Part shown: in pieces, positions 1-38,558 of the stretch
Layout: every line of letters starts with the position of its first letter
Numbering within the stretch: position 1 is the first letter of the stretch
Source: an uncultured Silvanigrella sp.
GTDB taxonomy: Bacteria > Bdellovibrionota_B > Oligoflexia > Silvanigrellales > Silvanigrellaceae
DNA length: 38,558 nucleotides
Assembly: GCA_903933385.1 (NCBI GenBank)
Contig: CAIZJW010000314.1
Span: 1-38,558, forward strand
Direction: 5' to 3'
The notes under the pieces: model-generated
Database searches by the model: none
Seen by the model: only the letters and a program-made list of their open reading frames with translations
What the model was told of the DNA's origin: nothing
Made by a program: the position numbers and the translations under genes

Positions 1-1055
1 AGTTCCTCAGATAAATTGCGAGCAAGCTGCACTGAAGCTTGTACTCCATGACGCAACGGCCACTCGATCGTACACATTGCTGAAAGCATCGATTCCGGGG
101 TCAATCTCAACTCCTGCAATCCTAGAGTAAGTTCGAAGAGATCCCTTGCCTCAAGAAGAAGATCTTTTCTTTTTTTGAACAATTCATTCCAACCAAGAAA
201 TTCGTTGAATTCAAGAGCTGAAGAAAGGCTCAACCACGAGCTAAAATCACGCGTCCCCGTCCAATCAAAATAACCACAGAAGTTGGAATCGTGATGATGA
301 TGAGTCACTCCACCTGAATAGCTCAGCGATTCAGGCCGAACGACGGATTGAAAGTCTTTTTTCACGAAGAGAAATGCGCTGCCACGTGGAGCACCGAACC
401 ACTTATGCAAATTTCCAGTATAAAAATCAGCATCAATTGCGGAAACATCAATCGGAACGAGCCCGGGAGCATGAGCCCCGTCAACCAAAACAGGAATTCC
501 GTGCTTTTTCGCACTTGCAACAATTTCGGCGACTGGAAAAATAATTGCCGTTGGAGAAGATATATGATCACAGATGAGCAAACGCGTTTTTTCGCTGAAC
601 TCCGCTTCAAAAGCAGAAACAACTTCGCCTTCAGATAGAGCGGGCCAGGGTATTTTCGCCTCGCGAATGACAACCCCAGAACGTGCCGACAAATTTGCAA
701 GTGCCTGACGCACCCAACCGTAGCCATGGCTATGAAATATAATTTCATCATCCGAGGACCAATGCATTGAGGACAGCACTGACCCAACACCTGCAGTTGC
801 ATTGCTCACGAACGCGAGAGAATTTTCTTCCACATTGAGCCAATTTCCAAGGCAAACCCGTTGCTCCTGCAATTTTGATGGAAGTTTTCTTGCAAGAAAA
901 TCCACCGGGTTTTTCTCAATTTCATCTCGAATTTGGCTTTGAAATTTTTGCACAGAAAAGGGCACTGACCCGTATGAGCCATGGTTCAAAAAAGCAATTG
1001 CGGGGTCGAGGCCCCACAACTTTTTTATTTTATCTTCGCCACAGCTCCAGTTCAA
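1..1055 (-). CDS. PLP-dependent class V aminotransferase, isopenicillin-N-epimerase-like (3' end off window)
   Basis: The ORF track misses this gene because it runs off the left edge; I read it by translating the minus strand. An open frame runs from a stop at 1104-1106 to base 1. Conserved class V features are present in order: an N-terminal FLNHGSYGSVP, a DGAHAPG segment whose Asp would bind the pyridine nitrogen of PLP, NLHKWFGAPRGSAFLF with the Schiff-base Lys, and a GTRDFSSWLSLSSALEF segment. These match the isopenicillin N epimerase/cysteine desulfurase-like branch; the substrate cannot be told. The frame has no ATG before the conserved core. TTG at 1055 or TTG at 1019 are the possible starts, neither with a good ribosome binding site. 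The only well-placed ATG (1099-1097) overlaps the stop of the upstream lipoprotein but is in another frame and closes after 15 codons. The C-terminus is missing from the window. Confidence 0.8.
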   Translation of the reverse strand, partial: MNWSCGEDKIKKLWGLDPAIAFLNHGSYGSVPFSVQKFQSQIRDEIEKNPVDFLARKLPSKLQEQRVCLGNWLNVEENSLAFVSNATAGVGSVLSSMHWSSDDEIIFHSHGYGWVRQALANLSARSGVVIREAKIPWPALSEGEVVSAFEAEFSEKTRLLICDHISSPTAIIFPVAEIVASAKKHGIPVLVDGAHAPGLVPIDVSAIDADFYTGNLHKWFGAPRGSAFLFVKKDFQSVVRPESLSYSGGVTHHHHDSNFCGYFDWTGTRDFSSWLSLSSALEFNEFLGWNELFKKRKDLLLEARDLFELTLGLQELRLTPESMLSAMCTIEWPLRHGVQASVQLARNLSEE

Positions 1056-1098
1056 CGCAGGCGCCCAATATTGAAGAAACTTATCTGGCCAAGATTCA

Positions 1099-1674
1099 TC
1101 ACTTTACTTCCCGTACGTCGCTCACAGATTTCACCAAAACCGGCTGACCTAGCTTTGAAAAATCAGCTTTTATACATGCATTGGCTAATCTTATCGCCAT
1201 TTCCTGCAAGACATTTGCAGAGGCTCCGTCTTGTGGTTCAAGCACATGATCAACATTATTTTCGGAGTTATTGCTCGTCACCTGAAGAACAATGTCACTC
1301 GATTTCATCATGACAGTTCCGCACTCTTCTTTGACTCCAACGGTCGCTGCGGGGTTGCGAATGTTGCTAACACTCACAACCATCACTGGACCTTTGCCCG
1401 ACCAATTCGCGCGAATGCATACTAGCTTTTTGCTCTCTGCAGAGCCTTTGAGAGCATTTGTTGAGGCGCCATCTTGCGGCTCAATCGCGCGAGATATGCC
1501 GCTTTCGGATTTTAAGAAGAAATCTTCCCCGCGCAACTCTACCACCCCACACTGCTCAGACACTCCAGAAGATTCCGCTGCGCCCGAAGCTGAAGTGCTT
1601 GAATCGTTCCCCTGGGATTTGCAGGCAGTGACAAAGAGCACAACACAAGAGAGAAGGCTTAATTTCAGAATCAT
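1099..1674 (-). CDS. Lipoprotein with two tandem copies of an undescribed ~70-residue domain
   Basis: The protein has 191 residues. A hydrophobic signal ends in a lipobox (VTAC, Cys18), so export and lipidation are expected. After a Ser/Ala/Gly-rich linker come two similar halves, about residues 39-109 and 115-191. Each has a CG-V opening, a central EPQDGAS-N-L block, a second Cys near the end of the half and a closing SVSNIR/SVSDVR block. Two Cys per repeat suggest one disulfide in each. I do not recognise the family. The start is well supported, with AAGGAG seven bases before the ATG. The stop TGA overlaps an ATG (TGATG) at the head of the aminotransferase region, so the two genes are probably cotranscribed. 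Confidence 0.85.
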   Translation of the reverse strand: MILKLSLLSCVVLFVTACKSQGNDSSTSASGAAESSGVSEQCGVVELRGEDFFLKSESGISRAIEPQDGASTNALKGSAESKKLVCIRANWSGKGPVMVVSVSNIRNPAATVGVKEECGTVMMKSSDIVLQVTSNNSENNVDHVLEPQDGASANVLQEMAIRLANACIKADFSKLGQPVLVKSVSDVREVK

Positions 1675-1927
1675 TACGAATCTCCTTTCGAAGCAACGCA
1701 GGCGTATCGGTGCCAGGTGGGAATTCTTCAGTGTTCTTTGAGGACTGTAAACCGATTGAACAATTCGTCTGAATTATAATCAAAGCTTACCCAGGCTACA
1801 ATGCAGGATGATAAGTTAAGAAGCCAAAATCAATAACCTTTCTTTCCAGCCTGCCTGGCACAAAAGCTGCTTACAAAAAGCCATGGAGCCGCGCGTGGCG
1901 CTCTTCAAACTCACCGGGGGGGCTAAC
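1675..1927. other. Divergent intergenic region between two lipoprotein genes
   Basis: These roughly 250 bases separate the minus-strand duplicated lipoprotein from the plus-strand small lipoprotein and should hold promoters for both. A GAATTATAATC stretch at 1771-1781 contains a perfect TATAAT on each strand (1775-1780 plus, 1778-1773 minus), but I see no good TTGACA at the right distance for either. A TTGAAC lies only 13 bases upstream of the plus-strand TATAAT. No convincing additional gene is present. Confidence 0.3.
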
Positions 1928-2407
1928 ATGATCCGCACATCGGCTTTAATTCTTTCGTGTATTTCAACTCTAGCTGCCTGCAACAAGGTAAGCGCTGGCA
2001 ACAATTCTCAAATTGATTTTGCAAAAGATGCGAACAAGGCATTGCCGCGCATCGCACGCTGTTCTCAGGTGAGCGAAATTGAAAAAATTACGGTGCGAGA
2101 AACTTTACTTGTAAAAATCGGCGACGGAAGCATTTCGGGGACATATCACTTTGCGACTGGGGAAAAAGAAACACTCACTGACACTGGCTTCCAGCATCTT
2201 TCAGGTCTCATAGAAGGTTCGCAGAGCAAAGACGCCAAGGTCTCAGTGAAACTCAAAAACGGAAGCCTCAACGTTTTCTTCGATGAAGATTTTGCGCCGG
2301 AGAAAGACCTGACCGAACTGATTTTTGACCTCAAGGAAAAAAAGCTCACCTTTCTTCTTGGGGATGAATCACGCGAAACTGTCGTTGGCGGTTGCACCTT
2401 TGAATAA
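1928..2407 (+). CDS. Small hypothetical lipoprotein
   Basis: The protein has 159 residues from the ATG at 1928. I prefer this start over the ORF-track start at 1883 because the shorter form begins directly with an export signal (MIRTSALIL...) ending in a lipobox LAAC with Cys18, and a G-run (GGGGGGG) lies a few bases upstream. The mature part is hydrophilic with two further Cys residues, one near residue 44 and one near the C-terminus, that could form a disulfide. I do not recognise a family and no catalytic motif is visible. It sits directly before the dehydrogenase-cytochrome lipoprotein gene on the same strand, separated by a perfect hairpin. Confidence 0.75.
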   Translation: MIRTSALILSCISTLAACNKVSAGNNSQIDFAKDANKALPRIARCSQVSEIEKITVRETLLVKIGDGSISGTYHFATGEKETLTDTGFQHLSGLIEGSQSKDAKVSVKLKNGSLNVFFDEDFAPEKDLTELIFDLKEKKLTFLLGDESRETVVGGCTFE

Positions 2408-2415
2408 GTTCTGAT

Positions 2416-2456
2416 GAGATCCTTCTTCAGCCATCAATGCTCTGAAGAAGGATCTC
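2416..2456 (+). promoter_or_regulatory. Perfect 15-bp hairpin covering the ribosome binding site of the next gene
   Basis: The left arm GAGATCCTTCTTCAG (2416-2430) and the right arm CTGAAGAAGGATCTC (2442-2456) are exact reverse complements with an 11-base loop. The right arm contains the GAAGGA ribosome binding site of the gene starting at 2460, so the folded RNA would hide it. The arms are not followed by a T-run; the ATG comes three bases after the stem. This speaks for translational control, or a factor binding site, rather than a simple terminator. Confidence 0.7.
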
Positions 2457-2459
2457 GCC

Positions 2460-4616
2460 ATGAGAAATGGACAATTCCTGTCTTTGCGCCTGTGCGCATT
2501 TTCGTTAATATTACCCGTCGCAGGACTTGTTGGTCATTTATTTCTGACTGCTTGCAAATCAAAAAAGACCACCTCGAGCAGCACTCGAGAAGTTCCCTAT
2601 AAAGAAAATGCCGGAAAAACAAAAAAGGGCGGATACTCTCTGAATCCTGCCGACACATCATGCGGCGGATACCCAACACTTCGTATTGAAACAATGCCTG
2701 GAAGTTGTGTTGGAATGGTAAAGCACAGCGAAGATGAAAAATTCCAACCGCGCGTCATGCTCGAAATTCCTGGGCGTGTTGGACACTTTCTCATCACAGA
2801 TTTTGCTGCCTGGGATCCAAAAGATGGAAAAATTTGGCTCCTTCAATCCAAGACGAACGCATCCGACGTAATCATGACTCCTGCACTGCGCGGTTTATCG
2901 GTTCCGCATCAAATTTCTGTTGGTCCGGAGAATCATATCTATTTTGCAGAAGATAATCGAATACGAGCTTTTCCGATTTCAGCCATCCAAGGAACTGCAG
3001 AAATCCCTTCGTCGGCAGTCGTCGATGTTCTCACAAATCTCCCCGGAATGTTCAGTGGGGAACAAAAGAATAGTATGCATCCACTCAAACACTTCACCTT
3101 TGATTCGCAGTTCAATTTGTACGTGAATGTGGGTGCATATACCGACCACTGCAGCGACTTTCTAGGAAAGACATGCCATGAGGCTGATATTTCTTTCGGC
3201 ACCACAGGCTCACCAGATGTCCTCAACCAAGGTGCAGTGATTCGAAAATACAGTTACAAAGGTTCTCTGAAGGCCGGGTGGGATCCGAACTACAAGATTG
3301 TTGCGCAAGGTTTGCGTAATTCCATGGGTTTGCTTTTCACTTCGAAGGGTGATCTCATTCAGGTGGAGAATGGTCGCGATTTTCCTGAGTCCTCACGTCC
3401 GTTCGAAGAACTGAACGTCATTCCGGCCGCACAAATAAAAAATCCAGCCACCCTGCCTCCACATTTCGGCTGGCCATACTGCTACAACTACAATGAGACG
3501 AGTGATGAGTGGCGAGGATATTCATTTTCCTGCGACCCAAATGTAAACAAAAATTATCACGCTCCCTTCGTTTTTTTGCCGCCCCACAGCGCTCCTCTCG
3601 GGCTCATTCGATACACGGGAGGCATGTTTCCAAACTTAAAGAACAAATTAATTGTTCCTTTGCATGGATACAGAAGTGCCGGACATCGACTGATTGCTTT
3701 TAACACTGATCCAGCGAGTGAACTTCCAATGAGAGGTGGAAAGGGATCATTCCGCGATGATGACATGTCGGGTGGAACATCAGCCTTCGAACGTTTTTAT
3801 CCCGAGCACCCATCAGCGGCATTTTCAGAGGAAGTGATTTCGGGTTGGTACGATGCTCCCGGTTATCGTCCACGTGGAGCGCCAGTTGCTGTTACGCAGG
3901 CCAACGATGGCAGCATATGGATTGCAGACGATAAAGCCCACGCCATATTGCGACTTGCAAAACCCGATCGAGAAATGCAGTCATTGCCGCCTGCCCCGCG
4001 CCCAAATTTAGCACTTGCCTACACGCAGCTTTCCGCTGAACTCCCAGGCTTTAAAAAGGCTTATGAGTCCCTAGTGAGCAAAGTGATCCGCACGTCTCAA
4101 TGTGAAGGGTGTCACGATAACTACACCAATACGGGCGATGCTACGTCGGATGGTTTGCATCACATGCGCTACATACTGGCCATGGGCAATTGGGCTGTTC
4201 CAGGTGATTTGAAAGGAAGTACACTCTTCACCAAAATGGATCCGCCAGGAAAAAGTGCCATGCCTCCCATAGACAAACCCTATCCGAGTGTTCAGGCAGC
4301 AACTGAGGCTCTCGAGGCTGTAAAGGCTTTTATTCTGGCGATGCCAGCACGTGAGAAGCTCTGGAAAGTAAAATCTGGCAGCACGTCGGCTCTCAAGGGT
4401 TTGAAGCGCGGGGCACCTGGCAATGCTGTCTGCGGATCTCTGCCTTCGGGCTATCATGTTCAAGCTGTTTCAAACACTCCTGCCACCTTGGGCGGCCAGA
4501 AAATGCTTGAGGTTGTTGTCGGAAAGCCTTCAGCGCTTGTCAAAGAGTCAATATGTCAGCAGTATGATGCGTTTTATGTTGCTCAGGATAGCTTGGAAAA
4601 ACTCTTCAATCCATGA
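2460..4616 (+). CDS. Sorbosone/glucose-dehydrogenase-like beta-propeller lipoprotein with C-terminal cytochrome c
   Basis: The 718-residue protein has a long export signal and a lipobox LTAC with Cys32. Residues of about 80-510 resemble the soluble aldose/sorbosone dehydrogenase beta-propeller: blocks VGPENHIYFAEDNRIRAF, a KIVAQGLRNSMGLLF-type segment, FGWPYC and a closing NDGSIWIADD. A haem-binding CEGCH lies at residues 548-552, and an AMPP block is a candidate for the axial Met. The likely role is oxidation of a sugar or alcohol outside the cytoplasm, with electrons leaving through the attached haem; the substrate and use of PQQ are inferred from the family. The N-terminal half is Cys-rich. 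AAGGA precedes the ATG but lies in a hairpin stem. Confidence 0.85.
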   Translation: MRNGQFLSLRLCAFSLILPVAGLVGHLFLTACKSKKTTSSSTREVPYKENAGKTKKGGYSLNPADTSCGGYPTLRIETMPGSCVGMVKHSEDEKFQPRVMLEIPGRVGHFLITDFAAWDPKDGKIWLLQSKTNASDVIMTPALRGLSVPHQISVGPENHIYFAEDNRIRAFPISAIQGTAEIPSSAVVDVLTNLPGMFSGEQKNSMHPLKHFTFDSQFNLYVNVGAYTDHCSDFLGKTCHEADISFGTTGSPDVLNQGAVIRKYSYKGSLKAGWDPNYKIVAQGLRNSMGLLFTSKGDLIQVENGRDFPESSRPFEELNVIPAAQIKNPATLPPHFGWPYCYNYNETSDEWRGYSFSCDPNVNKNYHAPFVFLPPHSAPLGLIRYTGGMFPNLKNKLIVPLHGYRSAGHRLIAFNTDPASELPMRGGKGSFRDDDMSGGTSAFERFYPEHPSAAFSEEVISGWYDAPGYRPRGAPVAVTQANDGSIWIADDKAHAILRLAKPDREMQSLPPAPRPNLALAYTQLSAELPGFKKAYESLVSKVIRTSQCEGCHDNYTNTGDATSDGLHHMRYILAMGNWAVPGDLKGSTLFTKMDPPGKSAMPPIDKPYPSVQAATEALEAVKAFILAMPAREKLWKVKSGSTSALKGLKRGAPGNAVCGSLPSGYHVQAVSNTPATLGGQKMLEVVVGKPSALVKESICQQYDAFYVAQDSLEKLFNP

Positions 4617-4627
4617 GATTAAAGCGC

Positions 4628-4645
4628 TCTCATCGCAGGATGAGA
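4628..4645 (+). terminator. Possible terminator hairpin after the dehydrogenase-cytochrome gene
   Basis: A perfect 7-bp stem TCTCATC/GATGAGA with a GCAG loop starts 12 bases after the stop codon and is followed by an interrupted T-rich stretch (TCTTATTCTTTT). The stem is short and the T-run is broken, so termination may be weak. Confidence 0.35.
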
Positions 4646-4698
4646 AAATCTTATTCTTTTCCTGCTGCGCAAGAAGCTGAACACGCGGAGCTCAATTG

Positions 4699-5640
4699 AT
4701 GCCTTTGATTTCGGTCGTCATCCCCACATACAAAGCCCATGATTGCTTAATTCTTTGCGCAAAATCTCTCGCAAAGTGCAAGAACAAAGAGCTCATCGAA
4801 ATTTGCATTTATGGTGATGGCGGCGGCGATGCAGCTCGGGATGCGTTAGAAACATGTCGGCAGATTTTTGCAGACGTGGGTTTGGGATGCCACCTCTTTT
4901 ATAACCCGCAGAACCTTGGCAACACTCCAGCAGTCAATCGTGCGGTTGAAATGGCCACAGGAGAATGGATTTTTCTTTGCAACGACGACATGGTTTTTCC
5001 TGAAAATTGGCTCAGCGTATGCGTTCCGCTTCTCCAAAAGAACAGAGTGCTTTCTGTTTCATGCGTAGAGCCTAACGTAGGAGGGCATAAACCTTCTTCG
5101 TATTTTTACTCGTTCAACATGGGCGTTGATCCGCTCAACTTCGATTCGAAGCCACTGAACTCTTTCAATGAGTCGATTTGTGAAAAGCACACTGAGCTTG
5201 AAACTGGCGTGAATTATCCGTTCTTCGTCGAGAGGGAACTTTTTTACGCTGTAGGTGCTGCTGACGAAAGGTTTTCTGGCCCTTATCATGACCCCGACCT
5301 CTTTCTTAGATTTCGGATCCACGGCGCCGAAATGGTTCGAACCCAAGCTTGCGCTCTCTATCATTTTTCCGGGATGAGCCTTAGATTTTTAACCGACAAC
5401 TTGGCTTCAAAAAAAAGAACAAAATCTCGCAAGTGGGTTCAAAATGAGAACGAGGCCCGCCTCAAATTCATTCGCAAGTGGGGTGCAAAACCTCGGGCGC
5501 GATTCGGAGAGATTCCAAAGACGCGCGCCCAAACTCCTATGAATTGGCAAACTGCCAACGCATGGCTCAAGGTGTCTGTTACGTTACTTATTGTTTGGGA
5601 GACGCTCCGCGGAAGACTCCGCGAGCTCAGATATACATAA
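4699..5640 (+). CDS. Family 2 glycosyltransferase
   Basis: The 313-residue protein opens with the GT2 nucleotide-binding strand (MPLISVVIPTYKAHDC). It continues with YNPQNLGNTPAVNRAVEMATGEWIFLCNDDM, where the DD pair takes the place of the metal-binding DXD motif. A later GPYHDPDLFLRFRIHG segment resembles the acceptor-side ED/DxD region of GT-A enzymes. It should transfer a sugar from a nucleotide donor to an unknown acceptor at the cytoplasmic face. I see no membrane span. The ATG at 4699 is eight bases after GGAG; a TTG one codon earlier, used by the ORF track, is less likely. No sugar-pathway genes flank it, so the polymer it serves is unknown. Confidence 0.85.
   Translation: MPLISVVIPTYKAHDCLILCAKSLAKCKNKELIEICIYGDGGGDAARDALETCRQIFADVGLGCHLFYNPQNLGNTPAVNRAVEMATGEWIFLCNDDMVFPENWLSVCVPLLQKNRVLSVSCVEPNVGGHKPSSYFYSFNMGVDPLNFDSKPLNSFNESICEKHTELETGVNYPFFVERELFYAVGAADERFSGPYHDPDLFLRFRIHGAEMVRTQACALYHFSGMSLRFLTDNLASKKRTKSRKWVQNENEARLKFIRKWGAKPRARFGEIPKTRAQTPMNWQTANAWLKVSVTLLIVWETLRGRLRELRYT
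5604..5626. repeat. GC-rich hairpin at the 3' end of the glycosyltransferase gene
   Basis: GCTC-C-GCGGA pairs with TCCGC-GAGC around an AGAC loop, giving nine base pairs with one bulged C. It lies inside the last codons of the glycosyltransferase gene and just beyond the 3' end of the convergent tRNA-His. It could help end either transcript, but no T-run follows on either strand. Confidence 0.25.
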
Positions 5641-5651
5641 AACACTTGGGA

Positions 5652-5728
5652 TGGGGTGGCTGACGGGATTTGAACCCGCGCATGATGGAATCACAATCCA
5701 TTGTCTTAACCGCTTGACTACAGCCACC
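5652..5728 (-). tRNA. tRNA-His(GTG)
   Basis: Read on the minus strand, the gene starts GGTGGCTG and ends CAGCCACC plus CCA. The acceptor stem GTGGCTG/CAGCCAC is perfect. The extra 5' G (position -1) opposite C73 is the identity mark of histidine tRNA. The anticodon loop reads ATTGTGATT, with anticodon GTG. The T arm contains GGGTTCAAATCCC, and CCA is encoded. It lies tail to tail with the glycosyltransferase gene, 11 bases away. Confidence 0.97.
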
Positions 5729-5744
5729 ACGGCGGTTGGGGGTG

Positions 5745-5772
5745 GCTTAACCAGTTGGGCACCAATAGTCAA
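5745..5772 (-). promoter_or_regulatory. Possible promoter of tRNA-His
   Basis: On the minus strand TTGACT (5772-5767) is followed after 16 bases by TTAAGC (5750-5745), about 17 bases upstream of the mature tRNA 5' end. The -35 box is good and the -10 box is poor. The call rests on position as much as on sequence. Confidence 0.35.
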
Positions 5773-5912
5773 GAACTGTCTGCTTGCCGGGCTCTCTGAA
5801 TTCAGGCATGAACTTCAGACCAATTTCTAAGGACATGGCTTGTTTATAAGGTACTCGCCACGCCATCCCGGGGTGTCCTGCCCGAGGCGTGCACGTCCGG
5901 AGGGTCTGAACC

Positions 5913-7547
5913 ATGGTTGCTTCCTTGAATTCAACGTCTTCAGCGGGAACATCAACCGCCTTGGGTCGCCCCCGCCGAGTGTCGCTGTATGGTGTGGGAA
6001 TTGTTTCACCCGGAGCAGCCAACCTGCGCGAATTCTTGAGTTTGATTCAAGAAGGCAAACCCGCACTGAGCCCGATAGAGGAACTCCAAGGCGCTTTTCT
6101 GGTGGGCAATCCCAAATTCGACTTTGAAGTGCACCGTGACTGGATTACCCAAAGGCACGCGCCGAACAAGTTCTCCCAACTCTCGGACAAAGGCTACTCC
6201 CACGTTCGAATGGCCGTAGGAACATCTATCGATGCCCTCGAAAGTAATCCCGGGCTCGAGCAAACTCTCAAGAAAATCGATCCGCGGATTTTTGTTTGTT
6301 ACGGCAGTGGCTTTGGCGATCTTGAAGCCTATTTCAAGGGTCACGATGAATACAAAGCAGCCGAGAGTTCTTGGCAAAAGTTTTGGGCTCACCCAGAGAG
6401 AAACGCTGCACTGGCTGAGTACCTGGGTGGCAAGAAATCTTTTGAAAACGTCCCCCCCTCACCAACAACGTTCGAAATTGACACACAAGAGCGAGCGAGC
6501 GCGTGGCTTGCTTGGAATGCTTTTTGGTCGGAAAAATCGGATGGACTGCAGGAATATCTGCGCGAATTTAATGAAATGGAATCAATCACAATTGGTGCCG
6601 ACGTCGCAAATGACAAGCTCAATGTGATTCGCGCCAAAGCCAAGGCGAAAAAAGCATTGGCCGACAAATGGAAACACCCAGTTCCGCCTTGGGAAGCAGT
6701 GAATGCAAATCTGCTTTGGAATTTACCCAATGCACCCGCGGCTCAAGTTTCAATGCTGCATGGGATTCACGGAGTTTCCTACGCGTCTATTGGCGCTTGC
6801 GCGACATTTGGACTTGTTCTTCGCCAAGCATTAGATGGCATCCGGAGCGGAAATTACGATGCGGCTATTGTCGGAACAACAGATTTAGCTCCCCCACCCG
6901 AACTCGTTGCTGGGTTCAATGCTGCAAAAGTTCTTGCGGCCGGTTGCGATATTGGTGTTCCGCTCTGCAATTTGCGCGGCACGCACGTTGCAGGAGGAGC
7001 CTGCACATGGATCTTGGCAGCCGACGATGTCATGGAAAAACTCGGACAAAAATCACTCGGAATCGAAATTATGGGAGTTGGTTTGAGTTCTGATGCCGAA
7101 CACATCATCACTCCCTCTCTTGAAGGCCCAAAGCTTTGTATCCGTGACGCTTTCGCGCAAGCGAGTATCACTCCTGCTGATGTTCACACCTGGGACATGC
7201 ATGCAACAGGAACGCCAGGCGACTGGTCGGAGTTCAAGCTCATCGACAATCTGCCCGCCTCAACAATCATCACAGCGCGCAAAGGAATCTTTGGTCACGG
7301 CATGTCAACATGCGGCGGCTGGGAACTCACAGCTCAACTTCTTTCAACACAGAAAAATGGAACAAAGTATTCTCTTCTGGGCTCAGGTATTGAGAACCAA
7401 AAAGTACATCCAAGCATTCGCAATGTTGGCCGAACCTTAGCAACAGACAAGCCTATGACGTTAGAAGCGCCAAACGGGCTCGTCTGCGGCAAACTCAGCA
7501 TGGGGATTGGTGGTATCTCATCATGCGTACTGTCGAAAATTCATTAA
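5913..7547 (+). CDS. Atypical beta-ketoacyl synthase with a ~125-residue insertion
   Basis: The protein has 544 residues, against about 410 for FabF. The condensing-enzyme fold is clear: Cys296 in SIGACATFG is the acyl acceptor, His430 in HATGTPGD and His462 in GIFGHG are the two catalytic His residues, and Lys457 lies five residues before the second His as in FabF. A GSGFGDL segment near residues 131-137, equivalent to FabF GTGIGGL, is separated from the Cys region by roughly 125 residues rich in Trp, Lys and Glu that FabF lacks. It should condense an acyl thioester with a malonyl-type unit. No acyl carrier protein or acyltransferase lies in the window. GGAGGG precedes the ATG. It is the first gene of the KS-MT-GT-ABCC operon and overlaps the next gene by 25 bases. 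Confidence 0.88.
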   Translation: MVASLNSTSSAGTSTALGRPRRVSLYGVGIVSPGAANLREFLSLIQEGKPALSPIEELQGAFLVGNPKFDFEVHRDWITQRHAPNKFSQLSDKGYSHVRMAVGTSIDALESNPGLEQTLKKIDPRIFVCYGSGFGDLEAYFKGHDEYKAAESSWQKFWAHPERNAALAEYLGGKKSFENVPPSPTTFEIDTQERASAWLAWNAFWSEKSDGLQEYLREFNEMESITIGADVANDKLNVIRAKAKAKKALADKWKHPVPPWEAVNANLLWNLPNAPAAQVSMLHGIHGVSYASIGACATFGLVLRQALDGIRSGNYDAAIVGTTDLAPPPELVAGFNAAKVLAAGCDIGVPLCNLRGTHVAGGACTWILAADDVMEKLGQKSLGIEIMGVGLSSDAEHIITPSLEGPKLCIRDAFAQASITPADVHTWDMHATGTPGDWSEFKLIDNLPASTIITARKGIFGHGMSTCGGWELTAQLLSTQKNGTKYSLLGSGIENQKVHPSIRNVGRTLATDKPMTLEAPNGLVCGKLSMGIGGISSCVLSKIH

Positions 7548-8548
7548 GCCCGAGCAAAACTCAGGCGCCTTCGTTGTTTTTGGAGAGGATGCAGTTTTTT
7601 TATGAACTGTTTCCTTATCCGAACCGACCTATTTTTTTGAAACCAAATCCGAAAGGTTCGATAGACGCGCATGCAGGTTTCGCTCAAATTCTCGCCGGAA
7701 ACAGCGAGATTCCTGCTGGCAGTCGCATCGACGACCTCCAATTACGAGACGTTCGGCATGCATTTTCAATCAATAAGCGTATCGCGCTCGTTGGCTGTGG
7801 CACCGACGAACCTCTTTTGTTTCGCACTTTGCACCCGCACAACCCGATGGTTGCAATCGACCTCAGTCACCGCTCGCTGCTCCGAGCCGAAAGAAAAATT
7901 CGCTGGCACCAGTTAAAACCAGTGACGCTGGTTCATGGAGATGCTGAAACTGTCCTTAAACGCGAAGGACTCTTCGATCACATTCAATGTTTCGGAGTTC
8001 TTCATCATCAGCCTCATCCCAAAAAACTGCTCAAAACCATGGCCGAGTCCATGAATTCGGGCGGAACACTGCGGCTGATGATTTATTCAAGCAACGGGCG
8101 ACGACTAGAACGTGGGCTTCAAAAGAAATTTAATGCTCTCTGGCGCGACATACTCCCACACGTGAGCGAACAGCAGCCCTCTTCAAAAATGATAAAGTTG
8201 AAGATTACTTGGGCAAGCCTGAAGCTTCTGTGCTGGCGACTCCTTTTGCCAGTTGCCGCCTCGAGTGCGAAGTCAGGTCGGTTTCGCTACATCGGACTTT
8301 CACGGGCACGGGTTGCAGATGCTCTTCTGCATCCATCAGATCACGCCCTCAGCCTGCGCGATACGCTCACTTGGGCTGGCAAATATGGCCTAAGGCTCGT
8401 CAGCTTTAGGGCAAAAAGCTACGACTTGGGATGGATGGAAGCCCACACACATCTGCAAACTCCCTTACAAACCCTTGTGGCCGAAGAAGAACGTGGCAAT
8501 ATATCTACGAACATTGTTCTTGTTTTCCAGAAGGTCGGCAGTATTTAA
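7523..8548 (+). CDS. Class I SAM-dependent methyltransferase
   Basis: The protein has 341 residues. A SAM-binding motif I (IALVGCGTDEPLL, about residues 86-98) is followed by an acidic ribose-binding strand (VAIDLSHRSL) and the post-motif FGVLHHQPHPKKLLKTMAESMNSGGTLRLMIYS that is typical of small-molecule and quinone-type methyltransferases. The N-terminal 80 residues, with a QFFYELFPYPNRP stretch, are a family-specific cap. The C-terminal 130 residues are basic and partly hydrophobic, which may mean a lipid-like acceptor; that is inference. The start lies inside the ketosynthase gene and the stop overlaps the next ATG (TAATG), so it belongs to the same operon. The substrate is unknown. Confidence 0.85.
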   Translation: MRTVENSLSPSKTQAPSLFLERMQFFYELFPYPNRPIFLKPNPKGSIDAHAGFAQILAGNSEIPAGSRIDDLQLRDVRHAFSINKRIALVGCGTDEPLLFRTLHPHNPMVAIDLSHRSLLRAERKIRWHQLKPVTLVHGDAETVLKREGLFDHIQCFGVLHHQPHPKKLLKTMAESMNSGGTLRLMIYSSNGRRLERGLQKKFNALWRDILPHVSEQQPSSKMIKLKITWASLKLLCWRLLLPVAASSAKSGRFRYIGLSRARVADALLHPSDHALSLRDTLTWAGKYGLRLVSFRAKSYDLGWMEAHTHLQTPLQTLVAEEERGNISTNIVLVFQKVGSI

Positions 8549-9780
8549 TGGACTTCCAAATAGTACTCAATTCCAATCCGTGGTTCTCCGCGGTCACCGA
8601 TTATAGTTTGCAGTTGGCGCGATTTGTTTCTGCGAAACAAACGTGCAGGGTTATTTATTGCGCGCCTGCTGGCAGTCTCGCTTTGCGCAAAGCCAATCAA
8701 TCATCGCTGCAAACAAACGCGCTGCCGTTATTTCCATTCACAATCACGCGTTTTTTTGCCGCTTGGCATGCACTTGGTGAACTTGTCAAAAGCCACAAAC
8801 CATCCGTTGTGTGGATTTTTGAAGGCCGTGAACACACCTTATGCGCCCTTCACAGACTTGTTCACAAAAAAACGTGGGCATCCACACGCCTTGTGCGCGT
8901 GAGAGGCCAGGCAGCCCCAGTGCGCTCAACTGCGTTGAATAAATGGGTGTATACCCGAGGAATATCCGGGGTTGCATTTGCGGCACAAGTCGTACAACAG
9001 CGCACTGAATTTTCTGTACCCGACAATCAGCAAAAGGTTCATCTTTATTGCACGGCAAAGCTCATGGAGCCGGCACTTTCAATTGACTCCGCTCCGCAGC
9101 AACTTGCGGTTTCGAGAGACTGGTCAATTGATTTTTCACAGCCCACATTTACTCTTGTAGGCCGCTACGATCCTGTAAAAGGACACGCGGAAACCATTGA
9201 AGCCCTCGCAATTGCCAATTTTAAACCCTACCTCAAAGAGGGGCAGTGGCTTCAATTGGTATTCTTGGGGGAGTCACAAAATGTTTCGGCAATTGATCTC
9301 TTTGAGAAGGCGCAATCGACCCTCGGCGCAACCGGACGAGCCCTTTCGAGTTCACGTTGGCTTGTTGAGGTCCCCGAGAAACGAATTCGTCTGCTTCTCA
9401 TCGACGAACGGGTTCGCGATATTGCCGTTTGGATGAGGCAATCAAGCTTCGGCCTCATTCCAAGTCTCGGGAGTGAGGTAATTTGCCGCGTTGCCGTTGA
9501 ATTTCTGCAACAGGGGACTCCTATTGTGAGCAGCAATGTCGGCGCTCTGGCGGAGGTTCTTCCGCGCAGCTGCGCTCTGATTTATGAACACAGTCGCGTT
9601 CAGGAACTTGCCAGCGCTCTGGAAAAAGCACTGGTGCTTTGCAACCAACCCGATGCACTTAAAATCATGCGCCGCAATGCTCTCGAGCAGGGGCGTCGAT
9701 TCGGTCCGGAGGGTTGGAACGGACTCATCACCTGGGCTCGCGCGCTAGAACCCTTTTGTGAAAGCAATCGCTCGCAATGA
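8548..9780 (+). CDS. Family 4-type (GT-B) glycosyltransferase
   Basis: I place the start at the ATG at 8548, which overlaps the methyltransferase stop by one base. The ORF track extends 39 codons into the preceding gene without support. The resulting 410-residue protein has the two-domain GT-B layout. The C-terminal half begins with FTLVGRYDPVKGHAETIEALAIA. It ends with a donor-site block SEVICRVAVEFLQQGTPIVSSNVGALAEVLP, equivalent to the EX7E region of GT4 enzymes with E-G-xP-V preserved in outline. It should glycosylate the product of the operon or a lipid carrier. It overlaps the exporter gene by four bases (ATGA). Confidence 0.82.
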   Translation: MDFQIVLNSNPWFSAVTDYSLQLARFVSAKQTCRVIYCAPAGSLALRKANQSSLQTNALPLFPFTITRFFAAWHALGELVKSHKPSVVWIFEGREHTLCALHRLVHKKTWASTRLVRVRGQAAPVRSTALNKWVYTRGISGVAFAAQVVQQRTEFSVPDNQQKVHLYCTAKLMEPALSIDSAPQQLAVSRDWSIDFSQPTFTLVGRYDPVKGHAETIEALAIANFKPYLKEGQWLQLVFLGESQNVSAIDLFEKAQSTLGATGRALSSSRWLVEVPEKRIRLLLIDERVRDIAVWMRQSSFGLIPSLGSEVICRVAVEFLQQGTPIVSSNVGALAEVLPRSCALIYEHSRVQELASALEKALVLCNQPDALKIMRRNALEQGRRFGPEGWNGLITWARALEPFCESNRSQ

Positions 9781-12700
9781 AGTTCATTAAAGAAGAACAC
9801 AGTCCTTGGTACAAGCGTGTTCTTTTCCATTGGGTGAGTCCGCTCATTTCGGTGGGAAGTCGTGAGCACATATCTGATCAGCATCTCTTTGAACTCAACT
9901 CCCGCGAAGACTCCGCGCAACGTGGCGAAGAATTTTTCTCTTCGTTGAAATCCATGCAACATTCATTAAACCACCCTGTCTTGCGAACAATGTGGTCGCT
10001 GCATAAAAAAACTTTCTATTTCATCAGTGCACTCGCTTTTGTAAATCTAGTTTTTGTCACAATGAACCCTCTCATCATTCGTGAGGTTCTGAAGGCTCTC
10101 AAGTCAACAGAACCAGTTGGGACGAAAGGATGGCTGCTTTCAGGTGCTCTGATGTGCAGCGCTCTACTATCAAATCTCAGCATCCATCACGTCTATCATT
10201 CTTCTCTGAAGCTAGGCATGCGAATTCGCGCCGGGCTCGTTGTGTCCATTTATAAAAAAGCCCTACAGCTCAACCCAGCATCCCGCGCATCTTCCAGCAC
10301 GGGAGAAATAGTTAACCTCATGGCCAATGATGCCGCGCGTGTTTACAACGTAGCAAGCATGCTGCATTCCGCATGGGTGCTGCCAGTTCAGACGCTTGTT
10401 ATTCTTATTGCGCTCTTCAATATCATGGGAAGTGCGACTCTCGCTGGTGTTGCGGTGATGTTCGTCATGCTTTGGTTTTCATCGCGACGAGCAAAAAAAA
10501 TGATGTCCGGACGCCGTCGACTGATGGAATTCAGCGATCAACGCGTCAGTTTGATGAACGAAATTCTCAATGGCATCCGAGTCATTAAGTTTTACGCCTG
10601 GGAAAAAAGCTTTATCGGGCGCGTGAGAAAATTTCGCACACAGGAACTCACTGAACTCAGCGGCCTCGCGCGTGAATCAGCTTTTGTAAACATACTCTTC
10701 CTCAGCACTCCAATTTTTGTGGGACTCGCTACATTTTCTGCCCATTTAGCGATCGGCGGCACTCTTAATGTTGAAGATGTTTTTAGTGCCCTTGCATTTT
10801 TCGGAATTCTTCGCCCCATCATGTCTCAACTGCCCATGACTTTCTCAGGTTACATCGATGCAGGCATTGCTGTGCGTCGTATTGAGGCGTTTCTCATGCG
10901 CGATGAATTCCCGGTGCGAAAGTCTCAATCAGAAATTGGCTGTGGAGAGATTCACATACGCGCCGGAACTGTTGAGTGGGCTCCGGGCAAAAGCTCACTC
11001 ATTTTACCAGACATTAAAATTCGCGCGGGCGAACTGGTTGTCATTCTTGGCCCTGTTGGCTCGGGCAAATCAACATTTTTGCATAGCATTTTGAACGAGC
11101 TCAACAATTCTGATCAGCTCATCGAAAGCTCGGGACGTTTTGCATTTGTTCCCCAGCTTCCCTGGATCCTCAACGGCACTGTTCGTGAAAATATTCAATT
11201 GAGCGATTTTGAAAAACCGCATGTCTACAGAAATGCAATCGCAGCCTCCTCGCTTGAAGACGATCTCTCCCAACTCGCTCTCGGCGATGAAACTGAAATT
11301 GGTGAGCGCGGAGTGAACCTTTCGGGTGGCCAAAAGCAACGCATTGCGCTGGCTCGAGCCGTATTTTCTGAAGCTGACATCTACCTTCTCGACAGCCCTT
11401 TGAGCGCAGTTGACAGCAAAGTTGGCAAAGAAATTTTCAGGGACTGCCTTCGCGGTTTGCTCTCGAACAAAACCCGACTTCTTATTACTCACAATGTTGA
11501 ACACACAGCTTGGGCAGATCGGGTTCTTTGGATTCAAGATGGTCGAATCAGAGAACTCTCAACCAACGAGATCGAAGCACTCCGCAAATCACAAACTCTG
11601 CAAACAGCAGAGCCCAGCTTGAGCACTCCAGGATTATCGCCCGAGCCACTTCCGGGTGAAGCCTCGAGCGTTAATTCACTTTCAACTGCAAACGAACAAA
11701 CTTTTAAAATGGCAACAACAGTTCCAATGACAGCACATCCTGCACAATCTCCTGCAAGAATTCACAATCCAAGTGCAGGTAGACTTGTTGTCGATGAAGA
11801 ACGTCAAGTAGGAGCCGTCGAACGCGCACTTTACTCAAACTATTTGAAGGAGCTTGCTCCAGGAAAAGCATTAACAATTCTTGCAACATTGTTTATTCTG
11901 CGAGAAGTCTTCAATGCCGGGAGTGACTCATGGCTCGCATGGTGGACCACACACAAATCACAAAGCATTAGCGTCTTCCTCCTTGTGCTTGCGCTGCTTG
12001 GTGCAGCGGCTGCAACCATGACCTACCTGCGCACCTTAATGACAGCGCGTGGAGGTGTAAAAGCAGCTGGGTCACTGCACGAACGCCTCCTCGACGGCGT
12101 GTTGAAAGCACCTATGAGCTTTTTTGAAAAGACACCCACCGGGCGCATTTTGAACAGATTTGGTAAAGACACTGAAGCAATTGATCAGCACATACCCAGC
12201 ACTCTCATGGAGGCCCTGGGATGCTTGTTCACCATTGGTGCAACTCTCACTTTCGTATCGCTCGCTACGCCAGTTGCGCTGCTTGCGCTTTTTCCTTTGG
12301 CTTTTGTCTATCTCAAAATCCAGCATTTATTCAGAGTGACCTCTCGGGAGGTCAAACGTCTTGAATCGATTTCGCGCTCACCGGTTTATGCGCATTTCTC
12401 AGAATCACTGGCCGGGGTGAGCGTCATAAGAGCATTTGACTGCACACAGATATTTGTTCGAGAAAGCATTCGTCGCTTTGAAGGCAACCAACGCGCTTTC
12501 TACACAATGATATCGTTGAATCGGTGGCTTGGTACCCGCCTAGAGTTTATCGGAGCGCTTGTGGTCGGCTGTGCTTCGGCTTCGGCAATACTCCTACAAG
12601 GTCAAATCACAACAGCATTTGCGGGTGTGTCTCTCACCTACGCCCTTCTTGTCACCGGTGCTCTGAATTGGGCGGTGCGCATGGTGAGCGAACTTGAAAG

Positions 12701-13535
12701 CAGTATGAATGCCATCGAAAGAGTGAATCATTATTCTGAGACACAGAGTGAAAAATGGGAGGGGCAGTCTCCGCATGCAGCTTGGCCCTCTGCTGGAAAC
12801 ATTGAATTCCGCCAACTCACACTTCGTTATCGACCCGAACTGCCTCCCGTTCTCGAGCGCGTGAGTCTTCATATAAAGGCTGGTGAGAGCATCGGGATTG
12901 TGGGACGCACCGGCGCGGGAAAAAGCACATTGATGCAAACTCTCTTCCGCATCGTGGAACCACCGGTAGGAACTGTGTTCGTCGATGACATCGATATTAC
13001 TACTTTGCCCCTCGAGACATTGCGCAGCCGAATTGCAATCATCCCGCAGGACCCTATTTTGTTTTCAGGTACATTCCGACAGAACGTCGATCCATTCGAC
13101 CAATATTCCGACACCGATGTGCTTTACGCACTCGAGAGATCTCATCTCTCGCAGGTCCTTGAATCTTTGCCACAGGGTCTGCAAACCATCGTTCAAGAAG
13201 GCGGATGCAACTTGAGCGTTGGCCAACGACAACAGGTTTGTTTAGCCCGGGCGCTGCTCCGCAAAGCTCGAGTCCTCCTTCTCGACGAAGCAACAGCCAA
13301 TGTTGATTCACATACCGACTCACTCATACAGGCCACAATTCAAAGCGAATTCTCAGGCTGCACAATTCTAACCATCGCCCACCGACTGAACACCGTGATG
13401 CACTGTGACAGGATCGTGGTCATGCAAAGTGGCCGAATTGTGGAATGTGAATCACCTTCGCGATTGATGGCCGACAAGCGAGGGGTTTTTGCAGGTTATT
13501 GGGCCGATGCCCGGCTTGAGCTCCCAGCGCACTGA
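9777..13535 (+). CDS. Full-length ABCC (MRP)-type ABC exporter
   Basis: The 1252-residue chain holds two membrane domains and two ATPase domains in the order TMD1-NBD1-TMD2-NBD2. The N-terminus (FHWVSPLISVG...) and the linker before TMD2 (GRLVVDEERQVGAVE) resemble eukaryotic multidrug-resistance proteins (ABCC) and not the usual bacterial half-transporters. There is no TMD0. NBD1 has Walker A GPVGSGKST (425-433), signature LSGGQ (515-519) and Walker B IYLLDSPLSAVD, in which Ser539 replaces the catalytic Glu. NBD2 has Walker A GRTGAGKST (1043-1051), signature LSVGQ (1146-1150) and intact LLLDEATANVD with Glu1171. Hydrolysis is thus probably asymmetric, as in MRP proteins. It probably exports an amphipathic or conjugated compound, perhaps the product of the three overlapping upstream genes. 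Confidence 0.9.
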   Translation: MKFIKEEHSPWYKRVLFHWVSPLISVGSREHISDQHLFELNSREDSAQRGEEFFSSLKSMQHSLNHPVLRTMWSLHKKTFYFISALAFVNLVFVTMNPLIIREVLKALKSTEPVGTKGWLLSGALMCSALLSNLSIHHVYHSSLKLGMRIRAGLVVSIYKKALQLNPASRASSSTGEIVNLMANDAARVYNVASMLHSAWVLPVQTLVILIALFNIMGSATLAGVAVMFVMLWFSSRRAKKMMSGRRRLMEFSDQRVSLMNEILNGIRVIKFYAWEKSFIGRVRKFRTQELTELSGLARESAFVNILFLSTPIFVGLATFSAHLAIGGTLNVEDVFSALAFFGILRPIMSQLPMTFSGYIDAGIAVRRIEAFLMRDEFPVRKSQSEIGCGEIHIRAGTVEWAPGKSSLILPDIKIRAGELVVILGPVGSGKSTFLHSILNELNNSDQLIESSGRFAFVPQLPWILNGTVRENIQLSDFEKPHVYRNAIAASSLEDDLSQLALGDETEIGERGVNLSGGQKQRIALARAVFSEADIYLLDSPLSAVDSKVGKEIFRDCLRGLLSNKTRLLITHNVEHTAWADRVLWIQDGRIRELSTNEIEALRKSQTLQTAEPSLSTPGLSPEPLPGEASSVNSLSTANEQTFKMATTVPMTAHPAQSPARIHNPSAGRLVVDEERQVGAVERALYSNYLKELAPGKALTILATLFILREVFNAGSDSWLAWWTTHKSQSISVFLLVLALLGAAAATMTYLRTLMTARGGVKAAGSLHERLLDGVLKAPMSFFEKTPTGRILNRFGKDTEAIDQHIPSTLMEALGCLFTIGATLTFVSLATPVALLALFPLAFVYLKIQHLFRVTSREVKRLESISRSPVYAHFSESLAGVSVIRAFDCTQIFVRESIRRFEGNQRAFYTMISLNRWLGTRLEFIGALVVGCASASAILLQGQITTAFAGVSLTYALLVTGALNWAVRMVSELESSMNAIERVNHYSETQSEKWEGQSPHAAWPSAGNIEFRQLTLRYRPELPPVLERVSLHIKAGESIGIVGRTGAGKSTLMQTLFRIVEPPVGTVFVDDIDITTLPLETLRSRIAIIPQDPILFSGTFRQNVDPFDQYSDTDVLYALERSHLSQVLESLPQGLQTIVQEGGCNLSVGQRQQVCLARALLRKARVLLLDEATANVDSHTDSLIQATIQSEFSGCTILTIAHRLNTVMHCDRIVVMQSGRIVECESPSRLMADKRGVFAGYWADARLELPAH

Positions 13536-13574
13536 GACTACTGTGTGCTCACCGTTTGCCGAAAGGATCGCTCA

Positions 13575-14063
13575 ATGAGCCAGACCCCCTCCGATTCCGC
13601 ACAAACCTCCAATAAAACCAAACACAAAGCCTGGTGGGTGCTGGGGGCTCTCGCAGTATTGTCTATTCTCATGGCCGGACTCACCACCATCACATACCGC
13701 CAAACCGACGTGCATCTCGTACAGATGTACACTTACTTTAAGGACTTCGGTTCCAAGGGAACTGCCGAGTCATGTATCGATGAAGTCATCCAGTGGGTGC
13801 CAAAGTGCGACGGCATGAAGGCTCTGTGCGAAGGTGCCGTTCCGAGAATCATGGACAGCTGTCTTGCTGGCCAAAACCGCGCGAGCGAATGCGCAGCTCT
13901 CGCAAATCGCCCCGCCGACGCCCACTTTGGTTTCAAGGAATGTGAGGTACGTAAGCTTTCCCGCAGTTTAAACAAAGTTTGCGGAAATTCTTACAAGGCA
14001 CTAGATCTCCATTGTCGGGCGATCGGCTATCTCCCCGCATCAGTTGAGAAGTACGCAAAATGA
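13575..14063 (+). CDS. Membrane-anchored Cys-rich protein of unknown function
   Basis: The 162-residue protein starts at the ATG at 13575, five bases after AAAGGA. The first 25 residues are polar, one transmembrane helix follows (about residues 26-45), and the rest should face the periplasm. The soluble part has eight Cys residues. Three pairs are spaced CX10C (starting ESCIDE, ALCEG and KVCGN) and one CX9C, reminiscent of helical hairpins held by disulfides. I recognise no family. It lies 39 bases after the exporter gene and overlaps ctaB by four bases (ATGA). A role in haem or copper delivery to cytochrome oxidase is therefore possible but is only an inference from context. Confidence 0.78.
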   Translation: MSQTPSDSAQTSNKTKHKAWWVLGALAVLSILMAGLTTITYRQTDVHLVQMYTYFKDFGSKGTAESCIDEVIQWVPKCDGMKALCEGAVPRIMDSCLAGQNRASECAALANRPADAHFGFKECEVRKLSRSLNKVCGNSYKALDLHCRAIGYLPASVEKYAK

Positions 14064-14953
14064 CCGCAACATCAGAAGTCAGTTTAGAACCACCTATGCG
14101 CCTGTGGCGCGATTACTATGAACTGACCAAACCACGGATAACGCTTTTCTGTTTGCTCATGACCTTGGGCGGCATTGCCTTAGCACCACAGTCCATGCCG
14201 TGGCTGAAAGTCATTGCAACGCTCGTTGGTTCGGCTTTCTCAGTGGGCGCCGCCAACACGCTCAATATGTACTGGGAGCGCGAAACCGATAAATTAATGA
14301 AACGCACTGCGACGCGACCACTCGCAACCGGTCGCTTAGATGCATCATGGGCACTTCTTTTTGGAATCACACTCGCAGTGACGTCGGTGGCTGTGCTTGG
14401 ATTTTGGGTCAATTGGCTCACATCTGCATTGAGCCTTTTTGCACTTCTCTCTTATGTACTTGTTTACACACCCATGAAAAGAATATCGCCTCATGCACTG
14501 CTCATTGGAGCTATTCCGGGCGCAATGCCACCTTTGCTCGGCTGGACGGCAGCTACTGCAGAAGTTTCACTTCCTGGTCTTATTCTTTTTGCAATTCTTC
14601 TGATTTGGCAAATACCTCACTTCATCGCGATATCGGTTAATCACAAAGACGATTATAAGAGGGCGGGAATCAAAACCTGGCCTGGCGAGCGTGGAATGCG
14701 TCCGGCAACTGTGCAGGCCCTGCTCTATTCTCTTGCTTTACTTCCTGTGAGTTTGCTTTTGCTCCAAGTGGGGGTTGCCAGCTACGTTTATGGCATTACC
14801 GCATTTGCGCTCGGAGTGTGGATGATTCTCATGAGTGCCCGCGGATTCAATCCAACCAAGCACACACAATGGGCGCGTCAGTTATTCCTCGTGTCGTTGG
14901 TATATCTTCCTGTTTTGACTATTGGCCTCGCCATTGACGTTTTAATGAAATGA
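14060..14953 (+). CDS. ctaB: Protoheme IX farnesyltransferase (haem O synthase)
   Basis: The 297-residue integral membrane protein belongs to the UbiA prenyltransferase family. It attaches a farnesyl group to haem B to give haem O, the precursor of haem A used by the caa3 oxidase encoded downstream. The N-terminal YYELTKPRITLFCLLMTLGG and the first Asp-rich prenyl-diphosphate site NTLNMYWERETDKLMKRTATRPLATGRL are diagnostic of CtaB/CyoE. The second site appears as NHKDDYKRAGIKTWPGERG. The length is typical. The start overlaps the Cys-rich gene by four bases and the stop overlaps the ABC ATPase gene by four bases. Haem A synthase (ctaA) is not in the window. Confidence 0.95.
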   Translation: MTATSEVSLEPPMRLWRDYYELTKPRITLFCLLMTLGGIALAPQSMPWLKVIATLVGSAFSVGAANTLNMYWERETDKLMKRTATRPLATGRLDASWALLFGITLAVTSVAVLGFWVNWLTSALSLFALLSYVLVYTPMKRISPHALLIGAIPGAMPPLLGWTAATAEVSLPGLILFAILLIWQIPHFIAISVNHKDDYKRAGIKTWPGERGMRPATVQALLYSLALLPVSLLLLQVGVASYVYGITAFALGVWMILMSARGFNPTKHTQWARQLFLVSLVYLPVLTIGLAIDVLMK

Positions 14954-15900
14954 TTATTTCGCTTTCTCAATACACATATGAATACAAATCTGGGGTCAAA
15001 GCACTCGACGTTTCATCGTTAAACATTGCACTCGGTGAGACGTTGGCGCTTGTTGGCCGCAATGGCTCCGGGAAATCCACACTTCTGCATTGCTTAGCTG
15101 GAGTGTTTAATACCCGCACAGGAACTCGTCACTGCAGAGTTGCTGCGGAGAAAATTTCTCTCGTATTTCAGACGCCATGCCTCGATAAGAAACTAACTGT
15201 TCGAGAAAACCTTGTGCTGTTTGGAAAAGTATGGGGACTGAGTGCGCGAACACTTGCAAAAAACCTTGAGATCCTGACGTCTCTTCTCGATCTGAGTGAA
15301 CTACTCGATTGTATTGTGGGATCATTATCCGGAGGTCAGCAGCGTAGAGCCGATCTCGCTCGCGCACTTCTCTCTGAACCACAGGTGCTTTTTCTCGATG
15401 AACCTACCTCCGGTCTGGATATCGTTGCCCAAAGGGAATTTTGGTCGGTGCTTGCCAAAGCACGGGCTGCGCAACCGAATCTCACCCTCATTTGCGCATC
15501 GCATCATTCCACGGAACTGGGGCTTTTCGACCGCATCATTTTTCTCGAGCAAGGGCGCATGGAACTCGACCTTCCGCGTTCTCAACTTCTTAAGCAACTT
15601 CCTCCAGAAACGCTGGAAATTCACACCACAAATGGCTCGAATCTCTCACAGATTATCGAGAAAAAGCTTTCGCTGCGCCCCACGGAATTGATGCATGATA
15701 AATTGGTATTGCACTCCCACGACGCAACGAAATCGCTCGCAGAACTCAAAAGTGACAACGAAATTGATGCACTGATTGAATCGACAACTGTGCGTAAAAC
15801 CTTGCTCGCCGATGCCGTGTGGCAGAAACTGCTTGAACTTCCGAGCCGCGCTCGCGGTGTCAGCTCAGAGCTCGGTACACTTTCCGGGATCATTCCATGA
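14950..15900 (+). CDS. ABC transporter ATP-binding protein in the oxidase assembly cluster
   Basis: The protein has 316 residues. The ATPase core has Walker A GRNGSGKST (36-44), signature LSGGQQRR, Walker B VLFLDEPTSGLD and an H-loop CASHH. A C-terminal extension of roughly 100 residues follows, as in DrrA/NatA-type ATPases of ABC-2 exporters. It pairs with the permease encoded next, with a four-base overlap, and both sit between ctaB and sco. That position suggests a substrate linked to oxidase assembly, such as haem, copper or a maturation factor. The sequence itself does not tell the substrate. It is not a clear CcmA, which is shorter. Confidence 0.9.
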   Translation: MIISLSQYTYEYKSGVKALDVSSLNIALGETLALVGRNGSGKSTLLHCLAGVFNTRTGTRHCRVAAEKISLVFQTPCLDKKLTVRENLVLFGKVWGLSARTLAKNLEILTSLLDLSELLDCIVGSLSGGQQRRADLARALLSEPQVLFLDEPTSGLDIVAQREFWSVLAKARAAQPNLTLICASHHSTELGLFDRIIFLEQGRMELDLPRSQLLKQLPPETLEIHTTNGSNLSQIIEKKLSLRPTELMHDKLVLHSHDATKSLAELKSDNEIDALIESTTVRKTLLADAVWQKLLELPSRARGVSSELGTLSGIIP

Positions 15901-16670
15901 AACTGACACAAACCTGGCAAGTGGCCGCCGCTCTTTGGCAGCGCGACATGCTCCGATTCGGCAAAGAACGTTCGCGATGGCTTGGCTTGGTGTCACAGCC
16001 GCTCATGTTCTGGTTTTTGATTGGTTTTGGTCTTAATAACGTTGTGACACTGCCCGAAGCAAACGGCAATTATCTGCAGTTTTTCTATTCGGGTTCGCTC
16101 GTCATGTGCGTTCTATTCACAACCCTCTTTGGCGCTATTAGCCTGATTGAAGACGCTCAAAGTGGATTTTTGCGGGCCATACTCGCCTCCCCTGCCCCGC
16201 GGCTGGGTATTGCGCTTGGCAAAGTTTCCGGACTTGTTACGCTCGTACTCGTGCAACTTGCACTTCTTCTGCTGTTCTTACCTTTTACCGGTTTGAGCTA
16301 CGCTTCTCTCAACTATACACTTCTCATCATTGCAGCAGTCGTTGGAAGCACATCATTAGCAGCTTTGAATCTGGGAGCAGCGCTTCTTATCAATTCCGTG
16401 CAAGGTTATCACGCCGTGATGGGGCTCATCCTTTTTCCTCTCTGGATTGTTTCCGGAGCGATGTTTCCAATTCCTCAAGGCGGTCTTCTCGGCACTCTCG
16501 CAATCATTAATCCCATGACCCATATCTCTGCTCTATTTCGCGATGCACTCATTCCGCCTCAAAACTTAAATCAATCTTTGATTCATTTTTCTTTTTTGTT
16601 CATCCAGGCCGTTGTGTGCGTGTGGTTCACAACAGCCATGACTCGCAACAGGAAGGCTCGTCATGTTTGA
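15897..16670 (+). CDS. ABC-2 type transporter permease
   Basis: The 257-residue protein has about six membrane spans. It contains the cytoplasmic loop SLIEDAQSGFLRAILASPAPRLGIALGKV, which is typical of the ABC-2 (DrrB/NodJ) permease family. The opening segment WQRDMLRFGKERSRWLG with early Arg/Lys residues also fits. It forms a transporter with the ATPase encoded immediately upstream; the genes overlap by four bases. Its last eight bases overlap the sco gene. The transported compound is unknown. Confidence 0.88.
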   Translation: MKLTQTWQVAAALWQRDMLRFGKERSRWLGLVSQPLMFWFLIGFGLNNVVTLPEANGNYLQFFYSGSLVMCVLFTTLFGAISLIEDAQSGFLRAILASPAPRLGIALGKVSGLVTLVLVQLALLLLFLPFTGLSYASLNYTLLIIAAVVGSTSLAALNLGAALLINSVQGYHAVMGLILFPLWIVSGAMFPIPQGGLLGTLAIINPMTHISALFRDALIPPQNLNQSLIHFSFLFIQAVVCVWFTTAMTRNRKARHV

Positions 16671-17292
16671 AAAAATCGTAGAACGTTTCAAGCGTCAGCC
16701 TTTTTTGTGGGCGGCAGTCATGTGTATGCTTGTTATCACTGTGCTTACCCCACTCACTCGACGAGTTCCTCAACCACCGCCGGTTTTGGGCGAAGTTCCG
16801 CAGTTCACCCTGACGAATGAGAACAACCTACCGTTTGGCTCTCAACAGCTTGCCGGAAAAGCTTATGTTGCGAGTTTTGTTTTCACACGCTGCAAAACAT
16901 TCTGCCCAATTATCTTTCAACATCTCAAAAGTCTTCAGGAGCGAATTCAAATCGCGAAGCTGCCTCTTACGATTGTCAGTTTTACAGTTGATCCAGATCA
17001 CGACACGCCTGACATTCTGAAAACTCAGGCAACAGCACTTTCCGCAGACCCGCAAACTTGGACGTTTCTCACATCCGAAAGATCCACCATGGTCAAATTA
17101 GTGGAAGGCGGATTCATGCTAGGAATGGGTGAAGCAACAATGAGTGGTGAATTGATGGACATCGCCCATGCTCAAAAGCTTGTGCTGGTGGATGCGACTG
17201 GAAAAATCCGAGGCTTCTACGATGCCACTTCTGCAGGCATCGATGAGACGTTTGCGCGGGCTGAAGCCATTGCCGGCGAGTCATTCTTCTGA
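16663..17292 (+). CDS. Sco1/SenC/PrrC-type copper chaperone
   Basis: The 209-residue protein has one N-terminal membrane anchor (about residues 14-32) and a thioredoxin-like domain in the periplasm. The copper-binding CKTFC motif (Cys77, Cys81) and the distal His169 (MDIAHAQKL) are all present, as required for Cu delivery to the CuA centre of cytochrome oxidase subunit II. A VDPDHDTPDIL block is characteristic of Sco proteins. It is the last gene of the ctaB-ABC-sco group. A second Sco-like gene lies downstream in the oxidase operon, so the two may differ in task (copper carrier or disulfide reductase). Confidence 0.92.
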   Translation: MFEKIVERFKRQPFLWAAVMCMLVITVLTPLTRRVPQPPPVLGEVPQFTLTNENNLPFGSQQLAGKAYVASFVFTRCKTFCPIIFQHLKSLQERIQIAKLPLTIVSFTVDPDHDTPDILKTQATALSADPQTWTFLTSERSTMVKLVEGGFMLGMGEATMSGELMDIAHAQKLVLVDATGKIRGFYDATSAGIDETFARAEAIAGESFF

Positions 17293-17504
17293 CCACTCAA
17301 TCACATTCCAACAAACTAGACTAAGCTCACCCAGCATCATGATTCAGATCAACTGAGCCAAGAAAATTTCTCAAGCGATTGTTTTGATGCGAGACTTGCT
17401 CACGTAAGCTGGATGAACTAGAGAATGCGCGCAACGGGGTGAAAGTGTTCAACCCCGCCTAGTGTGTTTTCGTGTGTCAAACCCTCATGAATGAAGGTGA
17501 TAGA
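17293..17504 (+). promoter_or_regulatory. Leader region of the alternative complex III operon
   Basis: This is the only sizeable gap (about 210 bases) in a run of coupled genes, so a promoter for the respiratory operon is likely here. A weak candidate is TTGCTC at 17396-17401, then 17 bases, then TAGAGA at 17419-17424. It is followed by a hairpin at 17435-17457 listed separately. No convincing gene is seen in the gap. Confidence 0.35.
17435..17457 (+). terminator. Hairpin in the leader of the act operon
   Basis: CGGGGT-GAA pairs with TTC-A-ACCCCG around an AGTG loop: nine base pairs with one bulged A. A TTTT stretch lies ten bases beyond, so it may be a weak terminator for the ctaB-sco operon or an attenuator. 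It stands just upstream of the actA start. Confidence 0.4.
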
Positions 17505-18152
17505 GTGACACCCATTTTTCCGAAGTGGACCAATCAAATCCCAACAATGGTTGCGGTTGGTGCCCCAATTGCTCTTGTTAGTGTTGTTCTTTTCATTTGG
17601 TACTTTTTCTCCCCTAAATGGACGGATGTAGGCTACACGCCGAAGCAGCCTGTGGCGTTCAGTCACCAGCTTCATGCCGGACAAATGGGAATGGACTGCC
17701 GCTATTGCCACAGCACCGTTGAGCGTGCCGCTTTTGCTGCAATCCCGCCCACAGAAACATGCATGGGTTGCCACAGCATGGTTCAAGCAAAGAGCCCGCG
17801 CTTGCAGCTTGTGCGTGAATCGTATCAATCCGGTAAGCCAATTGAGTGGGTGAAGGTGCACATGCTTCCAGAGCATGCCCACTTCAATCACTCTATCCAT
17901 GTCAGCTCAGGTGTGAATTGCGCCTCGTGTCATGGTCGCATCGATCAAATGAAAGTGGTTGGTCAAACTCAACCACTCAGCATGGGATGGTGTCTCGATT
18001 GCCATCGCAATCCTACACCTAATCTCGTTCCCAAAGATCAGGTGACGAACCTGGCCTACGATCCTGCGAAAGAAGGTTACGTGCCAGAGAAAGATCCACA
18101 CCGCCAACGTGGTGTGAATCCTCCACAACACTGCTCTGGTTGCCACTACTGA
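17505..18152 (+). CDS. actA: Alternative complex III subunit A, pentahaem cytochrome c
   Basis: The protein has about 215 residues, an N-terminal membrane anchor (VAVGAPIALVSVVLFIWYF) and five CXXCH haem sites in order: CRYCH, CMGCH, CASCH, CLDCH and CSGCH. This number and spacing match ActA of alternative complex III, which passes electrons from the quinol site towards the oxidase. I favour the GTG at 17505 (MTPIFPKWTN...), four bases after AAGGTGA. An ATG at 17487 and a GTG at 17472 are in frame and possible. The order actA-actB-actC-actD-actE-actF that follows confirms the assignment. Confidence 0.92.
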   Translation: MTPIFPKWTNQIPTMVAVGAPIALVSVVLFIWYFFSPKWTDVGYTPKQPVAFSHQLHAGQMGMDCRYCHSTVERAAFAAIPPTETCMGCHSMVQAKSPRLQLVRESYQSGKPIEWVKVHMLPEHAHFNHSIHVSSGVNCASCHGRIDQMKVVGQTQPLSMGWCLDCHRNPTPNLVPKDQVTNLAYDPAKEGYVPEKDPHRQRGVNPPQHCSGCHY

Positions 18153-18182
18153 ACAAAAGTCTTGAACCTGGGGAATGCACAC

Positions 18183-21100
18183 ATGCAGTCTGAAAATAAT
18201 CAGGAAAAGAGCGGCAAAAAATATTGGCGTAGCCTGGAAGAAATGGCTGAGTCTCCTGAGCTGCTCGCTCGAATGAAGAATGAATTTCCATCCGGCGCTG
18301 CCGAATTTGAAGTGACACCTGGTGTCGACCGTCGTTCCTTTTTGGGAATTATCGGTGCATCTGCTGCATTTGCAGGGTTAACATCAACAGCAGGCTGTAT
18401 CCGTAAGCCCTCTGAAAAAATCCTTCCCTACAACAAGCGCCCCGAAGAGCTCGTTGAAGGTAAGCCGCAGTTCTATGCATCTGCAGGCCGCTTTGGGGGC
18501 AGTGTTTTCGGACTCCTCGTTACAAGCTACGAGGGGCGTCCTACAAAAATCGACGGCAACCCCTCTCATCCAATGAGTTTGGGCGCAACAAATACGTTTG
18601 CTCAGGCCGCTATTCTCGACGTCTACGATCCCGACCGCAGTCAGTCCGTTCTCAAAAACGGCAAGTCTGTCGAGGCGACTCGTACGACTCTGAAGTCCTT
18701 GAAAGCAGCGCTTGCAGCAGCGAGCGCTGAACTGAAAGCAAACGGCACAAGTGGTCAGGGTGTTGCACTTCTCATGGAAGCAGCGCCTTCCCCAACACTC
18801 ATCGGCCTCGTTCGTGACTTTCAGGTTGCATTTCCGAAAGCAACTTTAGCCATCCATGATCCTGCGATGCGTTGGCAGGAAACTGCAGCTCTTGACTCAA
18901 TGGGCTTCAAAAACGCACAGCTGTTTTATCGCCTCGAAGAGGCCGATGTACTTGCAATGTTTGATGCCGATCCTCTTGGCATTGAGGGCGATGTTGTTCG
19001 CAACTCAAAAATGTTTGCAGCAAAGCGCAGAAGCGTCGACGAGTCGAAAACAATGTCGCGCCTCTATGTTGTTGAGTCAGCTTTCACAAACACGGGTGTT
19101 GTTGCCGACCACCGTTTGAGCTTGCGCAGTTCTGCTATGGGTGAAGCACTTTTAGCACTCGCATCTGAACTATCTTCGCAAGGGCTCGCTCTTCCTGCAG
19201 AGATTGTTGCTCGCAGCAAACAAATCTCAAGCCCGAACGAAAAATGGCTCAAAGCTCTCGCAACCGACCTCCTGCTCAACAAGGGCAAGAGCTTGGTCAT
19301 GGTGGGACAAAGCCAGCGTGCATGGATCCACTCCATCGCGTTCGCCATCAACTCTGCACTTGGAAATCTCGGACAAAGCGTTGTCGTTCGCTCAAGCAAT
19401 TTGCCAGCGGCAGTTTCTTTGGCTGAACTGACCACCGAAATGAACCGAGGCTCTATCCAGGCTCTGGTCATTTTGGATGCTAACCCCGTTTACACATCTG
19501 CGGCCGACCTCGAGTTCTCTGAGGCTCTCAAGAAGGTCAAAACAAGCATACATTTGGGTTACCACGCCGATGAAACGGCAGTTGCTTGCTCAATGCACTT
19601 CCCCCGCAGCCACTCTCTTGAGAGTTGGGGCGATCTCGTCAGCACCGACGGTACGGCATCTATTGTTCAGCCCGTCATCGAGCCCCTCTTCGCTTCGCTC
19701 AGCGATGTAGAGTTCCTTGCTGGTCTTCTTGGTGTGAGCAAAAATTCTTATGAGCTTGTTCAGGCCCAATGGAAGAAGTCGACACCATCTGACTTCGATT
19801 CCTCTTGGCGGCGCTGGCTGCACGATGGAGTTGTTAAAGGAACCATTGGTGAAACCCTCACGGCTAAAGCTGACTTCAGCAAGCTTGCGCAACAGCTCGC
19901 AGGGCTCGGTGCATCACCGACTCCTACGGCTTCGCAAATGGAACTCCGACTGACCCTCGACCGTAGCGTCTTCGATGGACGTTACACGAACAATGCGTGG
20001 CTTCAGGAAATTCCTGATTCAGTGACTAAGCTCACTTGGGACAACGCAGCACTGCTCAGCCCTAAAACGGCCAAAGAGAAGGGCATAAAAACAGGCGACT
20101 TCGTAGAAATCAAAGTCAAACAGGACAAAGAGCGTTCTCTGAAAATTGCCGCTTATGTTGTTCCTGGAATTGCTGAAAACACTGTTGTTGTTTCGCTCGG
20201 CTATGGCCGCTCTTTCAATGGCCGTGTTTCCAATGGCACTGGATTCAATGGCTACAGCTTGCTCAGCCGTGAAGACATGTTCTCTTTTGGCGCTGAAGTG
20301 CAACGCACGACTGGAAAATACGAGCTTGCGACAACTCAAGAGCACGGCGTTTCAGACTACCAATACGACACAATGGTTGGCCGCGAAGCAATCACAACTC
20401 GCGGCGTAACCCGCGAAGTCACACTTGCAACACTCAAGGCCGATCCTACCCTCGAAAACACGTTCAAGAAGTTTAATTTGCTTGATCCAAAGATGCACAG
20501 AACATTGCTTTGGACGAAGCCCAATGAAACACGCGGCAATCAGTGGGGAATGGCAATTGACCTTAACTCCTGCACTGGCTGTAATGCTTGTACGGTTGCG
20601 TGCCAGGCGGAAAACAACATTTCGGTGGTAGGCAAGAAGCAAGTTCTGAAGAGCCGCGAAATGCACTGGATTCGTATCGACCGTTACTTCACAGGAAACG
20701 TCGACAATCCAGATTCCATCCAGGCAACATTTCAGCCAATGGCGTGTGCTCACTGCGAAACAGCACCTTGTGAGCAAGTGTGTCCAGTTGCAGCTACGGT
20801 GCACGGCGTAGAAGGTACAAACGACATTGCCTACAACCGATGTATTGGTACTCGCTACTGCGCAAACAACTGTCCATACAAAGTTCGTCGCTTCAATTAC
20901 TTCAATTTCTCGAAGGAAAACGACGAAGCGAATCCACTTTATGCGATGCAGAAAAATCCGCGCGTGACTGTTCGTTTCCGCGGTGTGATCGAGAAGTGCT
21001 CTTATTGCGTGCAGCGCATCAATGCAGCCCGTGTCGAAGCCAAAATTCGGGGAGAAGAAATTCTTCGTGAAGGCTCAGTTGTGACGGCTTGCCAACAAGT

Positions 21101-21284
21101 GTGCCCAACCGACGCTATCACATTCGGTAACCTAGCCGATGATGTTGATAGTCGTGTGAAGCAACTCAAGGCGCTCCCTCGCAACTACGCAGTGCTTTCA
21201 GAGCTTGCTCTTGAGCCGCGTACGACTTTCCTTGCGAAAGTCCGCAATACGAATCCCGAACTTGAACCTTCAACCCAACTCTGA
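18183..21284 (+). CDS. actB: Alternative complex III subunit B, molybdopterin-oxidoreductase-like/iron-sulfur fusion
   Basis: The protein has 1033 residues from the ATG at 18183; the TTG at 18162 is a weaker choice. The opening KYWRSLEE and a Tat-type signal with RRSFLG (Arg50-Arg51), followed by a lipobox-like TAGC with Cys72, are typical of ActB. Residues of roughly 80-740 resemble the molybdopterin oxidoreductase fold, which in known ACIII carries no molybdenum cofactor. The last 300 residues form a ferredoxin-like domain with Cys clusters CTGCNACTVAC, CAHCETAPCEQVCPV, CIGTRYCANNCPYKVRRFNY, CSYCVQRI and CQQVCPT, enough for one [3Fe-4S] and three [4Fe-4S] centres as in characterised ACIII. 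It acts on the periplasmic side and hands electrons from quinol to the haems. Confidence 0.95.
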   Translation: MQSENNQEKSGKKYWRSLEEMAESPELLARMKNEFPSGAAEFEVTPGVDRRSFLGIIGASAAFAGLTSTAGCIRKPSEKILPYNKRPEELVEGKPQFYASAGRFGGSVFGLLVTSYEGRPTKIDGNPSHPMSLGATNTFAQAAILDVYDPDRSQSVLKNGKSVEATRTTLKSLKAALAAASAELKANGTSGQGVALLMEAAPSPTLIGLVRDFQVAFPKATLAIHDPAMRWQETAALDSMGFKNAQLFYRLEEADVLAMFDADPLGIEGDVVRNSKMFAAKRRSVDESKTMSRLYVVESAFTNTGVVADHRLSLRSSAMGEALLALASELSSQGLALPAEIVARSKQISSPNEKWLKALATDLLLNKGKSLVMVGQSQRAWIHSIAFAINSALGNLGQSVVVRSSNLPAAVSLAELTTEMNRGSIQALVILDANPVYTSAADLEFSEALKKVKTSIHLGYHADETAVACSMHFPRSHSLESWGDLVSTDGTASIVQPVIEPLFASLSDVEFLAGLLGVSKNSYELVQAQWKKSTPSDFDSSWRRWLHDGVVKGTIGETLTAKADFSKLAQQLAGLGASPTPTASQMELRLTLDRSVFDGRYTNNAWLQEIPDSVTKLTWDNAALLSPKTAKEKGIKTGDFVEIKVKQDKERSLKIAAYVVPGIAENTVVVSLGYGRSFNGRVSNGTGFNGYSLLSREDMFSFGAEVQRTTGKYELATTQEHGVSDYQYDTMVGREAITTRGVTREVTLATLKADPTLENTFKKFNLLDPKMHRTLLWTKPNETRGNQWGMAIDLNSCTGCNACTVACQAENNISVVGKKQVLKSREMHWIRIDRYFTGNVDNPDSIQATFQPMACAHCETAPCEQVCPVAATVHGVEGTNDIAYNRCIGTRYCANNCPYKVRRFNYFNFSKENDEANPLYAMQKNPRVTVRFRGVIEKCSYCVQRINAARVEAKIRGEEILREGSVVTACQQVCPTDAITFGNLADDVDSRVKQLKALPRNYAVLSELALEPRTTFLAKVRNTNPELEPSTQL

Positions 21285-21298
21285 AGTGGTGAGCGCAC

Positions 21299-22711
21299 AT
21301 GGAAACATCAGTTACGCTTGCGAATCTTGAAGAACACGTCGACAAACGCGCACCCCTCGTATTGGGACGTGAAACGTTTTCTTCCGTGACCGACATCGTT
21401 GCCAGGCCCATGGAAATGGCAACTCCAAAAACATGGTGGATATGCTTCCTCATTGCGCTCTCTGGTTTGGGCGTGTTGGGTGCTGCAATTGCTTACCTCT
21501 TTTGGGAGGGCGTCGGTGTTTGGGGTCTGAACAACCGAGTCGGCTGGGCCTGGGATATTACCAACTTCGTATTTTGGGTTGGTATTGGTCATGCGGGAAC
21601 ACTCATCTCCGCTATTCTGTTTCTATTCCGTCAGAAGTGGCGAACTTCAATTAACCGCGCCGCAGAGGCAATGACGATTTTTGCCGTCATTTGCGCTCTT
21701 ATCTTCCCAGGGATTCACGTTGGTCGTGTTTGGGTTGCCTACTGGCTCTTCCCAATCCCTAACCAAATGGCAATGTGGCCAAACTTCCGTAGCCCTTTGC
21801 TCTGGGACGTGTTCGCGGTCTCAACCTATTTTACGGTTTCAACGCTGTTTTGGTTCGTGGGTCTTATCCCTGACATCGCAACCTTCCGCGACCGCTCAAA
21901 AGGCATTCGCAAATTTGTTTACGGTTTGTTTGCTCTTGGATGGCGCGGCTCGCACAGGCACTGGCTCAACTACGAACGCGCTTACTTAATTCTCGCGGCT
22001 CTCTCGACTCCCCTGGTTTTGTCAGTGCACACCATCGTGAGTTTCGACTTCGCGACCTCGCAACTTCCCGGATGGCACGCAACAATCTTCCCTCCATACT
22101 TCGTTGCAGGGGCAATTTTCTCGGGCTTTGCGATGGTTATCAACCTGATGATCATCTGTCGTTGGGTGTTCAAGCTCGAACACCTCGTAACAATGCGCCA
22201 CTTCGAGAACATGGCAAAAATCATTCTCCTCACAGGATCAATGGTTGGATATGCCTATGCCATGGAATTCTTTATCGCTTGGTATAGCGGTAACCCTTAT
22301 GAGCGTTACATTTTCATCAGCCGTGCTACAGGCCCATACGCTTGGGCTTACTGGACAATGGTTACCTGCAACGTAATCATCCCTCAGCTGTTTTGGGTGC
22401 GTAAAATCCGCACAAACCTCTGGGCACTTTTCATCATTGCGGTGTTTGTGAACATCGGTATGTGGTTCGAGCGATTCGTGATTATCGTCACCTCACTGCA
22501 CCGAACGTTCCTTCCATCTTCGTGGGCCTACTTCAAACCAACTTTCGTTGACATCGCCACGTTCATTGGGTCGTTTGGATTGTTCTTTACCCTCTTCTTG
22601 TTGTTTATTCGCTTCCTTCCCATTGTTGCGATTTCGGAAGTGAAAACAGTGATGCCAGAGGCTGATCCGCACGGTCATGGTCACGACACAAAAGGAGGAG
22701 CACACTCATGA
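21299..22711 (+). CDS. actC: Alternative complex III subunit C, NrfD/PsrC-like quinol-binding membrane protein
   Basis: The 470-residue protein has about ten transmembrane segments and belongs to the NrfD/PsrC family. Blocks such as [32 protein letters not shown] and [36 protein letters not shown] are well conserved in ActC. The family oxidises menaquinol in the membrane and passes electrons to the iron-sulfur subunit. The C-terminal tail is His-rich. The start follows actB by 14 bases and the stop overlaps actD by four bases (ATGA). Confidence 0.95.
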
Positions 22712-23247
22712 GCCAGAAACAAAATCTCTATGGCGTGCTCGCCGAGTTCCCTTCTCCCGCAGCCGTTTATCATGCGTGTGAAAAGGTTCGGGACAAAGGT
22801 TTCAAACACTGGGATGCACACACACCTTTCCCAGTTCATGGACTTGAAAAAGCCATGGGGTTGAAGCCAAGCAAAATACCTTGGATTGTTCTCGCACTTG
22901 GCCTCACCGGCGCGAGTGGAGGCATGGCACTTCAATGGTGGATTAACACCCAAGCCTATCCTTTGGTTATTTCAGGTAAGCCCTTTTTTAGTTGGCAAGC
23001 ATTTGTGCCGGTTACGTTTGAATTGGGCATTTTGCTTGGAGCATTTGGCGCTGTTTTTGGAATGCTTTTCATCAATCGCTTGCCGATGTGGTACCACTCT
23101 CTGTTTCGCTCTGAGCGATTCGAAAAAGTGACCGACGATAAATTCTTCATTTCTATTGAAGCATGCGACCCAAAATTCGATGCAACTGCGACCTCCAAAA
23201 TGTTGAGCGAACTTGGCGCAACTCATGTGGAATTGGTGGAGCAATGA
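22708..23247 (+). CDS. actD: Alternative complex III subunit D (DUF3341)
   Basis: The 179-residue protein has the ActD layout. An N-terminal soluble part starts [45 protein letters not shown]. Two membrane helices (about residues 55-75 and 98-118) and a short C-terminal soluble domain ending in [12 protein letters not shown] follow. Known ActD is a structural subunit without cofactors. It overlaps actC and actE by four bases each, so the stoichiometry may be set by coupled translation. Confidence 0.93.
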
Positions 23248-23888
23248 AAATGAAAATCTCTGCACAATTTATTTCAAACATAAGCCTGGTAAGCGCAACA
23301 TTCGCTCTTGGGCTTGTTTCAGGTTGCCAAGGCCAGCCTTCGGAAGATCCACCAATCCATCCGAACCTGAACATGGACTTCCAAACAAAATATCGCCCGC
23401 AAAAGAAAAATGAATTTTTTGAAGACGGTCGCGCGATGCGCTCGCCAGTGGCTGGCACACTTGCCCAAGGTGCACTGAAAGAAGATACGGCTCTGCATTA
23501 TGGCAAGAGCGGCGACGCTTTTGTCAGCAAGATTCCAGTACGAATTTCGTTGTCAGTTGTTGAACGCGGACAAGAACGCTACAATATTTATTGCGCTGTT
23601 TGCCATGGCAAAACAGGCCAAGGCAACGGAATTGTCATTCAACGCAATGCCGGAATGCTCAAACCACCGAGCTTCCACGAAGATCGCCTTGTGAACATGC
23701 CTGCAGGGCAAGTCTACGACTCTATTCTCAATGGTGTGCGTGGCAATATGCCCTCGTATGCCTATGCGATTCCCGTTCAAGACCGCTGGGCGATTGTGGC
23801 CTACCTCCAGGCATTGCAATTAAGCCGTCGCGGAACAATCAACGACGTTCCCTCTGACATTGCTGCAGCGAAAGGATGGAAGCGATGA
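23244..23888 (+). CDS. actE: Alternative complex III subunit E, monohaem cytochrome c lipoprotein
   Basis: I start the gene at the ATG at 23244, which overlaps the actD stop. The ORF track begins 27 codons earlier inside actD. The 214-residue product then begins with an export signal and lipobox LVSGC (Cys28). One haem site CAVCH lies at residues 117-121, and a GNMPSYAYAI block may supply the axial Met. In known ACIII, ActE is the terminal monohaem cytochrome that faces the oxidase. It overlaps actF by four bases. Confidence 0.93.
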   Translation: MKMKISAQFISNISLVSATFALGLVSGCQGQPSEDPPIHPNLNMDFQTKYRPQKKNEFFEDGRAMRSPVAGTLAQGALKEDTALHYGKSGDAFVSKIPVRISLSVVERGQERYNIYCAVCHGKTGQGNGIVIQRNAGMLKPPSFHEDRLVNMPAGQVYDSILNGVRGNMPSYAYAIPVQDRWAIVAYLQALQLSRRGTINDVPSDIAAAKGWKR

Positions 23889-25117
23889 GTTCAAACCACG
23901 CAAAAGCCATCAACCCCGTAGATCTCGCACTGCCCCAAACTCACTGGCTTAGCAAATTGCCTGTGATTGCAATTGTTATCGGTGTACTTGCGCTTGTTGG
24001 TGCTTTGGCAATGGCACTTGGCAACCATGAAAAGGTGGAACTCCTTCAGTGGTCTTTCCACACGTCTTATTTGTATTTTTTGAGCATGGCGCTTGGCAGT
24101 CTGTTCTTCGTGCTTGTGCAATTCGCAACACGCGCGGGCTGGTCGGTTGTAGTGCGTCGATTTGCAGAAACTTACGCGGCAACTCTGCCTCTCTTCGCAG
24201 TTCTTTTCATTCCAATGCTTTTTGGTTTCCACAGCCTGTTTCACCACTGGACATCGGAAGAAGCGAAGAGCGATCCTATCATTCAGGCAAAATCAGCCTT
24301 TTTGAATGAGCAATTCTTCACAGTGCGCGGACTTGTTTACGTCATTATCTGGAGTGTTCTCGGAGTTTATTATTATCGAAACTCAACACGCCAAGATGAA
24401 ACCGGCGACAAATCCATCACATCCAAATTGCAGAAATCAAGCTACCCAGGCATTGCCCTGTTCGCTTTAAGCGTCTCTTTTTGCGCTTTCGACTGGATCA
24501 TGTCACTCAATCCCCACTGGTACACAACCATGTTTGGCGTGTACTACTTTGCGGGATGCATCATGGTCGTTTACGCACTCATGCTGCTCACAACCCTCTC
24601 TGTCCGAGGTGGAACCAAAGTTTCCAACTACATTTCGATTGAGCACATTCACGATCTTGGTAAGCTGCTGTTTGGCTTCAATGTGTTCTGGACATACATC
24701 GCCTTCTCGCAATACTTCCTCATCTGGTATGCCAACATTCCCGAAGAAACCGAGTTCTATGCGATGCGCTCCCTCGGTGAACACGGCGCTCATTGGCTGC
24801 CATGGACAATTGCACTGATGGTTGGCCACTTCGTTGTTCCATTCGCTTTCCTGATGTCGCGACACATCAAACGACGCCCTTTGCTTGTTGGACTCGGCGC
24901 TCTTTGGATGCTCGTGATTCATTACGTAGACATCCATTGGCTCATCCGCCCGAACTGGCACAGCGAGCTGAACCACTTTGGTCTCTTCGACGTCCTAACT
25001 TTGGTGGGTATCGGTGGTTTGTTCTTTGGCTTTGCAAGTCTGTTGCTGAAACGTAAGAGCCTGATTCCTCAAAAAGACCCACGTCTGGCGGAATCGCTGG
25101 CATTTGAGAATATGTGA
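23885..25117 (+). CDS. actF: Alternative complex III subunit F, second NrfD-like membrane protein
   Basis: The protein has 410 residues from the ATG at 23885, which overlaps the actE stop like the other gene junctions here; an ATG three codons earlier is also in frame. About ten membrane helices are visible. Blocks FHTSYLYFLSMALGSLFFVLVQFATRAGWSVVVRRFAETYA and FCAFDWIMSLNPHWYTTMFGVYYFAG are typical of ActF. It is the partner of ActC in the membrane arm and may take part in proton movement, which is debated for the family. Confidence 0.94.
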   Translation: MSSNHAKAINPVDLALPQTHWLSKLPVIAIVIGVLALVGALAMALGNHEKVELLQWSFHTSYLYFLSMALGSLFFVLVQFATRAGWSVVVRRFAETYAATLPLFAVLFIPMLFGFHSLFHHWTSEEAKSDPIIQAKSAFLNEQFFTVRGLVYVIIWSVLGVYYYRNSTRQDETGDKSITSKLQKSSYPGIALFALSVSFCAFDWIMSLNPHWYTTMFGVYYFAGCIMVVYALMLLTTLSVRGGTKVSNYISIEHIHDLGKLLFGFNVFWTYIAFSQYFLIWYANIPEETEFYAMRSLGEHGAHWLPWTIALMVGHFVVPFAFLMSRHIKRRPLLVGLGALWMLVIHYVDIHWLIRPNWHSELNHFGLFDVLTLVGIGGLFFGFASLLLKRKSLIPQKDPRLAESLAFENM

Positions 25118-25132
25118 AAGAGGGACGAAACG

Positions 25133-25468
25133 ATGAAAAAAGAAGTCCTTGACCAAAGTCACCAAACAGCAGGCCAAACATCCATTGAGCCTGATAATCT
25201 GCCCGTAAAATCGATCACTGGGGCTCTTGTAGCTCTCATAGTGATCGTGGCTGGAACAATCATTGCCGTGCGCCAGCTCTACTGGTTCACAAGCTCAAAA
25301 CTGGTTCAAACAAATGAGCTCGATGTCCCCAACAAACTGTTGTCGGAATTGAATGCTGCTGACAAAGATCAATTGAGCAATTACGACGTCGTCGACCAGC
25401 AAAAAGGCATTTTCCGACTGCCTATCGATGAAGCCATGAAGCTCTACGTAAAGAAAAACGGCAACTGA
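25133..25468 (+). CDS. Small single-span membrane protein of the ACIII-oxidase cluster
   Basis: The 111-residue protein has one central membrane helix (about residues 29-50, ALVALIVIVAGTIIAV). A soluble C-terminal part ends with GIFRLPIDEAMKLYVKK. The pattern of an Asp-rich segment followed by a 'RLPIDEAM' block is one I associate with small proteins next to ACIII and oxidase genes, but I know of no assigned function. It has no Cys or His pattern for a cofactor. It is flanked closely by actF (15 bases) and the Sco-like gene (18 bases), so it is probably an accessory or assembly subunit. Confidence 0.8.
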   Translation: MKKEVLDQSHQTAGQTSIEPDNLPVKSITGALVALIVIVAGTIIAVRQLYWFTSSKLVQTNELDVPNKLLSELNAADKDQLSNYDVVDQQKGIFRLPIDEAMKLYVKKNGN

Positions 25469-25486
25469 GAGAACTAACGAGGACTC

Positions 25487-26383
25487 ATGCTGAACCCACG
25501 ACACAGACATCATCTCTTTGCCCTCGTGGTAGCGAGTTTGTGTTCTGTGTTGCCTGGTGATTATTTTGGCCTGATGCAGAGTCATGGAGCTTTTGCTCAA
25601 GACACTCCTCCATCGGAGGCGACCCGCCCCGATCTCCAAGTTCCTAAAAAACTCGAAAATGTGACCATCGTTGAAAAGCTCGGAACAATTCTTCCTGCTC
25701 AACAACTTTTCTTTCGCCAGACATCCCAGGGCCCTGCTTTGTCACTCGACCAGCATGTGAAACCCAATTTGCCCACGCTACTCACGTTGAACTACTTCCA
25801 ATGTACTGCTTTGTGTTCGCTTCAGCTCAATGGTTTGGTTGATGGCTTAAAAAAGCTCGACTACCTTCCTGGCCGCGACTTCAACTTAGTCACTGTGAGT
25901 TTCGATGCCCGCAACACACCAGAACTGGCAAAAATGAAGGAAAAAAACTACCTCGAGAGCCTTGGACGACAAGATGCCTCGTGGAAGTTTTTGGTTGGCG
26001 AACAAAAATACATCGACCAAATCACCGATGCTGTTGGCTTCCAATACAAATATGACCAAGAGAGCGATCAATTCGCCCACAGTGCAGCTATTTTCTTTTT
26101 GTCGCCCGACTTCAAAGTTGCACGTTATCTCTATGGCATTCAGTATTCATCACGAGACTTAAAGTTTGCTCTGCTCGACGCCTCCCAAGGACGTTTGGGC
26201 ACAACACTAGAGAAATTGATTCTTAGATGCTTCCACTTCGATGAACTCGCAGGGAAGTACACGCCTATCGCCATGAATTCCATGCGCGTCGCTGGCGTCT
26301 TATTCAGTTTATGCTTATTGATTTTGGTAGTTGTCCTTTTTCGTAAAGAAAAGGCACTTCGTCGCGAGGAGTATGCACAGTGA
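25487..26383 (+). CDS. Sco1/SenC-like protein with C-terminal membrane helix
   Basis: The 298-residue protein begins with an export signal (residues about 9-37). It has a thioredoxin-like domain with the metal-binding motif CTALC (Cys106, Cys110) and a distal His198 in FAHSAAIFF, and ends with a membrane helix near residues 268-287. It is therefore anchored at the opposite end from the upstream Sco protein at 16663. The likely role is maturation of the CuA centre of the oxidase subunit II encoded by the next gene, with which it overlaps by four bases (GTGA). Confidence 0.88.
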   Translation: MLNPRHRHHLFALVVASLCSVLPGDYFGLMQSHGAFAQDTPPSEATRPDLQVPKKLENVTIVEKLGTILPAQQLFFRQTSQGPALSLDQHVKPNLPTLLTLNYFQCTALCSLQLNGLVDGLKKLDYLPGRDFNLVTVSFDARNTPELAKMKEKNYLESLGRQDASWKFLVGEQKYIDQITDAVGFQYKYDQESDQFAHSAAIFFLSPDFKVARYLYGIQYSSRDLKFALLDASQGRLGTTLEKLILRCFHFDELAGKYTPIAMNSMRVAGVLFSLCLLILVVVLFRKEKALRREEYAQ

Positions 26384-27372
26384 ACCTAGGCTCTGCTCTT
26401 GGATACATGATGGCGCAGGCTGCAAACACCACATCGTGGTGGAAGCCCATTCAGGCATCTGCTCACGCCGGTGCTGTTGACACCCTATTCAACTTCATCA
26501 TGTACCTTTGTTTTTTCTTTTTTGTTCTTATCGTCGGAGCCATGGTTTACTTCATCGTGAAGTACCGCCGAAAGGGAAATGGCCCTGAGCGTACGAGTCC
26601 CATCAAGGGCAATCACACTCTTGAAATTGTCTGGAGTGTCATTCCCGGCATATTGCTCGTTCTCATTTTTGCGTGGGGCTTCAAAGACTGGCTCGCTATC
26701 GCAGTTGTTCCAGCCAATGCGATGGAAGTTCGCGTTTCGGGGCAAAAATGGAACTGGACATTTACCTATCCCAAAGAAGGAATTGTTTCAGCGGATCTGG
26801 TTGTTCCTGCGGGTCAACCTGTGAAACTCGTGATGACGTCTAAAGATGTTCTTCACAGTTTCTACATCCCCGATTTTCGCATCAAACGTGACGTAGTTCC
26901 GGGCAAATACTCGGTCCTTTGGTTCGAACCTTCGGAAGAAGCAACGCATCAAATCTATTGCACCGAATACTGCGGAACCGAGCACTCCAACATGCTATCG
27001 AAGGTTAAAGTCGTTTCGAGCGCAAAGTATGAAGAATGGCTTGCGAACGGTGGCGATGAAGATGGCGGCACCCCCGTTCCTCTCGCCGACAAAGGCAAAA
27101 AACTCTATGAGCAGCGCGGATGCGTTGCTTGCCACTCCATCGATGGAACCAACAAAGTTGGCCCGACCTGGAAGGGTTTGTACGGCTCGGCGCGCAAATT
27201 TACTGATGGCACATCGTTGGCTGCCGCCGATGAAAACTACATTCGCGAATCGATTCTCGTTCCCAACGCAAAAATTGTCGCCGGTTATGCTGGCGTGATG
27301 CCAAGCTATCAGGGCCAGCTCAACGACAAGCAGCTCGAATCCATCATTGAATATATCAAGACTTTGAAGTGA
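26380..27372 (+). CDS. coxB: Cytochrome c oxidase subunit II with fused cytochrome c (caa3 type)
   Basis: The 330-residue protein has two N-terminal membrane helices and a cupredoxin domain. The CuA ligands are all visible: His159 (DVLHSFYIP), Cys194, Cys198, His202 and Met205 ([12 protein letters not shown]). A C-terminal cytochrome c domain has CVACH at 248-252 and an axial Met candidate in [10 protein letters not shown], which makes it a caa3-type subunit. The GTG start overlaps the previous stop and has GAGGAG about eight bases upstream. Electrons from ActE would enter here. Confidence 0.95.
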
Positions 27373-27383
27373 GGAATTCCACC

Positions 27384-29072
27384 ATGGAAAGCAACCACAA
27401 CAACGTGCCTCAGTCCGCACATGCAGCTTCGGCTGGCGGAGCGGAGCCCAACTACATTAATGCGCACAAGGGCATCTGGTCGTGGATGACAACTGTCGAC
27501 CACAAACGCCTCGGGCTTATGTATCTCGTGGGTGTTCTCACCTTCTTTGGCTTGGGCGGAATTTTTGCGCTCTTGGTGCGTACTCAACTTCTCGGGCCCA
27601 TTTTTGGTGGTGCATCTGGAAAGCAAGAGTGGCTATTTAGCGGCGACACTTACAACAAACTCTTCACGCTCCACGGCGCGGTGATGGTCTTCCTCGTGAT
27701 CATTCCATCCATTCCGGCAAGCTTGGGAAATTTCTTTCTTCCCTTGATGCTTGGAGCCAAAGATGTTGCGTTTCCTAAGCTCAACTTAATGAGCTTTTAC
27801 GTGTACGTGCTTGGTGGTATTTTCTTGTTGTTCTCCATTTTCACAGGTGCGGTTGACACAGGATGGACATTTTACACCCCCTACTCATCCACAACATCAA
27901 CATCAGTCGTATCTGCGGTCATGGGTGTTTTTATCCTTGGATTCTCGTCCATCCTGACCGGCGTTAACTTCATTGTGACCATTCACAAAATGCGCGCACC
28001 TGGCCTCACTTGGGTACGCCTCCCATTGTTCGTTTGGGCGCAATACGCAACCTCTCTCATTCAAGTGCTCGCAACACCGGTTCTCGCAATCACCCTTATG
28101 CTCCTCGCAATCGAAAGAACGATGGGCATCGGAATTTTTGATGCAAAACTCGGCGGCGATCCTGTTTTGTTCCAGCACTTCTTCTGGTTCTATTCGCACC
28201 CTGCCGTTTACATCATGATTCTGCCAGCCTTCGGCGTGATCTCTGAAATCATCACGATCAACAGCCGCAAGCAGATCTTCGGATATAAAGCGATCGCGAT
28301 GTCGAGTGTCGCCATTGCCGTCATCGGCTTCCTCGTTTGGGGCCACCACATGTTCACGAGTGGTCAGTCTGAGCTTGCATCTGCAGTGTTCTCATTCCTA
28401 ACCTTCGCGGTAGCCATTCCTACAGCCATCAAAACGTTCAGCTGGGTTGCCACGATGTATGGCGGCTCACTGCGTATGAACTCTGCGATGTGGTATGCAC
28501 AAGCGTTCCTTTTCCTGTTCACTATCGGTGGTCTCACAGGCTTGTTCCTAGGAACCCTCTCTGTGGATATTCACCTCCACGACACCTATTTCGTTGTTGC
28601 TCACTTCCATTATGTGATGATGGGCGGAACAATGACGGCATTTGTGGGCGCATTGCATCACTGGTGGCCCAAAATGACAGGCCGGATGCTCAACGAGTTC
28701 TGGGGCAAGGTGAGTTGCTTCTTCGTCTTTGTTGGCTTCAACGTCACGTTCTTTTCCCAATTCCTTCTTGGAACCAAAGGCATGCCGCGTCGATACGCGA
28801 ACTACCTCCCAGAGTTCCAAACGTGGCACCAAATTTCCACAATCGGATCGTATCTGCTCGGATTGGGCTTTTTCATTACGCTCATCTACATGATTCAATC
28901 TCTTATCAATGGTGAGAAGGCTCCGAAGAATCCTTGGGGTGGTCTCTCACTTGAGTGGGAAACAGATTCACCTCCTATCGAGCACAACTTCCATGGTCAG
29001 CCCGTTGTAAATAACGGCCCCTACGAATTCCCTGAAATCGACCATTCTAAGTCAAACCGCGGAGGACACTGA
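27384..29072 (+). CDS. coxA: Cytochrome c oxidase subunit I
   Basis: The protein has 562 residues from the ATG at 27384, with AGGA about nine bases upstream. The twelve-helix haem-copper oxidase core is clear: heme a ligand in [10 protein letters not shown], CuB site [14 protein letters not shown] with the His-Tyr pair, WGHHMFTSG, and the haem ligands in [17 protein letters not shown]. The YSHPxV motif lacks the Glu of XGHPEV, so it belongs to the A2 class of haem-copper oxidases, as in other caa3 enzymes. It reduces oxygen and pumps protons. Confidence 0.96.
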
Positions 29073-29075
29073 GAC

Positions 29076-29771
29076 ATGGGTCAACAATCATCTCACTCAA
29101 CTGCGGCTGGCCATAATCATCCCAAGTACCTCGCGCATCACTTTGAATCGATGGAGCAACAAAACTCGTCGGGCAAGCTTGGAATGTGGCTTTTCCTCGG
29201 ACAGGAAGTGCTCTTTTTTAGCGGTTTGTTTCTTATGTATGTGCTCGCGCGCATGTTCTACCCTGACACCTTCCTTGCGGCACACGAGCTCCTCGATTGG
29301 AAGCTTGGTGCACTAAATACGATTTTCTTGCTCACCAGTTCCTTAACCATGGCCCTCGCCGTGCGAGGCGCACAGGTCAACAGTCAACCTCAAATGTATT
29401 GGAATATCGTTGCCACTATCGTGCTCGGTGGGGCATTCATGGTCGTGAAGTACATCGAGTACTCGCACAAATTTCATGATGGCTTGTTGCCCGGCCACTT
29501 CTTCGATGCTGCTAAGGCAATGCACAACGGAGTTCCTGCAAATATTCCTGGCGCCCCAGCGGTTTTCTTTGCAATTTACTTTATCATGACAGGCACACAT
29601 GGTTTGCACGTACTGATTGGTATGGGCCTCATGCTATGGCTCCTGGTGCGTATCAAGCGCGGCGACTTCAATTCAGAGAACCACGTTTATCTTGAAAATG
29701 TTGGCCTCTACTGGCACATCGTCGACCTCATCTGGATTTTCTTGTTCCCACTTCTCTATCTTGTGCGCTGA
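29076..29771 (+). CDS. coxC: Cytochrome c oxidase subunit III
   Basis: The 231-residue protein has five to seven membrane helices. It contains typical subunit III blocks: GKLGMWLFLGQEVLFFSGLF near the start, a Glu within a membrane segment (KYIEYSHKF), FIMTGTHGLHVLIGMG and a closing YWHIVDLIWIFLFPLLYL. It stabilises the catalytic core and may bind lipids. Its start follows coxA by three bases. Confidence 0.95.
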   Translation: MGQQSSHSTAAGHNHPKYLAHHFESMEQQNSSGKLGMWLFLGQEVLFFSGLFLMYVLARMFYPDTFLAAHELLDWKLGALNTIFLLTSSLTMALAVRGAQVNSQPQMYWNIVATIVLGGAFMVVKYIEYSHKFHDGLLPGHFFDAAKAMHNGVPANIPGAPAVFFAIYFIMTGTHGLHVLIGMGLMLWLLVRIKRGDFNSENHVYLENVGLYWHIVDLIWIFLFPLLYLVR

Positions 29772-29789
29772 TTTGGAGGACATCTCAAA

Positions 29790-30206
29790 ATGTTTCAGAA
29801 GCTTCGCAGTCTTGTCCTAAAATCAGCATCACCTGCACATGGCGGAGAGCACGGCTCTCAGCCACATGTGCTGCCACTGAAAACCTACTTTGCCGTTTTC
29901 GGTGCACTCTTGGTGCTTACAGTTCTCACCGTTGTGGTGTCGGTCATTGGCCTTCCTCAACCAACAGCAATTATCGTTGCTATGGTTGTTGCTGCGGTCA
30001 AAGCATCCCTCGTTGTGCTTTGGTTTATGCACCTCAAATACGACGACCGCTTTTACAGCTTGATATTTATTATTTCTCTGTTTTTCCTCGCCCTGTTCTT
30101 TATTTTCACGTCGATGGATGTTCTGAGCCGTGGACAAGTGAATGAGGAAGAGAGCTTCTTCTCGCAAGATGGAATTCAACTGCGCAAAGATTTCATGAAG
30201 AAGTAA
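29790..30206 (+). CDS. coxD: Cytochrome c oxidase subunit IV family protein
   Basis: The 138-residue protein has three membrane helices in about residues 28-110. The VKASLVVLWFMHLKYD block is the family signature of prokaryotic subunit IV (CtaF/CyoD type). A soluble N-terminal segment and a C-terminal tail with a run of acidic residues flank the core. The preceding TGGAGG sequence lies a few bases before the start. It is the last gene of the operon and is followed 14 bases later by a strong terminator. Confidence 0.9.
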   Translation: MFQKLRSLVLKSASPAHGGEHGSQPHVLPLKTYFAVFGALLVLTVLTVVVSVIGLPQPTAIIVAMVVAAVKASLVVLWFMHLKYDDRFYSLIFIISLFFLALFFIFTSMDVLSRGQVNEEESFFSQDGIQLRKDFMKK

Positions 30207-30219
30207 ATTTCTCGCAGAT

Positions 30220-30267
30220 GCATTAAAAAGCCCCGGTGGTCGCAAGAACACCGGGGCTTTTTAATGC
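30220..30267. terminator. Strong bidirectional intrinsic terminator
   Basis: GCATTAAAAAGCCCCGGTG and its exact reverse complement form a perfect 19-bp stem with a 10-base loop. A-runs on the left arm and T-runs on the right arm make it work on both strands. It separates the end of the oxidase operon from the convergent fabH gene. Confidence 0.93.
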
Positions 30268-30297
30268 CAGTTATTTCGCCGTTAAAATGCAGTTTTC

Positions 30298-31329
30298 TTA
30301 CCAACGAATGAGATTACATCCCCACGTGAATCCAGCACCAAAGGCCAAGGTCATAACAAGCTGACCCTCTTTGAGCTTTCCTTGTTCGGTTGCTTCCGAC
30401 ATACAGATTGGAATTGTGGCAGCGGTTGTATTCCCATATTTCTGGATGTTGTTAAATACGCGATCTTCAGACACTCCCAGTTTCTCACGCACAGCTTCAT
30501 TGATGCGCAGGTTTGCCTGATGAGGAAGAACTAAATCGAGCTCAGATGGTGAAATACCATTTCGTTCAAGAAGATTCGATGCAGCCTCAACCATGCGCGT
30601 CACTGCATTCTTGAAAACCACCCGGCCGTCCATTTTCGGGTGAATGTCACCCGCATCAATTGCAGCTTGGGTCATGAAGCCGGGAACCACTGATCCGGGT
30701 GCCTTCAAAAACAAAAGCTGAGCCCCTGAACCGTCGCTGCCCATGATGGAATCGATCACACCACGAACGTTGTTCTTAGCACTCGGTGCCTCGCCGCCTG
30801 CGCAAGCCTGAGCTTCGACAATCAGTGCTCCGGCTCCATCTCCGAACAACACAGCCATGTCTCGTCCGCGGTTTGTTCTTTCTAGAATGGGCGATTGCAC
30901 TTCGGAGCAAACAAGTAGAATGCGCTTTGCAAAACCTGCTCGTATGTAGGCGTCGGCAGTCGCGAGACCATAAATTAGGCCACTGCACTGAGCACGCACG
31001 TCGAGGGCCGGCACATGCGCCATCCCGAGCTTATTCTGAAGCACTGTGCCGATTCCCGGGAAAAAGAAATCAGGCGAAAGAGTGGCTCCGATAATCATGT
31101 CGCAGTCTTGGGGTGTCACTCCAGCCCTTGAGCAGGCCATTTGAATGGCTGGCAGTGCCAAATCGGTCGTTGTTGTTCCGGGTTCCACAAAGCGCCGCTC
31201 ACGGATGCCCGTGCGCTCTACAATCCAGTCGTCGCTGGTGTCCATGAACTTCGAAAGGTCGAAATTTGTGACAACCTGGGAAGGTAGATTATGTCCAACC
31301 CCACGCACAACCGTCCGCATTCTTTCCAT
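30298..31329 (-). CDS. fabH: 3-oxoacyl-ACP synthase III
   Basis: The 343-residue protein is a FabH-type condensing enzyme that starts fatty acid synthesis by joining acyl-CoA with malonyl-ACP. The Cys-His-Asn triad is intact: Cys115 in RAQCSGL, His270 in LPHQANLRI and Asn300 in YGNTTAATIP. The opening GVGHNLPSQVVTN and DDWIVERTGIRERR are typical. AAGGAG lies six bases before the ATG at 31329, which decides the start over an in-frame Met three codons later. The gene stands alone here; the usual plsX and fabD neighbours are absent, so a dedicated role in a modified fatty-acid pathway cannot be excluded. Confidence 0.95.
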   Translation of the reverse strand: MERMRTVVRGVGHNLPSQVVTNFDLSKFMDTSDDWIVERTGIRERRFVEPGTTTTDLALPAIQMACSRAGVTPQDCDMIIGATLSPDFFFPGIGTVLQNKLGMAHVPALDVRAQCSGLIYGLATADAYIRAGFAKRILLVCSEVQSPILERTNRGRDMAVLFGDGAGALIVEAQACAGGEAPSAKNNVRGVIDSIMGSDGSGAQLLFLKAPGSVVPGFMTQAAIDAGDIHPKMDGRVVFKNAVTRMVEAASNLLERNGISPSELDLVLPHQANLRINEAVREKLGVSEDRVFNNIQKYGNTTAATIPICMSEATEQGKLKEGQLVMTLAFGAGFTWGCNLIRW

Positions 31330-31482
31330 GATTTTCTCCTTCCAGCGAAGCCTGACTTGGTGACTGGCGGGAGTTTATCTGTATTTTTCTTCCTTGCCCA
31401 ATTTTCTAGCCCACAGGTTCTTTCGAATTTGGCGGCCTGCCTGCATTGATGTTAAGCAAGATGGGTTCAGAGGAGCCCAAAC

Positions 31483-33252
31483 ATGCTCATACGGCTGCAC
31501 ATTCAAAATTTAGCAATCGCCGAGAATGTCTGCGTCTCGTTAACTCGAGGCTTAAATATCATCACCGGTGAAACAGGAGCCGGCAAATCACTTCTCGTAG
31601 ATGGTCTGGCGTTGCTTCGGGGCGCCAAGGCTGATGCTGGTCTGATTCGCGACGGCAACGATTCAGCATCAGTCACTGGAACATTCAAACTCCCGCAGAG
31701 CTCAGCTGTTTGGGCCCAACTTGAAACCCACGGATGCCTCAGAGACTCCGAAGCACCCGACGAAGTCACATTGCGCAGGGTGCTCAGCCGTACGGGCAAG
31801 CACCGCTCCTATTTGAACGACACTCAAATCAGCACGAGAGTTTTGCAAGAGATAGCAGCAGAACTCATCGACATCAGCAGCCAATTTGAAAATCAAAAAC
31901 TACTGAATTCCGACACTCACACCCTGTATCTTGATGAGTTTGTTGAAACCACTGAACTCCGCGAGAAGTTTCAATCGACCTGGCAGGGCGCCTGGACTCT
32001 GATTTCTGAAATCGAGCGCCTAGAAAAAGAACTTGCTTTGCAAAAAAGAGAACAAGATCTCTGCCAGTTTGAACTCGATCAAATTGAGCAGGCCGATCTG
32101 CGCGACGATGAATGGGCCCAAGTGCAAAGAATGGTTGGTTTAGGCCAAAAAGCAGTCCATGCAGCGCGGCTTACAGCCGATATTCGCATGATGGTCTCGG
32201 ATTCTGAGCACAGTTGTTTGTCACAGTTGAGCTTGTGTCGTCGGTCCATTGAACGTCTTCTGAAACTTGCAGGCTCCGAAAAAATTCCTCTGGGAATTGA
32301 AAAAATCGATGAGATTTCGGCCCATGTTGAAGAACTACTGCAACAACTCGATTCAACCGAAGATGTTTTTCGCATCGACGAACACGATCTTCAAGAATCC
32401 TTAGCGCGATCTGAAATCTACAACACACTTCTGCAAAAATTTGGCCCTACGCTCGATCATGTTCGTGCTCATCGCGAGCACTGCATCAAAACACTTTCGC
32501 TGAGTAATGCGCTTCAAGAAGATATCTCACGCAAACAAAAAAAACTCACACAATCCATCACAGCATCGCTGACTCAAGCGAGAGAGCTCTCACAACGCCG
32601 TGCAGCCGGATTGTCTGCGCTTAGCAATTCAATTCAAAAAGCTCTTGCTGAACTGGGCATGCCTCGCACGCGATTTCTTTGCGAACTGCAGCGCAACAGC
32701 CTCGCAACTTCACCACGAAGCGTAAATGCAGAAACACTCAGCAGCATAAACCCAGACGAAATTGAAACGTTCCTGATGCTCAGCCGCAGTGGCGCTGAAC
32801 GTGCTCAATTCCTCATGAGTGCCAATGCTGGTATCGCCCCGCAACCTATCGAACGTGTCGCCAGTGGAGGCGAACTTTCTCGCACCATGCTTGCTATCAA
32901 GAGTGTGTTATTTGAAGACGGAGCAATGAGTGTTTTCGTATTCGATGAAATAGACACCGGAATAAGTGGCAGCATTGCATCGAAAGTCGGCCGAAAAATG
33001 GCTGAGTTCTGTGCCAAAAGACAGGCCCTCTGCATCACCCATTTGGCACAGGTCGCCTGCTTCGCCAACTGCCATTTTATTGCCACGAAAGCCCTCAAAA
33101 AAGGGAAAACAGTGGCAGAAATAAAAGTAGCCTCTGCGCAAGAGCGAGTTCATGCGCTGGCAGGAATGGTTGCGGGAGAGCGCGTTACAAAAGAAAGTCT
33201 CGCGCAGGCGCAAGCCCTCCTCAAGGAAGCACAGGGAGAGTTGAGTCCATGA
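31483..33252 (+). CDS. recN: DNA repair protein RecN
   Basis: The 589-residue SMC-like ATPase has Walker A GETGAGKS at residues 29-36. A long coiled-coil region spans about 160-430, with a conserved RREQDLCQFELDQIEQADL-like stretch near its start. The C-terminal ATPase half carries ASGGELSRTMLAIK (signature) and VFDEIDTGISG (Walker B). It acts in recombinational repair of double-strand breaks. AGGAG precedes the start. It overlaps the next gene by four bases (ATGA). No LexA box could be recognised in the 150-base gap to fabH. Confidence 0.95.
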   Translation: MLIRLHIQNLAIAENVCVSLTRGLNIITGETGAGKSLLVDGLALLRGAKADAGLIRDGNDSASVTGTFKLPQSSAVWAQLETHGCLRDSEAPDEVTLRRVLSRTGKHRSYLNDTQISTRVLQEIAAELIDISSQFENQKLLNSDTHTLYLDEFVETTELREKFQSTWQGAWTLISEIERLEKELALQKREQDLCQFELDQIEQADLRDDEWAQVQRMVGLGQKAVHAARLTADIRMMVSDSEHSCLSQLSLCRRSIERLLKLAGSEKIPLGIEKIDEISAHVEELLQQLDSTEDVFRIDEHDLQESLARSEIYNTLLQKFGPTLDHVRAHREHCIKTLSLSNALQEDISRKQKKLTQSITASLTQARELSQRRAAGLSALSNSIQKALAELGMPRTRFLCELQRNSLATSPRSVNAETLSSINPDEIETFLMLSRSGAERAQFLMSANAGIAPQPIERVASGGELSRTMLAIKSVLFEDGAMSVFVFDEIDTGISGSIASKVGRKMAEFCAKRQALCITHLAQVACFANCHFIATKALKKGKTVAEIKVASAQERVHALAGMVAGERVTKESLAQAQALLKEAQGELSP

Positions 33253-34295
33253 GCACACAGCAACAGCTCGAAGTTCCTCAAAAACCGGATCAAAGAGTCC
33301 AGAATCAGGAATCTTCCCCACAACTCGCCGCAGTTGCCTATTTGAACATGTTGCCGTTCTTCGCGGGAAACAGCCAGTTCCAACTCCTCTCCTCTCCCCA
33401 ATCTCTCAATCTGAACGGCAGTCGCTTTGATGCCTATTGCTCGTCACTCATTGCCGGCTTACAGGCAGGCAAAACCCCTCTGAGCTCAACACTTGGAGTT
33501 TTTTCATGCGGTGCGGTGATGAGCGTGTTCATTGAACCCGTGCTGCACAAAGAGAGTCATGAAGTTTTTTGGCAACAGCTGAGCAAACTTTGGATGCATC
33601 ATCATCCGAGTCCAATTGAAGCTCTCGGCAATCATGAACATCATGGAACAATTGTCTTGCGATCCTCTGGTGAAAGCGCTCAATCTATTTGGATGTTTGA
33701 GGTTTTATGCGCTCTTGCTGGATTCAATGTCGAAGTGCTTAACGACGATGCTCCTGGAATTTCGCCCGACCCAGAAAAACCATTGCCCGAGGCCAAACTC
33801 TTCATTGGCGACAAAGCTCTTCTGCGACGCAAAAATGCACCACATGCGTTGCGCCTTGATCTCGGTGAGCTCTGGACTCAACACACAGGTTACAAAGCGT
33901 GGTTTGCCGCGTGGTTTGCAGGACAGCCCCAGTCTGCATACTCTGTTGAAAATATCGAGACGGTGCTTTCCAAGCAAATCGATGAATGGAGCAAGGCCAG
34001 TGAATTTTCTCGCTGGTGTCAGTGCTATTCATTCCTCGAAACCAACGCAAAATCGCTTTTCAACTTTGGCCAAACCGAAGATCTACAAGAACTGAGAGAA
34101 ACACTCGTCGATTATTTCGCCTGCCTCGAACACAGAATCGACGCACAAGAGGGGCAAGTACTTTTGGGGTTTTATCTCAACGTAAACACTGCATTCGAAG
34201 CTTGGAGCAAAACAACACCGGCGCAGGACACTGAAAAAATGTCGCATACGCCGGTTATTGTAAAATCACTTCAAGGTCACTTTGCGAGCACGTGA
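33249..34295 (+). CDS. MqnA-like protein (chorismate dehydratase family, futalosine menaquinone pathway)
   Basis: The 348-residue protein has the MqnA/MqnD periplasmic-binding-protein fold. The diagnostic blocks are AAVAYLNMLPF (with the conserved Asn), a CGAVMSVFIEPV strand, LFIGDKALL and LDLGELWTQHTGYKAWFAAWFAG. MqnA turns chorismate into 3-enolpyruvylbenzoate, the first step of the futalosine route to menaquinone, the quinol that ACIII would oxidise. It is longer than the usual 270-290 residues, with about 25 extra residues at the N-terminus and about 50 at the C-terminus, and several positions are divergent. Orthology with MqnA is therefore likely but not certain. It overlaps recN by four bases and the convergent subtilase gene by 19 bases. 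Confidence 0.78.
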   Translation: MSTQQQLEVPQKPDQRVQNQESSPQLAAVAYLNMLPFFAGNSQFQLLSSPQSLNLNGSRFDAYCSSLIAGLQAGKTPLSSTLGVFSCGAVMSVFIEPVLHKESHEVFWQQLSKLWMHHHPSPIEALGNHEHHGTIVLRSSGESAQSIWMFEVLCALAGFNVEVLNDDAPGISPDPEKPLPEAKLFIGDKALLRRKNAPHALRLDLGELWTQHTGYKAWFAAWFAGQPQSAYSVENIETVLSKQIDEWSKASEFSRWCQCYSFLETNAKSLFNFGQTEDLQELRETLVDYFACLEHRIDAQEGQVLLGFYLNVNTAFEAWSKTTPAQDTEKMSHTPVIVKSLQGHFAST

Positions 34296-37200
34296 ACAGG
34301 TAAGTTCACAAGCGCAACGCCCGCCTGGTTGGCAAGTTTGCAATCCCCTGCAATTTCATATTGGCCACTTTTGAAAAGAGCTTCCTGCAGAAGTCCACTC
34401 TTTGATGCATCAAATCCATACTCGACTTTGAACGAGCCAGCCGAACCTTCCTTCGGAGAGATTCGCAAGGTTCCTATTTCGGGAAGAGGTGCGTTGATAA
34501 TTTCAGTTGCGGAGAACAAAGCTGAAGATGCTGGAACCTCAAACGGATCAACACGCAGCGCGTAATATTTACCAGCTTTGGGCAGGAATACCGCTCGTTC
34601 TTCAGCAGCTGCATTTCCGCTTGCGGCAACTTGCTTGCATTCCTTCAGCTCGGCGTCATCGCATTCATCGATGAGAATATCGATATCCAATCCGGCTACA
34701 ACCGATGTTGTTGTGATGGTCACCGTTCCTGCATCAGCAGCGTAGGTGCGCGCCAGAACTCCAGCTGCCGAGGGAACAACCACAACACCACCATCTTTAG
34801 CTATCTCGTGTTTTGTGCGCCCCAGGAGTGCGTTGAGACGAATAACACTCTTTGCTGCATCAGGGTTCGCATCGAATGTACTTTCCTTCAACGTGGCTTC
34901 GAATTCTCCAGCAGACACCGTTGTAGGAGTCAGATTGAGAGGAGCGAGTTCAGAGAAGGTGGCATAGTCGATTGCGAGCTTGTAAGTGCTGAGTGGAAAT
35001 TGGAATCGACCGAAGACATGAATATCCCAGATCCCCGCTGCCGGATTCAGTTCACTGAACTTGGCCACACGTCGGTTCGAAATGGCAGCTCCCAATGAAT
35101 TACAGCTCGCCGCAACTCCGGCAGAACCTGCTAAATCAGCTGGTTCGGCAACGTTGCTCCCTTTGAGAACCATTAAGCCAGCAGCCGAACATTGTGGCTT
35201 TCCTTCGTCACTCGTCAGCGGAACTTCAAGAGCGATGCGCAACACGCTCACTCCTTCGGGAACCCGCACGTAGTGGCGATCGACCATGAAACTTTTAACT
35301 TGCCCTTGTTGACTAAACTGGGCCTGCAGAGCAGCTGAGTGATGCGGCATGGTCAAGTAAACAGGAATTTCAAACGCAGCCACTGCGTCACGACGTCCGT
35401 CAACAACTCGATAAGCACGAATTATAGCTCCGTGATCACCTGGTGAAAGTTGTCCAATTGCGTCTTTCTTAACACAGACAAAAAGAGAGCTTGCACGCAG
35501 TGGATTTAATGCAGGTCCTGGCTGCTCTCCGACTGGATTCTCAATTGCTCCCGAACCAATTAAAGTCAGAATTTTATTCTCAGGCGTTGAGTTCTCGTCG
35601 CATGAAGTGCTCTGTGGAACACCGACTTTCAGCCACGGCAAACGTGAACCATAGAAAACAGTTTCAAGCTCAAAGGATTCAGCACTGGTGTTCAACTGTC
35701 GCAATAATTCGCCCACATCGCTGCGACCCAACGCAGATAATGGAAGTTTTCTAGTAAAATGGACTTCAACCAACTTGTCGGATTCTTTGTCGCTAAGCCA
35801 AATTCCCTGACCGAACTTGCGCTCTTTTGTTTCTTCGCCGAGTTGTGTACCAGTGCCAAACGATTGGTTGCCATCATATTTTTTGCCATTACCCATCGTG
35901 CGCAACACGCGAACATTATAATCCAGAGCAACGTTTCTCTTCGTTAAATCTCGCTCGTTGGCAACAACTCCTGAACTCAATTGCACTGAAGCCTTCTTTT
36001 TCAAAAGCTCCCATGCTTCAGGAAGAGAAACCATTCCGTAACCTTGGTCAATCCAGGTGTAGATCCCCTTGCGAGCCTCGCCTGTTGCGGGATTATATGA
36101 TGACACTTGAAAGGGACGCGCCGAGTCGAGAAGCACACGACGCAAAGTCAGAGCATCTGTGGGCAAAGGCTGACTTGGTTTTTTTTCGTTGTAGGCCAAA
36201 GCAGCATCAAGCAAAAGTGCCGCCGCACCAGCAGCAGCAGGTGCCGCCATCGAAGTCCCCCAATACACATCAGCGCCCGAGCGAAAGCCAGGTGCTGAAT
36301 TGAGTTGAATGACACTCAATTGCGTTCCAGGTGCAGAAATATTTGGCTTAAATCCTCCAGCTGCACTGGGGCCACGCGAACTAAAATACATCATAAAATC
36401 GTCGTCGCCTGATTCGTTGCTGTCTATCGGCGAACCACGACCAATCCAATTGTATTGCCGAAGAATCATATTTGGAGTTGCCGTGGCAGCGACACTCAGC
36501 GCATGGCGCGCGGTTGATGGACTTCCAACTGTTTGGCGTCCAGGGCCCGAGTTACCTGCAGAGATCACAAAAAGCACATTATAAAGCTCAGTGAGACGAT
36601 TTATGACCGTTTCCTGAACTCCATACCCATCGTTGTCGGCACTCAAACCACCCAACGACATGTTGATAATTCGCGCCCCACTTTGAGCCAAATCGATGAT
36701 CGCGCGAGTTGCGTTGCAGCCGCCATTGTTCGAGCAGACACGATTCACCATTAAATTCGCTTCAGGAGAAACACCACGAGCCAGGGTTCCCAAAGAATCG
36801 TTGCTCAACGTTTTGCCTGCACCAATAATACCTGAGACGTGGCTGCCATGATTGCCCGGATCAAAACCAACAAGTGCAACCCGGGTGAGTTTCAATGCAG
36901 CTTCGTCAGAGGTGAGCGGAGCAACCTCTACTTCCGTGAACGAAAGGCCAAGTCGCTCACTCATGACGTCTTGAACGTCAGCCGACGAGTTGAAGTCTCG
37001 CAAAGCCTTGCTGGCTTTGAAATTTCCAGTGCCACTGAAATCGATCCATGCCTTTTGTGGACGTCGTTCTATTGCAGGGACGTGAAAGAAATAAAAAGAG
37101 TCATCAATTTTGCCATTGCCATTGATGTCAACTTTCTCATCACGGGTTGCAAAGGCGGCTTCATTGATAACACCCAATCTTACGGAAGATTCGGGTTGTT

Positions 37201-38209
37201 CAAGGAGTTCAACAAGCTTTTCAGGGAGAAGAAAAACTTCATCTTCAATTTTCTTGAACGGCAATGTGCTCGTTGCACTGTTGCTCATACTTTCGAGAGC
37301 ATCCGGTTCAAGAAACTCTGCGTTCAATGTAATAGCGACAACTTTGGACGACCCAGATGTCTGATTTTTCTCAATTCGCGCAACAGAAATCTTAGCCTGT
37401 TGCGAAATGAATCCAGCGCCTTCAGCGGTGAAGTCTTTCATATAGGTGACGCGAGAAGCACCACTTTGCTCATTTCTAAATGCAGGATGTGCATATGTAA
37501 CGCCCGTGTCCGTTACACCAACGCTGACGCGTTTTCCGGTTGGTTCCTGACCCAACTCAGCCTTAACTTTGCTCATGAATAAGCTCACACCCATGCGCTC
37601 GATTCCGCTAAAATCAGCGAAAGCCGGTTGGGCGAGCGGCGGAGCAGGATGATCGAGAGATATGTTGTGCGGACGTTGGGCAGATTGAATGACGGGTGAA
37701 ATTCTGACATCGACAGGCAAGCCGCTCACACCTTTTAGTGACGGGTAATCCTGCAGGGCAACCCAGGCAGAAAAATAACCAACGTCAGGAGCGATAAAAA
37801 CATCGTGAAGCGAAACTTTTGTACCAACACCATCGACAACCTTATTCAAGAAATGATTCAGCTGTGCGTGCTTCTCGATTTCGGACATTTTCAACAGCGA
37901 GGCATTTGCTTGCAAACGAGCGAACCCGGAATCAGCGAGCAATCCTTCAACAGGAATGAGTGGTCGGCCACCTGAATAGCGCACTGGAACATAGGTTCCC
38001 GAAGAAATCTTAAGTTGGTTGTCGCCGGCAACAAGCGGGGGAAGTGCCGCATCAGGAAGAGTCGATTGCCCCGGAGTCGCCTGGGGCTCAAGACCTGGCA
38101 CATTATCGGCAAGCTTGAGGGATTCAACTCGATTCAGCACACTACAGCCAGCAATGGCAAGCAAACTGAAGGCTGCACTGAATGTGTGGAGATTGGGACG
38201 AAAAAGCAT
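34277..38209 (-). CDS. Large subtilisin-family (S8) serine protease lipoprotein
   Basis: The 1310-residue protein has a lipobox AIAGC (Cys22). The catalytic set is intact: Asp234 (VTDTGVTYAHP), His454 (NHGSHVSG), Ser653 (GTSMAAP) and the oxyanion Asn553 (SAGNSG). Asp and His are separated by 220 residues instead of about 30. That insertion holds a possible calcium loop DINGNGKIDD (361-370). About 600 residues of beta-rich domains follow the protease core. Layout and length recall the pyrolysin/tripeptidyl-peptidase II branch of S8. It is probably an outer-membrane-anchored or surface protease of a Gram-negative cell. The start has AAGGGGG seven bases upstream. The stop lies inside the end of the convergent mqnA-like gene. 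Confidence 0.92.
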   Translation of the reverse strand: MLFRPNLHTFSAAFSLLAIAGCSVLNRVESLKLADNVPGLEPQATPGQSTLPDAALPPLVAGDNQLKISSGTYVPVRYSGGRPLIPVEGLLADSGFARLQANASLLKMSEIEKHAQLNHFLNKVVDGVGTKVSLHDVFIAPDVGYFSAWVALQDYPSLKGVSGLPVDVRISPVIQSAQRPHNISLDHPAPPLAQPAFADFSGIERMGVSLFMSKVKAELGQEPTGKRVSVGVTDTGVTYAHPAFRNEQSGASRVTYMKDFTAEGAGFISQQAKISVARIEKNQTSGSSKVVAITLNAEFLEPDALESMSNSATSTLPFKKIEDEVFLLPEKLVELLEQPESSVRLGVINEAAFATRDEKVDINGNGKIDDSFYFFHVPAIERRPQKAWIDFSGTGNFKASKALRDFNSSADVQDVMSERLGLSFTEVEVAPLTSDEAALKLTRVALVGFDPGNHGSHVSGIIGAGKTLSNDSLGTLARGVSPEANLMVNRVCSNNGGCNATRAIIDLAQSGARIINMSLGGLSADNDGYGVQETVINRLTELYNVLFVISAGNSGPGRQTVGSPSTARHALSVAATATPNMILRQYNWIGRGSPIDSNESGDDDFMMYFSSRGPSAAGGFKPNISAPGTQLSVIQLNSAPGFRSGADVYWGTSMAAPAAAGAAALLLDAALAYNEKKPSQPLPTDALTLRRVLLDSARPFQVSSYNPATGEARKGIYTWIDQGYGMVSLPEAWELLKKKASVQLSSGVVANERDLTKRNVALDYNVRVLRTMGNGKKYDGNQSFGTGTQLGEETKERKFGQGIWLSDKESDKLVEVHFTRKLPLSALGRSDVGELLRQLNTSAESFELETVFYGSRLPWLKVGVPQSTSCDENSTPENKILTLIGSGAIENPVGEQPGPALNPLRASSLFVCVKKDAIGQLSPGDHGAIIRAYRVVDGRRDAVAAFEIPVYLTMPHHSAALQAQFSQQGQVKSFMVDRHYVRVPEGVSVLRIALEVPLTSDEGKPQCSAAGLMVLKGSNVAEPADLAGSAGVAASCNSLGAAISNRRVAKFSELNPAAGIWDIHVFGRFQFPLSTYKLAIDYATFSELAPLNLTPTTVSAGEFEATLKESTFDANPDAAKSVIRLNALLGRTKHEIAKDGGVVVVPSAAGVLARTYAADAGTVTITTTSVVAGLDIDILIDECDDAELKECKQVAASGNAAAEERAVFLPKAGKYYALRVDPFEVPASSALFSATEIINAPLPEIGTLRISPKEGSAGSFKVEYGFDASKSGLLQEALFKSGQYEIAGDCKLANQAGVALVNLPVHVLAK

Positions 38210-38277
38210 GGAATCCCCCTTCTTGGCTTAACGGCCAATAGGTAGGGCTAAATACCATGCTCGTCAATGAAAATTTT

Positions 38278-38558
38278 TCACTGCAAAGGCACAGATTCGC
38301 TTGTATCTCCGCGCATTTGTTGGGCGTAGCCTCGAATGCGCTCAGCAGTTTCGGCATCGGGAGCGCCATTGCTGAGGGCTTGCTCTGCTTGTGAAGCGAA
38401 GTTTTTAGATTCCGACTGCAGCCGCTCCGCAGTTTGTGTCAAGAGCGTCCTAATTCCATTCACCTCTGCCGGATTCAATGTGGGCGGGAGTTCTACTGCT
38501 AATAAATTTTTAGCTACTTCTTCGGCCATACGAGCTGTCTCGTAGTACCCGGCTGAAC
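38278..38558 (-). CDS. C-terminal part of an unknown protein (5' end off window)
   Basis: The frame is open to the right edge, beyond the Met used by the ORF track (it reads SAGYYETAR before that Met), so this is the end of a longer gene. The visible 93 residues are charged, alpha-helical and Ala/Glu/Gln-rich, with heptad-like stretches (IRTLLTQTAERLQSESKNFASQAEQALSNG). The YYETARMAEEVAKNLL segment looks like part of a tetratricopeptide-type helix pair. This is suggestive only and no function can be given. It precedes the subtilase gene on the same strand by 68 bases. Confidence 0.6.
   Translation of the reverse strand, partial: SAGYYETARMAEEVAKNLLAVELPPTLNPAEVNGIRTLLTQTAERLQSESKNFASQAEQALSNGAPDAETAERIRGYAQQMRGDTSESVPLQ

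Follow-up and report, generated by a model that had tools for sequence, protein, structure and literature searches.

Gene organization at the locus

The window, by which we mean the complete stretch of 38,558 nt that was analyzed, derives from an uncultured Silvanigrella species, a member of a little-studied group that is known here mainly from draft genomes. Two lipoprotein genes follow each other on its forward strand. The upstream gene (1928..2407) encodes a protein of 159 aa with the lipobox LAAC, for which a Pfam search returned no match; its longest open reading frame begins at 1883, and the start at 1928 was preferred on the basis of the signal peptide and conservation. The downstream gene (2460..4616) encodes a lipoprotein of 718 aa with the lipobox LTAC, a glucose/sorbosone dehydrogenase domain (PF07995), and the haem motif CEGCH, which was read from the protein sequence. 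This gene pair is found in the same order in all three genus members compared, and the lipoprotein and dehydrogenase genes are presumably co-transcribed.

The two genes are separated by an intergenic gap of 52 nt which contains an inverted repeat. The upstream stop codon TAA (2405-2407) is followed by an unpaired linker of 8 nt, GTTCTGAT (2408..2415), by the 5′ arm GAGATCCTTCTTCAG (2416..2430), a loop of 11 nt (2431..2441), and the 3′ arm CTGAAGAAGGATCTC (2442..2456), all on the forward strand. The arms are 100% complementary and form a perfect stem of 15 bp, and only the three nucleotides GCC lie between the end of the stem and the ATG at 2460. The 3′ arm contains the motif GAAGGA and with it the Shine-Dalgarno (SD) sequence AAGGA (2448-2452), located 7 nt before the ATG and paired with TCCTT (2420-2424) in the 5′ arm, the anti-SD arm. 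A reading of the locus from the sequence alone had described the perfect 15-bp repeat with its 11-base loop over the ribosome binding site (RBS), the GAAGGA in the right arm, and the distance of three bases to the ATG, all of which are confirmed. It had also correctly placed the end of the upstream gene just before the hairpin, but at a distance of nine bases, where we measured 8 nt. In addition, the same strand carries an AUG at 2414..2416, which lies 6 nt after the upstream stop codon and continues the reading frame of that gene.

A stable hairpin buries the Shine-Dalgarno sequence

The isolated hairpin has a predicted folding energy of -23 kcal/mol, and the folding energy of a region of 121 nt corresponds to a z-score of -3.5 relative to shuffled sequences. 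The number of stems of this length expected by chance is about 0.0006 for the window and about 0.05 for the whole genome of 3.3 Mb. With just one copy of the motif in the genome, a mobile or repeated element was rejected. A search of the hairpin with the Rfam covariance models gave nothing above the gathering score, the only matches being two microRNAs far below the cut-offs. A hammerhead ribozyme, considered on account of the hammerhead-like sequence CUGAUGA at the start of the stem, was also rejected, as no GAAA follows the stem and no Rfam match was obtained.

In the folding model, the SD sequence is unpaired with a probability of about zero, so that the SD of a real gene is enclosed in a stable stem, as is characteristic of RBS-sequestering hairpins. 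The costs of freeing the SD and the start codon were computed for 319 gene starts with an SD from the source genome and its sister species. The median is 6.7 kcal/mol; the dehydrogenase gene shows the highest predicted cost of all (20.3 kcal/mol), and the orthologous gene of the sister species ranks 7th (15.9 kcal/mol). Because of the fold of -23 kcal/mol and the near-zero accessibility of the SD, a strong repression of independent initiation is predicted, and the fold presumably represses translation of the dehydrogenase in the cell.

Two other functions that hairpins at this kind of position can have were considered and appear very improbable. An intrinsic terminator might be suspected since other stems of at least 14 bp in the genus are mostly terminator-like, but a U-run is absent from both strands: the stem is followed by GCCATGAG and, on the reverse strand, by ATCAGAAC. 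It was rejected on these grounds, in agreement with the sequence-only reading, which had already argued against it from the missing T-run. That reading had further suggested control by temperature. However, the modelled SD remains fully paired, with an unpaired probability of about zero, throughout a temperature series from 15 to 55°C, and the RNA thermometer was rejected as well; the fold is far too stable for a simple thermosensor.

Comparable stems at other gene starts

As a background, 587 kb of stretches from the source genome and the sister species were scanned. Perfect stems of at least 14 bp are few in this sample; most of those listed resemble terminators, the outer 5′ arm being rich in A and the outer 3′ arm rich in T. 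The dehydrogenase hairpin is the only one located at a gene start, in a scan that was run on one strand with at most one G-U pair allowed and that misses the sister copy, which is located on the other strand. Within the window itself, positions 30220-30267 form a stem of 19-22 bp whose outer arms are rich in A and in T, respectively, and which is likely a bidirectional terminator.

Stems of at least 9 bp that include an SD were observed seven times, compared to 1.8 expected from shuffled upstream sequences, with gene starts assigned mechanically and with each of the two orthologs entering the count. RBS-sequestering stems thus seem to be modestly enriched in the genus. A second conserved hairpin of this type, ACCTCCTC ... 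GAGGAGGT, stands directly before the ATG of a VWA-like lipoprotein gene in two species (L037:14938-14991 in G005, and L063 in G004) and is preceded by the conserved sequence TTAGTGGAA; the copy in G000 is interrupted by a contig end. In G000 (L043:4510, counted on the minus strand), a perfect stem of 11 bp, TCTCCATTGAA / TTCAATGGAGA, buries the GGAG that precedes a start codon of a gene predicted to be oxidoreductase-like.

Conservation of the hairpin in the sister species

In the closest relative (L002, genome G005), the dehydrogenase is 77% identical at the protein level, and the gap reads TGA-CTTCTGAT-GAGATCTCTTTTCAG-CCAGACAA-CTGAAAAGGGATCCC-GGG-ATG. The hairpin keeps 14 of its 15 pairs, and the SD still lies inside the 3′ arm. 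Two pairs have changed on both sides, from U-A to C-G and from C-G to U-A; of the single changes, one converts a C-G to a U-G pair and one turns an A-U pair into an A-C mismatch. Compensating base changes, which the sequence-only reading had proposed as a check of the buried SD, are therefore present in the nearest relative and support the sequestration, with the conservation of pairing resting on two sequences, the window and one sister species. By chance, the compensatory pattern arises in 0.6% of random placements when changes are drawn uniformly, and the joint pattern appears in about 6% of simulations when the six arm changes are treated as transitions only. Taken by itself, the compensatory pattern is thus moderate evidence for a conserved structure.

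The linker comprises 8 nt in both species with seven of eight identical, and the stop-to-stem spacing is exactly 8 nt in both; TTCTGATGAGATC is shared without change, so the linker is conserved as well as the arm. The loop differs in sequence and is shortened from 11 to 8 nt in the sister species. Linker and arms together are identical at 31 of 38 positions (82%), which is far above the background, since the two genes show an identity of only 37-39% at four-fold degenerate sites. The binomial probability is about 3e-8, and about 1e-5 for the 19 of 23 positions that remain without the SD side. Some extra identity at synonymous sites towards the end of the upstream coding sequence is marginal. 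Sequence and comparison establish the hairpin, the buried SD, and the retention of both, with compensating changes, in the nearest species, and the hairpin displays evidence of selection in one lineage.

A perfect inverted repeat close to a gene start could also be a palindromic operator acting in transcription at the level of DNA. The change of the arm spacer from 11 to 8 nt, however, would rotate the two half-sites against each other by about one third of a turn, and the U-G that takes the place of one pair can form in RNA only. As the motif moreover occurs once in the genome, a DNA operator is disfavoured and we consider it improbable.

Other relatives and the possibility of a second promoter

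In a third congener (L003, genome G004; 68%), the intergenic gap is about 130 nt long and contains a different stem, AAAACTGCATTCT...AGAATGCAGTTTTTAATT (L003 991-1033; -22.7 kcal/mol), which has a U-tract, is terminator-like, and ends upstream of, and close before, a separate SD. This species has either lost a fold of the type seen in the window or never had one. Between this stem and the SD little room is left for a promoter, and an attenuator is possible there. A relative from another genus of the family (L008, 47%) carries an open AAGGAG before the dehydrogenase gene. No further relatives were found in viral contigs searched by protein and by pattern, and no further close relatives in a phylum-wide protein search. 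The absence of the repeat in relatives, named beforehand as an observation that would speak against the element, hence applies to one of two congeners and to the more distant relative, but not to the closest one. The element is considered to be genus-level since it is present in two of three species while the relative from another genus has an open RBS, and control at this gene junction may be a theme shared in different forms.

Pairing alone does not explain the conservation of the linker. A promoter in the 5′ arm would account for it, and such an arrangement is known from gene e of phage T4, where the DNA that encodes the 5′ strand holds promoters and long transcripts are repressed about 100-fold (PMC3014915). 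Transferred to the window, long transcripts from upstream would be silent, and a second promoter would start transcripts inside the stem or loop which lack the 5′ arm and are free for translation. This arrangement would fit the marginal surplus of identity where the upstream gene ends and the terminator-like stem in the same gap of the third congener. On the other hand, no sigma-70-like promoter was detected in either species and the best manual fit reaches about 6 of 12 bases, in a search restricted to sigma-70-like sites, the consensus of which may not be that of the host group. We regard this explanation as unlikely.

How the hairpin could be opened

Our main reading, which we hold with about as much confidence as doubt, is that a cis-acting RNA hairpin conceals the SD of the dehydrogenase-cytochrome gene and keeps ribosomes from entering there independently on a message shared with the upstream gene. 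This leads to the question of what opens it. The sequence-only reading had offered ribosomes that merely finish the upstream gene, which is doubtful. By the textbook footprint, the leading edge of a ribosome should lie at about 2417 with the upstream stop codon in the A site, and at about 2429 with AUG 2414 in the P site. A ribosome at the stop codon would therefore reach only the base of the stem and leave a residual opening cost of 16.6 kcal/mol in the model. Only an occlusion up to 2424 lowers this cost to 5.5 kcal/mol, and the cost lies between 5.5 and 7.7 kcal/mol for 2424 or beyond. The shift needed past the upstream stop is about 7 nt, as would be achieved, for example, by a move onto AUG 2414.

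The most likely opening step, to which we lean only tentatively, would be that a ribosome finishing the upstream gene advances slightly to the conserved AUG 2414. Positioned there, it would occlude the 5′ arm (2416-2430), and the SD and the start at 2460 would become accessible to a second ribosome. This AUG and its distance from the stop codon are the same in both species, but the codon coincides in part with the linker and the stem. The open reading frame that begins with it spans 62 codons in the window and 20 in the sister species; its length is not conserved, and a conserved leader peptide, as required for an erm-type attenuator, was rejected for this reason. In a specific and rather doubtful version of this step, AUG 2414 would serve as a placeholder start codon, at which re-engagement exposes an SD 34 bases further on with neither gene overlap nor leader peptide; if true, the dehydrogenase would be translated only when the upstream lipoprotein gene is. 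Against these ideas, elongation from AUG 2414 would cross the dehydrogenase start out of frame, and no part of the hairpin lies within the upstream gene or its stop codon. The literature weighs both ways. Reinitiation and coupling drop steeply by a distance of about 20 nt (PMC10666635) and structure right after a stop codon inhibits reinitiation (PMC7518266), whereas cases of coupling by RNA unfolding have been described, among them a pair with a spacing of +52 nt (PMC12548453).

The stem might instead be opened in trans, by a small RNA that binds the 5′ arm and linker, by an RNA-binding protein or helicase, or by RNase cleavage; the sequence-only reading had likewise named a protein or a small RNA. 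A stem of -23 kcal/mol has to be opened actively, the sequence of the linker is conserved, and RBS hairpins of such a kind exist. No candidate factor was identified, however, no Rfam family scored above the gathering threshold, and the loop is not conserved; with respect to cleavage, a stem of 15 bp is short for classical double cutting by RNase III. Overall, a trans-acting factor seems rather unlikely to us.

It is also conceivable that no regulated opening takes place and that the hairpin is purely an insulator, i.e. a ribosome termination structure that blocks reinitiation and keeps the output of the dehydrogenase low and constant. The published description of such structures, stable, centred just past the stop codon, below -6 kcal/mol and with a gap of more than 25 nt (PMC7518266), fits the locus, as does the conserved stop-to-stem spacing. 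An insulator would not, however, need exact pairing with the SD, and burying the sole SD of an intact, conserved gene would nearly abolish translation of the dehydrogenase. We doubt this explanation. Since the sister species keeps the fold with compensating changes, the hairpin is probably a genuine translational switch, albeit one of an ordinary type.

Comparison with known systems

The hairpin shares features with several known systems and differs from each. In phage T4, the genes e (lysozyme), soc, 49, and I-TevI (PMC3014915) likewise carry the SD and/or the start region in a stable helix on transcripts from upstream; here, no promoter was recognised in the 5′ arm by the search for sigma-70-like sites, the gene pair is located on a bacterial chromosome, and the stem begins 8 nt after the upstream stop codon. 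The coupled pairs VII/IX of phage f1, coat/lysis of MS2, and rpmI-rplT (PMC12548453) are similar in that the second gene of a bicistronic message has an RBS concealed by folding, and rpmI-rplT has the same spacing of +52 nt. In these classical pairs, ribosomes translating the first gene overlap the structure or disrupt it, whereas the entire hairpin follows the stop codon in the window. As in translational attenuators of the erm type, a buried SD would become accessible once a ribosome occupies the 5′ side, but a conserved leader peptide is lacking. Ribosome termination structures (RTS; PMC7518266) are also stable stems directly downstream of a stop codon in gaps of more than 25 nt, a description that covers the 8 nt, 52 nt, and -23 kcal/mol found here; they are described as blocking reinitiation and not, as in the present case, as pairing exactly with the SD of the next gene. 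The locus thus presents a conserved native post-stop stem paired exactly to the SD of the following gene. It falls between post-stop structures that block reinitiation and RBS hairpins that are opened by upstream translation, and could serve to separate these two ideas.

Follow-up and report, generated by a model that had tools for sequence, protein, structure and literature searches.

A ketosynthase, methyltransferase, glycosyltransferase and ABCC exporter in one Silvanigrella gene train: a proposed patchwork operon

Four overlapping genes in an uncultured Silvanigrella sp., which encode a ketosynthase (KS), a class I SAM-dependent methyltransferase (MT), a glycosyltransferase (GT) and an exporter of the ABCC/MRP type (ABCC), are present as a complete and closely spaced set only in the genus to which this DNA belongs. 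On balance, we favor the view that this operon exists at the level of one genus and was put together from three modules with separate lines of inheritance and with the roles proposed below; the modules would have been joined in this genus and then translationally coupled. The lasting value of the locus is in its first gene. The KS family, a variant of the known KAS I/II fold, is distinct from the housekeeping FabF and apparently uncharacterised, and it merits study. In what follows, the window is the whole stretch of DNA that was analysed (38,558 nucleotides).

Anatomy of the gene train

The features of the train are listed in Table 1. A preliminary description of this DNA had reported four overlapping plus-strand genes of these types, and the reading frames and all three junctions agree with it exactly. 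KS and MT overlap by 25 bases (7523-7547), MT and GT are joined through TAATG (8546-8550) and GT and ABCC through ATGA (9777-9780). The gene types also hold, including the exporter with two TMDs and two NBDs, for which MRP is the best match. The extent of the train, however, had been drawn too short, because it runs on past ABCC to 17292. The ABCC stop at 13535 is separated by 39 bases from the start of c23 at 13575, and the genes for c23, CtaB, the NosF-like and NosY-like proteins and SCO then overlap in series by 4, 4, 4 and 8 bases. The train consists of nine genes, with KS-MT-GT-ABCC as its front part and the heme O synthase and SCO genes downstream.

Table 1. Features of the gene train and its upstream boundary
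Feature	Positions	Strand	Basis or remark
tRNA-His(GTG)	5652-5727	-	upstream boundary of the train
KS (ketosynthase, 544 aa)	5913-7547	+	Pfam PF00109/PF02801, alignments, AlphaFold model
MT (class I SAM-dependent methyltransferase, 341 aa)	7523-8548	+	Pfam Methyltransf_11
GT (GT-B fold, glycosyl transferase group 1, GT4-like, 410 aa)	8548-9780	+	Pfam PF13692/PF00534
ABCC (full-length ABCC/MRP-type exporter, 1252 aa; TMD1-NBD1-TMD2-NBD2, without TMD0)	9777-13535	+	domain and family models
c23 (162 aa, without Pfam match)	13575-14063	+	immediately precedes CtaB in four genera
Heme O synthase CtaB/CyoE	14060-14953	+	TIGR01473 277.6 bits, cut-off 210.3
ABC-2 ATPase (NosF-like)	14950-15900	+	
ABC-2 permease (NosY-like)	15897-16670	+	
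SCO1/SenC	16663-17292	+	

No carrier protein, acyltransferase, reductase, thioesterase or release enzyme was detected among the domains of the train; the absence of the first three had already been pointed out. A scan for promoters and terminators gave sites that were not above the number found in shuffled sequence. A recent foreign origin of the train was considered and rejected, since its composition is ordinary (GC 49-52% in all of the genes measured). The c23 protein is cysteine-rich and is possibly an oxidase assembly factor.

Distribution of the four genes among relatives

The window's genus is represented by three species (the window genome, G001 and G002), and the genus that includes Fluviispira, Spirobacillus and their kin by eight genomes, including G007 and G013. 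These distribution data are subject to the incompleteness of metagenome-assembled genomes and to gene models from a mechanical ORF caller, including those of high-GC relatives. Two of the genomes from the window's genus are deposited as Betaproteobacteria and Proteobacteria, and the label Betaproteobacteria looks wrong by kinship.

All three species of the window's genus have KS-MT-GT-ABCC in the same order. In this comparison dS is >1.5 wherever it can be estimated, i.e., synonymous sites are saturated, and dN is 0.12-0.36. The 25-base KS/MT overlap is exactly retained in G001 and G002, and G001 has all three junction types. Because the order and the exact overlap were kept despite this divergence, the arrangement is more than chance. 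Purifying selection acts on the four genes in this genus, where they evolve as a coupled set, which is a point against the module view.

Outside the genus the pattern is more complicated. For example, KS and MT are adjacent in G004 and the GT is on a different contig. In G003, MT-GT precedes ABCC-c23-CtaB with about 6 kb of other genes between the two, and no KS of the window's KS family was found there. G005 has the order GT-c23-CtaB. The KS gene is present in seven of the eight genomes of the Fluviispira/Spirobacillus genus, the exception being G013, which is 72% complete; its neighbors at the loci examined are L,D-transpeptidase and PfkB kinase genes. The MT-GT pair of this genus is at a site separate from the KS, adjoining ugpBAEC. 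An orthologous ABCC is present in one of the four genomes of this genus that were searched (G007), and there too it accompanies c23-CtaB.

Taken by pairs, KS-MT is found in the window's genus and in G004, MT-GT in the window's genus, in G003 and in the Fluviispira/Spirobacillus genus, and ABCC-c23-CtaB in the window's genus, G003 and G007, with the syntenic ABCC copies forming one clade (support 96). The modules within the family are a KS (plus MT in one other genus, that of G004), an MT-GT pair and ABCC-c23-CtaB with cytochrome genes. Three modules rather than one pathway is the simplest reading of this gene distribution. An ancestral single string that was broken later is possible, because different genera retain different overlapping pairs; the adjacent KS-MT (two genera) and MT-GT (three genera) may both descend from an ancestral KS-MT-GT-ABC unit, which would favor a shared pathway.

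Such a pathway had been proposed in the preliminary description. In the version considered here, the KS would make an acyl or ketide core on the housekeeping ACP, the MT would methylate it, the GT would glycosylate it and the ABCC would export it, with an ancestor that had the whole operon and descendants that mostly scattered the genes yet kept the pathway. The order retained in three species at such synonymous divergence is consistent with this proposal, and the overlapping KS-MT, MT-GT and GT-c23 or ABC-c23 pairs elsewhere may represent pieces of a single string. However, G003 has MT-GT and ABCC without the KS, three of the four searched genomes of the Fluviispira/Spirobacillus genus carry KS and MT-GT without an orthologous ABCC, genomes of other phyla have the KS but not this MT, and the train has no reductase, thioesterase or release enzyme. 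We consider the proposal quite improbable. Since the complete order is restricted to one genus and the set is split elsewhere, a sequence of making, methylating, glycosylating and exporting is unsupported as a conserved system, and a dedicated acyl or polyketide pathway with its own exporter is likewise unsupported; the ABCC tracks c23-CtaB. The earlier interpretation as a whole is partly supported.

The opposite explanation is that nothing but a common transcript connects the four genes, MT-GT included, and that their roles are unrelated. Three modules with different neighbors and different phylogenetic ranges would agree with it, but the MT-GT adjacency lasts in three genera at several genomic sites, which suggests selection, and so we regard this explanation as unlikely.

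A stand-alone ketosynthase family

The window KS has Cys296, His430, Lys457 and His462 and the gate loop G-I-G-G at residues 531-534. Its scores against the N- and C-terminal ketoacyl-synt domains of Pfam are 58 and 43 bits. The curated fabF model gives 102.9 bits, below its cut-off of 493.75, and none of the curated family models exceeds its cut-off on this protein except generic ketosynthase domains. The catalytic Cys, His, Lys and His are invariant in all 53 aligned members of the family, and so are the equivalents of FabF Asp311 and Glu314. The family shares these residues, and the thiolase-type KAS fold, with FabF and FabB (KAS II and KAS I). The intact tetrad argues for an active decarboxylative condensing enzyme, as judged from the sequence, and not for a dead partner resembling a chain-length factor.

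The family differs from FabF and FabB in several respects. The position of the Phe in the GFGG loop is occupied by Ile in 25, Val in 24 and Leu in four of the 53 members, whereas it is Phe in all 17 FabF-like rows. The insert region has 124-138 residues in the 53 aligned members as opposed to 18 in FabF; it contains a helical insert of about 110-120 residues, located at about 137-260 in the window KS. Loop 2 is two residues shorter than in FabF in the aligned family rows shown. In quick trees, 44 rows of the family are divided by a branch with support 100 from 20 rows of FabF-like and other ketosynthases, including the window genome's own FabF, and the branch length is not readable as a rate because long branches and insert columns inflate it. 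The ketosynthase was therefore rightly called unusual. The AlphaFold model (pLDDT 83) folds like FabF apart from an extra helical block, and its nearest structures are FabF entries, at 16-20% identity in the structural alignment.

The distribution of the family is patchy. It is present in 11 of the 14 genomes of the window's family and 12 of the 58 of its phylum, in 57 of the 149 genomes of the class containing Thermoanaerobaculia, in 10 of the 16 of the phylum Latescibacterota and in one of the 395 in the sample of the Deferrisomatales phylum. Genome scans and profile searches gave full-length relatives with 40-53% identity in Pseudobacteriovorax, in Thermoanaerobaculia/Acidobacteriota and in one Deferrisomatales genome. 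One Latescibacterota genome has a split copy and full-length copies occur elsewhere in that phylum. No match was found among 72,556 plasmids.

The clustered neighbors of 53 KS loci include no partner gene common to the phyla, save scattered housekeeping genes such as a glutamyl-tRNA synthetase-type gene. The MT family is absent from the KS-bearing Thermoanaerobaculia, Deferrisomatales and Latescibacterota genomes, except for one marginal match in Thermoanaerobaculia. With neither this MT nor a shared partner in other phyla, the function of the KS is independent of the MT, the GT and the exporter. Runs of Elp3-KS-DUF2868-DUF3482 exist at the level of lineages only, in some Acidobacteriota; at L109 and L113, for example, a gene for an Elp3-like radical SAM protein touches or overlaps the KS, DUF2868 and DUF3482 come next, and the arrangement recurs in several Acidobacteriota loci. 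In G004 a canonical FabF (L111, 11176-12564, plus strand) is just downstream of KS-MT, the sole KS locus seen beside a FabF.

A uniform family in Bdellovibrionota, Acidobacteriota and Latescibacterota points to overlooked bacterial lipid or ketide chemistry, and cluster-based genome mining may miss it because the KS stands alone. Among open-licence papers, nothing relevant was found on this KS family, on Silvanigrellaceae polyketides or on bacterial ABCC exporters.

In the module view, the KS is the first module and would need no clustered partner. The window genome has one detected ACP locus, on another contig, so that the lack of a carrier protein described for the cluster extends, for a dedicated one, to the whole genome, and with this single locus the KS most likely uses the housekeeping ACP. 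The enzyme would load an acyl chain from this ACP onto Cys296 and condense it with malonyl-ACP by a decarboxylative Claisen condensation that involves His430, His462 and Lys457. The acyl chain is gated in FabF by Phe400 of the GFGG loop, a position that is Val or Ile in DEBS KS domains that accept branched extenders (PMC7138838). By analogy with DEBS, from which any substrate preference is drawn here, the change of Phe to Ile, Val or Leu may let in an acyl chain that is branched or bulkier than those of FabF, and the helical insert may serve as an additional wall or lid. The likeness to DEBS-type modular PKS domains is in this position (PMC7138838); the window KS differs in being stand-alone, with no acyltransferase, carrier or reductase nearby, and in a sequence closer to FabF.

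The KS could instead be a second elongase of fatty acid synthesis, FabB-like and serving, e.g., unsaturated or branched chains, with a position that has no pathway meaning. This idea fits the module view and differs from it in the substrate. The complete FabF-type catalytic set and fold, the single ACP and the abundance of iso-branched and monounsaturated acids in the relative Fluviispira vulneris (PMC10645651) are in its favor. However, the family departs from FabF in its gate residue, shortened loop 2 and large insert, most of the relatives sampled from the phylum lack it, and a canonical FabF (on another contig) and FabH (in the window at 30298-31329, over the curated cut-off) are already present. 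We think that such a role is rather unlikely. FabY is an alternative to FabH, and a FabY-like initiator role for the KS was set aside because of this FabH.

A bolder suggestion, to which we give little credence, is that the KS represents a new class of enzymes that join carbon chains, spread over at least four phyla, whose helical lid and aliphatic gate divert fatty acid chains into a bulky or branched lipid; in the window's genus, the neighboring genes would then methylate, glycosylate and export this lipid. If this were true, a stand-alone enzyme would divert chains from the ordinary fatty acid machinery. Condensing enzymes determine which chains a cell can build, and the insert and gate offer handles on how the substrate range of a ketosynthase is set.

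The MT-GT pair and the exporter

The MT has an N-terminal F-P-Y-P-N-R-P motif. Its homologues are Oligoflexia-wide, occurring in the majority of genomes of that class, and the F-P-Y-P motif is present in those with frames read. Among solved structures, CmoM, UbiG, PKMT1 and Rv2067c come closest, as found with a low-confidence model that is weak in the first 80 residues; these matches are generic, and the attempt to read a substrate from structure was abandoned. The likeness to CmoM/UbiG and to the protein lysine methyltransferases (rickettsial PKMT1/2 and Rv2067c) is in the Rossmann core, and significant sequence alignment is limited to the SAM-binding core; the FPYPNRP region and the C-terminal half have no match in these enzymes. 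The GT scores 35.6 bits against PF13692 (cut-off 27) and 33.6 bits against PF00534 (cut-off 26.4).

The adjacency of MT and GT in three genera at different locations suggests that the two act on a shared acceptor. As the second module of the proposed operon, they would probably methylate and glycosylate this acceptor, which may be a glycolipid or glycan of the envelope. In the mycobacterial methylglucose lipopolysaccharide system, a methyltransferase and a GT4 enzyme act on one glycan. The window train resembles that set, by analogy, in this pair of enzyme types, and differs from it in having no branching enzyme. The importers beside MT-GT were considered as a substrate clue and dismissed, because the context is not shared (a glycerol-3-phosphate importer in the Fluviispira/Spirobacillus genus and a polyamine-type importer in G003).

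The ABCC has two TMD-NBD units in one chain, with a degenerate NBD1 that has Ser in place of the catalytic Glu (LLDSPLSAVD) and an intact NBD2 that retains it (LLLDEATANVD). It scores 998.4 bits against TIGR00957, the full-length MRP equivalog, which is below the cut-off of 1470 and yet is by far its best family; the model has 1522 positions and starts with a region absent from the window protein. The match to MRP1, MRP4 and Ycf1 is full-length and collinear, with the same combination of a degenerate NBD1 and an intact NBD2. The window protein differs from these exporters in being bacterial, in lacking TMD0 and in having Ser at the NBD1 position where the aligned MRP1 has Asp. Full-length exporters of the ABCC type are also present in other families of the class. 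Several divergent ones (L099, L100, L101, L091-L094 and L097) indicate an expansion in the family and class.

The third module of the proposed operon would be this asymmetric exporter, which would share its inheritance with c23-CtaB and the respiratory genes. A related explanation, which fits the module view, is that the ABCC serves oxidase or heme biogenesis by exporting a thiol or heme-related anion and that GT, MT and KS are unrelated to it. CydDC, which serves cytochrome bd biogenesis, would be the model. The ABCC-c23-CtaB order in three genera, which in G007 and G003 occurs without KS or tight GT linkage, and the single ABCC clade are consistent with this explanation, but three of the four searched genomes of the Fluviispira/Spirobacillus genus have no orthologous ABCC, and CydDC consists of half-transporters of another subfamily. 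We view a role in oxidase biogenesis as possible, though doubtful.

Downstream of the train, the plus-strand genes at 17472-29771 encode a multihaem cytochrome c, a molybdopterin/4Fe-4S protein, an NrfD protein, SCO1, COX2, COX1 and COX3, and they resemble an alternative complex III and cytochrome oxidase train. Further on, the minus strand (34277-38209) encodes a protein of 1310 amino acids whose residues 225-697 form a subtilase (S8) domain and in which much of the chain has no assignment.
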